This document shows positions 1-64,000 of a DNA stretch of 64,000 nt, piece after piece. Position numbers and translations under genes: made by a program. Each line of letters begins with the position of its first letter. Position 1 is the first letter of the stretch. Below the pieces are notes generated by a model that made no database searches, was not told where the DNA came from, and worked only from the letters and a program-made list of their open reading frames with translations. The DNA comes from Burkholderia sp. Bp8992 (GTDB lineage: Bacteria > Pseudomonadota > Gammaproteobacteria > Burkholderiales > Burkholderiaceae), in NCBI RefSeq assembly GCF_003853705.1, contig NZ_QTQI01000004.1:124001-188000 (forward strand), in the 5' to 3' direction.

Positions 1-131
1 AAACGTCGCTCGCGCGCACGGCCGCGCACCCCTCCCCGTCGCGGGACGAGGCGTGATAATGTGTCGGCCGATGCGCCGCCAACCGGCGTTGGCGGCCGCA
101 CGCTACTGACTGTATAAAAAGGATGCCAACG

Positions 132-695
132 ATGTTCGGCGAGATCGCCCGTTTTCTGCTCAATACCGTCTTCACGCTGTTCGGCGCCGCGCTGATCCTG
201 CGCGTCTGGATGCAGGCCGTCCGCGTGCCGCCTTACAACCCCGTCACGCAGGCCGTGCTGCAGGCGACCAACTGGCTCGTGCTGCCGCTGCGCCGCGTGA
301 TCGCGGGCGTGCGCGGCATCGACTGGGCCAGCGTCGTCGCCGCGCTGCTCACCGCGCTTGTCTACGTCGTGTTGATGGTCGTGATGGCCGGCTTCGATCC
401 TGCCGCGGTGATCGCGACGCTCGTCGTGGTCGCGCTGCTGACCGTCGTGAAGTGGGCGCTCAACCTCGTGATCTGGATGACGATCCTGATGGCGCTGCTG
501 TCGTGGCTCAACCCGCGCTCGCCGGCGATGCCGATCCTCTACCAGCTCACCGCACCGTTCCTGAACCCGCTGCGCCGCGTCATCCCGAACCTCGGCGGCA
601 TCGACCTGTCGCCGATCCTGCTGTTCGTGATCGTGCAGGTGCTGCTGATGATCGTCACGCGCGCGGCCGTCTCGCTGACGATGTTCGGCATCTGA
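132..695 (+). CDS. YggT family integral membrane protein
   Basis: 187-residue very hydrophobic protein with two copies of the YggT unit. The first (about residues 30-65) has NPVTQ followed by LPLRRVI, and the second (about 135-165) has YQLTAPFLNPLRRVIPNLGG. Each is followed by membrane segments. YggT proteins are inner-membrane proteins of poorly defined role; relatives are linked to osmotic tolerance and to cell-division site or thylakoid organisation. I chose the ATG at 132 over the one at 123 because an A-rich AAGGA sits about 8 nt before 132 but overlaps 123. It ends 14 bp before the convergent DUF190 gene. The family call is firm; the function is unknown. Confidence 0.88.
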   Translation: MFGEIARFLLNTVFTLFGAALILRVWMQAVRVPPYNPVTQAVLQATNWLVLPLRRVIAGVRGIDWASVVAALLTALVYVVLMVVMAGFDPAAVIATLVVVALLTVVKWALNLVIWMTILMALLSWLNPRSPAMPILYQLTAPFLNPLRRVIPNLGGIDLSPILLFVIVQVLLMIVTRAAVSLTMFGI

Positions 696-709
696 TCCAG
701 CGCATCACC

Positions 710-1060
710 CTACGCCGCCGGCCCCTGCGCCGGCGGTGCGCCGAGCGTGTCGATCACGCCGAAGCGCGCCGGCATCATCGCGTAGCACGCGCGCACCTTC
801 TCATGTGACAACCGCTCGAGCAGCCGCTGCGCTTCGTCCTCGGTGACGATGAATTCGACTTCGATCGCGAGCGATCCCTGCAGTTCGAAGAAGCGGTCCT
901 CATGCAGCACGCGGTGCTGGCCGAAACCGGCCATCGCGCGAAACGCGGAGCCGCCCGCGACGCCCATCCGGTTCGCCTCCTCCAGCAGCCATTCCCACAG
1001 CGGCTTCCAGTGCAGCCGGTGTTGCTCGTGCACGTAGAAGCGCAAGAAGACCCTGTCCAT
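710..1060 (-). CDS. DUF190 family protein
   Basis: 116-residue soluble protein beginning MDRVFLRFYV. It has the DUF190 core: a helix rich in W/E/N (about 20-40), then GFG near 46 and a long acidic helix. DUF190 proteins have a PII-like ferredoxin fold and are often encoded beside crcB, as here. The gene follows crcB on the same strand by 23 bp, so the two are probably cotranscribed. A regulatory or accessory role in fluoride export is inference from this neighbourhood. A longer reading frame extends upstream into crcB, but the ATG at 1060 gives the normal family length. Confidence 0.82.
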   Translation of the reverse strand: MDRVFLRFYVHEQHRLHWKPLWEWLLEEANRMGVAGGSAFRAMAGFGQHRVLHEDRFFELQGSLAIEVEFIVTEDEAQRLLERLSHEKVRACYAMMPARFGVIDTLGAPPAQGPAA

Positions 1061-1083
1061 CGCAGCCTCCGATGGCGGCACGC

Positions 1084-1470
1084 TCAGGCCGCCGCGAGCC
1101 ACGCACGCGCGGTCCACATGCCGAGCGCCGTGAGCGCGAACGATCCAGTCAAGTGTAGGGCAGCCACCGCCAGCGCCCATCCGAATTCACCCTCGAGCGC
1201 ATGCGTCATCACTTCGACCGAATAGGTCGAGAACGTCGTGAGGCCGCCGAGGAAGCCCGTGATCACGAACAGCCGCCACTCGGGCGGCAACCCGACGCGC
1301 GCCGTGAACACGACGGCGGCAATGCCGATCACGTAGCCGCCGATCAGGTTCGACGCGAGCGTGCCGAGCGGCACGGCCGGAAAGAATTCGTTGAGCGCGA
1401 GGCTCAGGAACCAGCGCAGCAATGCGCCGAGCCCGGCGCCGACGAAGATCGCGACGATCGAATGGAACAA
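1084..1470 (-). CDS. crcB: Fluoride ion channel CrcB (Fluc)
   Basis: 128-residue four-helix membrane protein of the Fluc/CrcB family, which forms dual-topology dimers that export fluoride. Family signatures are visible: [10 protein letters not shown] near the N-terminus, [10 protein letters not shown] with the pore-lining Asn, and [13 protein letters not shown] with the TTFST phenylalanine-box motif. A GTG at 1476 also opens the frame, but it overlaps the only Shine-Dalgarno (GAGGAG, 1476-1481). The TTG at 1470 lies 5 nt after that site and gives the usual MFHSIVAIF start, so I call TTG. No fluoride riboswitch consensus was seen upstream. It leads into the DUF190 gene. Confidence 0.92.
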
Positions 1471-1885
1471 GGGCACTCCTCACTGACGACGCCGCGCGAC
1501 GGGCACGGCCTACGCCGAACTGTATGCGGAATCGCGCGACGGCGGCAATGCCGGCGGGACGGGCCGGCAGGCGCCCGATCGTGTCGTGACTGCACGACGT
1601 TTCCCGTTGTCTTCGCGAGCGGGACTCGATCGATATTTCCAGGCAATTACATCTGACATTACAAATTCGTTTTTGAATCGATCGATTATTTATCAGATTT
1701 TTAAATGCGAAACAGGCGATTGGATACGGCCGCAGGTTAACCCTGCAAACCCCGTATTCACAATGATTCCGCGTGCTCGCCCTAATCAGGAATTCCCGCA
1801 TCCAGCCGATATTCGATTCAATTGACGCCGTCGATTTCGTAGAATTGTTTCGCCACTCCACTCCATCGGCATGGAGACTCGAAAA
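1471..1885. other. Intergenic region between divergent crcB and S53 peptidase genes
   Basis: About 415 bp without a convincing gene. The part from about 1640 to 1860 is clearly more A+T-rich than the neighbourhood, with runs such as TTTATCAGATTTTTAAA near 1690, and it must hold the promoters of both divergent genes. The short reading frames across it start in odd places and have the Arg-rich composition of antisense shadows. I could not assign a specific promoter or riboswitch. Confidence 0.5.
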
Positions 1886-3097
1886 ATGAACAATATCCGC
1901 CTGTCATCCATGTTGATTCCGGCGCTGTGCGCGTCGCTGCTCGCATCGAGCGTCGCGCTCGCCGACGGCAACGGGCCGCCCTCCTACGTCGAAGGCAACC
2001 GCGCGCCGAAAGGATTCGCCCGCCCGCCGTTCCACACGAAGCCGCGCGCGAGCACGGCCACGATCGCCGGCCTCACGCCCGCGCTCACGCGGCACGCGTA
2101 CGGGTTCGATTCGATCGCCAACCAGGGCGACGGGATGATCGTCGCGATCGTCGACGCGTACGACGACCCGAAGATCGAGTCCGACCTCGGCGTGTTCAGC
2201 AACGCGTTCTCGCTGCCGCCCTGCACGTCGTCGAACGGCTGTTTCACCAAGGTGTACGCACGCGGCGCACGGCCCAAGACCGATGCGGGATGGTCGCTCG
2301 AGATGTCGCTCGACGTCGAATGGGTGCACGCGATCGCGCCGAAGGCGAAGATCGTGCTCGTCGAGGCCGCGTCGGCCGGCTTCAACGACCTGCTGGCCGC
2401 GGTCGACGTTGCAGTCAAGCGCGGCGCGTCGGTCGTGTCGATGAGTTTCGGCGGCAACGAATTCGGCACCGAGACCGGCTTCGACAGCCACTTCAACGTC
2501 GCGGGCGTCACGTTCGTCGCGTCGTCCGGCGACAGCGGCACCGGGACCGAATACCCGGCCGCGTCGCCCTACGTGGTATCGGTCGGCGGCACGACGCTGT
2601 CGTCCGATACGGCCGGCAACTACGTCGGCGAAGCAGCGTGGAGCGGCAGCGGCGGCGGCGTGAGCACGACCGAGGCCGAGCCGGCCGGACAGGCCGCATG
2701 GCCCATCCCGGTGGCCGGCAAGCGCGGCGTGCCCGACGTCAGCTACGACGCGAATCCGTCCAGCGGTTTCGCGGTGTACGACTCGGTCACCTATCAGGGG
2801 CAAGCAGGCTGGTTCCAGGTCGGCGGCACGAGCGCGGGCGCGCCGCAATGGTCGGCGCTCGTCGCGATCGCGAATTCGCTGCGCACGGCGGCCGGCAAGA
2901 AGTCGTTGAGCGGCACGTACGACGCGCTTTATACGGTCGGCAAAAACGCGTACGGCAGCGACTTTCACGACGTGACGACCGGGTCCAACGGCAATTGCGG
3001 CAGCGTCTGCAATGCAGCGGGCGGCTACGACTACGCGACGGGGCTCGGTTCGCCCGTCGCGCCGGCCCTCGTGCAGGCGCTCGTCGCCCGGCCGTAA
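1886..3097 (+). CDS. Secreted S53 (sedolisin) family serine peptidase
   Basis: 403-residue predicted exported peptidase. A Sec signal peptide occupies residues 1-27, ending at VALADG. The sedolisin Glu/Asp pair lies in SLEMSLDVEW (E139, D143). The oxyanion-hole Asp is in SSGDSG (D216), and the nucleophile is in GGTSAGAP (S316). A C-terminal Asp/Gly-rich stretch (DFHDVTTG and YDYATGLGSP) matches the family's calcium site. Unlike typical sedolisins there is only about 35 residues between signal peptide and catalytic domain, so the long activation prodomain is missing. The ATG at 1886 is preferred because GGAG lies about 9 nt upstream; an in-frame ATG at 1871 overlaps that site. It appears monocistronic. 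Confidence 0.9.
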   Translation: MNNIRLSSMLIPALCASLLASSVALADGNGPPSYVEGNRAPKGFARPPFHTKPRASTATIAGLTPALTRHAYGFDSIANQGDGMIVAIVDAYDDPKIESDLGVFSNAFSLPPCTSSNGCFTKVYARGARPKTDAGWSLEMSLDVEWVHAIAPKAKIVLVEAASAGFNDLLAAVDVAVKRGASVVSMSFGGNEFGTETGFDSHFNVAGVTFVASSGDSGTGTEYPAASPYVVSVGGTTLSSDTAGNYVGEAAWSGSGGGVSTTEAEPAGQAAWPIPVAGKRGVPDVSYDANPSSGFAVYDSVTYQGQAGWFQVGGTSAGAPQWSALVAIANSLRTAAGKKSLSGTYDALYTVGKNAYGSDFHDVTTGSNGNCGSVCNAAGGYDYATGLGSPVAPALVQALVARP

Positions 3098-3134
3098 CCG
3101 CGCGGTCGGCGCCGGTCGGCCCGTGGCGCGGGGC

Positions 3135-4004
3135 TCAGCCGCCGCGCCACGCGCGATCGAGCGCGGTCAAGGTCGCGAGCGCACTGCCCTTCAGCCCGAT
3201 CACGTCCGAACGGCGCGCATGCGCTTCGCGCGCGTTGATGCGGATCACGTCCGCACCGAGCCGTTCGCTCAGCTGGCGCACGGTCGGAATCGCGGTGCCC
3301 GCACCGATCTCGACCACGACGACGCGCCCGGCCTGCGCGATCCAGTCTTCCAGCGCGCGCTCCTGCGCGTCGTAGCGCTCCCCGAGCCAGCCGGTGTCGC
3401 CGAACATCAGGATGTTCGGCCGCGCGAGCCCGCCGCAGTGCGGACAGCGCGGCAGGTCGCCAACGAGGCGGCACGCGGCTTCGTCGACATCCGGCACGAA
3501 CGGCGCCGCGTCCCATGTATCGTCCGTACACGGCCGCAGGCACTGCATCGTATGAATCGACCCGTGGATCTCGACGATCCGTGCCGGATCGAAGCCGGCT
3601 TTCTGGAACTGGCCGTCGACGTTGCTCGTCAGCACGAAGCCGCCGTTCGGCATCGCGCCGATCCAGCGGCGCAGGATCGCGAAACCCGCGTGCGGCACCG
3701 TCGCACGGTAAAGCGCGAGACGATGTCCGTAGAACCCCCACGCGAGCGGCGCACGCGCACGGAACGCATGCGGCGACGCGATCTCGTGGAATTCGAAACG
3801 CTCGTGGCGCAGCGCCGGATACGCGCGCCAGAAGCCGTCCGTACCGCGAAAATCGGGCAGCCCGGAATCGACGCCGATACCCGCACCGGCCGTCACGAGC
3901 AACGCATCGGCACGCTCGAGCGCGGCGACGGCGGCCGCGACGAGATCGGCGGGCAGTTGCGCGGCGGCGGAGTCGGTAGAGTCGGCGGGATCGGAGAACG
4001 GCAT
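3135..4004 (-). CDS. SIR2 family NAD-dependent protein deacylase
   Basis: 289-residue sirtuin that would remove acyl groups from lysine using NAD. Visible motifs are GAGIGVDSGLPDFRG (40-54) for NAD binding, TSNVDG (126-131) in place of the usual TQNIDG, and EIHGS with the catalytic His at 147. Four zinc-ligand cysteines are at 155, 159, 187 and 190. The stretch IGAGTAIPT replaces the canonical GTS motif. The length is slightly above the usual 240-280. It is converging on the S53 gene and looks monocistronic. The Q-to-S change in the TQN motif may alter rate or substrate choice; that is inference. Confidence 0.9.
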   Translation of the reverse strand: MPFSDPADSTDSAAAQLPADLVAAAVAALERADALLVTAGAGIGVDSGLPDFRGTDGFWRAYPALRHERFEFHEIASPHAFRARAPLAWGFYGHRLALYRATVPHAGFAILRRWIGAMPNGGFVLTSNVDGQFQKAGFDPARIVEIHGSIHTMQCLRPCTDDTWDAAPFVPDVDEAACRLVGDLPRCPHCGGLARPNILMFGDTGWLGERYDAQERALEDWIAQAGRVVVVEIGAGTAIPTVRQLSERLGADVIRINAREAHARRSDVIGLKGSALATLTALDRAWRGG

Positions 4005-4188
4005 GATGGGAAGGCGGTGGTGTCGAACGTTGCACGAGTGGCGTCGCGATCATACGCCCGTTCGGACGCCGCGCCGCATGCGCGATGCAGCGGCGCGACG
4101 CCACGCTCGCCCGGCCGTCGGCCACGCGGACATCGACCGAGGCGGCGATGCCGCCGGTGGTTCGTCGGCCCGGCGCCGTTCTTCCCGG

Positions 4189-4569
4189 TCAGCTGTCCGA
4201 ATCGTCCTGTGCGAACGGGATCTCGTCGACCGCGAAATAGACCGGTTTGCCGAGTTGCCGCGCAAGGCCGACGTCCATGTCCGCCCCGCGCGACGCACCG
4301 TCGATCCGCAGCACCGCATCGCAACGTCGCAGCAACCGGTGCGCGGCCGGATACAGGAACGTCTCGCCGATCGCGTCGCCGACCTGCGTCGACCCGGCCG
4401 CGGCCGCAAGCGGCAGCGACACCCACTCGCCGATCATCGGCACGTGCCCGCGCCGGTACACGGCGAGCGCCGCGGCTTCCAGCCGGTGCAGGTTCGCGGC
4501 GATGCGCGCGGGGTCGCCGTCGGTGCCGCTGCGATAGGGGCCGGCGACCAGCACGAGCCGCGGCGTCAT
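4189..4569 (-). CDS. DUF4406 domain protein (nucleoside 2-deoxyribosyltransferase-like fold)
   Basis: 126-residue small protein starting MTPRLVLVAGPYRSG. The AGPYRSG loop, the central HVPMIGEWVSLPL segment and the C-terminal CDAVLRIDGASRGADMDV match the DUF4406/YtoQ-like branch of the nucleoside deoxyribosyltransferase fold. The Ser-Arg-Gly-Ala-Asp segment is where that fold carries its substrate pocket. Its ATG overlaps the stop of the upstream Nudix gene by 4 nt (ATGA), so translation is probably coupled. A nucleotide or nucleoside substrate would fit the Nudix partner but is not shown. Confidence 0.75.
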   Translation of the reverse strand: MTPRLVLVAGPYRSGTDGDPARIAANLHRLEAAALAVYRRGHVPMIGEWVSLPLAAAAGSTQVGDAIGETFLYPAAHRLLRRCDAVLRIDGASRGADMDVGLARQLGKPVYFAVDEIPFAQDDSDS

Positions 4570-5165
4570 GCGGCGCGCGCGCCGGCGGTTTCCCGCAGCG
4601 CGACGTACTGCAGCAGCATGATCGTCTTCGCGTCGACGATCTCGCCGCGCTCGACCGCGTCCAGCGCAGCCTGCAGCGGCATCTCGACGACTTCGAGATC
4701 CTCGCCCTCTTCCGCGACGCCGCCGCCGTCGCCGGTCCGCAGCGACGCATCGTATTCGCCGACGAAGAAATGCAGTTTCTCCGTCACGGAGCCCGGGCTC
4801 ATGAACGCCTCGAACACCTTGCGCACGCCGCGCACGCGGTAGCCGGTCTCCTCCTCGGCTTCGGCGCGGATGCGCGCTTCCGGCGTCTCGTCGTCGAGCA
4901 GGCCGGCCGCCGCTTCGAGCAGCATGCCGTCGTGGCCGCTGGCGAACGCCGGCATCCGGAACTGCCGCGTCAGCAGCACGTCGCCCGTAACGGCATGGCG
5001 CAGCAGGATCGTCGCGCCGTTGCCGCGATCGTATGTCTCGCGGTTCAGGCGCTGCCACGTTCCGTCGCGGCGCCGGAAATCGAAGGTCACCTTCTTCAGC
5101 ACATACCAGTCGTCGGACAGCACCGTCGTATCGACGATGCGGACCCGGTCACGCGTTGCAGCCAT
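4566..5165 (-). CDS. Nudix hydrolase, NudK (GDP-mannose pyrophosphatase)-like
   Basis: 199-residue Nudix protein. The box lies in AGLLDDETPEARIRAEAEEETGY, read in two parts: AGLLDDETPEA (about 95-105) and AEAEEETGY. It retains the metal-binding EExxG glutamates. Spacing and the flanking QFRMP and MSPGSVTEKLHFF segments resemble E. coli NudK, which cleaves GDP-mannose and related nucleotide sugars. An upstream-extended frame exists, but the ATG at 5165 gives normal length and conserved sequence from the start. It is divergent from the deoR-type gene and coupled by ATGA to the DUF4406 gene downstream. The exact substrate is uncertain. Confidence 0.85.
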   Translation of the reverse strand: MAATRDRVRIVDTTVLSDDWYVLKKVTFDFRRRDGTWQRLNRETYDRGNGATILLRHAVTGDVLLTRQFRMPAFASGHDGMLLEAAAGLLDDETPEARIRAEAEEETGYRVRGVRKVFEAFMSPGSVTEKLHFFVGEYDASLRTGDGGGVAEEGEDLEVVEMPLQAALDAVERGEIVDAKTIMLLQYVALRETAGARAA

Positions 5166-5204
5166 TGCAGCCTCCCGTTCGACAAAAGACGGTGCCCATG
5201 GTAA

Positions 5205-5241
5205 CGTGCAGTTTCGTGCAATTTCAAGATATTTCGTGCAA
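5205..5241 (+). promoter_or_regulatory. Repeated TTTCGTGCAA motifs, candidate DeoR-family operator
   Basis: The 81-bp divergent gap between the Nudix gene and the DeoR-type regulator carries two identical decamers, TTTCGTGCAA at 5212-5221 and 5232-5241. They are exactly 20 bp apart, about two helical turns. A third partial copy, ACGTGCAG, lies at 5204-5211. DeoR-family regulators commonly bind direct repeats containing TTTCG and autoregulate. Position and phasing make this a good operator candidate for the adjacent regulator; binding is inference. Confidence 0.5.
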
Positions 5242-5246
5242 ACACG

Positions 5247-6002
5247 ATGCTGACGACCCAACGCAAGAAGGCGATCCTCGATGCGCTCGCGCGCGACGGC
5301 CAGGTGCTGGCCGCCGAGCTGAGCGTGCAATTCGGCGTGTCCGAGGACACGGTGCGCCGCGACCTGCGCGAACTCGCGGCCGAAGGCCTGCTGCAGCGCG
5401 TGCATGGCGGCGCGCTGCCGGCGTCGCCGGCCGTCGCGCCGTTCGCGCAGCGCGAGACGCTCGAGACGGCGGAAAAGCGCCGCATCGCGCGGCGGGCCGC
5501 GGAGATGATCGCGCCCGGGCAAGTGGCGATCGTCGACGGCGGCACGACCTCCGCCCTACTCGTCAGCCAGTTGCCGGCCGACCTGCGCGCGACGATCGTC
5601 ACGCACAGCCCGAGCGTCGCGGTCGCGCTGGCCGCCCATCCGTCGATCGACGTGATCCTGATCGGCGGGCGGCTCTACAAGCACTCGATCGTCGCGGTCG
5701 GCGCGGCGGCAATGGAAGGCATTGCACGCATCCATGCGGACCTGTACTTCATGGGCGTCACGGGCGTCCATCCGGTCGCGGGATTGAGCACCGGCGATTT
5801 CGAGGAGGCGGCGATCAAGCGCGCGCTGGCCGAACGCGCGGCCGAGACGGTCGTGCTCGCGTCGCAGTCGAAACTGCGCGCGGCGTCGCAGTTCGTGATC
5901 GGCGAGATCACGCTGGCGCAGACGATCGTCGTCGAAAACGAAACCGAGGCCGCGCTGACGGAGCCGATCGAGGCGGCGGGCGTGACGGTCGTACGCGCGT
6001 AG
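5247..6002 (+). CDS. DeoR/GlpR family transcriptional regulator
   Basis: 251-residue regulator with the classic DeoR layout. The N-terminal winged helix-turn-helix (residues 1-57) has MLTTQRKKAILDAL and VSEDTVRRDLRELAAEGLLQRVHGGA, the family signature. The C-terminal DeoRC sensor domain (about 75-235) has the IVDGGTT phosphate-binding loop and GVTGVHPVAGLST. Such proteins usually sense a phosphorylated sugar and repress catabolic genes. No sugar operon follows. The nearest candidate targets are itself and the divergent nudK-like gene, with repeated motifs between them. The effector is unknown. Confidence 0.9.
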   Translation: MLTTQRKKAILDALARDGQVLAAELSVQFGVSEDTVRRDLRELAAEGLLQRVHGGALPASPAVAPFAQRETLETAEKRRIARRAAEMIAPGQVAIVDGGTTSALLVSQLPADLRATIVTHSPSVAVALAAHPSIDVILIGGRLYKHSIVAVGAAAMEGIARIHADLYFMGVTGVHPVAGLSTGDFEEAAIKRALAERAAETVVLASQSKLRAASQFVIGEITLAQTIVVENETEAALTEPIEAAGVTVVRA

Positions 6003-6127
6003 CGCGTCGAAGTGGTTGCACGTGGGTTGCGCGTGTCGTCGCGCCGGCGCCGGGCCGATGTCAGCGTGCTGACAGGCGCCGCTTGCTAACATGGGCGATC
6101 GCCCGATCGCCCCATGCTGCCCGCCCG

Positions 6128-6745
6128 ATGCCCGCGCCCTCCGCCACGATTCCCCCGCCGCCGCCCGCCGCCGACGCACCGCCGCCGGGCGTCCTCACGC
6201 TGTTCATCGCGTTCACGCAGATCGGCCTGACCAGCTTCGGCGGCGGACTGAGCGGGCGGATGATGCGCGACTTCGTCTACGAACGGCGCTGGCTCGACGA
6301 AGAGGCGTTCCTCAACGGGCTCGCACTGTCGCAGGCGTTGCCGGGCGTCAACGTGAAGAACCTCGCGATCTGGATCGGCTACCGCCTCGCCGGATGGCGC
6401 GGCGCGGTGGCCGGCTTCACCGGCATCATCGCGCCGCCGGCCGTGCTGATCGTGCTGTTCGGCGTCGCGTTCTCGACCCTCACGCGCTTTCCGCTCACGC
6501 ATGTCGCGCTGGCCGGCGCGGCGGCCGCGGCGATCGGGCTGTCGATCTCGATGGCGATCACCGCCGTGCGGCGGCTGCCGCGTCGCACGCTGCCGTTCGC
6601 GGTGATGGCGCTCACGTTCGTGTCGGTCGCCATACTGCACTGGCCGCTCGTGTGGACCGTGCTGATCGGCGGTGCCTTGAGCGTCACGCTGGAGTACCGC
6701 CGGACGGCCGTGGCGTCGGCATCGGCCGGGAGCGACGCACGATGA
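6128..6745 (+). CDS. Chromate transporter, N-terminal-half type (short-chain CHR)
   Basis: 205-residue membrane protein corresponding to one half of ChrA. Family motifs are FTQIGLTSFGGGLSG (about 28-42), the RRWLDEEAF segment, and ALSQALPGVNVKNLAIWIGYRLAG. These match the conserved FGGG, W(L/M) and Q..PGP-type elements of the CHR family, and about five to six membrane segments follow. Short-chain CHR proteins work as pairs with opposite topology; the partner starts at 6742 with an ATGA overlap. Family members export chromate, but paralogues can carry other anions, so the substrate is inferred from family only. The ATG at 6128 is preferred because the frame upstream overlaps the deoR gene. Confidence 0.88.
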   Translation: MPAPSATIPPPPPAADAPPPGVLTLFIAFTQIGLTSFGGGLSGRMMRDFVYERRWLDEEAFLNGLALSQALPGVNVKNLAIWIGYRLAGWRGAVAGFTGIIAPPAVLIVLFGVAFSTLTRFPLTHVALAGAAAAAIGLSISMAITAVRRLPRRTLPFAVMALTFVSVAILHWPLVWTVLIGGALSVTLEYRRTAVASASAGSDAR

Positions 6746-7284
6746 CCGCGTCCGTACGCTATGCCGCGCTGTTCGGCGTATTTGCGCCGCTGTCGATCGC
6801 GACGATCGGCGGCGGGCAGGCGATCATCGCCGACATCCAGCGGCAGGTCGTCGACGTCCATCACTGGATGACCGCCACGCAATTCGTGAACGACTTCGCG
6901 ATCGCGCGGATGGCGCCGGGGCCCGGCTCGCTGCTGGCGACGCTGATCGGCTGGCAGGTGGGCGGCTTCTGGGGCGCGGTGATCGCGACGCTCGCGCTGT
7001 TCGGCCCGACTGCCTTCCTGATCTACGGCGTCGCGCATCTGTGGCGGCGGCACCAGGGCGCGCGCTGGCAGGTCGCACTCGAAACCGGCCTGCGCCCGGT
7101 CGCGGCCGGCATGATCCTCGCGTCGGTCTGGGTGCTGCTGCAGGCGCTCGACGGCGGCTGGGCCGCGCGCGCGATCGCCGTCGCGTCGACGCTGTGCGTG
7201 ATGTACACGCGCCTCCATGCGCTACTGCTGATCGCGATCGGCGCGCTGCTGCTCGTCGGCGTACACGCGCTCGGCGGCATGTAG
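6742..7284 (+). CDS. Chromate transporter, C-terminal-half type (short-chain CHR)
   Basis: 180-residue partner of the preceding gene, overlapping its stop by 4 nt. It has the CHR motif set in its second-half form: PLSIATIGGGQAIIADIQ, HHWMTATQFVNDFAIARMAPGPGSLLATLIGW with the highly conserved APGP, and the FWGAVIA segment. About five or six membrane helices are expected. Together the two products rebuild a full-length ChrA-type transporter in the inner membrane. Coupled translation supports a 1:1 heteromer. No chrB-type regulator is adjacent, which is unlike dedicated chromate-resistance operons. Confidence 0.88.
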   Translation: MTASVRYAALFGVFAPLSIATIGGGQAIIADIQRQVVDVHHWMTATQFVNDFAIARMAPGPGSLLATLIGWQVGGFWGAVIATLALFGPTAFLIYGVAHLWRRHQGARWQVALETGLRPVAAGMILASVWVLLQALDGGWAARAIAVASTLCVMYTRLHALLLIAIGALLLVGVHALGGM

Positions 7285-7317
7285 CGCGGCGCAGCCGTCG
7301 CCGCGCGACCGCTCTGC

Positions 7318-8127
7318 CTAGACGCCGCGAAACTGCGGCGCGCGGCGCTCCGCAAACGCACGCAGCCCTTCGTCGAAATCGGCGCCTTCGCACGCTTGCC
7401 GGCGCAACTCCGCGACCCGTTCGAACGCATCCGCCGGCAGCGGCCGCGCATCCTGCAGCACACGCAACTGCTCCTTCACCGCATGCACGGCAAGCGGCGC
7501 CTTCGCGGCAATCGTGCGCGCGACGTCGAGCGCCGCGTCGTCGACGCCGCCCGGTTCCGCCAGCCGGTTCACGAGCCCGTGACCCGCGGCGCGCTCCGCA
7601 TCGAGCGGCTGCGCACTGAAGAACATTTCCTTCAGCACATGAATCGGCAGGTTGTCGTAAAAGCGCAGCAGGCCGCTCGTCGAATACGGCAGGCCGATGT
7701 TCGCGGGCGTCATCGCGAAACGCGCGTCGCGCGCCGCGACGACGAGATCGCAGCTCATCACGAGATCGACGGCGCCGCCCCACGCCGACCCGGCCACCGC
7801 CGCAATCACCGCGCCCGGATAGGTCCGCACGCGCCGCAGCGCGCGTTCGAGCGGCTTGCCGTAGGCGAGCGGATCGCGGTCGTCGGCCAGTTCGCGCAGG
7901 TCGTGCCCCGCGCTCCACACGTCGCCGCTGCCGTCGTTTGACAGGATCACGACGGGCGGCGGACGGTGTCCGGCGAGCGCATCGAGGCGTGCGACGAGCG
8001 CATCGAGCAACGGCGCGTCGAGCGCATGCCGCCGCGCCGGATTCGCGAACCGCACGCGCGCGATCCGCTCGCCGACCATCTCGACCGTCACGGTCGACGC
8101 ACTGTCGTGTTTCGTCAGGTCGGTCAT
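7318..8127 (-). CDS. scpB: Enoyl-CoA hydratase family protein, methylmalonyl-CoA decarboxylase (ScpB)-like
   Basis: 269-residue crotonase-fold protein. The central block AGSAWGGAVDLVMSCDLVVAA and the following FAMTPANIGLPYSTSG, HVLKEMFFSAQPLDAERA and APLAVHAVKEQLRVL match E. coli methylmalonyl-CoA decarboxylase (YgfG/ScpB) block for block. The Tyr in the position of the ScpB active-site tyrosine is kept. It lacks the two hydratase glutamates, as decarboxylases do. The expected reaction is methylmalonyl-CoA to propionyl-CoA. Its ATG overlaps the stop of the CoA-transferase gene by 4 nt. The gene name is by similarity; another malonyl-type substrate is possible. Confidence 0.78.
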   Translation of the reverse strand: MTDLTKHDSASTVTVEMVGERIARVRFANPARRHALDAPLLDALVARLDALAGHRPPPVVILSNDGSGDVWSAGHDLRELADDRDPLAYGKPLERALRRVRTYPGAVIAAVAGSAWGGAVDLVMSCDLVVAARDARFAMTPANIGLPYSTSGLLRFYDNLPIHVLKEMFFSAQPLDAERAAGHGLVNRLAEPGGVDDAALDVARTIAAKAPLAVHAVKEQLRVLQDARPLPADAFERVAELRRQACEGADFDEGLRAFAERRAPQFRGV

Positions 8128-9347
8128 TGCACGGCCTCCGCCATGGCTTCCGCCTGGAAGATCGCGCGCCCGGCCAGCAGTGCGTCGATCGCGTCGTCGC
8201 CGTAGCCCGCTTCGCGCAGCACGTCGACCGTATGCTCGCCAAGCAGCGGCGGCGCATGGCGCGTGCGCTGCGCCGGCACGTCGTCGCCCATCCCGCCGAG
8301 CGGCGTGACGACCTGGCGCAGCGTGCCGAGCGTCGGATGCGCGACCGGCTCGACCAGCCCGCAATGCGCGAGCTGCGGATCGTCGAACACTTCGTCGAGC
8401 GTATTGATCGGGCCGGCCGGCAAACCGGCTGCCACGAAACGCTGCGTCCATTCGCGCTTGCCGCGCGTGCGCAGCCGGCTTTCGAGCAACGTCTTCAGTT
8501 CGTCACGGTGCGCGACGCGCGCATCGTTGTTCGCGAAGCGCGGATCGCTCGGCAACGCGGGCAGATCCAGCAACTGACAGAGCCGCAGCCACATGTCGGT
8601 CGTGATCGGCGCGAGGTTGAGCGGGCCGTCGGCCGTCTCGAACACGCCGTACGGCGCGATCACCGCGTGCGCGTTGCCGGTGCGGCGCGGCACGTCGCCG
8701 AGGCTCAGGTAGCGTTGCCCGTGCACGCTCAGCAGCGACACGAGGCTTTCGAGCAGCGACGTGCCGACATGCTGCCCGCGCCCGGTGCGCTCGCGCTCGA
8801 ACAGTGCGGCCATCACGCCGGTCGCCACCCACATCCCCGAGCTGAGATCGCCGATCGCGGTACCCGTGCGCGTCGGCTCGCCGTCCGGGAAACCGGTGAG
8901 GCTCATCAGCCCCGCATAGCCCTGCGCGATCTGGTCGAAACCCGGCCAGTCGCGCAGCGGGCCGCGCGGACCGAACGCGGTGACGCTGCCCATCACGAGC
9001 CGCGGATCGTGCGCGCTCAGCGCGGCATAGCCGAGCCCCATCGCGTCCATCGTGCCGGCCTTGAAGTTCTCGATCACGACGTCGGCCTGCGCGATCAACC
9101 GCCGCACGACGTCAAGGCCGGCCGGCTGCCGGAAGTCCACGCAGATACCGCGCTTGTTCCGGTTGCAGGACAGGTAGTACGTACTCACGCCGCGATCGAA
9201 CGGCCCCCATGCGCGGCTCATGTCGCCGTGCGGCCCCGATTCGACCTTGATCACGTCGGCGCCGAGATCGGCGAGCACCATCGAGCAGAACGGCCCCGAC
9301 AGCGCGCGACTCAGATCGACGACCTTGATTCCATTCAACGCCTGCAT
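8124..9347 (-). CDS. CaiB/BaiF (class III) CoA-transferase
   Basis: 407-residue class III CoA-transferase. It starts MQALNGIKVVDLSRALSGPF, has the family GADVIKVESGPHGD motif with the following catalytic-loop Asp, then SCNRNKRGICVDFRQPAG and the ENFKAGTMDAMGLGY block. The catalytic aspartate is expected near residue 160-170 (TAIGDLSSGM). These enzymes move CoA between carboxylic acids. It sits between an MFS transporter and the ScpB-like decarboxylase on the same strand. Together they suggest import, CoA activation and decarboxylation of a dicarboxylic acid. The acid is not identified. Confidence 0.9.
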   Translation of the reverse strand: MQALNGIKVVDLSRALSGPFCSMVLADLGADVIKVESGPHGDMSRAWGPFDRGVSTYYLSCNRNKRGICVDFRQPAGLDVVRRLIAQADVVIENFKAGTMDAMGLGYAALSAHDPRLVMGSVTAFGPRGPLRDWPGFDQIAQGYAGLMSLTGFPDGEPTRTGTAIGDLSSGMWVATGVMAALFERERTGRGQHVGTSLLESLVSLLSVHGQRYLSLGDVPRRTGNAHAVIAPYGVFETADGPLNLAPITTDMWLRLCQLLDLPALPSDPRFANNDARVAHRDELKTLLESRLRTRGKREWTQRFVAAGLPAGPINTLDEVFDDPQLAHCGLVEPVAHPTLGTLRQVVTPLGGMGDDVPAQRTRHAPPLLGEHTVDVLREAGYGDDAIDALLAGRAIFQAEAMAEAVQ

Positions 9348-9408
9348 TCCGGACTCCTGATATTGATGACTGGGTATGGCGTGGCTGCGAACGAGGGATA
9401 CGTCCCGC

Positions 9409-10731
9409 TCATTCGGGCAACGTCTGGTGACGCGTTTCGACCGCGAACGGCAGGATCAGGATGCCGAGCCCGAACACGGCCGCGGTCCATGCGACCGGCA
9501 CACCGAGCGAGCCGTAGCCGTGAATTGCAGCGCCGAGCAGGAAGTTCACGCCCGCACCGATGAAGCGGCCGACCGACGCGTTGAATGCGAACGCGGTGGC
9601 GCGCACGCGCGTCGGGTACTGCTCGGGCAGCCACAGCGAGAAGATCGCGAAGTTGCCGCCGAAGAAGCCGAGGAATGCGAGCGACACCATGAACGCCGCG
9701 AGCCCGTTCGGCTGGTAGAACGCCCAGCCGAACGCGAACACGATCGATGCGGCCATCCCAGCGAAATACACGCCGAGCGCGGTGCGCCGGCCGAGCCGTT
9801 CCGACAGCCACGGCGCGACCAGGCAGCCGGCGATCGTCGCGCACGACAGGATCGCCGCACCGATGGACGCAAGCCGCAGCGCGCCGACGTGGTCGATGCC
9901 CGCGCGCGCCGCCAGCGTGCTGACCGCGCTTGCCTCGTAGACGGAACCGGCCCACAGCCCGACGATCGCGACGCCGACAAGGCTCGCGCTCGTCAGCGTG
10001 CGGCGCAGGAACGCCGGCGCGAAGATTTCGCGCAGCGGATGCGCGCGCCGCGCGTCGGCCACGTCGCCGTCGCGCGCGTCGTGCCGGCGCCACTGACCCG
10101 GCTCTTTCACGCGCAGCACCGTGAACACCGCGAGCAGCGCGGGCGCAAGACCGCACAGGAACATCGCGCGCCAGCCGTAGGTCGCGCCGATCGTGTAGTT
10201 CAGGCAGGCGGCGATGAAGAAGCCGAAGTAGTAGCCCGTCTGCAGGTAGCCGGCGCCCATCTTGCGACGGTCTTCCGGCCAGCTCTCGGCGACGTAGGTG
10301 CCCGCGAGCGCCCACTCGCCGCCGACGCCGATCCCGGCGATCAGCCGGCACGCGGCCAGCGCCCAGACGTCGTGCACGAAGGCCGCTGCGCCGGTGAATA
10401 CCGAGTAGATCAGGATGCTCGCGGCGAGCGTGCGTACGCGGCCGAAGCGGTCGGCGAGCGGCCCCCAGATGAACGACAGCCCCCAGCCGATCAGGAACAG
10501 CGCGAACAGGATCGAGCCGTACATCCCCAGGTTCGCTGGCGTCGCCGCGATGCCGGAGGCCGGCAGCAGCTCGGTCAGTGCGGGAATCAGCACGAGCGCG
10601 TAGATCACCGAATCCACGCCGTCGAGCACCCAGCCCGCATACACGGCCCAGAAGCCCTTCACCTGCTCGCGCGTGAGCGGCGTGCGCCGCGGCTTCGCGC
10701 CGGCCGCCGGCGCGTCGATCGCCTTGAACAT
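9409..10731 (-). CDS. MFS transporter (metabolite:proton symporter, SHS/AAHS-like)
   Basis: 440-residue 12-helix major facilitator. The loop 2-3 signature GPLADRFGRVRTL (about 85-97) and the helix 4-5 GIGVGGEWALAGTYVAE motif are clear. The second-half WLSERLGRRTALG repeat is also present. The VGGEW segment is typical of carboxylate and sialate porters (SHS and AAHS families). I start it at the ATG at 10731 because AGGAGACGACG precedes it; longer versions of the frame run into the regulator promoter. It is the first gene of the minus-strand unit with the CoA-transferase and decarboxylase. An organic-acid substrate is inferred from family and context. Confidence 0.88.
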   Translation of the reverse strand: MFKAIDAPAAGAKPRRTPLTREQVKGFWAVYAGWVLDGVDSVIYALVLIPALTELLPASGIAATPANLGMYGSILFALFLIGWGLSFIWGPLADRFGRVRTLAASILIYSVFTGAAAFVHDVWALAACRLIAGIGVGGEWALAGTYVAESWPEDRRKMGAGYLQTGYYFGFFIAACLNYTIGATYGWRAMFLCGLAPALLAVFTVLRVKEPGQWRRHDARDGDVADARRAHPLREIFAPAFLRRTLTSASLVGVAIVGLWAGSVYEASAVSTLAARAGIDHVGALRLASIGAAILSCATIAGCLVAPWLSERLGRRTALGVYFAGMAASIVFAFGWAFYQPNGLAAFMVSLAFLGFFGGNFAIFSLWLPEQYPTRVRATAFAFNASVGRFIGAGVNFLLGAAIHGYGSLGVPVAWTAAVFGLGILILPFAVETRHQTLPE

Positions 10732-10911
10732 CGTCGTCTCCTTGCCGGCGGGGCCGGCACGTTCGCCCGTCCGGTCCGGGATGGCCGGCAGTCGGGCTCT
10801 TTTGTGAGACGAGTATAGAAACCCCATCGATCGCAGAAAAATATGATATTCATCTTGCTCGATCCGATTGCCTTATGACTTGAATCGGCCTTGAATCGGG
10901 AGACGGCGGCG

Positions 10912-11841
10912 ATGGACTTGAGACAGTTGCGCTATTTCGTGAAGGTCGTCGAATGCGGCAACGTCACGCATGCGAGCGAGGCGCTGCACGTCGCGCAGCC
11001 GGCGGTCAGCCAGCAGATGCGCAATCTCGAACGGGATCTGGGGATGCAGCTGCTCGAGCGGAGCGTGCGCGGCGTCGCGCCGACCGCCGCCGGCCGCACG
11101 CTGTACCAGCATGCGCTCGAACTGCTGCGCCAGGCCGACGGCACGCGCGAGCTGCTGCGCCGCGACGCCGACACGCCGCAGGGCCGCGTGACGGTCGGAA
11201 TGCCGTCGAGCACCGCGCGCGTGCTGGCCATTCCGCTCGCCCGCGCGGTACGCGACCGCTATCCGGGCATCATGCTGGAGTTGATCGAGGCGCCAAGCGC
11301 CGATCTCGACACGCTGCTCGAACGCGCTCGGCTCGATCTCGCGATCGTCGCCGATGCAGTCGACACGCGCGGCATCGCGATCCACCGGCTGCTGACCGAA
11401 ACGCTGTACCTGATCACGTGGCCCGGATTCCAGGTACCCGACGATCCCGTGCCGCTCGACGCGATCGCGCGAATGCCGCTCGTGCTGCCGAGCGCGCCGA
11501 ACACGATCCGCAACCGCGTCGAGTGGGCGATGCGCGAGGCCGGGCTGTCGTACGAGATCAGCTTCGAGGCGAGTTCGACCGGGCTGCTGTTCGCGGCCGT
11601 GATGGCGCAGCTCGGCGTGACGATCCTGCCTTGGACGGCCGCGCACGTCGAGATCGAGGAACGCAAGCTCAAGCTGTCGACCGTCGCGCACCGGCTGTTC
11701 GCGCGCGACCTGTCGCTGTGCTGGCACGACACCGCGCTCGTCAGCAACGCGGTGCAGAAGGTGAAGACCGAAATCGTCCGGCTGTTCGATACGCTCGGGC
11801 AGCGGCCGGAGTGGGCGGCCGGCAATGGCGATCGCGCGTGA
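10912..11841 (+). CDS. LysR family transcriptional regulator
   Basis: 309-residue LysR-type regulator. The N-terminal winged helix (residues 1-60) starts MDLRQLRYFVKVVECGNVTHASEAL and includes QPAVSQQMRNLERDLGMQLLER. The C-terminal effector-binding domain spans about 90-300. It resembles the Nac/CynR-like branch. It is transcribed divergently from the MFS/CoA-transferase/decarboxylase unit across a 180-bp gap, the usual arrangement for a LysR protein controlling its neighbour. The effector is probably a substrate or intermediate of that unit. An in-frame start at 10891 is possible but has no better ribosome-binding site. Confidence 0.9.
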   Translation: MDLRQLRYFVKVVECGNVTHASEALHVAQPAVSQQMRNLERDLGMQLLERSVRGVAPTAAGRTLYQHALELLRQADGTRELLRRDADTPQGRVTVGMPSSTARVLAIPLARAVRDRYPGIMLELIEAPSADLDTLLERARLDLAIVADAVDTRGIAIHRLLTETLYLITWPGFQVPDDPVPLDAIARMPLVLPSAPNTIRNRVEWAMREAGLSYEISFEASSTGLLFAAVMAQLGVTILPWTAAHVEIEERKLKLSTVAHRLFARDLSLCWHDTALVSNAVQKVKTEIVRLFDTLGQRPEWAAGNGDRA

Positions 11842-11963
11842 CCCGTGCAGCGCTTGCCTTGTGCTGCCTCGCCGCGCGTACTAAGCTCCTTTCACCTGGG
11901 TACCGCTGACACCTCCACTTCTCCTCGCCGCTCGGTATAAGCGTCGGGGGAAGGAGGCCGTTC

Positions 11964-12305
11964 GTGTCCCCGTTCCAGTCTGCCTGGCTTCTGCTCGGCA
12001 TCAGTGTGCTCGCCGAAGTGCTCGGCTCCGTCGGCCTGAAGTTTTCGGCCGGTTTTTCCCGCCCGCTGCCGTCCGCGGTCACGGTCGTCTGCTACGCATG
12101 CGCCGTGTGGCTGATGGCGCTCGCGACGAAGCGGCTCGAAATGGGGCTCGCGTACGCGAGTTGGGCCGCCGCCAGCACGGCGGCCACCGCCGTGATCGGC
12201 ATCGTCTGCTTCGATGAATCGGTGTCGTCGTTGAAGCTCGCCGGCATCGCGCTGACCGTCTGCGCGCTCGTCGCGCTCAACCTCGGCGATGTGGCGGCAC
12301 GGTGA
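11964..12305 (+). CDS. Small multidrug resistance (SMR) family exporter
   Basis: 113-residue four-helix membrane protein. Helix 1 carries the essential SMR glutamate in ISVLAEVLGSVGLKFS (E17). Helix 3 has the LAYASWAAAST segment, equivalent to the AYAIWxGxG motif. Helix 4 is hydrophobic with few charges. Family members are dimeric proton antiporters for quaternary ammonium compounds or guanidinium. The start is GTG at 11964 with a strong AAGGAGG 7 nt upstream. No partner SMR gene is adjacent, so it probably acts as a homodimer. Substrate is unknown. Confidence 0.87.
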   Translation: MSPFQSAWLLLGISVLAEVLGSVGLKFSAGFSRPLPSAVTVVCYACAVWLMALATKRLEMGLAYASWAAASTAATAVIGIVCFDESVSSLKLAGIALTVCALVALNLGDVAAR

Positions 12306-12331
12306 TCGGCACGCAGGCGCGCGGCGGGCCA

Positions 12332-12360
12332 TTGACAACGCCCCCTGGCGCCCCTTAACG
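12332..12360 (+). promoter_or_regulatory. Candidate sigma-70 promoter for the LysE-type exporter
   Basis: A perfect -35 hexamer TTGACA lies at 12332-12337, followed by a 17-bp spacer and a weak -10, TTAACG, at 12355-12360. It sits between the SMR gene and the LysE-type gene at 12414. The poor -10 suggests a low-level or activator-dependent promoter. Confidence 0.4.
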
Positions 12361-12413
12361 TTGCTCCCATCATAACCATCACCGGTTCAGCTTAAGAGGT
12401 TGTCGGCCCGCTC

Positions 12414-13043
12414 GTGCTCGACACCTCTGCCTTCCTCGAAGGCCTGCTGCTTGGCGCCGGCCTGTTCACGTCGGTCGGCCCCAAGGACGCCTTCGTCATC
12501 AAGCGCTCGATCTCGAGCCCCCATCTGCTCTCCATCGCCCTTGTTTGTGCAGGCAGCGACGCGCTGTTGATCGCGCTTGGCGCGCAGGGATTGTCGTCGC
12601 TGCTGTCGCGGCATCCCGGCGTGGTGTCGGCCGCACTGTGGGCCGGTATCGCGTATCTCGCCGGTTATGGCCTGCTCGCGTTGCGCTCGGCGATCGTGAG
12701 ACGACAGCCTGGGCATGCCGACGGCTCGCGCGCCGCCAGCGGCGAGCCCACGCGGTCGCGCACGGTGCTGGCAACCGCCGCCGTTTCGCTGCTCAACCCG
12801 TATGCGTGGATCGATACGGTGCTGCTGCTCGGCACCGTGATCGTGAGTCACCCGCCGTCCGCACGCGCGCCGTTTGCGATCGGCGCGATGACCGCTTCGC
12901 TCGCCTGGTTCCTGATGCTCGCCTACGGCGCACGCGCGTGCCGCGCCTGGTTCGCTCGCACGCTCGCGTGGCGGGTGCTCGACGGCTTCGTCGCGATGAT
13001 GATGCTTGGGTTCGCCGTGCGTTTCGCGATCGACGCGCTTTAG
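12414..13043 (+). CDS. LysE/ArgO family amino-acid exporter
   Basis: 209-residue membrane protein with the LysE layout of about six helices. The N-terminal GLLLGAGLFTSVGPKDAFVIKRSI is the conserved GPQNAFVLRQG-type motif, here GPKDAFVIK. The second conserved element, SLLNPYAWIDTVLLLG, matches the NPH.Y.DT motif. The family exports basic amino acids. The changes Q-N to K-D in the first motif are worth noting because they lie at the family's most conserved site. The start is GTG at 12414, the first good position after the gap. It ends 3 bp before the convergent dehydratase gene. Confidence 0.85.
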   Translation: MLDTSAFLEGLLLGAGLFTSVGPKDAFVIKRSISSPHLLSIALVCAGSDALLIALGAQGLSSLLSRHPGVVSAALWAGIAYLAGYGLLALRSAIVRRQPGHADGSRAASGEPTRSRTVLATAAVSLLNPYAWIDTVLLLGTVIVSHPPSARAPFAIGAMTASLAWFLMLAYGARACRAWFARTLAWRVLDGFVAMMMLGFAVRFAIDAL

Positions 13044-13046
13044 GCG

Positions 13047-14207
13047 TCAGCGGCCGGATACCGCGTGGAACGCGTCGCGCGCGTGGGTGTGCAGTTCGAA
13101 ACCGATACCCGGCGCCTGCGGCACGCGTGCGTATCCTGCATCGACGATTTCGCCATCGGCCAGCCCGCTGAACGGAAGGAACGCGAACGGACTGACTTCC
13201 GCACCGCCGAGACCGAGCGCCGCGACGACGTGCAGCGAGAACAGGTGGCCGCCATGCGGCCAGAACGCATCGCGCCGCCAGCCGCGCGACACGAAGTGAT
13301 CGACGATCTGCAGATAGCCCGGCAGCCCGTAGCAATGCACGGGATCGAACACGAGCACGTCGCGATCGTGGCGCAAGCCGCCATAACGCTCTAGCAGCTT
13401 CGCTTCCGCGAGCGAGAACAACGCTTCGCCGGCCGCGATCGGCGGCGCATATCGCGTGGCGATGTCTGCCTGGAGCGGCAGGTCGAGCGGATCGCAGATG
13501 TCCTCGAACCACCAGAGATCGAGTGGTGCGAGCTTTTCGGCGGCCGCGCGGGCGGACGTCGCGTCGTACGCGTTCATCGCGTCGACCGCGAGATGCGAAC
13601 TGTCCGCAAGATGTGCGGCAGCAGCTTCGATGCGGCGCCGGTCGTCGTCGAAATCCGCGCCGCCGATCTTGATTTTCGCGTGCGTGTAGCCGAGATCGAC
13701 GATACGACGCATTTCGTCGGACAGGCGCGCGAGGTCGTCATGCGGATAGCGGTAGCCGCCGCCTGCGTACACGCGCACGCGTGGTGCTGCCGTGCGTTCG
13801 AGCTGGTCGGCGAGAAAGCGATCGAGCGGCAGGTCGGCGATTTTCGCGGCGGCGTCCCAGATCGCCATGTCGAGCGTGCCGACCGCGACGCACCGTTCAC
13901 CGTGTCCGCCGGGCTTTTCGCCTGCCATCATCGCGCGCCACGCGCGGAACGGATCGAGGTTCGTGCCGGTTTCGTCGGCGAGCGCGTCGGCCGCCGCCAG
14001 CAGGCGCGGCGCGAACCGTTCGCGGATCAGCCCGCCCTGCGCGAAACGGCCGATCGACGCGTAGCCGTAGCCCGTCACCGGACGGCCGTCGCGCACGACG
14101 TCGGTCACGACCGCAACGACGCTCGTCGTCAGGCCGCCGGACGGAATCGCCGGGTCGGCATAACGGGAGACGGGAATCGCTTGCTCGTGGATCGCGGTGA
14201 TGCGCAT
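13047..14207 (-). CDS. Mandelate racemase/muconate lactonizing enzyme family dehydratase (D-tartrate dehydratase-like)
   Basis: 386-residue enolase-superfamily enzyme. The N-terminal capping domain (1-125) is followed by a TIM barrel. The catalytic KxK is in HAKIKIGG (about 183), the metal ligands are in HLAVDAMNAYD, WWFEDICDP and AAGEALFS, and a late HGGHLFSLHVVAALGLGG carries the catalytic His. The KIK plus HGGH pattern resembles D-tartrate dehydratase of the superfamily; other acid-sugar dehydratases remain possible. It starts at the ATG at 14207. A longer frame reaches 14255, but conservation begins at MRITAIHEQ. It is convergent with the LysE-type gene. Confidence 0.8.
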   Translation of the reverse strand: MRITAIHEQAIPVSRYADPAIPSGGLTTSVVAVVTDVVRDGRPVTGYGYASIGRFAQGGLIRERFAPRLLAAADALADETGTNLDPFRAWRAMMAGEKPGGHGERCVAVGTLDMAIWDAAAKIADLPLDRFLADQLERTAAPRVRVYAGGGYRYPHDDLARLSDEMRRIVDLGYTHAKIKIGGADFDDDRRRIEAAAAHLADSSHLAVDAMNAYDATSARAAAEKLAPLDLWWFEDICDPLDLPLQADIATRYAPPIAAGEALFSLAEAKLLERYGGLRHDRDVLVFDPVHCYGLPGYLQIVDHFVSRGWRRDAFWPHGGHLFSLHVVAALGLGGAEVSPFAFLPFSGLADGEIVDAGYARVPQAPGIGFELHTHARDAFHAVSGR

Positions 14208-14402
14208 GGTCGGGGTTCCGGGAATACGTTCGGTGTTCGCGGGCCATGCACGCATGGCAACCGGCGCGACTGGTGGATCGCCGCATCATAGGCGCTTGCG
14301 CGATGTCTTGCAGGCACCGGGCGCGATCGCGCGGAATGGAGGAACCAGCCGGGCGTGCGACCACGCTCCGCGAGCGGCTTCCGAACCGGAACGAATTTTA
14401 TT

Positions 14403-14433
14403 GAGCCGGGATCCCCGTTTGCCCTCCCGGCTC
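14403..14433 (-). terminator. Hairpin downstream of the cupin gene
   Basis: GAGCCGGGA (14403-14411) pairs with TCCCGGCTC (14425-14433), a 9-bp perfect stem with a 13-nt loop. On the minus strand it is followed by AATAAAATT rather than a clean T-run. It may act as a terminator for the minus-strand cupin gene at 14492-14836. The poor U-tract limits confidence. Confidence 0.4.
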
Positions 14434-14491
14434 CGTGAACCGGGAGGTATCGGGCGACGGCTTTATACGTGGATCGAACCGACAGGCCCGC

Positions 14492-14836
14492 TCAGGCGAA
14501 GACGAAGTACTTGCGCACCGTCTCGACCACTTCCCACGTCCCTTTCATACCGGGCTCGATGACGAACACGTCACCGGCTTTCAGGTGCACCGATTCCTCA
14601 CCTTCCGGCGTGATGATGCAGTAGCCGTCGAGGAAGTGGCAGTACTCCCATTTCTCGTAGTTCACCTCGAACTTGCCCGGCGTGCAGATCCAGGTCCCCA
14701 TGATCTTGCTGCCGTCCTTGGAGAGGTATGCGTTGAGGTTCACGGTATGCGGATCGCCGCCGATGCGCTTCCACTTGGTCGCATCAAGGACGGGCGTCGG
14801 GCAGGTTTCGCGCAAAACGGTGATGAAATCGGACAT
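14492..14836 (-). CDS. Cupin domain protein (cupin_3/EutQ-like)
   Basis: 114-residue single-domain cupin. The barrel core has GTWICTPGKFEVNYEKWEYCHFLDGYCIITPEG read in its two motifs: YEKWEYCHFLDG (about 60-71) and the second motif LKAGDVFVIEPGMKGTWEV (about 84-102). The usual metal-binding His pair is largely replaced (E-x-C-H), as in the sugar- or small-molecule-binding cupin_3 group. This group is often annotated as DUF861. It stands alone, minus strand, 28 nt after a start-proximal region with no clear operon partner. The function is not assignable. Confidence 0.82.
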   Translation of the reverse strand: MSDFITVLRETCPTPVLDATKWKRIGGDPHTVNLNAYLSKDGSKIMGTWICTPGKFEVNYEKWEYCHFLDGYCIITPEGEESVHLKAGDVFVIEPGMKGTWEVVETVRKYFVFA

Positions 14837-15007
14837 GTCGGCTCCAGACTAACGATCGTAAGAGAGGCTTGTCACGTTAGTTCGAAAGCGTTGCCGGGAC
14901 TTGCATGCGTCCGACACCGACTCGTCTATTTTCGACACGGGGTTGCGTGCAGGCGCACGGACAGAGGGGTACGCGAAGCCGTTTGCCGGCGGCCAAAAAC
15001 GCTTCAC

Positions 15008-15037
15008 TTGCAACATTGCCGCCAAACCCTGTAGAAT
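15008..15037 (+). promoter_or_regulatory. Promoter of the tRNA-Gly gene
   Basis: TTGCAA at 15008-15013 and TAGAAT at 15032-15037 are separated by 18 bp. Transcription would begin near 15044, a few bases before the mature tRNA 5' end at 15048. The close fit to a sigma-70 promoter and the short leader support it. Confidence 0.6.
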
Positions 15038-15047
15038 TGCGCGTTCT

Positions 15048-15122
15048 GCGGGCGTCGTATAATGGCCATTACCTCAGCTTCCCAAGCTGATGACGTGGGT
15101 TCGATTCCCATCGCCCGCTCCA
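15048..15122 (+). tRNA. tRNA-Gly(CCC)
   Basis: Complete cloverleaf. The 7-bp acceptor stem GCGGGCG pairs with CGCCCGC. The anticodon stem TCAGC pairs with GCTGA around the loop TTCCCAA, giving anticodon CCC. The T-arm GTGGG/CCCAT carries the TTCGATT loop. CCA is encoded (15120-15122). It is flanked by a promoter and by a T-tailed hairpin. No direct repeat or integrase suggests use as an insertion site. Confidence 0.96.
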
Positions 15123-15152
15123 CATTCCGGCTGCATGACAGCCTGCGCATGA

Positions 15153-15178
15153 GCCGCCTCGCCGAAGGCGGCTTTTTT
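15153..15178 (+). terminator. Rho-independent terminator after tRNA-Gly
   Basis: GCCGCCT (15153-15159) and AGGCGGC (15166-15172) form a 7-bp stem with a 6-nt loop, followed by six T residues. It ends the tRNA transcript 30 nt after the CCA end. Confidence 0.85.
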
Positions 15179-15252
15179 GTACCATGTGTCGGTTCTCGAC
15201 ACACCGCTGCGCAACGGGCCCTCGCCCGCAACCGAGCCTTTCTCTGTCACCA

Positions 15253-16020
15253 ATGATGCACGACGATCCGAACGAAGCCGGCCTGCCGCCGCACGACGAC
15301 GCCATTCCCGACGAAGCCGCCGAAGGCGCCGACGCCGTCAACCCGCTGCACCACCGCCGCATCCGCAGTTTCGTGACACGTGCCGGCCGCGTGTCGACCG
15401 GCCAGCGCCGCGCGCTCGACGAATTCGGCCCGCGCTTCGTCGTCCCGTATGCGCCGCAGTTGCCCGACTGGAACGCGATCTTCGGCCGTAGCGCGCCGCG
15501 CATTCTCGAGATCGGTTTCGGGATGGGCGCGTCGACCGCGGAAATCGCCGCGCACCGCCCGGGCGACGACTTCCTCGGCGTCGAGGTGCACGAGCCGGGC
15601 GTCGGCGCGCTGCTGAAGCTGATCGGCGAGCAGGATCTGCCGAACATCCGCATCATCCAGCACGACGCGGTCGAAGTGCTCGAGCACATGATCGCGCCGG
15701 AAAGCCTCGACGGCGTGCACATCTTCTTCCCCGATCCGTGGCACAAGGCGCGTCATCACAAGCGCCGGCTGATCCAGCCGCCGCTCGTCGCGCATCTCGC
15801 GTCGCGCCTGAAGCCCGGCGCGTACCTGCACTGCGCGACCGACTGGCAGAACTACGCGGAGCAGATGCTCGAAGTGCTCGGCGCGGAGCCGACGCTCGAG
15901 AACACGGCCGCCGACTACGCACCGCGCCCCGACTACCGTCCGGTGACGAAGTTCGAACGGCGCGGGCTGCGGCTCGGCCACGGCGTGTGGGACCTGGTGT
16001 TCCGCAAGCGCGCAGGCTGA
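15253..16020 (+). CDS. trmB: tRNA (guanine-N7-)-methyltransferase TrmB
   Basis: 255-residue enzyme that methylates G46 of tRNA using S-adenosylmethionine. The SAM-binding motif [12 protein letters not shown] lies at about 94-105. The acidic GVEVHEPG follows, and the TrmB signature is [17 protein letters not shown] (about 165-181) with the catalytic Asp. The C-terminal TKFERRG and VWDLVF close the domain. The acidic 30-residue N-terminus is typical of Burkholderia homologues. Two adjacent ATGs (15253 and 15256) could start it. A strong bidirectional hairpin follows. Confidence 0.95.
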
Positions 16021-16042
16021 ACACCCTGCCCCGCGCAGAATG

Positions 16043-16085
16043 AAAAAAGCCCGACCGGCCTCTCGCGCCGGTCGGGCTTTTTTTC
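16043..16085. terminator. Bidirectional terminator between trmB and uppP
   Basis: AAAAAAGCCCGACCGG and CCGGTCGGGCTTTTTTT form a stem of about 14 bp with a 9-nt loop, with A-run and T-run flanks on both sides. It serves the two convergent genes. Confidence 0.93.
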
Positions 16086-16115
16086 ATGGGCCGGCGCGGC
16101 GGCCCGTTGTCGGCA

Positions 16116-16946
16116 TCAAGCCCAGTTCAGCCAGCCGCTGTAACCGACCAGCAGCACGAACAGCCCGAACGCGATCCGGTACCACGCGAACACCGTGAAA
16201 TCGTGCGTCGCGACGTAGCGCAGCAGCCAGCGCACGCACACGAACGCGCTGACGAACGCCGCGACGAGCCCGAGCGCGAACAGGCCGAGCGAATCGACGG
16301 TGAACGCCTGCCAGTCCTTCACGGTTTCGTAGAGCGTCGCGCCGAAGATGATCGGAATCGCGAGAAAGAACGAGAATTCGGTGGCCACGCGCCGGTCGAG
16401 ACCGAACAGCATCCCGCCGATGATCGTCGAGCCCGAACGCGACATGCCCGGCACCAGCGCGAAGCACTGCGCGATGCCGACCTTCAACGCGTCGAGCGGC
16501 GTCAGCGCATCGACCGACACCACGCGCGGCGGCTCGCTGCGTTCGCGCTGCCGCGCCTCGGCCCACAGGATGATCGCACCGCCCACGACGAGCGCGAGCG
16601 CGACGGGCACCGGCGAGAACAGCACGGCCTTGATCTTCTTCTCGAACAGGAGGCCGAGCGCGATCGCGGGAATCGTCGCGATCACGACGTTCAGCGTGAA
16701 GCGCTGCGCGTCGGGCCGGCTCGGCAGCCCCGACACGATGGACGCGATCCGTTGCCGGTATTCCCAGCAGACGGCGAGGATCGCGCCGAACTGGATCACG
16801 ACGTCGAAGGTCTTCGCGTGCGAATCGTTGAAATTCAGGAAGCTGCCCGCGACGATCAGGTGACCGGTGCTCGACACCGGCAGGAATTCCGTCAGCCCCT
16901 CGACGACGCCGAGGATCAATGCCTTGCAGATCAGGATCCAGTCCAT
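16116..16946 (-). CDS. uppP: Undecaprenyl-diphosphatase UppP (BacA)
   Basis: 276-residue inner-membrane phosphatase that recycles undecaprenyl diphosphate to the monophosphate carrier used for peptidoglycan, O-antigen and protein O-glycan assembly. Diagnostic motifs are [18 protein letters not shown] (about 14-31) with the catalytic Glu/Ser, and the second inverted half [11 protein letters not shown] (about 170-180). About eight membrane helices fit the family. The start at 16946 gives [10 protein letters not shown] and the standard length. It is functionally connected with the undecaprenyl-dependent clusters later in the window, though not physically linked. Confidence 0.96.
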
Positions 16947-17025
16947 CCGTGGCCCAACTCCGAAATGGTCGAAAGAAAGGGCCACTCTTCCACGCGCGGC
17001 CCGCCCGGCCACGCGCGGTCCGTCG

Positions 17026-17607
17026 TCACTTTTCGACGATCGCCACGCGTATGCCGTTTGTAAGAATCGTAATTGTACCGGGTTCGTAGTTCACCCCGGC
17101 AAATTGCAGCTGCTCGGGCTTGAACGTGTAGATCGGATAATTGGTCAGCAACTGCGTCGCGAGCAGGCCGGCGGCCGCGCCGACCTGCTGTGCGTACATC
17201 TGCGCGTCGCCGTCGAGCACGAGGCTGTCGACGGCAGGCGCCCTCAGCACGACCGAGCGGCTCGGCGCGTCGTACGCGAGCTGGCCCGACACGGTGAACT
17301 TGCCGCTGACGGGCGCGCGCAGGAAGGGGCTCTCGAAATGCGCGTCGAGCTGCACGGCGACGCGGTTCTGGTCGGGCAGCAGGTTGACGGCCGGGTTCGC
17401 GAGCGACACGTCCACGACCTGCGCGACCGTCTTCTGGTAAGGGAACTTGCGCCCGACGGCCTTCTGCACGTCGCCGCGCGAGAACGTGTAGTGGTCGGGG
17501 ATGAACGGGAACGTCGACGCGCAGGCAGCGAGCGAGACGCACACGCCGACGGCGCCGATGGATGCGGCAAGGAAACGGCGCCGGCCGGGCGCGCGGGATG
17601 CAGTCAT
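17026..17607 (-). CDS. DUF1439 family lipoprotein
   Basis: 193-residue predicted lipoprotein. A positively charged N-terminus ([10 protein letters not shown]) precedes a hydrophobic stretch and the lipobox VSLAACAS, with lipidation on Cys29. The mature part matches DUF1439 (YceB-like) with the [20 protein letters not shown] opening and a predicted beta-rich lipid-binding-like fold. It probably sits in the outer membrane or periplasmic face. Its ATG overlaps the stop of the upstream YkgJ-type gene by 4 nt. E. coli YceB has no firm function. Confidence 0.82.
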
Positions 17608-17933
17608 GCTGAACTCTCTCCTGTAGGCGACGGCTGCGTCGCGGCCTCGAGGCGCGTGAGCCATGCAAGTGCGTCGTCGCGCGACGCGCCGCACATGTCG
17701 GCGGACGGCTGCAGCCCGGAACAGCATGCGGGGCGCTCGGGCCGGCCGAAGATCATGCAGCGCAGGTCGTCGCCGAGCTGCACGCAGCGCACGCCGGCCG
17801 GCTTGCCGCCGGGCATGCCCGGAATCGGGCTGGAAATCGACGGCGCGATGCAGCACGCGCCGCAGCCCTCGCGGCACGCATGCGACGGCGGGACCTCGGC
17901 GGGCACCGGGCGGACAGGCAATTCGACGGACAC
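17604..17933 (-). CDS. YkgJ family cysteine cluster protein
   Basis: 109-residue protein with the YkgJ/UPF0153 Cys pattern: CxxxCGACC near the N-terminus ([11 protein letters not shown]), then RCVQL, RCMIF and ACCSG downstream. The eight or so conserved cysteines are thought to bind zinc or an iron-sulfur cluster. I take the GTG at 17933 as start, with GAGAG a few nt upstream; the frame remains open to an ATG at 18011, so the N-terminus is uncertain. It is translationally coupled to the DUF1439 lipoprotein gene. Function is unknown. Confidence 0.78.
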
Positions 17934-18092
17934 TCGGCTCTCTCGGCAAACAACAAAAACGGTGCGGCAACCGGACGCGGCTTCCGGCAGCCCCACCCCG
18001 CATTGTGCCATCGCCGGCTGCGACGTTATTACACAATGCAGCCGAATCGCGCGTTTATATACTCGAAAGCATCTAAAAGGCGCGAGACCATC

Positions 18093-19484
18093 ATGTATTC
18101 TGGTTCTGCCGACACACTGTTCCGTCCCGATTTGCTCGCGAAATACGGCGCGAACGGGCCGCGCTATACGTCATACCCCACCGCGCTGCAGTTTCGCGAC
18201 GATTTCGATCCGGCCGACTACGTGCGCGCGGCCAGCGACCCCGGCGCGTCGTCGAGCGAGCTGTCGCTGTACTTCCACATCCCGTTCTGCAACACCGCGT
18301 GCTTCTACTGCGGCTGCAACAAGATCGCGACCAACAACCGCCGCCGCGCCCGCCCGTACCTCGACCAGCTCAAGCGCGAGATGGCGCTGCAGGCGGCGCT
18401 GTTCGATCCGTCGCGCCCCGTCACGCAGCTGCACTGGGGCGGCGGCACGCCGACCTTCCTGTCCGACGACGAGACGGCCGAGCTGATGGCGGCCACCCGC
18501 GAGCACTTCGCGCTCGCCCCGGACGCCGACGCCGAGTTCTCGATCGAGATCGACCCGCGCACGGTCACGCCCGCGACGCTCGTGCACCTGCGCACGATCG
18601 GCTTCAACCGGCTGAGCCTCGGCGTGCAGGATTTCGATCCGGTCGTGCAGCAGGCGATCAACCGCATCCAGCCGCTCGCGATGACGGCCGACCTGCTCGG
18701 CGCCGCGCGCGCGACGGGCTTTCATTCGGTGAGCGTCGACCTGATCTACGGGCTGCCGCACCAGACCGTCGCCGTGTTCGCGCGCACGCTCGAGACGATC
18801 ATCGAGCTCGCGCCCGATCGCCTGTCGGTGTTCGGCTACGCGCACATGCCGCACCTGTTCAAGATGCAGAGGCAGATCGACGACGCGACGCTGCCGCCGC
18901 CCGAAACGCGCATCGCGCTGCTGGGCCTCGCGATCGACATGCTGACGTCGGCCGGCTACGTATACATCGGGATGGACCACTTCGCGCGGCCGTCCGACGA
19001 ACTCGTGCGCGCGCAGCGCAACGGCACGCTGCAGCGCAATTTCCAGGGCTACAGCACGCGCGCGGATACCGATCTCGTCGGCTTCGGCGTGTCGTCGATC
19101 GGCAAGGTCGGCGACGTCTATGCCCAGAACGCGAAAGACCTGCCCACATACGGCGCCGCGCTCGACGCAGGCCGGCTGCCGATCGCGCGCGGTGTGCGAC
19201 TCACGCCCGACGACCGGCTGCGCCGCGACGTGATCACGCAACTGATGTGCAATCTCGACCTGCCGTTCTCGCACGTCGAGGCCGCGCACGGCATCCGTTT
19301 CGCCGATCATTTCGCACGCGAGCTCGACGCGCTGCGCCCGCTCGAGCGCGACGGGCTGCTGACGATCGCGCGCGACCGCCTGACGATCCATCCGGCCGGC
19401 CGGATGGTCGTGCGCAACGTCGCGATGGCGTTCGACGCGTACCTGGGCCGGACGCCGCAGCAACGCTACTCGCGCACCGTCTGA
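18093..19484 (+). CDS. hemN: Oxygen-independent coproporphyrinogen III oxidase HemN
   Basis: 463-residue radical SAM enzyme of haem synthesis that converts coproporphyrinogen III to protoporphyrinogen IX without oxygen. The cluster motif [10 protein letters not shown] (Cx3Cx2CxC) lies at about residues 64-73. It is preceded by YFHIPF and followed by the SAM-contacting [10 protein letters not shown]. The C-terminal HemN domain contains [11 protein letters not shown] prefer the ATG at 18093 (MYSGSAD) for its family-like length; an in-frame ATG at 18036 would add 19 residues. It is divergent from the YkgJ-type gene. No clear FNR box was seen. Confidence 0.94.
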
Positions 19485-19556
19485 CGCCCGCGCCGGCCGC
19501 ACGCGGGCGGCCGGTTTGATACAGTGTGGGGCTTACGCTCCGCCAGAACCCGCACG

Positions 19557-19814
19557 ATGCGCACCACCAAAGCGACCCACGCGGTCGAACGCCTGAAGAC
19601 CCGCTCCGGCAACCCGCAATTCGCGGCCGTCGCGATGGCGGGCGGCCTGTTCTATCTCGTCGACCGTTCCGGCGGCACCGCCGAAAAGCGCTGCGAGCCG
19701 CTGCCGCTCGACGAATTCGTCAAGTTCGTCGACGAATTCGGCCCCAAAAAGCCGCGCAAGGCGAGCAAGCTCGACCTCGCATTCGAGGCGCAGATCAAGA
19801 AGAGCAAGGGGTAA
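19557..19814 (+). CDS. Conserved small hypothetical protein
   Basis: 85-residue soluble protein, basic at both ends, with a central GGLFYLVDRSGGTAEKRCEPLPL segment that reads as two beta strands. The helix DEFVKFVDEFGPKKPRK follows. The codon pattern is strongly GC at third positions, and the frame fills the space between hemN and the PIMT-like gene, so I regard it as real. It resembles small hypothetical proteins of Burkholderia by general look only. The ATG at 19557 is preferred over one at 19524 because conserved-looking sequence starts at MRTTKATHAVE. No function can be offered. Confidence 0.65.
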   Translation: MRTTKATHAVERLKTRSGNPQFAAVAMAGGLFYLVDRSGGTAEKRCEPLPLDEFVKFVDEFGPKKPRKASKLDLAFEAQIKKSKG

Positions 19815-19918
19815 AGGTCTGTTGCAGGCCGCCTGAAGGCTTCGCGGCCGCCCCGTTTGGTACAATCACGAAGTTTCTCTATCCCCGCTGATGGCCGACC
19901 AGGCTGCGTGACCACACC

Positions 19919-20575
19919 ATGAATATCGAAAACGCGCGTTTCAACATGATCGAACAGCAGATCCGTCCGTGGGACGTGCTGGATCTGGACGTCCTGGGCC
20001 TGCTGTCGATCGTCAAGCGTGAAAACTACGTTCAGGCCGAATACCGCGATCTCGCGTTCGCCGACCTCGAACTGCCGCTGCCCGGCGGCGCCAGCAAGAT
20101 GCTGTTCCCGCGCGTCGAAGCGCGCGTGCTGCAGGAGCTGACGGTCAAGAAGCACGAGAACGTGCTCGTGATCGGCGCGGGTTCGGGCTACCTGGCCGCA
20201 CTGTTCGCGCATCGCGCCCAGCACGTGACGGCCGTCGAGATCGATCCGGCGATCGCGAAGTTCGCGGAAGACAACCTGCGCAACGACGGCGTGACCAACG
20301 CGGAAGTCGTGCTCGGCGACGGTTCGCGCGGCTGGGCGGCCAAGGCGCCGTACGACGTGATCTGCGTCGCCGGCGGCCTGCCCGTCGTGCCGCAGGAAAT
20401 GCTCGAGCAACTGAAGGTTGGCGGCCGCCTGTCGGCATTCGTCGGCGGCCGTCCGGTGATGAAGGCGCAGATCATCACGCGCATCGACGACAAGCAGTAC
20501 CGCGTCGCCGACGTGTTCGAGACGTACATCGACCACCTCGTCAACGCGATCGAGCCGTCGCGCTTCAAGTTCTGA
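19919..20575 (+). CDS. Protein-L-isoaspartate O-methyltransferase family protein
   Basis: 218-residue SAM-dependent methyltransferase of the PIMT family. The N-terminal MIEQQIRPWDVLD and the SAM-binding VLVIGAGSGYLAALF (about 82-96) are typical, as is AVEIDPAIAKFAEDNL. The usual PIMT active-site stretch with a GQTIS-like sequence is replaced by LPGGASKMLFPRVEARV (about 54-70). The isoaspartyl-repair activity is therefore not certain. It precedes the rhodanese gene by 14 bp, probably as an operon. Confidence 0.82.
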   Translation: MNIENARFNMIEQQIRPWDVLDLDVLGLLSIVKRENYVQAEYRDLAFADLELPLPGGASKMLFPRVEARVLQELTVKKHENVLVIGAGSGYLAALFAHRAQHVTAVEIDPAIAKFAEDNLRNDGVTNAEVVLGDGSRGWAAKAPYDVICVAGGLPVVPQEMLEQLKVGGRLSAFVGGRPVMKAQIITRIDDKQYRVADVFETYIDHLVNAIEPSRFKF

Positions 20576-20589
20576 GCCGCGGAGCCTCC

Positions 20590-20913
20590 ATGCAGATCCT
20601 GACGCCCGCGATGCTCGCGGAATGGCTCGGCGATGCGGCGCGCCCCGCGCCGGTCGTACTCGACGTGCGCGAGCCGTGGGAAATCGCAACCGCGCAGATC
20701 GCCGGCAGCGTATCGATTCCGATGCAGCAGATTCCCGCGCGCAGCGAAGAGCTCGACGACGAAACGGAAATCGTCTGCGTGTGCCACCACGGGATGCGCA
20801 GCGCGCAGGTCGCGATGTTCCTCGAATCGCGCGGCTTCACGAAGCTGTACAACCTGCAAGGCGGAATCGACGCGTGGTCGCGCGACGTCGATCCGTCCGT
20901 GCCGCGCTACTGA
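20590..20913 (+). CDS. Single-domain rhodanese-like sulfurtransferase
   Basis: 107-residue rhodanese domain. The structural signature VLDVREPWE lies at about 23-31, and the active-site loop CHHGMRSA has the catalytic cysteine near residue 62. The six-residue loop CxxGxR is the form found in sulfurtransferases and GlpE/PspE-like proteins. Length is that of a stand-alone domain. It is 14 bp after the PIMT-like gene and is followed by a strong terminator, so the two form a short operon. The sulfur donor and acceptor are unknown. Confidence 0.9.
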   Translation: MQILTPAMLAEWLGDAARPAPVVLDVREPWEIATAQIAGSVSIPMQQIPARSEELDDETEIVCVCHHGMRSAQVAMFLESRGFTKLYNLQGGIDAWSRDVDPSVPRY

Positions 20914-20982
20914 CCTGTCCGGCGGCGCATCGCGCGCCGCCGCGCCGTCCGGCACACTGCCGCCGGCCGCACTGACCCGCCG

Positions 20983-21015
20983 AACGGGCACGCATCGCGT
21001 GCCCGTTTCTCTTTT
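20983..21015 (+). terminator. Rho-independent terminator after the rhodanese gene
   Basis: AACGGGCACGC (20983-20993) and GCGTGCCCGTT (20997-21007) form an 11-bp perfect stem with the 3-nt loop ATC. It is followed by TCTCTTTT. It isolates the urea transporter operon from upstream transcription. Confidence 0.9.
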
Positions 21016-21202
21016 CCGCCCCGCTTCGGTTCCTTCCGCACGCCGCCGGTGACGCACAACGGCGCCGCGCGCCGACCGTGCACCATTTACGCCCGCGCGC
21101 CTGCACCGCAACGGACCGTGCGTGCTGCACGACGCATCATCCGCACCACCCCGACGCCCGGGAACGCCCCGCACCGGCACGCCCGGCGTGCATTCGCGCG
21201 AC

Positions 21203-21217
21203 TGGCACATGCCTTGC
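21203..21217 (+). promoter_or_regulatory. Sigma-54 (RpoN) promoter of urtA
   Basis: TGGCAC at 21203-21208, five bases, then TTGC at 21214-21217: an exact match to the -24/-12 consensus TGGCAC-N5-TTGC. Transcription would start near 21229, about 50 nt before the urtA ATG. It predicts activation by NtrC under nitrogen limitation. Confidence 0.85.
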
Positions 21218-21277
21218 GTTACACGATGGCAGGCGCCGCCACGGCGCACGCACATCCAACACGACAAGGGGATCCCG

Positions 21278-22585
21278 ATGAAACGTCGCAGTCTGTTGAA
21301 GTTCGGTTCGATGGCCGGCGCGCTCGCACTGGCGGGCAAGAGCCCGTTCGCGCATGCGGCCGATGCGGGCACCGGCCCGATCAAGGTCGGCATCCTGCAC
21401 TCGCTGTCGGGCACGATGGCGATCTCGGAGACGTCGCTGAAGGACACCGCGCTGATGACGATCGCCGACATCAACAAGAGCGGCGGCGTGATGGGCCGCA
21501 AGCTCGAGCCCGTGGTGGTGGATCCCGCGTCGAACTGGCCGCTGTTCGCCGAGAAGGCCCGCCAGTTGCTCACGCAGGACAAGGTTGCGTGCGTGTTCGG
21601 CTGCTGGACGTCGGTGTCGCGCAAGTCCGTGCTACCGGTGTTCGAGGAGCTCAACGGGCTGCTCTACTACCCGGTGCAGTATGAAGGCGAGGAAATGTCG
21701 CGCAACGTGTTCTACACGGGCGCCGCGCCGAACCAGCAGGCGATCCCGGCCGTCGAGTACCTGATGGGCGCGGAAGGCGGCAGCGCGAAGCGCTTCTTCC
21801 TGCTCGGCACCGACTACGTGTACCCGCGCACGACCAACAAGATCCTGCGCGCGTTCCTGAAATCGAAGGGCGTGAAGGACGCCGATATTCAGGAGGTCTA
21901 CACGCCGTTCGGCCACAGCGATTACCAGACCATCGTCGCGAACATCAAGACATTCTCGCAGGGCGGCAAGACGACCGTGATCTCGACGATCAACGGCGAT
22001 TCGAACGTGCCGTTCTACAAGGAACTCGGCAACCAGGGGATCAAGGCGACCGACGTGCCGGTCGTCGCGTTCTCGGTCGGCGAGGAAGAGCTGCGCGGGA
22101 TCGACACGAAGCCGCTCGTCGGCCACCTGGCCGCGTGGAACTACTTCATGTCGGTGAAGAACCCGACCAACACGAAGTTCAAGGACCAGTTCGCTTCGTG
22201 GGTGAAGGCGAACAACCTGCCGGGCGGCGCGAAGCGCGTGACCAACGACCCGATGGAAGCGACCTACGTCGGCATCCACATGTGGAAGCAAGCCGTCGAG
22301 AAGGCGAAGAGCACCGATGTCGACAAGGTGCGCGTCGCGATGATCGGCCAGACGGTTGCCGCACCGTCGGGCTTCACGCTCTCGATGGACGGCAACCACC
22401 ACCTGCACAAGCCGGTGATGATCGGCGAGATCCGCGGCGACGGGCAGTTCAACGTCGTGTGGAAGACGAAGACCGCCGTGCGCGCGCAGCCGTGGAGCCC
22501 GTTCATTGCCGGCAACCAGGGCAAGCCGGACATCGTCACGTCGATCCCGGCATTCCTGCGCCGGCAGCGCACGGCGATGGCCTGA
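21278..22585 (+). CDS. urtA: Urea ABC transporter substrate-binding protein UrtA
   Basis: 435-residue periplasmic urea-binding protein. The N-terminus has a twin-arginine motif in MKRRSLLKFGS and ends near FAHAAD. The mature part is a Peripla_BP_5 domain with the UrtA features PIKVGILHSLSGTMAISE, FGCWTSVSRKSVLPVFE and LLYYPVQYEGEE, which distinguish it from branched-chain amino-acid binders. AAGGGGA lies 7 nt before the ATG. It is the first gene of urtABCDE and is preceded by a sigma-54 promoter. It delivers urea to the UrtBC permease. Confidence 0.97.
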   Translation: MKRRSLLKFGSMAGALALAGKSPFAHAADAGTGPIKVGILHSLSGTMAISETSLKDTALMTIADINKSGGVMGRKLEPVVVDPASNWPLFAEKARQLLTQDKVACVFGCWTSVSRKSVLPVFEELNGLLYYPVQYEGEEMSRNVFYTGAAPNQQAIPAVEYLMGAEGGSAKRFFLLGTDYVYPRTTNKILRAFLKSKGVKDADIQEVYTPFGHSDYQTIVANIKTFSQGGKTTVISTINGDSNVPFYKELGNQGIKATDVPVVAFSVGEEELRGIDTKPLVGHLAAWNYFMSVKNPTNTKFKDQFASWVKANNLPGGAKRVTNDPMEATYVGIHMWKQAVEKAKSTDVDKVRVAMIGQTVAAPSGFTLSMDGNHHLHKPVMIGEIRGDGQFNVVWKTKTAVRAQPWSPFIAGNQGKPDIVTSIPAFLRRQRTAMA

Positions 22586-22698
22586 CGCGATGCAGGGGCG
22601 CGCGCACCGGCGCGATGCCCCGCTCGCACGCCTGCACCGATGCGCGAGCCCGCCCATCGGTGCATGAATCCGTCTCCCCACGCCGACAGGATTTCCCG

Positions 22699-24318
22699 AT
22701 GCCTACACGCTTTCGCCGAGCCGTCCGCGCGATCGCCGCGTGCGCCGCCCTCGCGGGCATGCTGCCGCACGCCGCGTTCGCGCTGACGGCGGCCGATACC
22801 GCCGCGCTCGCCGGCGACGACTTCGACGCGAAGACCGCCGCGATCGAGCGCCTCGCCGCCGATGCCGATCCGCGCGCCGTCGCGGTGCTCAACGCGCTGT
22901 CGAGCGGCGACGCGCTCGCGACGGGCGACGGCCGCCTGCTGATCCAGACCGGCGACACCGCGCACGATGCGCTCACGCAGGCCGCGACGCCGGCCGGCGA
23001 TGCGCAGCCCGTGATGCTGAACAACCTGCTGCGCACGAAGATCGCGGGCGCGCTGTCGGGCCTCGCGCTCGCGTCGCCCGACGTGGCCGCGCGCAGCGAC
23101 GCGATCGATGCGCTGCTGAAGTCGCCCGATCCGGCGCTCAAGCCGATGATCGATCGCGCTCGCGCAAAGGAAACCGATCCCGCGCTGAAGCGCCGCCTCG
23201 ACGCCCTGTGGGCGATCGCCGCGCTGCACGACGCCGATCCGGCGAAGCGCCTCGAAGCCGTGCAGGTGGTGGCCGCGCGCCGCGATCTCGACATGATCGA
23301 ACAACTGCGTCCGCTCGTCGCGAAGAACGCCGACGGCAGCTACGCGGAACCCGACGCGCGCGTGCGCGACGCCGCGCAGCAAGGACTGGACGCGTTGCAT
23401 ACGCTGCAGCGCCGCGGCGAAATCGTCGGCACCTTGTTCGCGGGCCTGTCGCTCGGCAGCGTGCTGCTGCTCGCCGCGCTCGGCCTCGCGATCACGTACG
23501 GGTTGATCGGCGTGATCAACATGGCGCACGGCGAATTCCTGATGATCGGTGCGTACGCAACCTATGTGGTGCAGACGCTGATCCAGCGCTACGCGCCCGG
23601 CGCATTCGACTGGTATCCGCTCGTCGCCGTGCCCGTGTCGTTCGCGGCGGCCGCGCTCGTCGGCATCGTGCTCGAACGGCTCGTGCTGCGGCACCTGTAC
23701 GGCCGCCCGCTCGAAACGCTGCTCGCGACGTTCGGCGTGAGCCTGATCCTGATCCAGGCGACGCGCATGCTGTTCGGCGCGCAGAACGTGCAGGTCGTGA
23801 ACCCGTCATGGATGAGCGGCGGCGTGACGGTGATGCAGAACCTGATCCTGCCGTACAACCGCCTCGCGATCCTCGCGTTCGCGCTCGCGGTGGTGTTCGT
23901 CGCGTGGGCCGTGCTGACCAGGACGCGGCTCGGCCTGTTCGTGCGTGCCGTCACGCAGAACCGCCGGATGGCCGCGTGCGTCGGCGTGAAGACCGCCCGC
24001 GTCGACGCGTATGCGTTCGCGTTCGGCGCGGGCATCGCGGGCCTCGGCGGCTGCGCGCTGTCGCAGATCGGCAACGTGGGCCCCGACCTCGGCCAGAACT
24101 ACATCATCGATTCGTTCATGGCGGTCGTGCTCGGCGGCGTCGGGCAGATCGCCGGCACCGTGCTCGGCGGCTTCGGGCTCGGCCTCGCGAGCAAGGCGAT
24201 CGAACCGTTCTGGGGCGCCGTGCTCGCGAAGATCGCGGTGCTCGTGATGATCGTGCTGTTCATCCAGAAACGCCCGCAGGGCATATTCGCCCCGAAGGGC
24301 CGCAGCGCGGAGGCTTGA
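22699..24318 (+). CDS. urtB: Urea ABC transporter permease UrtB
   Basis: 539-residue inner-membrane permease. A cleaved-looking signal (1-28) is followed by a soluble 220-residue periplasmic N-terminal domain rich in DxxA helices. That domain is characteristic of UrtB and absent from LivH. From about residue 235 there are some eight membrane segments with the LivH-type motif GVINMAHGEFLMIGAY, and GGVGQIAGTVLGG near the end. It pairs with UrtC. The ATG at 22699 keeps the signal peptide; longer frames overlap urtA. It is 113 bp after urtA and 1 bp before urtC. Confidence 0.96.
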   Translation: MPTRFRRAVRAIAACAALAGMLPHAAFALTAADTAALAGDDFDAKTAAIERLAADADPRAVAVLNALSSGDALATGDGRLLIQTGDTAHDALTQAATPAGDAQPVMLNNLLRTKIAGALSGLALASPDVAARSDAIDALLKSPDPALKPMIDRARAKETDPALKRRLDALWAIAALHDADPAKRLEAVQVVAARRDLDMIEQLRPLVAKNADGSYAEPDARVRDAAQQGLDALHTLQRRGEIVGTLFAGLSLGSVLLLAALGLAITYGLIGVINMAHGEFLMIGAYATYVVQTLIQRYAPGAFDWYPLVAVPVSFAAAALVGIVLERLVLRHLYGRPLETLLATFGVSLILIQATRMLFGAQNVQVVNPSWMSGGVTVMQNLILPYNRLAILAFALAVVFVAWAVLTRTRLGLFVRAVTQNRRMAACVGVKTARVDAYAFAFGAGIAGLGGCALSQIGNVGPDLGQNYIIDSFMAVVLGGVGQIAGTVLGGFGLGLASKAIEPFWGAVLAKIAVLVMIVLFIQKRPQGIFAPKGRSAEA

Positions 24319-24319
24319 C

Positions 24320-25507
24320 GTGACTTCATTCACCGATTCGGTGTCGAACCCGGTCGCCGATGCACCGAAGCCCGCCGTCGCCGCACGTGCAGCCGACGGC
24401 TTCGCGCTCGGCCTGCCGCCGCGCCCGGCGCTGCTGTCGCGCCGCGCATGGCTCGCGCTCGTCGCGCTGTGCATCGCGATCGGCATCGGCGTGCCGCTCG
24501 CCGCGCTCGTCGCGCCCGAAGCGAGCGCGTTCCATCTGTCCGCGTATGCGATGACGCTCGCCGGCAAGCTGATGTGCTACGCGATCGCCGCGCTCGCGCT
24601 CGATCTCGTGTGGGGCTACTGCGGGATCCTGAGCCTCGGCCACGGGCTGTTCTTCGCGCTCGGCGGCTATGCGATCGGCATGTACCTGATGCGCGAGATA
24701 GGTCGCGACGGCAAGTACGGCAGCGACCTGCCCGACTTCATGGTGTTTCTCGACTGGCACCAGTTGCCGTGGTACTGGAGCGGCACGCAGCATCTCGCGT
24801 GGGCGCTCGCGCTCGTCGTGCTCGTGCCGGCCGTGCTCGCGTGGGTGTTCGGCTTCTTCACGTTCCGCTCGCGCGTGAAGGGCGTGTACCTGTCGATCAT
24901 CACGCAGGCCATGACGTTCGCCGCGATGCTGCTGTTCTATCGCAACGAGACGGGCTTCGGCGGCAACAACGGCTTCACCGACTTCAAGCGCATCGCGGGC
25001 TTCGCGATCACGTCGCCCGGTACGCGCACGGTGCTGTTGCTGCTGACGTTCGCGACGCTCGTGCTGTCGTTCATCGCCGCGCGCGCGATCGTCACGAGCA
25101 AGCTCGGGCGCGTCGTCACCGCCGTGCGCGACGGCGAGACGCGGCTGATGTTCCTCGGCTACAGCCCGCTCGCGTACAAGCTGTTCGTGTGGACCGTGTC
25201 GGCCGTACTGTGCGGCATCGCCGGCGCGCTGTACGTGCCGCAGGTCGGCATCATCAATCCCGGCGAGATGTCGCCCGGCAACTCGATCGAAATGGCGATC
25301 TGGGTCGCGGTAGGCGGACGCGGCACGCTGATCGGGCCGATCGTCGGCGCATTCGCGGTGAACGGCGCGAAGAGTTTCTTCACCGCGTACTTCGCCGAAT
25401 ACTGGCTGTTCTTCCTCGGCCTGATCTTCGTGCTCGTGCCGCTCTTGCTGCCGCGCGGGATCATGGGCCTCGTCGAAACCCTGATCGCAAAGGGGAAACG
25501 CGCATGA
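24320..25507 (+). CDS. urtC: Urea ABC transporter permease UrtC
   Basis: 395-residue LivM-type permease with about ten membrane segments. Motifs include LDLVWGYCGILSLGHGLFFALGGYAIGMY, given here as WGYCGILSLGHG and FFALGGYAIG, and the C-terminal GRGTLIGPIVGAFAVN. The start is GTG at 24320 with GGAGG upstream, one base after the urtB stop. Its own stop overlaps the urtD ATG. It forms the heterodimeric urea channel with UrtB. Confidence 0.96.
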   Translation: MTSFTDSVSNPVADAPKPAVAARAADGFALGLPPRPALLSRRAWLALVALCIAIGIGVPLAALVAPEASAFHLSAYAMTLAGKLMCYAIAALALDLVWGYCGILSLGHGLFFALGGYAIGMYLMREIGRDGKYGSDLPDFMVFLDWHQLPWYWSGTQHLAWALALVVLVPAVLAWVFGFFTFRSRVKGVYLSIITQAMTFAAMLLFYRNETGFGGNNGFTDFKRIAGFAITSPGTRTVLLLLTFATLVLSFIAARAIVTSKLGRVVTAVRDGETRLMFLGYSPLAYKLFVWTVSAVLCGIAGALYVPQVGIINPGEMSPGNSIEMAIWVAVGGRGTLIGPIVGAFAVNGAKSFFTAYFAEYWLFFLGLIFVLVPLLLPRGIMGLVETLIAKGKRA

Positions 25508-26361
25508 ACGGAACGGCCCTGTACCAGTTCACGCCGCCGCCCGAGGACGAGCTGCTCGCCGTCAGCGGCACCGCATCGATGGGGCGCGTCGTGCCGGCCG
25601 GCATCGATACGTCGCACGGCACGATCCTCTATCTCGAGGATATCGAGGTGAGCTTCGACGGCTTTCGCGCGCTGAAGAAGCTGTCGCTCGCGATCGACGC
25701 GGGCGAGCTGCGCTGCGTGATCGGCCCGAACGGCGCGGGCAAGACGACGATGATGGATGTCATCACCGGCAAGACGCGGCCCGATGCGGGCAAGGTGTTT
25801 CTCGGCCAGACCATCGACCTCGCGCGGATGAACGAACCCGAAATCGCACGTGCGGGCATCGGCCGCAAGTTCCAGAAGCCGACCGTGTTCGAGCAGCATC
25901 CGGTGTGGGAAAACCTCGAGCTCGCGATGCAGACCGACAAGGGCTGGCTCGCGTCGCTGCGTGCGCGGCTCGACCGCTCGGCGCAGGCGAAGATCGAGGA
26001 GACGCTCGCGCTGATCGGCCTCGAAAGTCACGCATACCGTGCGGCCGGCGAGCTGTCGCACGGGCAGAAGCAGCGGCTCGAAATCGGCATGCTGCTGATG
26101 CAGCGCCCGGCGCTGCTGCTGCTCGACGAGCCGGCGGCCGGCATGACCGACCACGAGACGATGGAGCTCGCCGAGCTGCTGAACACGCTGCGCGGCACCT
26201 GCTCGATGATGGTCGTCGAGCACGACATGGAATTCGTCGCGGCGCTCGCGGGCGACACGGGCCGCGTGACGGTGATGGCCGAAGGCGCGGTGCTCGCGCA
26301 GGGCACGCTCGACCAGGTCAAGCGCGACGACGCGGTGATCGAGTCTTATCTCGGACGATGA
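25504..26361 (+). CDS. urtD: Urea ABC transporter ATP-binding protein UrtD
   Basis: 285-residue ABC ATPase of the LivG type. The Walker A is GPNGAGKTT (about 79-87), the Q-loop region contains GRKFQKPTVFEQHPVWENL, the signature is LSHGQKQRLEIGM, and the Walker B is LLLLDEPAAGM. GRKFQ.PTVFE is the UrtD hallmark. An N-terminal extension of about 40 residues precedes the domain. Its ATG overlaps the urtC stop by 4 nt. It powers urea import with UrtE. Confidence 0.97.
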   Translation: MNGTALYQFTPPPEDELLAVSGTASMGRVVPAGIDTSHGTILYLEDIEVSFDGFRALKKLSLAIDAGELRCVIGPNGAGKTTMMDVITGKTRPDAGKVFLGQTIDLARMNEPEIARAGIGRKFQKPTVFEQHPVWENLELAMQTDKGWLASLRARLDRSAQAKIEETLALIGLESHAYRAAGELSHGQKQRLEIGMLLMQRPALLLLDEPAAGMTDHETMELAELLNTLRGTCSMMVVEHDMEFVAALAGDTGRVTVMAEGAVLAQGTLDQVKRDDAVIESYLGR

Positions 26362-26365
26362 TGCG

Positions 26366-28100
<1,735 letters not shown>

Positions 28101-28111
28101 GCGTTCCGCCG

Positions 28112-28128
28112 CGCACCGTTTCGGCGCA
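28112..28128 (+). promoter_or_regulatory. Candidate NtrC-binding dyad upstream of ureA
   Basis: CGCACC, five bases, then GGCGCA. This matches the enteric NtrC consensus TGCACC-N5-GGTGCA at 10 of 12 positions and keeps the spacing. It lies about 75 bp upstream of the sigma-54 promoter at 28203. In a 65 percent GC background such a match can arise by chance, hence the low confidence. Confidence 0.35.
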
Positions 28129-28202
28129 CGGCTGCATCGGTCGCTGCACGCCAGTCATGCACGACGCACCACGAACGCGCATCGCCCCATGTTCCATGCA
28201 CA

Positions 28203-28217
28203 TGGCACGCGCCTTGC
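28203..28217 (+). promoter_or_regulatory. Sigma-54 (RpoN) promoter of ureABCEFG
   Basis: TGGCAC at 28203-28208, five bases, then TTGC at 28214-28217, an exact -24/-12 consensus. Transcription would start near 28229, leaving a leader of about 105 nt before ureA. It is the second such promoter in the urea locus and splits ureD from the rest of the urease genes. Confidence 0.85.
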
Positions 28218-28333
28218 TCTTTTCATAAGCGATACACGACGCACGCAAAACAGCGCGGTGCTACGATGACTCGCGCGCCCGCCTCATTGCATGCGCACCG
28301 ATAAAAATTACGTTTTCCTGAACGCCTGCCTTC

Positions 28334-28636
28334 ATGAAACTGACTCCCCGCGAGAAGGACAAGCTGCTGATCTTCACGGCAGCGCTGCTGGCCGAGCGCC
28401 GTCGCGCGCGCGGCCTGAAGCTCAACTATCCGGAGGCGGTCGCCTTCATCACCGCCGCGCTGATGGAAGCCGCGCGCGACGGCAAGACGGTCGCCGAAGT
28501 GATGCACTACGGCACGACGCTGCTCACGCGCGACGACGTGATGGACGGCGTGCCGGAGATGATTCCCGACATCCAGGTCGAAGCGACCTTCCCCGACGGC
28601 ACGAAGCTCGTGACCGTCCACCACCCGATTCCGTGA
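28334..28636 (+). CDS. ureA: Urease subunit gamma
   Basis: 100-residue gamma subunit. It starts [20 protein letters not shown] and contains [22 protein letters not shown] (given as [10 protein letters not shown] and EAARDGKTV), then the [22 protein letters not shown] region. These are near-invariant in bacterial urease. It combines with UreB and UreC in the (ABC)3 apoenzyme in the cytoplasm. It follows the sigma-54 promoter and precedes ureB by 7 bp. Confidence 0.98.
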
Positions 28637-28643
28637 GGCCTGC

Positions 28644-28949
28644 ATGATCCCCGGCGAAATCCTCACCGACGACGGCGAACACGAACTGAATGCGGGCCGC
28701 GCGACGCTGACGCTCGTCGTCGCGAACACCGGCGACCGCCCGGTGCAGGTCGGCTCGCACTACCACTTCTTCGAAGTCAACGATGCACTGTCGTTCGACC
28801 GCGCGGCCGCGCGCGGCTTCCGGCTCAACATCGCGGCCGGCACGGCCGTGCGCTTCGAGCCGGGCCAGACGCGCACCGTCGAGCTCGTCGCGCTCGCGGG
28901 CGAGCGCGCCGTCTACGGTTTTCAGGGCAAGGTGATGGGGCCGCTGTAA
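28644..28949 (+). CDS. ureB: Urease subunit beta
   Basis: 101-residue beta subunit. It starts [11 protein letters not shown] and has the conserved [21 protein letters not shown] and [16 protein letters not shown] segments (quoted in part: [15 protein letters not shown]). The length is standard for the separate bacterial beta subunit. It is 7 bp after ureA and 31 bp before ureC, within one transcription unit. Confidence 0.98.
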
Positions 28950-28980
28950 GCCGCGCCCCGCTCTTCAGGAACAGCACGAC

Positions 28981-30687
28981 ATGACACTACGCTTGAGCCG
29001 CCGCGCGTACGCGGAAATGTTCGGGCCGACGACGGGCGACCGCGTCCGGCTCGCCGATACCGAACTGCTGATCGAGATCGAACGCGACTTCACGACCTAC
29101 GGCGAGGAAGTGAAATTCGGCGGCGGGAAGGTGATCCGCGACGGGATGGGCCAGTCGCAGCGCGTGGCCGCCGACGTGCCCGACACGGTCATCACGAACG
29201 CGGTGATCCTCGATCACTGGGGCATCGTGAAGGCCGACATCGCGCTCAAGCACGGCCGCATCGCCGCGATCGGCAAGGCCGGCAACCCCGACATTCAACC
29301 GGGCGTGACGATCGCGATCGGCGCGGCGACCGAAGTGATCGCCGGCGAAGGGCTGATCGTGACGGCCGGCGGCATCGACACGCACATCCACTTCATCAGC
29401 CCGCAGCAGATCGACGAGGCGCTCGCGTCGGGCGTCACGACGATGCTCGGCGGCGGCACGGGGCCGGCCACCGGCACCAACGCGACGACCTGCACGCCGG
29501 GCCCGTGGCACATGGAGCGGATGCTGCAGGCCGCCGACGGCTGGCCGATCAACCTCGGCTTCCTCGGCAAGGGCAACGCGAGCCTGCCGGAACCGCTCGT
29601 CGAGCAGATCGCGGCCGGCGCGATCGGGCTGAAGCTGCACGAGGACTGGGGCACGACGCCCGCCGCGATCGACAACTGCCTGTCGGTCGCCGACGACACC
29701 GACACGCAGGTCGCGATCCACACCGATACGCTGAACGAAGGCGGCTTCGTCGAATCGACGGTCGCCGCGTTCAAGGGCCGCACGATCCACACGTACCACA
29801 CCGAAGGCGCGGGCGGCGGCCATGCGCCCGACATCCTGAAGGTATGCGGCGAGTCGAACGTGCTGCCGTCGTCGACCAATCCGACGCGTCCGTACACGAT
29901 CAACACGCTCGACGAGCATCTCGACATGCTGATGGTGTGCCATCACCTCGATCCGTCGATCGCCGAGGATCTCGCGTTCGCCGAATCGCGGATCCGCCGC
30001 GAGACGATCGCGGCCGAGGACATCCTGCACGATCTCGGCGCGCTGTCGATGCTGTCGTCCGATTCGCAGGCGATGGGCCGCGTCGGCGAAGTGATCATCC
30101 GCACCTGGCAGACCGCGCACAAGATGAAGGTGCAGCGCGGCGCGCTGCCGGAAGACGGCACGCGCAACGACAACTTCCGGGCGAAGCGCTACGTCGCGAA
30201 GTACACGATCAACCCGGCGATCACGCACGGCATCGCGCACGAAGTCGGCTCGATCGAACCCGGCAAGTGGGCAGACCTCGTGCTGTGGGAACCGGCATTC
30301 TTCGGGATCAAGCCGTCGATGATCCTGAAGGGCGGAATGATCGCGATGGCGCAGATGGGCGACCCGAATGCGTCGATCCCGACGCCGCAGCCGGTCCACT
30401 ATCGCGAGATGTTCGCGACGCGCGGCGGGGCACTCGCCCGCACGTCGCTGACCTTCGTGTCGCAGATGGCCGCCGATGCGGGCATCGCGGAACGCTACGG
30501 CCTCGCGAAGCGGATCGTGCCCGTACGTAACTGCCGCAACGTGACGAAGGCAGACATGATCCACAACGCGTGGCGCCCGTCGATCAGCGTCGATCCCGAA
30601 ACCTACGACGTGATCGCCGACGGCCAGTTGCTCACCTGCGAACCGGCGACGGTGCTGCCGATGGCGCAGCGCTATTTCCTGTTCTGA
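28981..30687 (+). CDS. ureC: Urease subunit alpha (catalytic)
   Basis: 568-residue catalytic subunit carrying the dinuclear nickel site that hydrolyses urea to ammonia and carbamate. The first nickel ligands are in [12 protein letters not shown]. The carbamylated lysine is in GLKLHEDWG (about 217-225). Further ligands are in AIHTDTLNE and [15 protein letters not shown]. The mobile flap cysteine and histidines are in MVCHHLDP (about 318-325). Length and order are standard. No defect is visible. Confidence 0.98.
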
Positions 30688-30705
30688 TTCGGAATCCCCA
30701 GTTTC

Positions 30706-31338
30706 ATGCGCACCCTCGACAAACGCATTGCCCCGAACGTGAAACTCGCCGCGTCGCTCGTCGCACGCGCGCCGACGCTCACGCTAGCCTATGACGCCCG
30801 CTGCAAGAGCCGCCTCGCGGCGACGCTCGACACCGGCGAGGACGTCGCGGTCCTGCTGCCGCGCGGCACGGTGCTGCGCGACGGCGACGTGCTCGTCGCC
30901 GACGACGGCGCGCTCGTGCGCATCGCAGCTGCTCCCGAGACCGTGCTGCTGGTGCGGGCCGCCGATCCGCTCACGCTGATGCGCGCCGCATACCATCTCG
31001 GCAACCGTCACACGCCGGTCGAGATCGGCGACGGCTACCTGAAGCTCGAAGCCGATCCGGTGCTCGCCGACATGCTGCGCCGGCTCGGCACACAGGTCGA
31101 GGAAGCGCGCGTGCCATTCCAGCCGGAGGCCGGCGCGTACGGCGGCGGCCACAAGCACGGGCACGATGCGACGTTCGCCGAAGATTACGCACTCGCGCAA
31201 CAGGTGTTCGGCGAACACCACGGCCACTCGCATTCGCATTCGCACGATCACGATCACGATCACGATCACGATCACGATCACGATCATCAGCATGGTCCCG
31301 GCTGCACGCACGGCCACCACGGTCATGACCACCACTGA
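30706..31338 (+). CDS. ureE: Urease accessory protein UreE with His/Asp-rich tail
   Basis: 210-residue nickel metallochaperone. The N-terminal domain (1-70) binds peptide. The C-terminal domain has the GNRHTPVEI nickel-site motif with its His near residue 101. After [13 protein letters not shown] comes a tail with seven consecutive HD pairs and then [17 protein letters not shown]. The tail should bind several metal ions and store nickel. It is encoded by a perfect hexanucleotide repeat (31243-31284). The ureF ATG lies inside the last 14 bp of this gene. Confidence 0.96.
31243..31284 (+). repeat. Hexanucleotide tandem repeat (CACGAT)7 in ureE
   Basis: Seven perfect head-to-tail copies of CACGAT, 42 bp, encoding seven His-Asp pairs in the UreE tail. 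The unit is a multiple of three, so copy-number change by slippage alters tail length without a frameshift. Confidence 0.97.
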
Positions 31339-32005
31339 ACTCGTCGCGCTGCTGCACCTTGCGTCTCCGGCGCTGCCGATCGGTGCGTACAGCTATTCGC
31401 AGGGCCTTGAAGCCGCGCTCGACGCGAACCTCATCCGCGACGCCGATTCCGCGCGCGACTGGATCGCCAGCGGCCTGACCGACGTGCTCGCGCACGGCGA
31501 GTTGCCGTTCCTCGCGCACCAGCTCGCACGCTGGCACGCACACGACACGCACGCGCTTGCCGCCGAAAACGCATGGTTCATCGCGAGCCGCGAATCGGCG
31601 GAACTGCGCCGCGAAACCGAACAGATGGGCTGGTCGCTCGCGCAACTGTGCGCGTCGCTCGAATGGGGCGATGCCGCGCGCCGCGCGACGCTCGCGTCGA
31701 TCTCGCCGGTCGCGCTGCCGACCGCGTTCGCCTACGCGGCCGCGATGCACGACGCCGGCGCCGACGCGACGCTTGCCGCGTACGCATTCGGCTGGGTCGA
31801 GAACCAGACGTCCGCCGCGCTGAAGGCCGTGCCGCTCGGCCAGCTCGCCGGGCAACGCATCATCGTCGCGCTGCGCGGCGCGATCGACGCGGCCGTGCGC
31901 CGTGCGCTCGCGACGCCGCCCGACGCCATCAACACGTTCGCGCCGCAGCTCGGCATCCTGTCCGCGCGGCACGAAACCCAGTACTCGCGGCTGTTCCGCT
32001 CCTGA
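31325..32005 (+). CDS. ureF: Urease accessory protein UreF
   Basis: 226-residue helical accessory protein that links UreD to UreG during nickel insertion. Family motifs are [21 protein letters not shown] (quoted as [16 protein letters not shown]), the central AALEWG-type stretch [10 protein letters not shown], and [12 protein letters not shown] near the C-terminus. The ATG at 31325 gives [10 protein letters not shown] and the standard length. It overlaps the 3' end of ureE by 14 bp, so the two are translationally linked. Confidence 0.96.
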
Positions 32006-32021
32006 ACCTCATCGCCAGACC

Positions 32022-32669
32022 ATGAACGCACCTGCCCCCTCCTCCGCCCGCCGCACGAAGAAACTGCCGCCGCTGCGCGTCGGCATCGGCGGCCCCGTCG
32101 GCTCCGGCAAGACCACGCTGCTCGAAATGCTGTGCAAGGCGATGCGCGACCGGTACGACCTGGTCGCGATCACCAACGACATCTATACGAAGGAAGACCA
32201 GCGGCTGCTGACGGTGGCCGGCGCGCTGCCCGAGGAACGCATCATGGGCGTCGAGACGGGCGGCTGCCCGCACACGGCGATCCGGGAAGACGCATCGATC
32301 AACCTCGAGGCCGTCGACCGGATGCTGTCGCGCTTTCCGGACGCCGACATCGTGTTCATCGAATCGGGCGGCGACAATCTCGCGGCAACCTTCAGCCCCG
32401 AGCTGTCGGACCTGACGATCTACGTAATCGACGTCGCGGGCGGCGAGAAGATTCCGCGCAAGGGCGGCCCCGGCATCACGAAGTCCGACCTGCTCGTGAT
32501 CAACAAGACCGACCTCGCGCCGCTGGTCGGCGCGAATCTCGACGTGATGGCGTCCGACACGCGGAAGATGCGCGGCGAACGGCCTTACGTGATGACGAAC
32601 CTGAAGGCGCTCGAAGGCGTCGCGGACGTGATCGCGTTCATCGAGAAGAAGGGATTGCTGACGGTCTGA
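32022..32669 (+). CDS. ureG: Urease accessory GTPase UreG
   Basis: 215-residue SIMIBI-class GTPase that supplies energy and nickel for urease activation. The P-loop is [11 protein letters not shown] (about 24-34), the metal-binding CPH lies in [14 protein letters not shown] (about 80-93), the switch region has [11 protein letters not shown], and the guanine specificity motif is NKTD. The [11 protein letters not shown] leader is short and without a His-rich segment, in contrast to UreE. It ends the urease operon. Confidence 0.98.
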
Positions 32670-32707
32670 GCACCATCGCCGCGGCTCGCGTCGCCGCCAT
32701 GCATTCG

Positions 32708-32728
32708 CGGGCGGCCTTGCGCCGCCCG
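32708..32728. terminator. Hairpin between convergent ureG and waaA
   Basis: CGGGCGGC (32708-32715) and GCCGCCCG (32721-32728) form an 8-bp stem with a 5-nt loop in the 63-bp gap between convergent genes. The T-tract is weak on both sides. It is probably a shared terminator. Confidence 0.6.
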
Positions 32729-32732
32729 TCGT

Positions 32733-34094
32733 CTATTCGTCGCCGGAAGCAGTATCCTGCGCGTCCTGCAACGTACGTTCGCCGCGTTCGGCGGGCGGCA
32801 GCAGCGCCGCGAGCACGTCGACCGTGCGCGCGGTCGCACCGCGGTGACGCGATGCGAAGGCCGCGCCGGCCGCTCCCATCGCGATACGCCGCGCCTTGTC
32901 GGCGAACAGCGCGTCGAGCACGTGCGCGAGATCGAGCGGATCCGCGACCTGCATCGCCGCACCGGCCGCGACCGCGTCGGCGGTCGCCTGCGTGAAGTTG
33001 AACACGTGCGGGCCGATCAGCACCGGCACGCCGACCGCGCACGCTTCGATCAGGTTCTGGCCGCCGAGCGGCAGCAGGCTGCCGCCGATGAACGCGATGT
33101 CGGCGGCCGCGTAGTACGCACCGAGCTCGCCCATCGAATCGCCGAGCAGCACCGTCACGTCGTCCGGCAGCCGTTCGGCAGCCGGCCGGCCAGCAGCGAG
33201 CGCGGCCGCATCGGCAGCCCACACCGAGCGGCGCACGGACTTGAGCCCGCCGCGCGCGACGAGCGCCTCGACTTCGGCGAAACGCTGCGGATGACGCGGC
33301 ACGAGCACCAGCAGCGCGCCGGGCGTGCGCATTTCCGCGAACGCCTGCAGCACCAGCGCTTCTTCGTTCTCGCGCGTGCTGGCGGCCACCCACACGGGCC
33401 GCGTGCCGATCGCCTCGCGCCACGCATGGCCGCGCGCCGCGAGTTCCGGCGGCGTCGTCATGTCGAACTTCAGGTTGCCGAGCACGGTCACGTTGCGCGC
33501 GCCGAGCGACGTCAGCCGCTCCGCATCGGCCGGGCTCTGCGCGAGCACGCGCGAGAAGCCGCCGAACACGTCGCGCGTCGCCGCGCCGAACTTCGCCGCG
33601 CGCCGGAACGAACGCGCGGACATCCGCGCATTGGTCAGCACGAGCGGCACGTCCGCGCGACGGCACTCGTCGATCAGCGTCGGCCACACCTCGGTTTCCA
33701 TCACGAGGCCGAGCGTCGGCCGCCATGCGTGCAGGAAACGCCGCACCGCGCCCGGCATGTCGTACGGCAGGTAGCAGCGGAGCACACGATCGCCGAAGAT
33801 CTGTTCACCGGTCGCGCGGCCGCTCGGCGTCATGTGCGTGAGCAGGATGCGCACATCGGGGCGCGCGTGCGTCAGCGCGTCGATCAGCGGCTGCGCGGCG
33901 CGCGTCTCGCCGACCGACACCGCATGCACCCAGATCAGCGGCGTGCGGTCGTCGCGCGAGCGGCCGGCCACGTGGCCGAAGCGTTCGCCGATGTGCTCGC
34001 GATAGCCGCGCTCCTTGCGCGAGCGCACGTAGAGCCGGATGACCGCGGCCGGCGCGACGAGCCACCACAGCGCGCGATAGATCACCCTCAGCAT
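32733..34094 (-). CDS. waaA: 3-deoxy-D-manno-octulosonic acid transferase (Kdo transferase) WaaA
   Basis: 453-residue GT30 enzyme that adds Kdo to lipid IVA on the inner face of the cytoplasmic membrane. An N-terminal membrane anchor (about 5-22) is followed by SRKERGYREHIGERFG with the catalytic Glu. The Rossmann C-domain has WVAASTRENEE, the LLGDSMGELG loop and FIGGSLLPLGGQNLIE (quoted as GGSLLPLGGQN). These are standard for WaaA. It is the last gene of the minus-strand core unit after waaC and kdoO. Confidence 0.96.
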   Translation of the reverse strand: MLRVIYRALWWLVAPAAVIRLYVRSRKERGYREHIGERFGHVAGRSRDDRTPLIWVHAVSVGETRAAQPLIDALTHARPDVRILLTHMTPSGRATGEQIFGDRVLRCYLPYDMPGAVRRFLHAWRPTLGLVMETEVWPTLIDECRRADVPLVLTNARMSARSFRRAAKFGAATRDVFGGFSRVLAQSPADAERLTSLGARNVTVLGNLKFDMTTPPELAARGHAWREAIGTRPVWVAASTRENEEALVLQAFAEMRTPGALLVLVPRHPQRFAEVEALVARGGLKSVRRSVWAADAAALAAGRPAAERLPDDVTVLLGDSMGELGAYYAAADIAFIGGSLLPLGGQNLIEACAVGVPVLIGPHVFNFTQATADAVAAGAAMQVADPLDLAHVLDALFADKARRIAMGAAGAAFASRHRGATARTVDVLAALLPPAERGERTLQDAQDTASGDE

Positions 34095-34131
34095 GCGGCG
34101 GCCCTCGTGTTACGTCGAAGCAGGTGCGCGC

Positions 34132-35016
34132 TCAAACCAGCGCCCTGCCCTTCAGGCGTTCGAGAATGCCGAGCGGCGCGCATTCGCGGCGGACCATCGC
34201 GTCGACCGGCAGGAAGAACGTCTGCTCGAGCATGAACTGGCCGGACATCACAGCGTGCGAAGTCTGATCCGAGAAACATATCCACACGCTGCCCGGCGGA
34301 AACGGCATCGTTTGCTGTGGACAAGTCTTCTGGTAGTCGAGATCGGCCTTCATGCTGTCGTGCAGGTTCAGCATCAGGTGGTCGTACGCGCTGCGCGGCG
34401 ACTTCGTCACGTGCAGCAGGTTCAGCAGCCACGCGGCGCCCGGCAGTTGCGGCCTGATCGTCGGCAGGAAGCGCTTCGCGACGTCCTCGAACGGCTCGCC
34501 GACGCGCCATACGCGCGGCACGCCGGCCGGGTTAACGTTCGTGAACACGCGCAGGATGCGTTCGCCGTAGTTCGGCCGCGACGGGAACGCGTCGACGTGC
34601 AGCCGGCTGTCGTCCTTGCGCCACGACGTCTGGCGCGTCTCGACCTGCATCAGCCGCAGGCTCGTCGGCGCGACGCGCAGCTTGCCGCGGTATTCGGGAA
34701 AGAGGCCGTCGACGAGCGTGCCGGCCTGCTGCTGGAAGCGCGCGACGAGCGCGCGCACGGCCGACTGCGTGACGCTGTCGCCGAGCACGCCGGCGAGCGC
34801 GCCACCGTTCGGCGCGAGGCTGATGTTCTTGCGTTTCGGATCGGCGAGCGCCGGATCGAGCAGCGCTTCCTCGCCGCCTTCGATCGCGAAGCGCAGGTGC
34901 GGGAAATACAGCACCTTGCCTTCCTCGACGGCGGCCAGCAACTGCTCGCGCGGCGCCGACAGGTTGTGTCCGCTCCAGTCGGCGGACGGGACTTCGATGA
35001 TCTGGGATTCGCTCAT
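34132..35016 (-). CDS. kdoO: Kdo 3-hydroxylase (Kdo dioxygenase) KdoO
   Basis: 294-residue Fe(II)/2-oxoglutarate/O2-dependent oxygenase that hydroxylates Kdo to D-glycero-D-talo-oct-2-ulosonic acid (Ko) in the LPS inner core of Burkholderia and Yersinia. The iron-binding HxD lies in SRLHVDAFPSRP (about 147-158). The distal His is in SDQTSHAVMSGQ (about 250-261), followed by an Arg/Gln-rich strand. The family length matches. Its place between waaC and waaA fits a role directly after Kdo transfer. Confidence 0.87.
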   Translation of the reverse strand: MSESQIIEVPSADWSGHNLSAPREQLLAAVEEGKVLYFPHLRFAIEGGEEALLDPALADPKRKNISLAPNGGALAGVLGDSVTQSAVRALVARFQQQAGTLVDGLFPEYRGKLRVAPTSLRLMQVETRQTSWRKDDSRLHVDAFPSRPNYGERILRVFTNVNPAGVPRVWRVGEPFEDVAKRFLPTIRPQLPGAAWLLNLLHVTKSPRSAYDHLMLNLHDSMKADLDYQKTCPQQTMPFPPGSVWICFSDQTSHAVMSGQFMLEQTFFLPVDAMVRRECAPLGILERLKGRALV

Positions 35017-35040
35017 GATCGGTTCGCGTGTGTGACAGCG

Positions 35041-36036
35041 TTACAGGAGACCGAAGCCCGCGAGCGCCGACTTCACCTGCGCGATCGACGGGGGCTGCCC
35101 CGCCGTGCCGAGATTGACGACGTTCGGCGACCAGTAGCCGCCGGTCCGCCAGGCCGTCGCGAAATTGTACAGTTCGACCGTCGGACGCTTCAGCGCGGCC
35201 GCGATGTGAACCAGACCTGTATCAACCCCGACGGTCGCGGCCGCGCCGTCGATCAGGCCGACCACGGCCGGCAGCGACAGCTTCGGCGGCACGATCGCCG
35301 CATCGCCGAATTCCTTCGCGAGCCGCTCGCTGGTCGCGCGCTCCGCGTCGTTGCCCCACGGCAGCACGAGCGACGCGCCGCGCCGCACGAGCGCCTGGCC
35401 GAGCTCGATCCACGCTGCGTCCGGCCACTGCTTGTCGGCGCGCGACGTCGCATGGACGAACACCACGTACGGCACCGGCAGGTTCAGGCCGAGCGCGGCC
35501 ACCGCGAGCGCCGCCGCGCGCGTGTCGAGGCCGAAGTCGACCGGATCGGCCGGTGTCGGCGCCGGGTCGTCCAGCGCGGCCGCGACCAGTTGCCGCGACC
35601 GCTCGACCACGTGCGTACGCGGCGCGATCGGCACGCGCTTGCGGTAGAAGAAACGCACCGGCCATTCGTAGCCGGCGCCGTCGGTGCGGTTGCCGAGCCC
35701 GACGAGCGGCCCGCGCGCCCAGCTCGCGACCCAGGCCGTCTTGATGAGGCCCTGGCAGTCGATCACGAGATCGTACTGCTCGGCCGCGAGGCGCTTGCGA
35801 AATGCGCGGATCTCGCGCCACGTGGCGCCCGAGAACGGCTTCTTGCGCCAGCGGCGCAGCGAGAACGGCAGCACGTTGCGCACGCCGTCGACGAGCCGCA
35901 CGAGATCGACGAAGCTTTCCTCGACGAGCCAGTCGATCTGCGCATCGGGGTGGCGGCGCCGGATATCGGCGATCACCGGCATGTTGTGCACGACGTCGCC
36001 CAGCGACGACACGCGCACGATCAGGATCTTTTGCAC
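35041..36036 (-). CDS. waaC: LPS heptosyltransferase I WaaC
   Basis: 331-residue GT9 enzyme that adds the first heptose to Kdo. Motifs include KILIVRVSSLGDVVHNMPV (7 residues in, GT9 glycine/aspartate loop), FVHATSRADKQWP and the nucleotide-sugar site VGVDTGLVHIAAALKRPTVELY (quoted as GVDTGLVHIAAALKRP). I start it at GTG 36036 to give the conserved MQKILIVR. The frame stays open upstream to 36114, but that would translate through two hairpins. There is no Shine-Dalgarno; a T-run from an adjoining hairpin takes its place. Confidence 0.93.
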   Translation of the reverse strand: MQKILIVRVSSLGDVVHNMPVIADIRRRHPDAQIDWLVEESFVDLVRLVDGVRNVLPFSLRRWRKKPFSGATWREIRAFRKRLAAEQYDLVIDCQGLIKTAWVASWARGPLVGLGNRTDGAGYEWPVRFFYRKRVPIAPRTHVVERSRQLVAAALDDPAPTPADPVDFGLDTRAAALAVAALGLNLPVPYVVFVHATSRADKQWPDAAWIELGQALVRRGASLVLPWGNDAERATSERLAKEFGDAAIVPPKLSLPAVVGLIDGAAATVGVDTGLVHIAAALKRPTVELYNFATAWRTGGYWSPNVVNLGTAGQPPSIAQVKSALAGFGLL

Positions 36037-36040
36037 GCTG

Positions 36041-36064
36041 AAAAAACGCCGGCTGGCAGCCGGC
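36041..36064 (-). terminator. Terminator-like hairpin immediately before the waaC start codon
   Basis: On the minus strand GCCGGCT, loop GCC, AGCCGGC is followed by G and six T residues, ending 4 nt before the waaC GTG. Stem positions are 36048-36054 and 36058-36064. The structure is an intrinsic-terminator shape inside the 5' leader, so it could act as an attenuator or hide the start region. Confidence 0.55.
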
Positions 36065-36069
36065 GACAG

Positions 36070-36109
36070 GCATAAAGGGGGGATTTTATCTCGCCCGGCG
36101 GGCCAGACA
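36070..36109 (-). promoter_or_regulatory. Candidate waaC promoter
   Basis: Reading the minus strand, TTGCCT (about 36107-36112) and GATAAA (about 36083-36088) are separated by 18 bp. This lies between the manB terminator and the waaC leader hairpin. Matches are partial and the -35 overlaps the terminator T-run. Confidence 0.3.
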
Positions 36110-36113
36110 GGCA

Positions 36114-36149
36114 AAAAGCGGCCGCACGCCCGTGGCGTGCGCCGCTTTT
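36114..36149 (-). terminator. Rho-independent terminator after the phosphomannomutase gene
   Basis: AAAAGCGGC-C-GCACGCC, loop CGT, and GGCGTGCGCCGCTTTT form a 16-bp stem with one bulged base, with a T-run on the minus strand. It separates manB from waaC although both are on the same strand. Confidence 0.85.
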
Positions 36150-36211
36150 CGGGATGGGCGCGGCCGGTGAACCGGCCGTCGCACGGCGGGCGGCCCGCAG
36201 GCCGCCGACGT

Positions 36212-37606
36212 TCAGAACGGCAGCTTGACGTCCGGCTTCGCGGCCGTCAGCACCCGGCGGAAGTCTTCCTGGATGCGCTTGAGCCCTTCCTGCGTCTCGG
36301 CTTCGAAGCGCATCACGACGACCGGCGTCGTGTTCGACGAACGCGCGAGGCCGAAGCCGTCCGGGTATTCGACGCGCAGGCCGTCGATCGTCACGACTTC
36401 CTCGGCGCCGTCGAACTTCGCCTCTTTCTGCAGCTTGTCGATCAGGCGGAAGTTCTCGCCTTCGTCGAGCCAGAGCTGCAGTTCCGGCGTGCTCATCGCG
36501 TCCGGCAGTGCATTGAGCAGCGCGCTCGGGTCGGCCGTCTTCGCGAGGATCTCGAGCAGGCGCGCGCCCGTGTAGAGACCGTCGTCGAAACCGTACCAGC
36601 GATCCTTGAAGAACACGTGGCCGCTCATTTCGCCGGCGAGCGGGGCGCCCGTCTCGCGCAGCTTCGCCTTCACGAGCGAGTGGCCCGTCTTCCACATCAG
36701 CGGCTCGCCGCCCTTCGACTTGATCCATTGCGCGAGGTGGCGCGTGCACTTCACGTCGTAGATGATCTGCGCGCCCGGATTGCGCGACAGCACTTCTTCC
36801 GCGAACAGCATCAGCTGGCGGTCCGGATAGATGATCTGGCCGTCCTTCGTGACGACGCCCAGGCGGTCGCCGTCGCCGTCGAACGCGAAGCCGAGCTCGG
36901 CATCGGTGTCCTTCAGCGCCTGGATCACGTCCTGCAGGTTTTCCGGGTGCGCGGGATCGGGATGGTGATTCGGGAACGTGCCGTCGATGTCGGTGAAGCG
37001 TTCGACGAGTTCGCAACCGAGCGCCTTGAACAGGCGCGTCGCGAGCGGGCCCGCGACGCCGTTGCCGGCGTCGACGACCAGCTTCAGCGGCCGCGCGAGC
37101 TTCACGTCGCCGACGATGCGCGCGATGTACTGATCGGCGACGTCGATTTCCTCATACGTGCCGCTGCCCGTCTCGAAGCGCTCGTCGACGATGCGGCGGT
37201 ACAGCGCCTGGATCTGCTCGCCGTAGATCGCGGCGCCGCGCAGCACCATCTTGAAGCCGTTGTAGTCGGGCGGGTTGTGGCTGCCCGTGACGACGATGCA
37301 CGAATCGACGCGGCGCTCGCCGCCCTTCAGCGCCAGCGGCACGTTCGCCGCGAAATAGCCGACGGGCGTGGGCACCATGCCGACGTCGACGACGTCGACA
37401 CCGGCCGCACGCAGGCCATCGGCGAGTGCGCCGACGAGTTCCGGCCCGGACAGGCGGCCGTCGCGCGCGACGACGACCGCGTCGCCGCCCTGTGCACGCA
37501 CTTCGCTGCCGAATGCCCGGCCGATCCCGCGCGCCGTGTCGACGTCGAGTGTCTTGCCGACCACGCCACGGATGTCATATGCCTTGAAGATGGATTGGGA
37601 GATCAT
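36212..37606 (-). CDS. manB: Phosphomannomutase/phosphoglucomutase
   Basis: 464-residue alpha-D-phosphohexomutase interconverting hexose 6- and 1-phosphates, for example mannose for GDP-mannose supply. The phosphoserine loop is VVTGSHNPPDYNGFKM (about 103-118), the magnesium loop is FDGDGDRLGV (about 239-248), the sugar loop contains GEMSGH, and the C-terminal phosphate loop is RSSNTTP. The length is that of AlgC/ManB-type bifunctional enzymes. It has its own terminator and is divergent from the O-glycosylation cluster. It supplies activated sugars to LPS pathways. Confidence 0.93.
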   Translation of the reverse strand: MISQSIFKAYDIRGVVGKTLDVDTARGIGRAFGSEVRAQGGDAVVVARDGRLSGPELVGALADGLRAAGVDVVDVGMVPTPVGYFAANVPLALKGGERRVDSCIVVTGSHNPPDYNGFKMVLRGAAIYGEQIQALYRRIVDERFETGSGTYEEIDVADQYIARIVGDVKLARPLKLVVDAGNGVAGPLATRLFKALGCELVERFTDIDGTFPNHHPDPAHPENLQDVIQALKDTDAELGFAFDGDGDRLGVVTKDGQIIYPDRQLMLFAEEVLSRNPGAQIIYDVKCTRHLAQWIKSKGGEPLMWKTGHSLVKAKLRETGAPLAGEMSGHVFFKDRWYGFDDGLYTGARLLEILAKTADPSALLNALPDAMSTPELQLWLDEGENFRLIDKLQKEAKFDGAEEVVTIDGLRVEYPDGFGLARSSNTTPVVVMRFEAETQEGLKRIQEDFRRVLTAAKPDVKLPF

Positions 37607-37840
37607 CGATTCTCTTCTCTCTCAGTTGCGTGCATGGAAAATTGTCTGGCTTGGCTGGCCGCCTCTCGCCGGTGCCGCGCATGATACATGCGGCCCCGCA
37701 AAACAAGGAACGGAACGGCTGGAGCGGTCGCGATCCCACTTATAATCGCGGGTTTTGATGACGCGCATATCGCCCATTTTAATGCCTAGCCGCTCCGCCG
37801 CCGCCAATCCGCAGCCCTCGGGCGTCCCGACGGCCGCCCC

Positions 37841-39118
37841 GTGCGCGCGCCGCTGCGCCGCATGCTGAAGCGCTTCGGCAACCCGGACGTCGCGAAAGCC
37901 GTCGCGAACCTCGTCTGGCTGGGGCTCGAACGGCTCACGCAGATCGGCGTCGCGATCGCGATCAGCGGCCTGCTGGCCCGTTATTTCGGGCCAGATGTGT
38001 TCGGCAAATGGCAGTATGCGAATACGCTCCTCCTGGTACTGGCGCCGCTCACCTGGGTGTGCGGCGCGGAAATCCTCGTCCCGACCATCGTCCAGCGCGC
38101 GCCCGCCCAGCTCGGCGCGGTGCTCGGCAGCGCGTTCGCGCTGCGCATCGCCGTGTCGGCCGCCGCGCTCGTCGCGACCTGGATCGCGATCGCCGCGGGC
38201 GCCTTCGATCCGCTGGTCGGCGCGATGCTCGCGGGCCTCGCCGTCACGATGGTGTTCCGCGAGCCGTTCGTCGGCGTGATCAACGCGTGGCTGCAGAGCA
38301 TGACCTACAGCAAGCCGCAGCTCGTCACCAGCATGGTCACGGCACTCGCCAAGGCGCTGCTCGTGTGGCTGCTGGTGCGCGCGGCCGCCGGCCCCGCCCG
38401 CTTCGCGTGGCTGTGGGCGCTGGAAGCCGCCGCGATCGGCCTCGCGCTGCTGCTGTACTACCGCCATCGTAACGGCGGCACGCTCGGCTGGACGTTCGAC
38501 AGACCGCTGTTCAGGCACTTTGCAACGGCCGGCACCGTGTTCTGGCTCGGGCTCATCTGCATGTACCTGTTCCTGAAGCTCGACCGCCTGATGCTCGAGC
38601 GTCACGTGTCGTTCGCCGATCTCGGCCGCTATTCGGCCGCGCAGCAGCTCAACGAGAACTGGATCACGCTCGCGCTGATGCTCGCGCAGACGATCGCGCC
38701 CGCCTTCGTCTACCGCGTGCAGGACGTCGCGCGGCTGCGCCGCAACATCGTCCGGCTGATCGCGATGACGGCCGGCCTGATGACGGCCGGCGCGCTCGTG
38801 CTCGACGCCGCCGCCCCGCTGATCGTCGGCAAGGTGTTCGGCCGCGGCTACGAGGCGTCGGTCGACATCTTCCGCTGGGCCGTCTGGCTGTCCGTGCCGG
38901 CCGGCATCGAGGCGATAGGCAATCTTATCGTTCTCAAATATCAAGCAAAATTCGTGTTGCTGTCGAAATGGCTGCTCGCGCTGGCGATCGCCGTGCTCGT
39001 CAACCTGTTCGCGATCCCGCGGCTCGGCCTGTACGGCGCGCTCGTCGGGCTGGCCGCCGGCTACCTGGCCGCGGCCGCCGTCAACTTTTATTACATCCGT
39101 TTCAAGCTGCGAACATGA
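37841..39118 (+). CDS. ogcX: Flippase of the protein O-glycosylation cluster (Wzx-like, OgcX)
   Basis: 425-residue multi-pass protein of the MOP/Wzx superfamily with about 12 to 14 membrane helices. The N-terminal RYFGPDVFGKWQYANTLLLVL (quoted as GPDVFGKWQYA) is the family's conserved entry. It heads flippase-GT2-GT4-GalE-PNPT. This matches the described Burkholderia general protein O-glycosylation cluster (ogcXBAEI, BCAL3114-3118 in B. cenocepacia), whose flippase moves the lipid-linked trisaccharide to the periplasm. It starts at GTG 37841, with an alternative ATG at 37862. Its stop overlaps the next ATG. Confidence 0.82.
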   Translation: MRAPLRRMLKRFGNPDVAKAVANLVWLGLERLTQIGVAIAISGLLARYFGPDVFGKWQYANTLLLVLAPLTWVCGAEILVPTIVQRAPAQLGAVLGSAFALRIAVSAAALVATWIAIAAGAFDPLVGAMLAGLAVTMVFREPFVGVINAWLQSMTYSKPQLVTSMVTALAKALLVWLLVRAAAGPARFAWLWALEAAAIGLALLLYYRHRNGGTLGWTFDRPLFRHFATAGTVFWLGLICMYLFLKLDRLMLERHVSFADLGRYSAAQQLNENWITLALMLAQTIAPAFVYRVQDVARLRRNIVRLIAMTAGLMTAGALVLDAAAPLIVGKVFGRGYEASVDIFRWAVWLSVPAGIEAIGNLIVLKYQAKFVLLSKWLLALAIAVLVNLFAIPRLGLYGALVGLAAGYLAAAAVNFYYIRFKLRT

Positions 39119-39939
39119 CGTCCCCTGACTGCCCGCCCCCGCTCGACGACGTGGCCGTGCTGATGCCGGCCTACAACGGGCACGACGACGTCGTCCGGAC
39201 CCTCGCGTCGTTTCGCGAGGATGCGCCCGTGCACGTGCTGATCGTCGACGACGGCAGCACGCCGCCGATCGTCGCGCCGGACCTGCCCGGCCTCGCGATC
39301 GAGGTACTGCGCATGCCGCAGAACGGCGGCATCGAGCGCGCGCTCGCGGCCGGCATCGACGCGCTCGCGGCGCGCGGCTTCCGCTATGCGGCCCGCATCG
39401 ACGCGGGCGACCTGGCCGCGCCCCGGCGCCTCGCGAAAGAGCGCGCGTATCTCGGCGCCAACCCGCGCGTGGCCTGCGTCGGCATGTGGACGCAGGTCGT
39501 GTCGCGCGCCGGCGAACCGCGTTTCATGCTGACGCCGCCCGCCGATCCGCGCACGCTGCGCCGCACGCGCTTCCTGCGCTCGCCGCTCGTGCATCCTTCG
39601 GTGATGCTGCGTATCGACGCCGTGCGCGAAGTGGGCAACTATCGCGCGAAATACCGCGCAGCCGAGGATCTCGATCTTTTTTTACGGTTAATGCAACGCT
39701 ACGATTGCGCGAACCTGCCGGAACTCGGCCTGTATTACGAACTGAACGAGGGCGGGATCAGTGCGACCAAGCGCCGGCGCCAGCTGGTGTCGACGCTCAC
39801 GCTGCTGCTGAGCCACTTCAATGCGCTGAACCCGTACGACTGGGCCGGCCTCGCCAAGAACCTGCTGCATTTCGTGACGCCGTACCGTACGTTGCAGCGG
39901 ATCAAGCAGACGCTGTTCGCCGCGCGGCCGTCCGCTTGA
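39115..39939 (+). CDS. ogcB: GT2 glycosyltransferase of the protein O-glycosylation cluster (OgcB-like)
   Basis: 274-residue GT-A family 2 transferase. VAVLMPAYNGHDDVVRTL opens the domain, VLIVDDGSTP (about 40-49) binds the nucleotide, and the DxD-equivalent region is ARIDAGDLAAPRRL. LVHPSVMLR and AEDLDLFLRLMQ are typical acceptor-side motifs. GT2 enzymes invert, which fits a beta-linked sugar. In the known Burkholderia glycan, beta-Gal-alpha-GalNAc-beta-GalNAc, I would assign it the terminal galactose. The letter assignment of ogcB versus ogcA is from memory of the cluster order. It overlaps ogcX by 4 nt. Confidence 0.8.
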   Translation: MTSPDCPPPLDDVAVLMPAYNGHDDVVRTLASFREDAPVHVLIVDDGSTPPIVAPDLPGLAIEVLRMPQNGGIERALAAGIDALAARGFRYAARIDAGDLAAPRRLAKERAYLGANPRVACVGMWTQVVSRAGEPRFMLTPPADPRTLRRTRFLRSPLVHPSVMLRIDAVREVGNYRAKYRAAEDLDLFLRLMQRYDCANLPELGLYYELNEGGISATKRRRQLVSTLTLLLSHFNALNPYDWAGLAKNLLHFVTPYRTLQRIKQTLFAARPSA

Positions 39940-39990
39940 CGCGCATCCGGCCCTTTCGGCAATTTCGACGGTTTATTTTTTCTTTTTTTC

Positions 39991-41127
39991 ATGTCCGCCA
40001 CTTCCCCGCTGCGCATCGCGCTCGTCTGCAACACGGCCTGGGCGATCCATACGTATCGCCACGGGCTGATCCGTGCGCTCGTCGCGCGCGGCGCCGAGGT
40101 CATCGTGATCGCGCCGCACGACCGCACCGTGCCGTTGCTCGAGCAGATGGGCTGCCGCTACGTGGCGCTCGCGGTCGCGTCGAAAGGCACGAGCCCGCGC
40201 GAGGATCTCGGCACGCTCGCGGCGCTGGTGCGCCACTACCGCGCGCTGCGGCCCGATCTCGTGTTCCATTACACGATCAAGCCGAACATCTACGGGTCGG
40301 TCGCCGCGTGGCTCGCGCGCGTGCCGTCGATCGCGGTGACGACGGGGCTCGGCTACGTCTTCATCCAGAAGAGCCGTGCGGCGAGTGTCGCGAAACGGCT
40401 GTACCGGTTCGCGTTCCGCTTCCCGCGTGAAGTGTGGTTCCTGAACCGCGACGATCTCGCGACCTTCACCGACGAGCAGTTGCTCGCGCATCCCGACCGC
40501 GCACGGCTGCTGCACGGCGAAGGCGTCGATCTCGAACAGTTCGCGCCCGTGCCGCTGCCTGCCGGCGACGCGCCCGTCTTCATCCTGATCGGCCGGCTGC
40601 TGTGGGACAAGGGCGTGCGCGAATACGTGGAAGCCGCGCGCATCGTGCGCGGCCGCTTCCCCACCGCACGTTTCCAGCTGCTCGGGCCGCTCGGCGTCGA
40701 CAACCCGAGCGCGATCGGTCGCGCGGACGTCGACGCGTGGGTCGGCGAAGGCATCATTGACTATCTCGGCGAGGCGCACGACGTGCGCCCGCACATCGCG
40801 GCGGCCGACTGCGTCGTGCTGCCGTCGTACCGCGAAGGCGTGCCGCGCACGCTGATGGAAGCCTCGGCGATGGGCCGCCCGATCGTCGCGACCGACGTGC
40901 CGGGCTGCCGCGACGTCGTCGCCGACGGCGAAACGGGCTTCCTGTGCCGCGTGCGCGATAGCGCAAGCCTCGCGGAGCAACTGCTCCGCATGATCGAACT
41001 CGGAACGACCGGCCGCGACGCGATGGGCGCGCGCGGCCGGAAGAAGGTCGCGGCGGAATTCGACGAGCAGCAGGTCGTCGAACGCTACCGGCAGACCATT
41101 CGTTCGTTGACCGGTATCACCCTCTGA
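39991..41127 (+). CDS. ogcA: GT4 glycosyltransferase of the protein O-glycosylation cluster (OgcA-like)
   Basis: 378-residue GT-B family 4 transferase. The N-domain begins PLRIALVCNTAWAIHTYRHG. The C-domain has FILIGRLLWDKGVREYVEAA (quoted as LIGRLLWDKGVREY) and the retaining-enzyme EX7E motif in SYREGVPRTLMEASAMGRP (about 285-303). GT4 enzymes retain configuration, consistent with the alpha-GalNAc linkage of the Burkholderia O-glycan. It acts on the cytoplasmic face on undecaprenyl-linked substrate. It lies 51 bp after the GT2 gene and 15 bp before galE. Confidence 0.82.
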   Translation: MSATSPLRIALVCNTAWAIHTYRHGLIRALVARGAEVIVIAPHDRTVPLLEQMGCRYVALAVASKGTSPREDLGTLAALVRHYRALRPDLVFHYTIKPNIYGSVAAWLARVPSIAVTTGLGYVFIQKSRAASVAKRLYRFAFRFPREVWFLNRDDLATFTDEQLLAHPDRARLLHGEGVDLEQFAPVPLPAGDAPVFILIGRLLWDKGVREYVEAARIVRGRFPTARFQLLGPLGVDNPSAIGRADVDAWVGEGIIDYLGEAHDVRPHIAAADCVVLPSYREGVPRTLMEASAMGRPIVATDVPGCRDVVADGETGFLCRVRDSASLAEQLLRMIELGTTGRDAMGARGRKKVAAEFDEQQVVERYRQTIRSLTGITL

Positions 41128-41142
41128 AGGAGCGCATCTGCA

Positions 41143-42165
41143 ATGACCGCTAAAGGCACCATCCTCGTTACCGGCGGCGCGGGCTATATCGGCTCGCACA
41201 CGGCCGTCGAGCTGCTCGACAACGGCTACGATGTCGTGATCGTCGACAACCTCGTCAACAGCAAGGCCGAGTCCGTCCGGCGCATCGAGCAGATCACGGG
41301 CAAGACGCCCGCGTTCCACCAGGTCGACGTGTGCGACGAAGCCGCGCTCGCGAAGGTGTTCGACGCGCACCCGATCACCGGGACCATCCATTTCGCGGCG
41401 CTCAAGGCCGTCGGCGAATCGGTCGCGAAGCCGCTCGAGTACTACCAGAACAACATCGGCGGCCTGCTCGCCGTGCTCAAGGTCATGCGCGAGCGCAACG
41501 TCAGGCAGTTCGTGTTCAGCTCGTCCGCGACCGTGTACGGCGTGCCCGAGCGCTCGCCGATCGACGAATCGTTCCCGCTGTCGGCAACGAACCCGTACGG
41601 CCAGTCGAAGCTGATCGCCGAACAGATCCTGCGCGATCTCGAGGTGTCCGATCCGTCGTGGCGCATCGCGACGCTGCGCTACTTCAACCCGGTCGGCGCG
41701 CATGCAAGCGGCCTGATCGGCGAGGATCCGGCCGGCATCCCGAACAACCTGATGCCGTACGTCGCGCAGGTCGCGGTCGGCAAGCTGGACAAGCTGCGCG
41801 TGTTCGGTTCCGACTACCCGACGCCGGACGGCACGGGCGTGCGCGACTACATCCACGTCGTCGATCTCGCGAAGGGGCACATCGCCGCGCTCGACGCGCT
41901 GGCCAAGCGCGACGCGAGCTTCGTCGTGAACCTCGGCACCGGCCAGGGCTACAGCGTGCTGGAAGTCGTGCGTGCGTTCGAGAAGGCGTCGGGCCGCCCG
42001 GTGCCGTACGAGCTCGTCGCGCGCCGTCCGGGCGATATCGCCGAGTGCTACGCGAACCCGCAGGCCGCGGCCGACATCATCGGCTGGCGCGCGACGCTCG
42101 GTATCGAAGAAATGTGTGCCGATCACTGGCGATGGCAGGAGGGGAACCCGCGCGGTTTTGTATAA
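41143..42165 (+). CDS. ogcE: UDP-hexose 4-epimerase (GalE/OgcE)
   Basis: 340-residue extended short-chain dehydrogenase. The NAD motif is TGGAGYIGSHTAVEL (about 7-21), the catalytic Ser is in SSSATVYG, and the YxxxK is in NPYGQSKLIAEQ. The C-terminal HVVDLAKGH and GTGQGYSVLE are GalE-typical. It interconverts UDP-Glc/UDP-Gal or the N-acetyl forms. In this cluster, production of UDP-Gal and UDP-GalNAc is the expected job. GGAG precedes the start. It is annotated galE in many genomes. Confidence 0.88.
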   Translation: MTAKGTILVTGGAGYIGSHTAVELLDNGYDVVIVDNLVNSKAESVRRIEQITGKTPAFHQVDVCDEAALAKVFDAHPITGTIHFAALKAVGESVAKPLEYYQNNIGGLLAVLKVMRERNVRQFVFSSSATVYGVPERSPIDESFPLSATNPYGQSKLIAEQILRDLEVSDPSWRIATLRYFNPVGAHASGLIGEDPAGIPNNLMPYVAQVAVGKLDKLRVFGSDYPTPDGTGVRDYIHVVDLAKGHIAALDALAKRDASFVVNLGTGQGYSVLEVVRAFEKASGRPVPYELVARRPGDIAECYANPQAAADIIGWRATLGIEEMCADHWRWQEGNPRGFV

Positions 42166-42192
42166 TCCGCTGTCCATTTTTCGAGCGATCCC

Positions 42193-43299
42193 ATGCTCAG
42201 CTTCGCGTCCGGCTTCATCGTCTCCCTGCTCGTTACGCTGTTCATCGTGCGCTATGCGCACCTTCACGAGAAATTCTCGGTCGACAGCGATCTGGCCGGC
42301 GTGCAGAAATTCCACGTGCGGCCCGTGCCGCGGGTCGGAGGCATCGGGATCCTCGCCGGGGTCGTCGTTGCCGCGCTGGTGCTGTCCCGGCGCTATCCGA
42401 CGATCTCCGGCAGCATTCTCGGGATCGCTGCCTGCGGGCTGCCCGCTTTCCTGTCCGGCCTCGTCGAGGACCTGACCAAGCGCGTGTCGCCGCGCGCACG
42501 GCTGCTCTGCACGATGGGCGCGGCCGCGCTGGCGTTCTGGCTGCTCGGTATCGCGGTCAAGCGCATCAGCGTGCCGCCGCTCGATTTCCTGCTCGGCTAC
42601 GTCGTCATCTCGGCGTTCATCACCGTGCTCGCGGTCGCGGCGCTCGCGAACGCGATCAACATCATCGACGGGTTCAACGGGCTCGCATCGATGGTCAGCT
42701 TCATGATGTTCGCGTCGCTTGCGTATGTCGCATTCCACGTCAACGACCCGGTCGTGATGTCCGCGTCGATCATCATGATGGGCGCCGTGCTCGGCTTCTT
42801 CCTGTGGAATTTCCCGGCCGGGCTGATCTTCCTCGGCGACGGCGGCGCGTACTTCATCGGCTTCATGCTCGCGGAGCTCGCGATCATGCTCGTGATGCGC
42901 AACCACGAGGTGTCGGCGTGGTACCCGGTGCTGCTGTTCATGTACCCGATCTTCGAGACCTGTTTCTCGATCTACCGGAAGAAATTCATCCGCGGGATGT
43001 CGCCGGGGATTCCGGATGGCGTGCATCTGCACATGCTGGTGTACAAGCGGCTGATGCGCTGGGCCGTGGGGACGAAGCATGCGCACGACCTGACGCGGCG
43101 GAATTCGCTGACCTCACCTTATCTGTGGCTGCTGTGCCTCGTCGCGGTGATTCCGGCGACGCTGTTCTGGCGGCATACGGTCCACCTGTTCGTGTTCGTC
43201 GTGCTGTTCGCGCTGACGTATGTGTGGCTTTATCTCAGCATCGTAAGGTTCAGGGCGCCGCGGTGGATGGTGGTGCGGAAGGAAAGGCGGGGGCATTGA
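42193..43299 (+). CDS. ogcI: Initiating phospho-N-acetylhexosamine transferase (MraY/WecA family, OgcI)
   Basis: 368-residue polyprenyl-phosphate sugar-1-phosphate transferase with about ten membrane helices. Family motifs are KFHVRPVPRVGG in loop 1, NAINIIDGFNGLASM (about 154-168) with the catalytic Asp pair, and FLGDGGAYFIGF (about 216-227). A late HLHMLVYKR replaces the usual His-rich motif. It would attach the first HexNAc-1-P to undecaprenyl phosphate and start the O-glycan. It is the last gene of the cluster and is followed by a strong terminator. Confidence 0.84.
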   Translation: MLSFASGFIVSLLVTLFIVRYAHLHEKFSVDSDLAGVQKFHVRPVPRVGGIGILAGVVVAALVLSRRYPTISGSILGIAACGLPAFLSGLVEDLTKRVSPRARLLCTMGAAALAFWLLGIAVKRISVPPLDFLLGYVVISAFITVLAVAALANAINIIDGFNGLASMVSFMMFASLAYVAFHVNDPVVMSASIIMMGAVLGFFLWNFPAGLIFLGDGGAYFIGFMLAELAIMLVMRNHEVSAWYPVLLFMYPIFETCFSIYRKKFIRGMSPGIPDGVHLHMLVYKRLMRWAVGTKHAHDLTRRNSLTSPYLWLLCLVAVIPATLFWRHTVHLFVFVVLFALTYVWLYLSIVRFRAPRWMVVRKERRGH

Positions 43300-43325
43300 G
43301 CAGCGTCACGCCAGCTGCCAGATAG

Positions 43326-43351
43326 AAAAGCGCCCCGCGGGGCGCTTTTTT
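43326..43351. terminator. Terminator between the O-glycosylation cluster and wbiI
   Basis: AAAAGCGCCCC and GGGGCGCTTTT form an 11-bp stem with a minimal loop, with A and T runs on either side. It is a bidirectional terminator for two convergent units: the plus-strand O-glycosylation genes and the minus-strand O-antigen genes. Confidence 0.92.
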
Positions 43352-43389
43352 CATGTGTCGTCGAGCCGTTCGGGTCTCGCCTCGGCGCG

Positions 43390-45273
43390 TCACTTGCTCG
43401 ACGCGGCGCGCACCGACGGTACGCTCTGCAAGGTCGGGGCAACGGCCGTCTGGTATTCAGGCACCCAGCGCCGCAGGTCGCGCCGCACTTCGTCGTCGGA
43501 CAGCACGCGGTGCTGCATCAGCCACGGCAGCAACTCGTCGAGCAAATTGTCAGGCACTTCGCGCGCCCGCGCGATCCGCAGTTTCGGGTGCGGCGTGCGC
43601 GTCGTCGCCTCGTCGTCCGCGAGCAGCTCCTCGTAGAGCTTCTCTCCGGGCCGCAGCCCGGTGAATTCGATGCGGATCTGTTCTTCCGAGAAGCCGTATA
43701 AGCGAATCAGGTCGCACGCGAGATCGACGATCTTCACCGGCTCGCCCATGTCGAGAATGAAGATCTCGCCGCCGTGCCCCATGCTCGACGCCTGCAGCAC
43801 GAGCTGCGACGCCTCCGGGATCGTCATGAAGAACCGCGTGATCTCCGGGTGCGTGACCGTCACCGGGCCGCCCTTCGCGATCTGCTGCTGGAATTTCGGA
43901 ATCACGCTGCCCGCGCTGCCGAGCACGTTGCCGAAGCGCACCGTCTCGAACTGCGTCCGCCCGCTCGTCTGCTGCAATGCCTGGCAAGCCATTTCGGCGA
44001 GGCGCTTGCTCGCGCCCATCACGTTGGTCGGATTGACGGCCTTGTCGGTCGAGATCAGCACGAAGTGGCGCACGTCGTGGCGAATCGCCGCGCGCGCCAC
44101 GCGATACGTGCCGAGCACGTTGTTGCGCAGTGCCTGCCACGCGTTGTGCTCCTCCATCAGCGGCACGTGCTTGTAGGCGGCCGCATGGAACACGATGTGC
44201 GGCGCATGGCGCGACATCACCTGGTCGAGCAGCAGCGAATCCTTCGCATCGCCGATGATCGGCAGCACGGGCAAGTCGGGGAACCGTTCGCGCAGCTCCT
44301 CGGTGAGCCGGTACATCGCGTATTCGGACAGGTCGAATGCAACCAGTTGCGCCGGCGCGAAGCGCAGGATCTGCCGGCACAGCTCGGAGCCGATCGAACC
44401 GCCCGCGCCCGTCACCATCACGACGCGGCCGCGCAACAGCGCCTCGACGTGCGGCGTATCGATCGTCACGGCATCGCGGCCGAGCAGATCCTCGAGATCG
44501 ATGTTCCGGACCTGCGACAGGAAGCCCTGCCCCGGCATCAGCGCGGTCAGCGACGGCAGCACCATCGCCTTCACGCCGGCACGCACACACAGTGTCGCGA
44601 CGCGACGCTGGGTCTCGACCGACGCCGACGGAATCGCGATGATCGCGTACTCGACCTTCATCGCATCGGTCCAGTGCTTCAGGTCGTTGAACGAGCCCAG
44701 CACCTTGTAGCCGTAGATTTCGCGGCCCTGCTTCGTGACGTCGTCGTCGAGCAGACCGACGAGGCGCCATTCGCCGGAACGCGACAGCTCGCGCGCAAGA
44801 CTCGCGCCGGCCGTGCCGGCGCCTAGCACCAGCACCGGCTTGCCCTTGCCGACGAGCCCGCCGTACAGGTAGTACTCCTTCGTCGCGCGATACAGCGCGC
44901 GCGCGCCGCCCATCGCCAGGAACAGCATCAGCGGCGACACGAGCAGCACCGAGCGCGGAATGATCGGCTGCGGCTGGAACATCACGGCGCCGATCATCAC
45001 GATCACGCCGCCGCCGACCACCGCCTTCGCGATGCGCATCAGGTCGGGCAGGCTCGCGAACACCCACAGCCCGCGATACAGGCCGAACCCGTGGAACATC
45101 AGCGCGTAGACGGGCAGCACCCACGTCAACGCCATCAGCGCGCCGCTCAGGAAATCATGCGGAACGCTACCGTTGAAACGAACGAGATAAGCGAACAACC
45201 ACGCGGCCACAACCGCCGTCAGGTCGAACAGGAAAGCACTCAATGACAGCCAAGATGCCTTGGAACGCAACAT
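43390..45273 (-). CDS. wbiI: Membrane-anchored UDP-sugar 4,6-dehydratase/epimerase (WbpM/CapD family, WbiI)
   Basis: 627-residue protein. About four N-terminal membrane helices (1-120) are followed by a CoA-binding-like Rossmann domain with VLVLGAGTAGASLAREL (about 148-164). The C-terminal extended SDR domain has VMVTGAGGSIGSELCRQIL (about 290-308), AAYKHVPLMEEH and STDKAVNPTNVMGASKRLAE, with the Met/Thr-Lys catalytic set of large dehydratases. Such enzymes convert UDP-GlcNAc to the 4-keto-6-deoxy sugar used for QuiNAc or FucNAc. It matches WbiI of Burkholderia O-antigen clusters. It ends the minus-strand wbi unit. Confidence 0.9.
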   Translation of the reverse strand: MLRSKASWLSLSAFLFDLTAVVAAWLFAYLVRFNGSVPHDFLSGALMALTWVLPVYALMFHGFGLYRGLWVFASLPDLMRIAKAVVGGGVIVMIGAVMFQPQPIIPRSVLLVSPLMLFLAMGGARALYRATKEYYLYGGLVGKGKPVLVLGAGTAGASLARELSRSGEWRLVGLLDDDVTKQGREIYGYKVLGSFNDLKHWTDAMKVEYAIIAIPSASVETQRRVATLCVRAGVKAMVLPSLTALMPGQGFLSQVRNIDLEDLLGRDAVTIDTPHVEALLRGRVVMVTGAGGSIGSELCRQILRFAPAQLVAFDLSEYAMYRLTEELRERFPDLPVLPIIGDAKDSLLLDQVMSRHAPHIVFHAAAYKHVPLMEEHNAWQALRNNVLGTYRVARAAIRHDVRHFVLISTDKAVNPTNVMGASKRLAEMACQALQQTSGRTQFETVRFGNVLGSAGSVIPKFQQQIAKGGPVTVTHPEITRFFMTIPEASQLVLQASSMGHGGEIFILDMGEPVKIVDLACDLIRLYGFSEEQIRIEFTGLRPGEKLYEELLADDEATTRTPHPKLRIARAREVPDNLLDELLPWLMQHRVLSDDEVRRDLRRWVPEYQTAVAPTLQSVPSVRAASSK

Positions 45274-45285
45274 CGGCGGGAAACC

Positions 45286-46302
45286 TCAAGAATTGTTTTC
45301 GGCGGCCGCCTGAAACCGGCGCCAACGCATGTCGATCAACCATCCGAACCATGCCAGGACGCCATACCACGCGAGGAACGACAGCCATTGCTGCAGTTCG
45401 GGGCGGCCCTTTGCCCACACGGCGACAATTATGCCCGCGAGCATGATGAGGTACCAATAAAGAGCGGTCCGACCGTGGCTGACGCCCGATCGGACCATCC
45501 TTTGATAATAGTGCTCGCGGTGCGCCTGCCAGAACTTTTCTCCGCGTAACAAGCGTCTCAAAAGTGTTACAGATGCATCGGCAATAAAGGGCGCGAACAC
45601 CATCGCCGGGAACCAGATCGGCCAGACATCGGTACGCCAGCCCCAGTAGCCCAGCGCACCGGCCAGGAATCCGAGCGGAATCGAGCCTGCGTCGCCGAGG
45701 AACAGTCTCGCCGGGTGGAAATTGAGCAGAAGAAAGCCCAGCGCCGCGCCGGCGACCGCCGCACCTGCCACGACGAGATCGGGCGACGGATGCGCGCCGC
45801 CGAGCGCCGCGACCGCGTACCCACCGAAGCCGAACAGCGCCATGCCGCCCGCGAGGCCGTCGGCGCCGTCCATGAAGTTGTACAGGTTCGTCAGCCAGAC
45901 CATCGCAAAACCCACGCCGGCGAGCAGCCACCAAGGCGCATCGACCGGGAACACGACGATCAGCGCGACGACTGCCGCGAGGTGCGCCGAGAACCGCACG
46001 CGGGCCGGCAGCCCGCGCCGGTCGTCGATCTGCGACATCGCGGCGAGTCCTGCGGCGGCGGCGGCGATCAGCCAGAGTCGCGGCGCCAGCGCCAGCAGTG
46101 CAACGACGCAGACCGGCACGATGCCCCATCCGCCGACGCGCGGCGTCGGCAATGTATGAAGCGAACGGTCGTTTGGAATGTCGGTGGCGAGGCGCCATGC
46201 GAGGCCGGTCGCAAGCAGCCCACGCAGGATCGCCGTCGATGCGATGGCGGCGACCAGCGCCACCACGGCCGCCGCGGGCCATGTGGAGATCGTGAAAGGC
46301 AT
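45286..46302 (-). CDS. wbiH: Polyprenyl-phosphate sugar-1-phosphate transferase (WbpL/WecA family, WbiH)
   Basis: 338-residue multi-pass transferase of the MraY family. SLHTLPTPRVGGWGI is the first cytoplasmic loop. LTNLYNFMDGADGLAGG (about 140-156) has the catalytic Asp region, FLGDAGSIPLGFL (about 199-211) follows, and FWQAHREHYYQRMV is the HxxH-type loop that distinguishes the WbpL group. It would start O-antigen synthesis on undecaprenyl phosphate with a 6-deoxy-HexNAc-1-P. It starts at ATG 46302 and lies 12 bp upstream of wbiI. Confidence 0.88.
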   Translation of the reverse strand: MPFTISTWPAAAVVALVAAIASTAILRGLLATGLAWRLATDIPNDRSLHTLPTPRVGGWGIVPVCVVALLALAPRLWLIAAAAAGLAAMSQIDDRRGLPARVRFSAHLAAVVALIVVFPVDAPWWLLAGVGFAMVWLTNLYNFMDGADGLAGGMALFGFGGYAVAALGGAHPSPDLVVAGAAVAGAALGFLLLNFHPARLFLGDAGSIPLGFLAGALGYWGWRTDVWPIWFPAMVFAPFIADASVTLLRRLLRGEKFWQAHREHYYQRMVRSGVSHGRTALYWYLIMLAGIIVAVWAKGRPELQQWLSFLAWYGVLAWFGWLIDMRWRRFQAAAENNS

Positions 46303-46307
46303 GTCGG

Positions 46308-47273
46308 TTATTGTTGTGTATCGCGCGAACGATACCACGCGGCGGTCGCTTCGAGGCCCTGGCGGGTCGTATAGGGCGGATGCCAGCCCAGCACGCGCTT
46401 GATCCGGCCCGTGTCGAGCTGCAGGCTTCCGGTCAGCCGGTCGATGGCCGCACTGCGACCCGTCAGCTTGCCGAGCACACGCAACAGCGCCGGCGGCACC
46501 GCGATCAGCCGGGCCGACCGGCCAAGCGCGTCGCCGACGAGGCGCAGCAGGGCCGCGACCGACGGTGCATCGTCGTCGGCGACGTGAAAGCATTCGCCGG
46601 CCGCGCGCGGGTCGATTGCGCAACGCAGCAGCGCATCGGCGAGGTTGTCGACGTAGACGATGCTGCGGCGCGCCGAAACCGAGCCGAGCGGCAACGGCAT
46701 CCCGCGCGCGACCGCGTCCATCATCCGCAGGAAGTTGGCGCGGACGGACGGGCCGTAGACGAGCGGCGGACGAACGACGACGACGTCGAGCCCCGCCGAC
46801 GCGCCGAATTGCGCGAGCTGGCGCTCTGCCCGCAGTTTCGAACGGCCGTATGCGTCCTGCGGATCGGGTTCGGAAGCCTCGGACAACGGCACCCCGCCGT
46901 CGCCTTCACCGACCGCCTTGATGCTGCTCGCGAACACGATGCGCCGCACGCCGTGATGGCGCGCCGCCTCGGCGAGACGCAGCGTACCGGCGACGTTGGT
47001 GGCATCGAACGCGGCGTCGGGATCGGGCGACTCGTCGCGCATCACGTGCACGCGCGCGGCGAGATGGATCACGCAATCGGCGGCCAGGTCGGTGGGCCAC
47101 GCTTCAGCCAGCGCATCGAAATCGGCTGTGTCGTGCACCCACTCGCGCACGCCGTCGATGCAGCCGCCCGGACGCCGCACCAGTGCGGTAACCGTGTGCC
47201 CGGCCTCCAGCGCGCGGCGGCAGACTGCGCGGCCGACGAAGCCGTTCGCGCCGGTGACGACGAGGTGACTCAC
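46308..47273 (-). CDS. wbiG: NAD-dependent sugar epimerase/dehydratase (WbiG)
   Basis: 321-residue extended SDR. HLVVTGANGFVGRAVCRRAL (about 3-22, quoted as TGANGFVGRAVC) binds NAD, FASSIKAVGEG gives the catalytic Ser, and DAYGRSKLRAERQL carries YxxxK. It resembles WbpV/WbpK-type reductases that make UDP-D-QuiNAc or FucNAc from the keto sugar formed by the WbiI enzyme. It sits in the conserved wbiG-wbiH-wbiI order of Burkholderia O-antigen loci, 5 bp before wbiH. Its start overlaps the stop of the GT2 gene. Confidence 0.85.
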   Translation of the reverse strand: MSHLVVTGANGFVGRAVCRRALEAGHTVTALVRRPGGCIDGVREWVHDTADFDALAEAWPTDLAADCVIHLAARVHVMRDESPDPDAAFDATNVAGTLRLAEAARHHGVRRIVFASSIKAVGEGDGGVPLSEASEPDPQDAYGRSKLRAERQLAQFGASAGLDVVVVRPPLVYGPSVRANFLRMMDAVARGMPLPLGSVSARRSIVYVDNLADALLRCAIDPRAAGECFHVADDDAPSVAALLRLVGDALGRSARLIAVPPALLRVLGKLTGRSAAIDRLTGSLQLDTGRIKRVLGWHPPYTTRQGLEATAAWYRSRDTQQ

Positions 47274-48097
47274 CAGAGCCTCCAGCCGAAGCGGTTGTAG
47301 AACTTGAAGGCCGATGCGGCGAACATGCGGATGTGCGCGAAACCCTTGCGGGACGCGCCGCCGCCGTGGTGGATCACGCGCACCGACGGGACATACGCGA
47401 CGCGGGCGACCTCGTGCGTGCGCAGGCTCAGGTCGTAGTCCTCGAAGTACAGGAAGTAGCGCGGATCGAAGCCGCCGAGTTGCTTCAGGACTTCGGTGCG
47501 GAACAGCATGAAGCAGCCGCTGACGATGGGGGGATCCCAGACGATATCGTGATCGTTGATCACGTCACGCATTTCGTAGCGGTCGAGGCGCTTCACGAAT
47601 CGCGTCTTCCAACTCGCCGGAAAAAATCCGCGGACAAGCAGGTCGAATATTGTCGGCGAGCGCCTGCACAGATACTGAATGCCACCTTTCTCATCTGAAA
47701 TGTTCGGTGTCAGAAGCCCGACGTCCGGACGACTACGAAGAAAGTCCAACGCATACACGAGAGCATCCTTGTCGAGATCGATATCCGGATTCAAAATCAA
47801 ATGATGCTCGCTGCTGGCCGTCGCGAGCGCCAGGTTATGTCCGCGACCGTAACCGACATTCCCGTGCCCACTCAACGACGCACACTCGAATCCGGCCACC
47901 TGCGATCCGGCCACGTCCTCCCAGATATCGGGTGTACCGCCGTTATCCACCACGCAGATTACGGCATGAAAGTTCGGATCGCGCAGACGCACTGTGCACA
48001 CTGCATCGCGCATGCTGTGGAGTGTATTGAAAAAGCGCTCAACGTCCGGCCGATAGACGACGATAGATACGGTTAGCGGTGCTCTCGAAGTACTCAT
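47270..48097 (-). CDS. GT2 glycosyltransferase (rhamnosyltransferase-like)
   Basis: 275-residue GT-A family 2 transferase. LTVSIVVYRPDVERF opens it, ICVVDNGGTPD (about 47-57) binds the nucleotide, and GNVGYGRGHNLAL is the family's GFGxGxN motif. LILNPDIDLD is the DxD region. The C-terminal GGFDPRYFLYFEDYDLSLRT is typical of rhamnosyl- and related transferases that add a sugar to the initiating HexNAc. It overlaps wbiG by 4 nt and has the place of wbiF in other Burkholderia loci, though I do not claim orthology. Confidence 0.85.
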   Translation of the reverse strand: MSTSRAPLTVSIVVYRPDVERFFNTLHSMRDAVCTVRLRDPNFHAVICVVDNGGTPDIWEDVAGSQVAGFECASLSGHGNVGYGRGHNLALATASSEHHLILNPDIDLDKDALVYALDFLRSRPDVGLLTPNISDEKGGIQYLCRRSPTIFDLLVRGFFPASWKTRFVKRLDRYEMRDVINDHDIVWDPPIVSGCFMLFRTEVLKQLGGFDPRYFLYFEDYDLSLRTHEVARVAYVPSVRVIHHGGGASRKGFAHIRMFAASAFKFYNRFGWRLW

Positions 48098-48354
48098 CTC
48101 AAGTTAAATATTATCGAAGTGAACATGACGCACGGCGTTCGGATCGTAAGGTATTCGAAACATTTCGGCGGAGATCTTTTCCCGTGTACCCCATCGGAGC
48201 ATAGGCGACATGCAACCTGCCACGAACGTTTTCGCAATCACGATGTCGTACGGGTTCGATCATTCTCAATTGACGGTGGATGGATCACACGGGCCCGCAC
48301 CACCCATTCGGTGATGCGGCCAGGCCGTCGTTCATCGCACCTCATCCTCACAGC

Positions 48355-49170
48355 ATGTTCATCCTTTTCGGCTCGCCTCGATCGGGAACGACCCTGTTCA
48401 AGGAGTCGCTCAATCTACACAGCGACATCTTCATTCCGAACCAAACCACGCTCATCAGTCCGATCGCTCACGTCATGGGCTGCATCAGCGACTGGTCCGT
48501 TGCTCGCCCGCTGATCAGCAAGATCGTCAAGTCGACGGACGACTTCTCCGAAGTTCTTGAGCCCTATATCTCCGCCGCGGACATCGATGACGCGCTACGC
48601 GAAGCCGAACCGAACCTGGCAGGCGTACTCACATCGATCTATAGCCGTATCGCATCCAATGCAGGAAAGCGGTTGGGTGGAGACAAAACCCCTGACGATC
48701 TCCTTTCGATCCGGAAGCTAGAACAGGTCGGACTCCTGGACTCCGACATCAGGTTTCTCCATATCGTCCGCGACGTACGCGGCACGATGCTGTCCCTCAA
48801 AAACGTCTCGTGGGCACCGCCAGGCATCGAGGAATATTTCCCTCGCTTGTGGAACTACACCAATCTCCACTTGCACCATGCCATGCGCGAGCGTTCAAAT
48901 TACCTGTTCGTGCGCTACGAGGATCTCGTCTCGAACCCGCGCGATGTCCTGGCGCGTTCTGCTGGATTTCTCGGCCTATCGTTTGAAGAATCCATGCTGG
49001 ACAATTCGAAGCGGGCGCCGGTACTGCGCAATGATCAGAGTCACCTCAACCTGTCGCGGCCGTTCCTGAACGACCGCGCAACGGCTTGGCAGACGAGCCT
49101 GCCACCGGACATTACCGCCCACTGTTGCGCTACCGCGGCTGAGGGGCTGAAAGCGTTCGGATACATCTGA
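48355..49170 (+). CDS. Sulfotransferase family protein
   Basis: 271-residue P-loop-like sulfotransferase. The 5'-phosphosulfate loop FGSPRSGTTLFKESL lies at residues 5-19. The 3'-phosphate region is FLHIVRDVRGTMLSLKN with R139 and S147. The C-terminal YEDLVSNPRDVLARS is the conserved YEDL element. It would transfer sulfate from PAPS to a sugar hydroxyl. It lies on the strand opposite to all its neighbours (47270-57029), which suggests later insertion. I take the ATG at 48355 as start because the motif begins at once; an in-frame ATG at 48280 would add 25 residues. Confidence 0.82.
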   Translation: MFILFGSPRSGTTLFKESLNLHSDIFIPNQTTLISPIAHVMGCISDWSVARPLISKIVKSTDDFSEVLEPYISAADIDDALREAEPNLAGVLTSIYSRIASNAGKRLGGDKTPDDLLSIRKLEQVGLLDSDIRFLHIVRDVRGTMLSLKNVSWAPPGIEEYFPRLWNYTNLHLHHAMRERSNYLFVRYEDLVSNPRDVLARSAGFLGLSFEESMLDNSKRAPVLRNDQSHLNLSRPFLNDRATAWQTSLPPDITAHCCATAAEGLKAFGYI

Positions 49171-49206
49171 GTACGCGGGAGTCCGCGCAGACTCTGCCTT
49201 GAGAAC

Positions 49207-49231
49207 GGTCGCACACCCATGGTGCGCGACC
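49207..49231. terminator. Hairpin between convergent sulfotransferase and GT2 genes
   Basis: GGTCGCACACC (49207-49217) and GGTGCGCGACC (49221-49231) pair over 11 positions with one wobble and a 3-nt loop. It lies between two tail-to-tail genes. There is no clear T-run. Confidence 0.45.
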
Positions 49232-49263
49232 TCGATCGTCTTGCTCCTTGGCGTCGCTACAGG

Positions 49264-50241
49264 TCAGCCCGCCACGGCCGCGCGAAATGCATCGGCATTT
49301 CGTGCATCGACTGCATATTCATAGAATGCCGAACGAGTCGGAAATGCCGGAAGGACGGTCTGCAGAAAACACAGCATCTCCGTCATCCCTTTGTTCTGCA
49401 GGAAGCGCCTGAATGCACCAAGATCGCTTCCGTCCAATCGCGCAGAGAACATTCTCGGTCCCGACATCGCAAGTGCCTGCGCAATAACAGCCGCGATCTC
49501 GACTCGAACCTTGCTCAAGTCCTCCTTGATCGTGTTCCTTTCGTGCACGCGATACACGATATGCTGCACGTCCCGGTCGATATACACGCTGTCGTGGGCG
49601 AACGCGTACATCAAGAAGTCGAGATCGTGGCAGTAGCGAAGCGGTTGGAATCCACCCGCGGCTTGCCAGAGAGCCCGACTGAAAACCATATTCGACGTCG
49701 TCGCGACAAAATTCTCGTTCAGCAACGCCAGTTGCGGCAATCCAGTATCGCTCAGGAATCCGTATGCACGCGCCAGCCAGTCGATCGCGACGCCAGCATG
49801 CTGTTCGACGCCATGGTCGTCCATGATGCCGGCACGCCCCGCGATCAACCCCAGGCCGGGCCGCTCCTGAATCAGTTCCCGGCAACGCGCGAGCTTCTCC
49901 GAAGCAAACACGTCATCCGAATTCAGGACCGCGACATAGTCGCCGCGGGCAAGACCGATCGCACGATTGATCGTATTGTGGGCTCCCGCATTCTCCTGTC
50001 GACAGGCGCTTGCGTACGGAACGTTTGCAAGAAGCCGCGACGCAACGTCAAAGCCGTCATCGGACGAACCGTCGTCGATCAATATGATTTCATCGGCAGG
50101 AGAAGACTGCGACAACACGCTCTGCAACGTACCTTCGATATACCGTGCATGGTTATACAAAGGAATGACCACAGAAATGGTGGCGTTCGTCCGTGCAACA
50201 GACGCAGATACAGACGGCTTGCGGAATTTAAAGATTGACAT
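49264..50241 (-). CDS. GT2 glycosyltransferase
   Basis: 325-residue family 2 transferase. ATISVVIPLYNHARYIEGTL opens the domain. IILIDDGSSDDG and the DxD segment VLNSDDVFASEKLARC (about 110-125) are clear. A middle CHDLDFLMYAF motif aligns with the ED/Q-W loop. The C-terminal 100 residues are variable helices. Base composition is less GC-rich than the core genome, and the gene is on the minus strand with its O-antigen neighbours. The ATG at 50241 is used; a TTG at 50247 is also in frame. The sugar is unknown. Confidence 0.85.
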   Translation of the reverse strand: MSIFKFRKPSVSASVARTNATISVVIPLYNHARYIEGTLQSVLSQSSPADEIILIDDGSSDDGFDVASRLLANVPYASACRQENAGAHNTINRAIGLARGDYVAVLNSDDVFASEKLARCRELIQERPGLGLIAGRAGIMDDHGVEQHAGVAIDWLARAYGFLSDTGLPQLALLNENFVATTSNMVFSRALWQAAGGFQPLRYCHDLDFLMYAFAHDSVYIDRDVQHIVYRVHERNTIKEDLSKVRVEIAAVIAQALAMSGPRMFSARLDGSDLGAFRRFLQNKGMTEMLCFLQTVLPAFPTRSAFYEYAVDARNADAFRAAVAG

Positions 50242-50289
50242 ATTCAAGACCAGGCAATGATTTCATCCACAAAACACTCAAACGCGAAT

Positions 50290-50868
50290 TCATTGGATAT
50301 CGGTATCAAAGAACGGGAAGTAGCGTGACCGATAGCGCAAATCCCGCGTCCGTTCCTTTATGAACCGTGCCGGATTTCCGGCAACGATCGTGTACGGCTC
50401 GACATCACGTGTCACGACCGATCCTGCTCCCACAACGGCCCCTTCACCGATGCGAACGCCGGGACTGATGATCGCGCGAGCACCAATCCAGACGTGGTCC
50501 TCAATGACAACCGGTTTGCACAAGCAAACAAAATCCGGATTCTGCGGATCGTGTGTCAACGTCTGGATCAACGTATAGTGCGAAATATTGACGTTATTCC
50601 CGATCGTCAACGGAACGCGGCCATCCAGATAGGTATACCGATTTACGACGGTATTATTCCCAATCGAAATGTGATACCCCGTAACAAAACACCCCATCGC
50701 AATGCTTGAATCGCGACCAATCCTCACCTGACAAAACCTGCCAAGGAACCAATGCCTCACCCGATAAGGCATGTAATTCATGAACAAGTGATTACCCAGG
50801 TAAAAGCAAACCGCAGGCTTGAAGCGCCATCTGACAAAGCGGTAAAACGACTTGAGTGAGCTCACCAT
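50290..50868 (-). CDS. Left-handed beta-helix acyltransferase (O-acetyltransferase)
   Basis: 192-residue hexapeptide-repeat acyltransferase. Repeated turns are visible: VRIGRDSSIAMG, HISIGNNTVVN, LTIGNNVNISH, VVIEDHVWIGARAIISPGVRIGEGAVVGAGSVVTRDV (quoted in part: WIGARAIISPGVRIGEG). The AGNPARFIKER closing motif and the catalytic-His region near QTLTHDPQNPD are typical of acetyl-CoA-dependent sugar O-acetylases such as those of colanic acid loci. A basic helical N-terminus (SLKSFYRFVRWRFK) may touch the membrane. It should acetylate a sugar in this O-antigen. It is 14 bp after the next upstream gene. Confidence 0.88.
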   Translation of the reverse strand: MVSSLKSFYRFVRWRFKPAVCFYLGNHLFMNYMPYRVRHWFLGRFCQVRIGRDSSIAMGCFVTGYHISIGNNTVVNRYTYLDGRVPLTIGNNVNISHYTLIQTLTHDPQNPDFVCLCKPVVIEDHVWIGARAIISPGVRIGEGAVVGAGSVVTRDVEPYTIVAGNPARFIKERTRDLRYRSRYFPFFDTDIQ

Positions 50869-50882
50869 ATCCGCCTCTTCCG

Positions 50883-52121
50883 TTATCGGCTGTGCGCCCT
50901 GACCACATCTTCGATGATCGATTCGTAGCGCGTCACGATGTCGGCAAAGTTGTAGCTCGCGTAGATCTTGTCGCGCCCGCGCGCCCCTCTTTCACGCCAC
51001 TGTTCGGCGTTCGATGCCATCCGATCCATCGCATCCGCGAGAACTGGCGCAATCTTGTATTCCCTCGGTGCGTAGGCAAGCTCGTCGAGCAACTTCGAAT
51101 TCAGATTCGGAGTGTCGCCATACTCATTCGGGATCAGGATCCCGATATCGTCACCGTCGATGACTTCTGCTGAAGCGCCGGTGTCGGTCAGGATCATCGG
51201 CTTGCGGTAGAACATGGCCTCGTTCATCGCGATGCTCCAACCCTCGATGAACGACGGGAGGATGAACGCGTCCGCAACACGATGCACGTCTTCGACATCC
51301 GGGAAATAGCCCGGCATCAGAATATGTTGCTCCAGGCCATGCTCAACCAAATAGTGACGAAGCGCATCGACGTGAGGCGGATAGATCACGTTGCCGACGC
51401 AGAGAATCTTGACGTCGCGCCGGCGCGCCAGCAAATGACGCATCGCGTCCGCCATCACGTAGTGCCCCTTGTGCAAATTGTACGAGGCAACATTCGCGAA
51501 CACGTAATCGGAGTCTGACAAGCCAAGCTGGGTACGCGTCAGCTTCGGAGGTTGCTTTTCCCTTGCCTCGTGCTCGGACAAGATCAGACCGTTCGGTACT
51601 GTCACGACCTTGTCGTCCGACACGCCGAGGTTGGTCACCGCAAAGCGAGTCGCGTTCTTCGAAACCGACACGTAGCGATCGACATAGCGATCATTGTCGG
51701 CAAACGCCCGGGCCTGTTCGTCCGAAAAGAACGCATACACGTTGTGGATGAACGTGATGTTCGGAATCCCGAGGCGATCGAACAGCGGATAGCCGGTATT
51801 CGAGAAGTGAGACATCGAGATATCGACGCTCAACTCGGCCAGCAGCCTCTCGTAAGCCTCGAGCGTGTTCGCCGCGGGCAGTCCGACCACCCGCAGGCCG
51901 GCATTGCGTGCGACGGTACCAAGGTGCCCGACCTTTCCCGGGGTAACGATAGTGACGTCGAAACGAGCCCGATCGAATGCGATCGCGGAGTCAAGCACGA
52001 CCTTCTCGAGACCGCCCTTGTCGAACGACGCCAATTCGATCAGGACTCCAAGCCTCCCGTCGGTACGCGGACGACGTTGCGGCGGTGCTTTACGAAACAA
52101 TGAGAACAGGGAACGCAGCAT
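50883..52121 (-). CDS. GT4 glycosyltransferase
   Basis: 412-residue GT-B family 4 transferase. The N-domain contains GVLIELASFDKGGLEKVV, a GGLE loop. The C-domain has FANVASYNLHKGHYVMADAM (quoted as NVASYNLHKGHYV), LPGYFPDVEDV-like MPGYFPDVEDV, and the EX7E motif SFIEGWSIAMNEAMFYRKP (about 305-323). It starts at ATG 52121; a longer frame to 52379 overlaps the fusion gene. It follows the 1131-residue fusion gene by 25 bp on the same strand, so it is likely cotranscribed. The sugar is unknown. Confidence 0.88.
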   Translation of the reverse strand: MLRSLFSLFRKAPPQRRPRTDGRLGVLIELASFDKGGLEKVVLDSAIAFDRARFDVTIVTPGKVGHLGTVARNAGLRVVGLPAANTLEAYERLLAELSVDISMSHFSNTGYPLFDRLGIPNITFIHNVYAFFSDEQARAFADNDRYVDRYVSVSKNATRFAVTNLGVSDDKVVTVPNGLILSEHEAREKQPPKLTRTQLGLSDSDYVFANVASYNLHKGHYVMADAMRHLLARRRDVKILCVGNVIYPPHVDALRHYLVEHGLEQHILMPGYFPDVEDVHRVADAFILPSFIEGWSIAMNEAMFYRKPMILTDTGASAEVIDGDDIGILIPNEYGDTPNLNSKLLDELAYAPREYKIAPVLADAMDRMASNAEQWRERGARGRDKIYASYNFADIVTRYESIIEDVVRAHSR

Positions 52122-52146
52122 GGCGAGATCAATATGAGTGGGACAG

Positions 52147-55100
52147 TCAGTGAATGTCGAATGCACCGGGGCGCAGATTGCGCTCGCCATCGAGGACGTT
52201 GATCGATGCGAGAAGGGTAGACATCCGGGCTGCAACGGTCTCCACCGAGTACTCTGCAACCGCAGCCGCAAACCCTGCATCGGCGACGCGCTGCCACAGT
52301 TGCGGGTCTTCGAGCAGTTTGACAATCGCTGCGGCGATTTCTTCGGCACTGTCACCCTCAAGCACCTGTTCGCCCGCAACGAGGCCCATCCCTTCGCTTG
52401 CGATCTTGCTCAACACGCTCGGTACGCCATGCAACAGACTTGAAACCACCTTGCCCTTGATACCGGCACCGAATCGAAGCGGCGCAACCGATACGCGAGC
52501 CACATCAAGCACATCGCCCAGATTCTCCACGAATCCGACGATCTTCACCCCCATCGCCGGATTGTCGAGTGAGCGGATGTAGTCGGTCACACCGCTGCCG
52601 ACGATACGCAACTCAGCGGTGGGCTGGCTTCGCCTGACGATCGGCCAAATCTCCTCCACCAGGAATTGCACGGCGTCGATATTCGGTCGATGCGCGAATC
52701 CGCCGACAAATACGACACCGGACCGCTCGTCGAACGTACGCCCCGAACGGGTCGGCATCCGTGGGATCGGAATGCGATGGACGTTCGCTTGTGGCGCAAG
52801 CTCTTTCAGAACGTCGTTCTCGAGACGACTCACCACGATGGTCGCATCGGCTTCGCGCACGGTCTGAATTTCCGTGCGACGCAGCATCAGCGCCTCTTCC
52901 AGTGCCTCGGGGGAGCGGTCGTGAATCGCCGCTCGCTCTTCACGGAGGTAATGGAGATCCACCGTGCCAAACACCAGCTTGACATGCGGCGCGCCACGAC
53001 GAAGCGGTTCGACCAGGTGACGAGCGACGATGATGCGTTGCGCAACGACCACGCGCGCATCCGCGACCTCCTCCATGAACAACTGGTTGAGCGACGCAAG
53101 ATCGCTCGCACACTGAACCCGCACGCCCCAACGCCGCAGCGCGTCCATATAGGCGACAGGGGGCGACTGTTCGAATGCCGCAATGAAGCTCACGTCGTAG
53201 CCGAACTCGCGGAAAATCCGCATATACCAGTAGACATCGACCGACCCGGAATCCTGATCGGGCTTCGGCACAAATGCATCGACGATCACGACCTTCGGTC
53301 GCTGCGGCGAGGTAAGCACATCGCCAAACGGCCGGTCGACACGGAACAACGTGTCGTAATGCTGCCGCAGCAGCCAACGCTCATACGCGTCATCCCAATT
53401 GCCATCATCCGTCGGCAGGCTCGCTTGCGCCGCATTCGACATGACGAAACGGGCGAACGGCTGCAGGTAGGTTTTCTCTCCCCGCGCAAACAGATCGAGC
53501 GTCAAGGCAACGAATCCGGTGGTGAGGACCGGCATCTCTTCCTCGAAACGCCATGCACGCCCCCAGGCATCGTTTCGAACCGCGATGAATCCGGGGCTCG
53601 CTGCCTTGATCTCGGTCACATTCTGGATCGTGACGTCATCGCTATTGACGCCCGCATGCGCGGCAAGAAGATGCGCGCCGGCATCGATGACGCCGCCAGC
53701 GGCATGCACCGTACCGTTCCTTTCCAGGATGACCGCGGAGACTGCAGTCGCGTCGGTGAAGCGTTCGAATGCTTCATCGATCGCCGCCAGCCATCCCGGA
53801 CGCGCCAGCAATACGTCCGACATCAGGACGATGAATTCGCTCCCGGACACATCACCAACATGCTCGGCCAGCGCGGACATCGACCGGGTTGCGCGGGGAT
53901 CGCCGATGACACGGACGCCGCTCTCCGCCGCCAGTTTTGCATCAATCTCGCCAACCGCGAATATCCGGTATGCGACGGACGTCGTATGGTGGCTCAGTGC
54001 CGCGAGACATGCGCGCATCGCCGCGCCGCCCTGCGATTGCAGCACGACAATCGTCGCTCGCGGCGCCGACGCCTGCTCGAACGGCCGAAGCGTCAACGAC
54101 GACAATCCATCGACCTCGGCGATCGGCGTGGACTGCCCTGTCGTCGCCCCTGGGCGCGATGCCGGCGCCGTGCCGGCACCCTGCTGCTTTGCGCGGATAC
54201 GGCGGGCTGCATAACGAAGGGGTTTCGTCACGCGCCAGGAGGTGGAGTTCGTGATTTGCTTCAACTGCCGCCGAAGGCTCTCGTTCTCGGTCAGCAATGC
54301 AACCGTCGACGGATCGCTCTCGCGCCCGCCGTCGCTGTCCTGAACCTGCGTGCCGAGCACGCCTTCCGCATGTTTCAACTGGTCGGTCAACTCATCGACC
54401 CGAGCAGCGAGAACCGTCGACGTGTTGTTCTGCACGTCGAGGGATTCAAGCACCTTGCGTGAGGTCGTCATCGCTTCGTCGCGACGTTCGGTCGCCTCGG
54501 TAAGCGTGGAAACGGTCCGATTCAACCGATCGACTTCGGCACTCAGGCGGCCGATTTCGGAATTGTTTGCGATGATGACGTCGTTCAAGCGCACGGTCTC
54601 GACCGTCAATCTGCCGATCTCTTCGTCGCGCCGGAGAACTTCGTCGGTCAGCCGCACGGCCTCGGCAGTCAGTCGGCCGATTTCGTCGCCGCGTGCCATG
54701 GTTTCCGTCGTCAGGCGGACAATTTCAGCCGCTTGAGTGCCGATATGCGCATTGCGCGCCTGATCGTAACGCGTAAACGACACCCCGCCATCGAGCAGAT
54801 TGTCGTCCATTTCCGGTATCGGGCCGTCAGACGCAATCGCAATGAAGTACACGGGATCGAGCACGCCCGCCGTCTCGCGATACTCGCCAATCTCGTGTTC
54901 GGACCAGCAGTTGATGCGGCGCTCACCGCTGCGCCCTTCCTTCTGCAGCAGCGATCCGGCAAGCGGCTTCTGTTCGTAGAGGACGAAATTCTGAAACCCG
55001 CTCTTGAGCCACTGGACGAATTCCTCGCGATCGAGCTCGCGCACATGGTATTCGTTGGGGGGCGATCCGGGCGGCGAATAGATCGGACGGTTCGGCGTCG

Positions 55101-55542
55101 AAATGATCATGATGCCGCCCGGCTTCAGCACCCGACGCGCCTCGCGCATGAACGCTTCATGCTCGCGAAAATGCTCCAGCGTCTCATAGGAGTTGAGAAT
55201 GTCGACCGACGCGTCGGCAAGGGGAATCTGCGTGGCGCTTCCCCACTCAAACCGGAGGTTAGGTACGTCACCATAGCGGGCCTTCGCATTTTCGACTGCT
55301 TGCGGGTCGACATCGACACCGGTCACGGAGCGCGCCGCCTGCGCGAGCAACGCGGACCCATAGCCCTCCCCCGAAGCGATATCGAGTACGTCCTTGCCTG
55401 CGCAGATCGCCGTCGAGAAAAGATACCGATGGTAATGCTCGTACTGAATAGGCCCCGCAACGCCCGGAAGATATCGCTCACCCGTGAACGAGTGGTCATC
55501 TTCCGAGGCTTTGAATCGAAAAATTCGCTCTTGCTTGATCAT
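52147..55542 (-). CDS. Methyltransferase / coiled-coil / GT2-like / GT4 fusion protein
   Basis: 1131-residue multidomain protein. Residues 35-240 are a class I SAM methyltransferase with DVLDIASGEGYGSALL (51-66) and NSYETLEHFREHE. Residues 268-430 form a long coiled coil whose EI(G/V)RL units start at 273, 287, 308 and 329, spacings of 14, 21 and 21. The motif STSWRVTKPLR follows (433-443). Residues 495-735 resemble a GT2 fold but have MSDVLL where a DxD is expected. Residues 748-1115 are a GT4 domain with FVGGFAHRPNIDAVQ and PLRFGAGIKGKVV. It starts at ATG 55542; a longer frame reaches 55884. It lies beside wzt. I infer a chain-modifying and possibly length-setting role. Confidence 0.87.
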   Translation of the reverse strand: MIKQERIFRFKASEDDHSFTGERYLPGVAGPIQYEHYHRYLFSTAICAGKDVLDIASGEGYGSALLAQAARSVTGVDVDPQAVENAKARYGDVPNLRFEWGSATQIPLADASVDILNSYETLEHFREHEAFMREARRVLKPGGIMIISTPNRPIYSPPGSPPNEYHVRELDREEFVQWLKSGFQNFVLYEQKPLAGSLLQKEGRSGERRINCWSEHEIGEYRETAGVLDPVYFIAIASDGPIPEMDDNLLDGGVSFTRYDQARNAHIGTQAAEIVRLTTETMARGDEIGRLTAEAVRLTDEVLRRDEEIGRLTVETVRLNDVIIANNSEIGRLSAEVDRLNRTVSTLTEATERRDEAMTTSRKVLESLDVQNNTSTVLAARVDELTDQLKHAEGVLGTQVQDSDGGRESDPSTVALLTENESLRRQLKQITNSTSWRVTKPLRYAARRIRAKQQGAGTAPASRPGATTGQSTPIAEVDGLSSLTLRPFEQASAPRATIVVLQSQGGAAMRACLAALSHHTTSVAYRIFAVGEIDAKLAAESGVRVIGDPRATRSMSALAEHVGDVSGSEFIVLMSDVLLARPGWLAAIDEAFERFTDATAVSAVILERNGTVHAAGGVIDAGAHLLAAHAGVNSDDVTIQNVTEIKAASPGFIAVRNDAWGRAWRFEEEMPVLTTGFVALTLDLFARGEKTYLQPFARFVMSNAAQASLPTDDGNWDDAYERWLLRQHYDTLFRVDRPFGDVLTSPQRPKVVIVDAFVPKPDQDSGSVDVYWYMRIFREFGYDVSFIAAFEQSPPVAYMDALRRWGVRVQCASDLASLNQLFMEEVADARVVVAQRIIVARHLVEPLRRGAPHVKLVFGTVDLHYLREERAAIHDRSPEALEEALMLRRTEIQTVREADATIVVSRLENDVLKELAPQANVHRIPIPRMPTRSGRTFDERSGVVFVGGFAHRPNIDAVQFLVEEIWPIVRRSQPTAELRIVGSGVTDYIRSLDNPAMGVKIVGFVENLGDVLDVARVSVAPLRFGAGIKGKVVSSLLHGVPSVLSKIASEGMGLVAGEQVLEGDSAEEIAAAIVKLLEDPQLWQRVADAGFAAAVAEYSVETVAARMSTLLASINVLDGERNLRPGAFDIH
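54520..54726 (-). repeat. Heptad-phased tandem repeats encoding the coiled coil of the fusion protein
   Basis: In the minus-strand gene, codons 273-341 contain four related units beginning EI(G/V)RL(T/S). Unit starts are 14, 21 and 21 codons apart, so every shift is a whole number of heptads. Related 63-bp DNA units are seen, for example GCGGCCGATTTC-type runs near 54547, 54610 and 54673 on the plus strand. This suggests tandem duplication that preserves coiled-coil register. Confidence 0.75.
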
Positions 55543-55658
55543 TTGAGAATCCTGCTCTGCAAACTTGCAAAAATCTTGTAAGTAATCTCGCCGAACACGT
55601 GACGACAACTTCACGCCGGGAGGTTGTGCTCGTGCCTGCGGATCAAATCCGTTCCGCG

Positions 55659-57029
55659 CTACATCTCTTCGGACAGTCCGGCATGCACCATCGGAACGCC
55701 CACGAGCGCATGTCTCACGCGGGATGCGTGCACGCGAAGGGGTAATGCGTCGTGGATCCAGTGATGCTGAACGTGGTCGTATTGCGTACCCTCCGCAATC
55801 GCGACGTTGATCGAGAAAGCACCCGCCGGAAGAACCGGCATAACGAAGGTGAACTCCGCGCACAGCACGTCGCCCGCGTCGCACGAAACGGGCCGTTCGG
55901 CGAAGGTCGCGAACGTGTTGTCTCCCGTCAGTTCCTGGCCTCGTTCGTTCTTGAGATAGAAACCGACGATCGGGGAAACCAGCGGCTCGGCGATTTCAAT
56001 TGTCACGCGCAACGTAATCGACTCGCCACCGACGATCCACTCGAGCCTGCGCTCCTGATCGTCGAAGAATGCGACATCGACGATTCGCGCCCCCCCCTCG
56101 CCAAAAGCCTGCGACTCGTGATTGAACGCCAGCACCTGGATGTCGTTGCGAAACGGGGACGCGTTGAAGCGTTCGCGACGGAAATCCACTGCGCTTTCGT
56201 GAGGTTCCAACTCCACGGGCACCGCCGCCACGACCGCTCCGCCCGTGCTGTAGCGCGCCTCCAGATACGCCGCACAAACTTCCGCCGGCTTCCCCTGCGC
56301 GACAATCCGTCCACTGTCGATCCAGATGACGCGTGAGCACAGCTTTCTGATCGTCGACGTATCGTGACTGACGAACAGGATGGTTCCATGTTGCTTGAAT
56401 TCGTGCAGGAAACGAAAGCACTTCTGATTGAAAAATGCGTCGCCAACCGCCAGTGCCTCGTCGATCACCAGGATGTCCGCGTCGACATGCGCGATGACTG
56501 CAAACGCCAGACGGACAAACATGCCGCTCGAATAGGTCTTGACGGGCTGATCGATAAACTCGCCGATGTCCGCGAAATCGACGATCGACTCGTAGCGATC
56601 GTCGATCTGCTGACGAGACAGCCCGTACAGTTGTGCATTCAGATAGATGTTTTCGCGGCCGGTGTACTCGACGTCGAAGCCTGAGCCGAGTTCGAGCAGC
56701 GCGGCAACCTTGCCGCGCACGGTGATATTGCCGCGAGTCGGAGCCAGCGTGCCGCAGACGATCTGGAGCAAGGTGCTCTTGCCCGACCCGTTGCGCCCCA
56801 CGATGCCGACGGTTTCTCCGGCTGCAACGGCGAAACTCACGTCATGAAGGGCCCAAAATACGTTCGACTGCACTTCGGCTTGCCGATCCGTCGCCTGTCG
56901 CGTCGCCGAGCCTTGCACGAGTCGCGCAATGGCACCGAGCACACCTCTCTTCAACCGGTCGCCGGGTCGCTCGTAGGACTCAAAACCCTTGCTGATGCCG
57001 TGAGATTCGATCGCGATATTGTCAGACAT
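55659..57029 (-). CDS. wzt: O-polysaccharide ABC transporter ATPase Wzt (copy 1) with C-terminal carbohydrate-binding domain
   Basis: 456-residue ABC ATPase. The Walker A is GRNGSGKST (78-86), the N-terminal segment is SKGFESYERPGDRLKRGV, the signature is YSSGMFVRLAFA, and the Walker B is DILVIDEALAVGD. Residues about 300-456 form a separate Wzt_C beta-sandwich domain (WIVGGESITLRVTIE, FVMPVLPAGAFSINVAIAEG) that in other systems recognises the modified end of the O-chain. It is on the minus strand, divergent from wzm, and precedes the fusion gene by 116 bp. It is a clear paralogue of the second wzt at 58345. Confidence 0.92.
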   Translation of the reverse strand: MSDNIAIESHGISKGFESYERPGDRLKRGVLGAIARLVQGSATRQATDRQAEVQSNVFWALHDVSFAVAAGETVGIVGRNGSGKSTLLQIVCGTLAPTRGNITVRGKVAALLELGSGFDVEYTGRENIYLNAQLYGLSRQQIDDRYESIVDFADIGEFIDQPVKTYSSGMFVRLAFAVIAHVDADILVIDEALAVGDAFFNQKCFRFLHEFKQHGTILFVSHDTSTIRKLCSRVIWIDSGRIVAQGKPAEVCAAYLEARYSTGGAVVAAVPVELEPHESAVDFRRERFNASPFRNDIQVLAFNHESQAFGEGGARIVDVAFFDDQERRLEWIVGGESITLRVTIEIAEPLVSPIVGFYLKNERGQELTGDNTFATFAERPVSCDAGDVLCAEFTFVMPVLPAGAFSINVAIAEGTQYDHVQHHWIHDALPLRVHASRVRHALVGVPMVHAGLSEEM

Positions 57030-57530
57030 ATGGATTCATTCTTCGCATCCCGTCCGGACACGATGCCAACCTATGGATTGCGATCGGATGGATCGGTCCA
57101 GTGATGTGCCATCAGTCGCTGATGGTAAACAACGAATCCTACCACGACGCATCATTTCATAATATGGAAAATCGACACTGGAAGCCCCGGACAAGGCGTT
57201 CTCCGGGGCCGGAATTCCGTTCGAGGTCGGCTCACCGCCTGGAAATGCCAACGATCGGCGCTGATCCGCTATCCCGTACACGCATCCGGGATTGCTTGCG
57301 ACATTTACACTTCGACACACGCCGCGACCGGAGCAACGTCGGTCCGCAGGTGAACCACTATGCGATAATTCGCATGCACCAGAATGGCCTCCGGGCCAAG
57401 CAAAGCACTGGACCGCAGGCGCTGCACCGGCCTGACGCCCGCCTGCGATCATCGAATCGCGGCTGCACGGATCCGCTTTCCCGCCGGCTCGTTGTGCCGT
57501 GCCACACCCGCTGACCTTGTCGTCGAACTT
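57030..57530. other. 501-bp divergent region between wzt copy 1 and wzm
   Basis: No convincing gene. Frames across it are short and start or end inside neighbours. TGCGATAATTCGCA at 57361-57374 is a perfect 5-bp-arm palindrome and also contains an extended -10 (TGCGATAAT). It could be the wzm promoter, with a leader of about 155 nt; the -35 is poor. An A+T-rich stretch at 57120-57175 may hold the wzt promoter. The remainder looks like featureless spacer or decayed coding DNA. Confidence 0.45.
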
Positions 57531-58355
57531 ATGCAAAGCTTTAGTCTTTCGCCGCGATCTCTCGCCGCTTCACTGGTGAAAAATCGCCGCCTGATGCTCG
57601 ATCTCGCGCGCCGCGACGCCGTGGGACGTTACAAGGGGTCCTTTCTAGGCATCTTCTGGTCGCTGCTCACCCCCCTCATGATGCTGAGTGTCTATACGTT
57701 CGTGTTCAGCGAAGTGTTCAAGTCCCGCTGGAACGATGCATCACACGCAGCATCGAAGGGCGAGTTCGCCGTGGTGCTGTTCGCCGGAATGATCGTGTTC
57801 AACCTGTTTTCCGAATGCGTGAACAGGGCACCGGGACAAATCCTGTCCCACTCCAACTTCGTCAAGAAGATCGTGTTCCCGCTCGAGATCCTGCCGTGCG
57901 TGACGCTGTTGTCGGCACTGTTTCACCTCAGCGTGAGCGTCAGCATCCTGCTGGTGGCCGAATGGATCGTCGTCGGCAGCGTGCCGTTGACTGCTTTTCT
58001 GTTCCCCATCGTGCTCGCACCGCTCTGTGTATTCATCATGGGCGTGAGCTGGATCCTGTCCGCCACCGGCGTCTATCTCCGCGACATCGGACAAACCGTG
58101 GGTATCGTCATCACTGCGATGATGTTCCTCTCGCCCGTGTTCTTCCCGGTGTCTTCGCTGCCGGAGCAGTTCCGCGGCTTCGTCTATTTGAATCCGATGA
58201 CCTATCCAATCGAACAAGGTCGTGACGTTCTCATTTGGGGGCACATGATCGACTGGAATCGGTGGTCCATCTATTCGATCATGGCCATCGCCGTTGCATG
58301 GATTGGCTTCGCTTGGTTCCAGAAGACGCGCCGGGGTTTCGCCGATGTCATCTGA
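57531..58355 (+). CDS. wzm: O-polysaccharide ABC transporter permease Wzm
   Basis: 274-residue ABC-2 type permease with six membrane helices. The cytoplasmic N-terminus has LARRDAVGRYKGSFLGIFWSLLTPLMMLSVYTFVF (quoted as RRDAVGRYKGSFLGIFW), the canonical Wzm gate helix. NFVKKIVFPLEILP is the coupling segment. The C-terminal FLSPVFFPVSSLPEQFRGFVYLNPMTYPIE is also family-typical (quoted as SPVFFPVSSLPEQFRG). It exports undecaprenyl-linked O-polysaccharide across the inner membrane. It overlaps the second wzt by 11 bp. It is the only Wzm in the window, although there are two Wzt proteins. Confidence 0.93.
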   Translation: MQSFSLSPRSLAASLVKNRRLMLDLARRDAVGRYKGSFLGIFWSLLTPLMMLSVYTFVFSEVFKSRWNDASHAASKGEFAVVLFAGMIVFNLFSECVNRAPGQILSHSNFVKKIVFPLEILPCVTLLSALFHLSVSVSILLVAEWIVVGSVPLTAFLFPIVLAPLCVFIMGVSWILSATGVYLRDIGQTVGIVITAMMFLSPVFFPVSSLPEQFRGFVYLNPMTYPIEQGRDVLIWGHMIDWNRWSIYSIMAIAVAWIGFAWFQKTRRGFADVI

Positions 58356-59745
58356 CGTTGTCATCCGCGCCGCGTCGCTCGCCAAAGGATTCGAGTCCTA
58401 TCGCAAACCGTCCGACCGTCTGAAACGCAGTGTCCTCAGCTTGCTGAGCGGGCTTGCGCCGGTTCCGACCGTACGCGAATCGCTGCGCCAGCGTGCGCAG
58501 GCGTGCACCCGGATGTTCTGGGCGCTTAAAAACGTCGATTTCGAGATTAAGCGCGGAGAAACGGTTGGCATCATCGGCCGCAATGGGTCCGGCAAGAGCA
58601 CGTTGCTGCAAATCATCTGCGGCACACTTGCTCCCACGAGTGGCACGGTAGAAACCCAGGGCCGCATTGCCGCGTTGCTCGAACTGGGTTCCGGGTTCGA
58701 TGCCGAATACTCTGGCCGCGAAAACATCTACATCAACGGCCAGCTGCACGGCCTGACCCGCGAGCAGATCGATTCGCGCGTCGACGAGATCATTGCATTC
58801 GCCGATATCGGCCACTTCATCGATCAGCCCGTCAAGACCTATTCGAGCGGCATGTTCGTCCGCCTCGCGTTCGCTGTCATCGCGCACGTCGATGCAGACA
58901 TCCTGGTCATCGACGAGGCGCTGGCCGTTGGCGACGCATTCTTTACGCAAAAATGCATGCGTTTCCTGCGTCGCTTTCAACAGACCGGGACGGTTTTGTT
59001 CGTCAGCCATGATTCGTCCGCCATCCGCAGCCTGTGCGACCGGGTCATCTGGCTGGATAGAGGTGTGATGCGCGAGTCGGGAAGCGCGAAAACCGTCTGT
59101 ATGAACTACTTCGAGGCGTTTTATCGGAAAAGTGGCGAGGACGGCGTGTCTCGTGTTGAATCCGACACTAGGAGGTTCGACGTAACCGCCATCGGCAACG
59201 AACCACGCGCAGATCAGCGCAGCCAATTCCCGCGCAACACGATCGATACACTACCGGCGCTGCCGAGCGTCGATCTGGATCCCCACGAACTTCCCGCGCA
59301 ACGTGAATCGATGCTGATCGAATCCACGACCCTCACCAACACGAAAGGGGCGCCGGTTACCTGGGTCACAGGTGGCGAACGGGTTTCACTTCGGATTCGC
59401 ATCCGTCGAACCGAATCCGACACGCCGCACATTGCGTTCTTCGTCAAGGACCGACTCGGACAGCCACTGTTTGGTGACGATAGCGTATTCGCGCTGCGGG
59501 AAGTCGGTTCGCCGTCACCGAACGGAAGCCATGTCGTCGCAGAGTTTCATTTCGGCATGCCGATTCTTCCGCCCGGCGACTACGCGTTCACCGTGCTCGT
59601 CGCGGCACCGACCGACAATCGCATCCGCATACTCGACTGTGTGCACGACGCCATTATCGTGAAGTCGGAGTCTGCCCGTGTCGCGACCGGCCTCGTCGGT
59701 GTTCCGATGAATCGCATCGAGCTCTTTGTTCGCGAAACGGCATAA
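58345..59745 (+). CDS. wzt: O-polysaccharide ABC transporter ATPase Wzt (copy 2) with C-terminal carbohydrate-binding domain
   Basis: 466-residue ABC ATPase. Residues 1-250 align without gaps to copy 1: AKGFESYRKPSDRLKRSV, Walker A GRNGSGKST again at 78-86, YSSGMFVRLAFA and DILVIDEALAVGD. The C-terminal domain (about 325-466) is a diverged Wzt_C with WVTGGERVSLRIRI and FHFGMPILPPGDYAFTVLV. Both copies end with a VGVPM motif. It is coupled to wzm by an 11-bp overlap and is therefore its primary partner. The different binding domain suggests a different recognised chain end. Confidence 0.92.
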   Translation: MSSDVVIRAASLAKGFESYRKPSDRLKRSVLSLLSGLAPVPTVRESLRQRAQACTRMFWALKNVDFEIKRGETVGIIGRNGSGKSTLLQIICGTLAPTSGTVETQGRIAALLELGSGFDAEYSGRENIYINGQLHGLTREQIDSRVDEIIAFADIGHFIDQPVKTYSSGMFVRLAFAVIAHVDADILVIDEALAVGDAFFTQKCMRFLRRFQQTGTVLFVSHDSSAIRSLCDRVIWLDRGVMRESGSAKTVCMNYFEAFYRKSGEDGVSRVESDTRRFDVTAIGNEPRADQRSQFPRNTIDTLPALPSVDLDPHELPAQRESMLIESTTLTNTKGAPVTWVTGGERVSLRIRIRRTESDTPHIAFFVKDRLGQPLFGDDSVFALREVGSPSPNGSHVVAEFHFGMPILPPGDYAFTVLVAAPTDNRIRILDCVHDAIIVKSESARVATGLVGVPMNRIELFVRETA

Positions 59746-59806
59746 CACGCATCAGTCCGTTTGAGGATCCGATCAACCCACACCGACTGGGCCCCGAATT
59801 ACCCAT

Positions 59807-61963
59807 ATGACTTCCGGCCAACATCGCGCCCCACACGATTCGACCGAGCACGATGCCCATTCCCGTGACGACGTAGAGGGCAGCGCATCGGCACAGCGTA
59901 TTGTCGAACTAGAACGTGAACTCGCGGGCCTGCGCAAGGAAAATGTCCTGCGTGCGAATGCCGAAGCCGATCGAATCCGGCTCGAGGATGAACTGCGAAA
60001 CATCCACGCGTCGCTATCGTGGCGCCTGACTTCACCACTTCGACGCGTGACCTCTGCAATCCGCGTGGCCGGCATCGTCGTGGCAACGATCCGGCGCCAG
60101 GCGGTCGTCCGCGGCAGCCTGCCGAGCGCGCTCGGGCACTACGCGGCCATGCTCAAGAGGGAAGGCCTCCAGGGAATCCGCGCTCGATCCAGGCGCCTCC
60201 GTGATGGCGGAGGATTCGCCGATGCCCCGCCGCCCGATGAGGTCTATCATGACTGGATCGACAAGTTCGATCGGTTCGGCGACGCGGAACGTGCGGCCGC
60301 CGAAAGCGCGCTGCAATCGTTCGAACATCGGCCGCTGATTTCAATCGTCGTTCCGACGTATAACAGCAATCCGTCGCACCTCGAAGCCATGATTCGTTCC
60401 GTGCAGGAGCAGGTCTACCCGTTCTGGGAGCTCTGTATCGCGGACGACGCATCTCCGGACGAGACTACGCGCGAAATCCTAACGCGCCATCAGGCGCAGG
60501 ATTCTCGAATCCGACTGGTGTTTCGTACCAAGAATGGTCATATCTCCGAAGCCAGCAATAGCGCCCTCTCGCTGGCAACCGGTGAATTCGTCGCGCTGCT
60601 GGATCACGACGACCTCCTCCCGCCTCACGCACTGTTCGTCGTTGCGCAATACGTCAACCGCTACCCTCGCGCACGCATGTTCTACAGCGACGAGGACAAG
60701 CTGAACGAACGCGGGCAACGAACGGCCCCGTACTTCAAGTGCGACTGGAATCCTGCGTTGTTCCGTACGCAGAACCTGTTCTCGCATCTCGGCGTCATCG
60801 AAACCGCGCTGGTGAGGCAAGCGGGCGGTTTTCGGCGCGGATTCGAAGGAAGCCAGGACTATGATCTCGCGCTTCGATGCGTCGAGATTGCCGGCGATGA
60901 CAGCGTCGTTCATATTCCGCATGTGCTCTATCACTGGCGCATCACGGCCAGCAGCACTGCAGGAACGAGTCATGCCAAGCCGTACGCGTCGACAGCGGCG
61001 CAGCGCGCCATTGAAGGTCATCTCTCGCGCTCCGGCATCGCCGCAAGCGTGGAACAGCCTTTCGGCGAGTTGCCGGTTTTCCGGGTGAGGTACGCGATAC
61101 CCTCCCCTGCCCCTAAGGTGTCCATCATCATCCCGACGCGTGACGGCGTCGCGTTGCTCCGCCAGTGCGTCGAAAGCATCGTCGGACGCACGGTGTACCC
61201 GAACTACGAAATCATCGTCGTCGACAACGGCAGTACCGACGAGGCGACCCTCGCCTATTTCCGGGAGATATTGCTTCGCCCGAACTTCAGGATCGTCAGG
61301 GACGACTCGCCGTTCAATTTCTCTGCGCTGAACAATACCGCCGCAGCAGCAGCGACGGGCACTTTCGTATGCCTGCTGAACAACGATACCGAAGTCATCT
61401 CGCCTGACTGGCTCGACGAAATGGTCGGCATCGCGTCGCAACCGGGCGTCGGTACAGTCGGTGCAGCCCTGTGGTATCCGGACAATTCGCTTCAGCACGG
61501 CGGCGTGCTGCTGGGGCTCGGCGGTATCGCGGGCCACATGCACCACATGCTCAAGCGAGGGAATTTCGGCTACTTCAACCGCGCGGTGTCCGTGCAGGAG
61601 ATGTCTGCCGTCACGGCTGCCTGCCTGCTTGTCAGCAAGCGAATCTATGACGAAGTACACGGCCTTGACGAATCATTTGCCGTCGCCTTCAATGACGTGG
61701 ACTTCTGCTTGCGGGTGCGAGACGCAGGTTACCGAAACGTATGGACGCCGTTCGCCGAGTTGTACCACTACGAATCCGCAACACGCGGTTCCGACATGGC
61801 GCCTGACAAGTACCAGCGCTTCGTGAGTGAGGTGCGTCGAATGGAAGAGCGATGGGGTACCGCACTGAACCGCGACCCGGCGTACAACCCAAATCTTTCC
61901 CTCGCCGTGGACGTCTTGCCGTTCACGTTGGCCAATCCTCCGCGCATCGGAGCGCTCGACTAG
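59807..61963 (+). CDS. Double-GT2 glycosyltransferase with N-terminal coiled coil
   Basis: 718-residue protein. Residues 28-68 form a short coiled coil, followed by SLSWRLTSPLRR (69-80), the same motif found in the fusion protein. The first GT2 domain (177-380) has SIVVPTYNSNP and DHDD (266-269). The second GT2 domain (437-660) has SIIIPTRDGVALLRQC, VVDNGSTDEA and NNDTE (525-529), and the late GLDESFAVAFNDVDFCLRV motif. Two intact active sites imply two linkages made by one polypeptide. It follows wzt copy 2 by 61 bp and probably shares its transcript. It is a likely polymerase of the O-polysaccharide repeat. Confidence 0.9.
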   Translation: MTSGQHRAPHDSTEHDAHSRDDVEGSASAQRIVELERELAGLRKENVLRANAEADRIRLEDELRNIHASLSWRLTSPLRRVTSAIRVAGIVVATIRRQAVVRGSLPSALGHYAAMLKREGLQGIRARSRRLRDGGGFADAPPPDEVYHDWIDKFDRFGDAERAAAESALQSFEHRPLISIVVPTYNSNPSHLEAMIRSVQEQVYPFWELCIADDASPDETTREILTRHQAQDSRIRLVFRTKNGHISEASNSALSLATGEFVALLDHDDLLPPHALFVVAQYVNRYPRARMFYSDEDKLNERGQRTAPYFKCDWNPALFRTQNLFSHLGVIETALVRQAGGFRRGFEGSQDYDLALRCVEIAGDDSVVHIPHVLYHWRITASSTAGTSHAKPYASTAAQRAIEGHLSRSGIAASVEQPFGELPVFRVRYAIPSPAPKVSIIIPTRDGVALLRQCVESIVGRTVYPNYEIIVVDNGSTDEATLAYFREILLRPNFRIVRDDSPFNFSALNNTAAAAATGTFVCLLNNDTEVISPDWLDEMVGIASQPGVGTVGAALWYPDNSLQHGGVLLGLGGIAGHMHHMLKRGNFGYFNRAVSVQEMSAVTAACLLVSKRIYDEVHGLDESFAVAFNDVDFCLRVRDAGYRNVWTPFAELYHYESATRGSDMAPDKYQRFVSEVRRMEERWGTALNRDPAYNPNLSLAVDVLPFTLANPPRIGALD

Positions 61964-61998
61964 GCCAAAGCCCTGCCCGCGTGAAGTGCACGCAACAC

Positions 61999-62029
61999 GG
62001 CGGAGCAGGCTGCTGGCGCCTGTTCCGCC
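61999..62029. terminator. Hairpin between the double-GT2 gene and the convergent methyltransferase gene
   Basis: GGCGGAGCAGG (61999-62009) and CCTGTTCCGCC (62019-62029) pair over 11 positions with one G-T wobble and a 9-nt loop. It lies in the 183-bp gap between convergent genes. No T-run follows. Confidence 0.45.
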
Positions 62030-62146
62030 CCAGTCCATCTGCAGCAGATCAAAAAACATTGGTTGCCGCGTGAACGACAACGCCGGCGAGTGTCGCCGAT
62101 ACGTCGGCTCAATCGATTTAAATTCGATACTCGAGTTTCATCAACT

Positions 62147-62968
62147 TCACATCCATCGACTGACAAATCTTGTCCAGGCAGATGCCGGCAGGGACGATAC
62201 CCCTTGCCGCTGCGACAGGAAGACCCAGTTGTTATAAATTGCGTATGCACGTTCCATGTCAAGGTCCCCGTGAGCAGCCAACATCTCCGACTTGCCAATG
62301 ATGCTGCAATATCGAGTGAGAATATCCTGCCCATAGTCGGTAAAAGCCAATATTCCCTCTTCCCTGGTCGGATCGAGATGAAATTCGGGTTCCCGCAAGT
62401 GAACGATCATCCCGTTCTCAATTATTGCTCGAGGCTCACTTTTGGCAAGGTGCCATTTAACGGGTATCGTAGAAATATGGTAACCACCGGGCTTCAAAAT
62501 ACGTCGAATCTCGGAAAATGCCATTTCAGGGCAAGGAACATGTTCCAGGACGTCTTCAGTGATGATCAGGTCAAATGAACTGTCGTCAAACGACGTAGCC
62601 TGAATATCCTCGCACAGAATTCCATTACGACACTCTCCCGAAGCAGTGCCGTCGATGTATTCACTTGCAACGAGACGCTCGCCAAGCGGGGCCAGAGATT
62701 CAGCGACAGCACCTGCAGTGCTCGCTATATAGACCGTTCCGCGGAATTTTCTTGCAAATTTCCGAAGCGACGCACGGGAATCGCCACTCAACCACAAATC
62801 GAGAATCGACTTCGCAAGATGCCGATTTCTTGCAGAAGATCCACAGTGCTCACAGAGGAAAGAATTGCGCTTGCAGGGAAAATCTACCGGCTCGTATGAC
62901 TTGAAAATGGCTTGCGATCCGCAGACGTGGCAATATCCGCGAGCAATTTGCGTCGGCTCCATACTCAT
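62147..62968 (-). CDS. Class I SAM-dependent methyltransferase with N-terminal zinc ribbon
   Basis: 273-residue protein. Residues 12-45 hold two CxxC pairs (CHVCGSQ and LCEHCGSS), a zinc-ribbon arrangement. The methyltransferase core spans about 75-210 with VYIASTAGAVAESLA in the motif I place, DLIITEDVLEHVPCP (about 132-146) and LKPGGYHISTIPV. Motif I is unusual, lacking the common GxGxG. The second half is aromatic-rich. Base composition is lower in GC. It is opposite in strand to wzm-wzt-GT. It may methylate an O-antigen sugar or its nucleotide precursor. It starts at ATG 62968; an ATG 6 nt later is possible. Confidence 0.8.
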   Translation of the reverse strand: MSMEPTQIARGYCHVCGSQAIFKSYEPVDFPCKRNSFLCEHCGSSARNRHLAKSILDLWLSGDSRASLRKFARKFRGTVYIASTAGAVAESLAPLGERLVASEYIDGTASGECRNGILCEDIQATSFDDSSFDLIITEDVLEHVPCPEMAFSEIRRILKPGGYHISTIPVKWHLAKSEPRAIIENGMIVHLREPEFHLDPTREEGILAFTDYGQDILTRYCSIIGKSEMLAAHGDLDMERAYAIYNNWVFLSQRQGVSSLPASAWTRFVSRWM

Positions 62969-63295
62969 CTCTCAGGTAGACGGTTTGGGTAGGCTGCTGT
63001 TGCCATAGCCGTGGCAATTATCGAGATATTGCTGACTGAAGGCCGATGCCACGGTCTTACATCATATTACATAGAATTATAATTTTGAAAGGAAGTGGGG
63101 TTAATACCAACCCTGACTCATCGTCCAAACCGTCAAATTTTAATTCGCTCGCCTCCAACGCACCACATCAAAACAGCCTGCCAACGCAGGACTACGCCTC
63201 ATCTGAATTCTGATGTGCGGCAAACAGCGCCGCGGCTACAATGCCAATCAAGCGAACCTAACTGAACCGCCTGGCGACACCTTCCGGAATTTTCA
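62969..63295. other. 327-bp A+T-rich intergenic region
   Basis: No gene seen. Around 63060-63090 the sequence is strongly A+T-rich with the palindromic ATTATAAT, giving a TATAAT hexamer on both strands (63078-63083 plus, 63076-63081 minus). It may be the -10 of the minus-strand methyltransferase gene, but no matching -35 is evident. Both flanking genes are on the minus strand. Confidence 0.45.
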
Positions 63296-64000
63296 TCAAG
63301 CGTTATCGGAATAAGGTCCGAGCCGCCCACGCAAACCATCTCTGATTCCACGCCATACCATCGCAAGATGCTCCCCGCGACGATCCGGGAAAAAACAATA
63401 GATCACGACTCGAAATGGCAACTTCACGAGTTCCGTGGATTTCCATTTCAACGGCATCGATGCACGCTTCATCAATGCGATTGCATTGCGGAACTGATAA
63501 TAGTGACGAATCGGTCCATGCATGGGATAACGACGCCCCAATACCTGAACAGGCTCGCCTCCCAGCTCGTGACTCATCCGCAACCAGGGAATCCCCCAAA
63601 CATGATAGCCGCGCTGCTTCGCACGAATGCACCATTCGAGATCGACGAAGTCGATGAATAGCGACTCGTCCATTGCGCCAACGTCTTTCCAGCATTCAAG
63701 GTTGATGCAGGATCCGGACGAAATGAGGAAGTCAACGTCGATGGGTACGTCGCCAACCGGAGGTATCCGCTGGAGCCGTCCCCATCCGAACCGGACAAAC
63801 GGTGCGACACCACGCAGACGTCGATCCTCATAAGCGGGGCCGATCAGCGCAACGCGGCTACCCGACTCCCGGGCCTGGACGATTAGTTTCGGCAGATCCG
63901 TCAGCAAGGACTGAGGCGGCTCGCTGTCCTGATCAAACAACAACGCGACATCGCAACCCGCGTGAATCAGAGCGCCGACCCCCTGATTGAACGCCATCGC
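63296..64000 (-). CDS. GT2 glycosyltransferase, rhamnosyltransferase-like (5' end beyond window)
   Basis: C-terminal 233 or more residues of a family 2 transferase; the reading frame is open to the window edge, so the start lies beyond 64000. The visible part begins MAFNQGVGALIHAG, corresponding to the N.GIAxAxNxGI motif after about 70-80 missing residues. It has VALLFDQDSEPP as the DxD region, FLISSGSCIN, and ESLFIDFVDLEWCIRAKQRGY, the typical acceptor-side motif of rhamnosyltransferases. The C-terminal 60 residues are basic and amphipathic. It belongs to the O-antigen locus. Confidence 0.85.
   Translation of the reverse strand, partial: AMAFNQGVGALIHAGCDVALLFDQDSEPPQSLLTDLPKLIVQARESGSRVALIGPAYEDRRLRGVAPFVRFGWGRLQRIPPVGDVPIDVDFLISSGSCINLECWKDVGAMDESLFIDFVDLEWCIRAKQRGYHVWGIPWLRMSHELGGEPVQVLGRRYPMHGPIRHYYQFRNAIALMKRASMPLKWKSTELVKLPFRVVIYCFFPDRRGEHLAMVWRGIRDGLRGRLGPYSDNA

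Follow-up and report, generated by a model that had tools for sequence, protein, structure and literature searches.

Gene neighbourhood of the fusion protein

Within the window (the whole stretch of DNA that was analysed, 64 kb), a single open frame on the minus strand runs from an ATG at 55542 to a stop at 52147 and encodes a protein of 1131 aa, here called P0001. Nine of the ten homologues in the alignment have this start methionine, and eight of those nine are distinct. The gene shares its strand and direction with those for WztA, a GT4 protein, a hexapeptide acyltransferase, and a further GT2 protein. The following genes were assigned at the locus:

49264..50247, minus strand: further GT2-type glycosyltransferase (profile match, 1.8e-19)
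50290..50868, minus strand: hexapeptide-repeat acyltransferase (Pfam)
50883..52121, minus strand: stand-alone GT4, downstream of the fusion (Pfam)
52147..55542, minus strand: fusion protein P0001 with methyltransferase, coil, coil-base module, pseudo-GT2, and GT4 (open reading frame and Pfam)
55659..57029, minus strand: WztA, upstream of the fusion; ABC ATPase carrying a Wzt_C end-recognition domain (Pfam; Walker A/B, signature, and H motifs all found)
57519..58355, plus strand: Wzm permease, the sole Wzm-profile match in the 64-kb window (ABC2_membrane, 1.4e-26)
58348..59745, plus strand: WztB, second ABC ATPase with Wzt_C (Pfam)
59807..61963, plus strand: GT2-GT2 protein with two Pfam GT2 domains, plus a short coil and a coil-base module of its own (motif at residue 69)

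An initial sequence-only reading had placed P0001 beside ABC transporter ATPases with end-recognition domains, and indeed both Wzt proteins carry Wzt_C (Pfam, 6.9e-37 and 4.6e-21). WztB and WztA are 64% identical in the ATPase part and 33% in the Wzt_C part. The combination of one Wzm with two CBM-bearing Wzt proteins is unusual; it was seen in 13 further loci. Wzm and Wzt were detected in 31 of the 34 fetched family loci, and Wzt_C in 23 of those 34. In eight loci (seven distinct), a P0001-like protein lies beside a Wzt without CBM, so reading of a cap by Wzt is not universal; L004 and L064, close relatives of P0001, are among them. Separate GT2-GT2 and GT4 genes were present in all 12 close-relative loci (window included), with the stand-alone GT4 adjoining the fusion gene in the 11 others too. 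The GT2-GT2 protein is the likely polymerase. A WbpM-like gene (Pfam) and genes labelled WecA-like and galE-like by eye also lie nearby.

Methyltransferase, predicted coiled coil, and coil base

P0001 was divided into five regions, all encoded on the minus strand:

54823..55491, minus strand: class I SAM methyltransferase, residues ~18-240, motif DIASGEGYG (Pfam and homology with O8 WbdD)
54352..54759, minus strand: main coiled-coil segment (candidate ruler), residues ~262-397, with 21-residue internal repeats (heptad periodicity)
54157..54315, minus strand: coil-base module, residues 410-462, comprising the last coil turns, STSWRVTKPLR, and a basic tail without acidic residues (pattern and profile common to WbdD of O8, O9, and O99)
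53353..54096, minus strand: pseudo-GT2 domain, residues ~483-730 (homology to GT2, motif positions, dN/dS)
52195..53310, minus strand: GT4 (GT-B) domain, residues ~745-1116, with Ser in place of the second Glu of EX7E (Pfam and motif comparison)

The sequence-only reading had described a four-part fusion free of kinase and Kdo transferase. The 1131-aa frame, the methyltransferase, and the GT4 domain stood (Pfam), whereas Pfam did not recognise the GT2-like part as GT2 even at E <= 1 and the continuity of the coil is doubtful. Both absences were borne out: a kinase domain, which is a feature of the O9/O9a subtype of WbdD, had no Pfam match in P0001 at E <= 1, and the N-terminal position, occupied by a Kdo transferase in proteins of the WbbB O12 type, holds a methyltransferase instead (Pfam).

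Methyltransf_11 matched P0001 at residues 53-147 (2e-23). As E. coli O8 WbdD we used the 425-aa product of L120:8457-9734 (minus strand) of strain IAI1, which we take to be WbdD from its place and length. The P0001 methyltransferase aligned with this protein at 29% over 102 aa (E 3e-7), and the family profile found it at 3e-11. On sequence grounds, the N-terminal domain of P0001 is a WbdD-related class I SAM methyltransferase.

Only ~20 residues separate the methyltransferase from the coil. Residues 262-432 displayed heptad periodicity: 2 of 2000 shuffles attained their power at period 3.5, and the spectrum peaked at 3.46. The same test gave no heptad signal in the methyltransferase, GT2-like, and GT4 regions. 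By eye, the 21-residue repeats read EIGRL..E.VRL. The signal was uneven, with two of nine 42-residue windows (315-356 and 343-384) falling below 5% of shuffles. P0001 is Pro-free from 256 to 410, and Gly/Pro at 394, 397, 405, 406, and 411 break the coil ahead of its last short segment. We would call the predicted coil about 136 residues, followed by a hinge and about 20 more. Of the ~160-residue coil proposed earlier, the periodicity over 262-432 is thus retained, but the Gly/Pro break and the count of two in nine windows leave an unbroken run in doubt.

In homologue L058 the peak lay at 3.44 and power at exactly 3.5 failed, as it did in several distant relatives (e.g. L067, L074, L077, L078, L080, and L084). 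Homologues L002 and L011 showed two clean 21-residue gaps in the aligned coil. We nevertheless do not claim a ruler that changes its length only by heptad multiples, since other gaps measured 18, 13, 11, 8, 4, and fewer residues. At the DNA level no tandem repeats corresponding to the 21-residue units were found, the repeats being visible in the protein only; one unrelated 11-base array turned up in that search. Spacing between methyltransferase and coil-base motif ranges from 143 to 209 residues among natural relatives; it is 175 in Paraburkholderia phenoliruptrix (homologue L001) and 143 in P. bannensis. Measured as for P0001, the distance in WbdD from the coil start (residue 460, as given in PMC3482155) to the module (592) is 132 residues. 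By our own arithmetic this corresponds to ~196 Å at 1.485 Å per residue, in line with the roughly 200 Å coil cited in PMC6286764, and we counted it in favour of a ruler.

The coil base follows the pattern S-x-S-W-R-x-T-x-P-x-R, preceded by the end of the coil and followed by a basic tail. Here P0001 aligned with O8 WbdD at 38% over 42 aa (1e-5) and with the O9 protein at 41% over 39 aa (1.5e-5). A hold-out profile containing no E. coli rows matched 3 of 244 E. coli ORFs, which were exactly the three WbdD-type proteins. The module was present in 34 of 35 related full-length proteins, a count in which 12 proteins were training rows and one was a duplicate. It also occurs in L105, a stand-alone methyltransferase-coil-module protein of 297 aa adjoining a CBM-bearing Wzt. 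Among the papers listed by a literature search on the motif letters (20 of 476), none dealt with the coil-base motif, although we do not claim that the motif is unpublished. Possibly, the module binds or anchors at the inner membrane.

The two glycosyltransferase-like domains

Active GT2 enzymes are characterised by DDxS, NND/DxD, and EDxD motifs. Where GT2 enzymes carry DDxS, NND, EDxD, and HxEG, P0001 reads GEID, SDV, GFVA, and MSNA, and none of the key residues of the four motifs is present. No intact GT2 motif was found in any of the 12 close relatives (P0001 included), while all motifs were found in 14 of 14 distant relatives. EDxD was lost in all 12; single residues persisted at other sites, namely the last Asp of NND (6/12), one Asp of DDxS (3/12), and the Glu column of HxEG (1/12). 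Decay is therefore not uniform among close relatives, with P0001 itself keeping no motif residue. An alignment artefact was rejected as the cause, because a profile built from the intact GT2 domains of the distant relatives still finds the P0001 domain (5e-10) and a scripted count over the motif columns found no motif intact in the 12. The role of DXD in GT2 enzymes is described in PMC11231755. With dN/dS values of 0.14-0.36 in seven divergent pairs, the pseudo-GT2 domain is, by this measure, under selection despite the loss of its motifs.

For the GT4 domain, Glyco_trans_1_4 matched residues 942-1079 (1.2e-19). EX7E is a characteristic GT4 motif; its second Glu is replaced by Ser in all 12 close relatives, and 2 of the 14 distant relatives are also without that Glu. 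The GT4 core is otherwise conserved. For the six divergent pairs that could be computed, dN/dS was 0.05-0.14; such strong constraint is consistent with an active enzyme. The near-identical pair L057/L058, with few changes, reverses the order (pseudo-GT2 0.085, GT4 0.34). Activity of the GT4 domain is uncertain on this evidence.

The sequence-only reading had assigned polymerisation to P0001 as well. Given the loss of GT2 motifs in 12 of 12 close relatives and a GT4 without the second EX7E Glu, this is doubtful: the GT2-like domain lends it no support, and the GT4 domain is equivocal. The separate GT2-GT2 and GT4 genes fit chain elongation better.

Proposed role, alternatives, and known systems

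The best reading of P0001 is a WbdD-type chain terminator, i.e. a methyl-capping ruler of an O antigen exported by an ABC transporter, to which we assign a probability of roughly 0.6. It draws on WbdD homology at both ends of the coil, the coil between them, and the adjoining Wzt with its end-binding domain. The earlier proposal of a methyl-capping, length-setting enzyme thereby gained support from the O8 WbdD homology of both methyltransferase and coil base. In such a scheme, the coil-base module would anchor P0001 at the inner membrane, and the methyltransferase would sit at the coil's distal end. A growing chain long enough to reach the enzyme would be methylated at its non-reducing end; the methyl cap would halt elongation and be read by the Wzt_C of the neighbouring WztA ahead of export. 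The C-terminal half (pseudo-GT2 and GT4) may serve mainly as a docking platform, the part played in WbdD by a short C-terminal region. Elongation would fall to the GT2-GT2 protein, itself equipped with this coil-base module, together with the neighbouring GT4 and GT2 proteins.

An integrated terminator and polymerase, in which the GT4 (perhaps with the odd GT2) adds repeat-unit sugars and the methyltransferase caps, seems unlikely to us. The layout of P0001 does match that of Klebsiella O7 ORF6 (PMC11231755) and of WsaE (PMC2943079), the GT4 core is otherwise conserved and strongly constrained, and the NND site is partly kept in half of the close relatives. Moreover, there are distant relatives (L069-L075) whose GT2 motifs are complete and whose fetched stretch gave no match for a separate GT2-GT2 protein. 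Against this stand the missing EDxD and HxEG sites and the want of even one complete GT2 motif in any of the 12 close relatives, the Glu to Ser change in 12 of 12 (tempered by the two distant relatives that also lack this Glu), and the occurrence in every one of the 12 loci of GT2-GT2 and GT4 genes apart from the fusion. By motif comparison, two catalytically competent GT modules of the O7 ORF6/WsaE type were not found in P0001.

Improbable, to a further degree, is a methyltransferase that decorates internal or side-chain sugars, with the coil a mere enzyme scaffold and chain length set by the exporter. The seven distinct loci pairing P0001-like proteins with a CBM-free Wzt are consistent with it, as O1/O2 systems have such a Wzt and length set by export (PMC11231755), and the acceptor is not readable from sequence. 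Homology to O8 WbdD in both enzyme and coil base and the presence of Wzt_C in 23 of 34 loci argue against it. Least probable by far is that the same machine makes not LPS O antigen but a capsule-like or secondary polysaccharide. An S-layer glycan exported by Wzm/Wzt is the product that WsaE works on (PMC2943079), but the nearby WbpM-like, WecA-like, and galE-like genes fit an O-antigen region.

Beyond the methyl-capping ruler itself, we tentatively offer a broader and rather doubtful scheme. In it, S-x-S-W-R-x-T-x-P-x-R would be a general anchoring and docking module of ruler-type terminators, common to WbdD, many fusions, and partner polymerases; in this lineage an integrated polymerase would have decayed to a pseudoenzyme platform docking a separate module-bearing polymerase, and export would be gated by a mixed exporter in which two different end-reading Wzt subunits share one Wzm. 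Chain-length measurement of bacterial surface sugars is understood for only a handful of prototypes, and the present comparison supplies a testable sequence marker by which a set of fusions can be connected with WbdD of E. coli. P0001 appears to be a case in which a polymerase domain has turned into a non-catalytic part of a ruler machine. With spacings of 143-209 residues in natural relatives, length prediction could be tried across existing strains.

Chain terminators are reportedly covered by a census of Mann, Kimber and Whitfield in 2019, which may already list the P0001 type. Like O8 WbdD, P0001 has an N-terminal methyltransferase, a coil-like segment, and an adjoining Wzt, with homology at both coil ends (coil base SRSWRITQPLR in O8 WbdD, STSWRVTKPLR in P0001). 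Unlike P0001, O8 WbdD ends after the coil-base region, without GT domains and with a separate polymerase gene, and its stretch from methyltransferase to coil base is shorter. The E. coli O9/O9a and O99 WbdD-type proteins likewise share methyltransferase and coil-base module but lack GT domains, and in O9a WbdD a kinase separates the methyltransferase from the coil (PMC3482155). The sequence-only reading invoked capping by methylation (and phosphorylation) in O8/O9a; O8 WbdD is a methyl-only terminator (PMC3482155). Klebsiella O12 WbbB also unites terminator, coil, and two GT modules, but there a glycosyltransferase adds Kdo as the cap, in place of the methyl group proposed for P0001 (PMC11231755).

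Two systems resemble P0001 by description only. (i) Klebsiella pneumoniae O7 ORF6, shown to be a terminator, is a single polypeptide that includes a methyltransferase, a coil, and, at its C-terminus, two GT modules; it differs in having a kinase, a CBM-like domain, and activity in both GT2 modules (PMC11231755). (ii) WsaE of Geobacillus stearothermophilus, with Wzm/Wzt export, has an N-terminal methyltransferase linked to a 2-O-methyl cap and two GT domains; it differs in its three active domains, its S-layer glycan product, and a coil going unmentioned in the available part of PMC2943079, which describes methylation in vitro as independent of chain length, a point that counts against the ruler reading. 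The order of parts, earlier described as different, is thus already published for O7 ORF6 and, coil aside, for WsaE, and fusion of a capping methyltransferase to transferases is already known from both.

The fusion protein P0001 and its gene neighbourhood

The fusion gene encoding P0001 is flanked by exporter and glycosyltransferase genes (window coordinates):

55542 to 52147, minus strand: P0001, 1131 codons
55659-57029, minus strand: ATPase WztA, in line with the fusion gene
50883-52121, minus strand: stand-alone GT4, in line with the fusion gene
50290-50868, minus strand: hexapeptide acyltransferase, in line with the fusion gene
49264-50247, minus strand: GT2, in line with the fusion gene
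57519-61963, divergent from the fusion gene: permease Wzm, ATPase WztB and a GT2-GT2 protein
48280-49170, plus strand: sulfotransferase-family gene, O-antigen region
62147-62968, minus strand: stand-alone methyltransferase, adjoining the polymerase side of the cluster

A WbpM-like gene lies further along the window, as do genes labelled by eye as WecA-like and galE-like. The glycan of this region may be sulfated, and a second glycan methylation by the enzyme at 62147-62968 is possible. Positions 1-39990 were covered by an ORF list and a profile scan, and the scan returned weaker ABC-type ATPase matches (24319-26358 and 26339-27055, plus strand) and a methyltransferase match (19892-20572, plus strand).

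Pfam assigned residues 53-147 of P0001 to a class I methyltransferase (2e-23) and residues 942-1079 to a GT4-type domain (1.2e-19), with no GT2 match even at E ≤ 1. Within the linker (262-432), hydrophobic residues recurred with a period of 3.46 residues, and the power at 3.5 was equalled by 2 of 2000 shuffles; the same test detected no such period in three folded regions of P0001. Two of nine short linker windows fell under 5% of shuffles, and Gly/Pro residues at 394-411 break the heptad run, after which the last coil segment follows. The sequence-only reading had outlined four parts (methyltransferase, ruler-like coiled coil, GT2-like domain, GT4). This outline holds overall, with two exceptions: continuity of the coil is not demonstrated, and the GT2 part is degenerate.

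Relatives, domain combinations and a GT2 domain decayed by sequence

A related-locus search yielded six loci, four of them with full-length homologues of 51-59% identity (Paraburkholderia phenoliruptrix, P. bannensis, Burkholderia sp. Ac-20379 and Caballeronia arationis). Homologues at E ≤ 1e-100 were found in 5 of 65 genomes of the genus; at E ≤ 1e-40, 32 of 398 genomes of the family gave matches, many covering one part only. For comparison, fusion proteins were divided into group A (n = 12: P0001, L001-L004, L057-L060 and L062-L064, with L057 and L058 nearly identical) and the more distant group B (n = 14). A stand-alone GT4 and a GT2-GT2 gene are present in each of the 12 group A loci, the window's among them. 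Relatives of the window's sulfotransferase-family gene were present in L002, L057, L058, L062, L063, L081, L082 and L085.

GT2 motif residues were counted column by column in an alignment of both groups. In 12/12 group A proteins, DDxS has lost its Ser, NND its first Asn, EDxD both Asp and HxEG its His; 14/14 group B proteins keep them all. Six group A proteins (L057, L058, L003, L059, L002, L060) still have the final Asp of NND, three (L059, L004, L064) one Asp of DDxS, and one a Glu in the HxEG column; P0001 retains none of these residues. The group B GT2 profile matched P0001 at 5e-10 (weakest in group A: L001, 0.0012). By sequence, the domain is GT2-related and a pseudoenzyme. Its dN/dS was 0.14-0.36 in seven divergent pairs, with GT4 tighter at 0.05-0.14 in six computable pairs; these values are rough because several pairs are near synonymous saturation and the near-identical pair L057/L058, with few changes, reversed the order (0.085 for pseudo-GT2 versus 0.34 for GT4). 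They point to a domain that is still under selection. At the EX7E motif of GT4, Ser replaces the second Glu in all group A proteins, and 12 of 14 group B proteins have Glu there; other core positions are conserved. Together, the decay of GT2 and the change in GT4 weaken the earlier proposal of an additional polymerising role for P0001.

The methyltransferase-coil-module part is joined to (i) pseudo-GT2 and GT4 in group A; (ii) GT2 and GT4 in most of group B; (iii) two GT2 in L068 and L076; (iv) GT4 and RgpF in L077 and L078; and (v) WbsX, GT4 and GT2 in L080 and L082. Compared with window positions 43390-47273, L082 has a 99% identical WbpM and a 94% identical epimerase, and the slot of the window fusion holds another fusion protein of 1720 residues, made up of methyltransferase, coil, WbsX, GT4 and GT2. 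Judged from these sequences, the pair looks like an O-antigen swap.

A coil-base module shared with WbdD

The coil ends in a module with the motif S-x-S-W-R-x-T-x-P-x-R and a basic tail. As prototypes we used E. coli HS (O9), IAI1 (O8) and an O99 strain, whose proteins are annotated as methyltransferases in the records and were named WbdD from place and length. P0001 aligned best with O9 WbdD at the coil base (416-454, 41%, 1.5e-5). Two stretches aligned with O8 WbdD: the methyltransferase at 29% (3e-7) and the coil base at 38% (1e-5). Written as a regular expression, the motif hit 42 of the 1652 ORFs of ≥150 aa, spurious frames included, that came from 36 sources; five sources shuffled 20 times each gave no hit. 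These 42 comprised 30 fusion-family proteins (one of them a duplicate; L067 and L084 have their methyltransferase in a gene of its own), O9 WbdD and 11 GT2-GT2 proteins, among them the window's (59807-61963), which has its own short coil and coil base (SLSWRLTSPLR, motif at residue 69). The deviating O99 protein (SRSWMITKPYR) was missed by the expression and detected by profile only.

Built without E. coli rows, the profile was run on the 244 ORFs of four E. coli stretches and detected three, namely the O9 (3e-10), O8 (5e-10) and O99 (3e-8) proteins; the full profile gave nothing significant against six E. coli glycosyltransferases. Beyond the motif, the 38-residue tail of P0001 contains 8 basic residues and the 60-residue tail of O9 WbdD contains 14, with no acidic residue in either. 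WbdD is described as membrane-held via a C-terminal amphipathic helix (PMC3447403), and we infer that the motif marks a WbdD-type membrane anchor. Across the phylum, the module occurred at E ≤ 0.001 in 26 of 200 genomes, a set that does not include the nearest genome (G001). Among 20 module loci fetched from 32 matches, 11 had Wzt within the fetched stretch. One adjoins a CBM-bearing Wzt and appears to encode an O8-like minimal terminator form:

L105:9771-10661, minus strand: methyltransferase, short coil-like stretch and coil base, 297-residue frame

From PVYF at the methyltransferase end to the motif, P0001 has 205 residues, and the close relatives measured have 143-209. Two of them are short by exactly 21 residues (three heptads) inside the coil; other gaps are no multiples of seven. 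The main P0001 coil of ~136 residues would span ~200 Å if fully helical, similar to the roughly 200 Å cited for WbdD (PMC6286764).

The exporter and comparison with known terminators

The profile scan identified one Wzm and two Wzt with the end-recognition domain Wzt_C in the window. ATPase motifs are present in both WztA and WztB, which share 64% identity in their ATPase parts and 33% in Wzt_C. One Wzm with two CBM-bearing Wzt was seen in 13 further fetched loci:

Window 55659-59745; L001-L003, L057-L060, L062, L063, L080-L082, L085: two-Wzt layout

WztA lies beside the fusion gene and WztB beside Wzm, usually also beside GT2-GT2; L001 also has another Wzm/Wzt pair, apart from these genes. 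Comparison of four loci with the window gave end-domain identities of 65-72% for WztA and 45-61% for WztB. The fetched loci were hand-picked rather than drawn at random: 31 of 34 (33 distinct) hold Wzm and Wzt and three hold neither, with Wzt_C in 23 of the Wzt-holding loci and missing in eight (seven distinct). The latter count against a strict coupling of cap and Wzt_C:

L004, L064, L065, L066, L068, L076, L077: terminator-like fusions beside a Wzt without end-recognition domain

The best reading of P0001, to which we assign a probability of about 0.62, is a methyl-capping ruler. All function, including the methyl capping and length setting proposed earlier, is deduced from sequence. In the sources cited, methyl alone forms the O8 WbdD cap and O9a WbdD recruits the polymerase via its C-terminal region (PMC3482155). 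O7 ORF6, a chain terminator, is reported to combine methyltransferase, kinase, CBM-like domain, coil and two active GT2 modules (PMC11231755); in WsaE, two active GT domains are fused to a capping methyltransferase, and methylation by WsaE in vitro was independent of chain length (PMC2943079). Because of O8 WbdD, O7 ORF6 and WsaE, the kind of protein is already known; new to us are the two-Wzt layout, a pseudo-GT2 inside a terminator, and the sequence module that WbdD, P0001-type fusions and a partner polymerase have in common.
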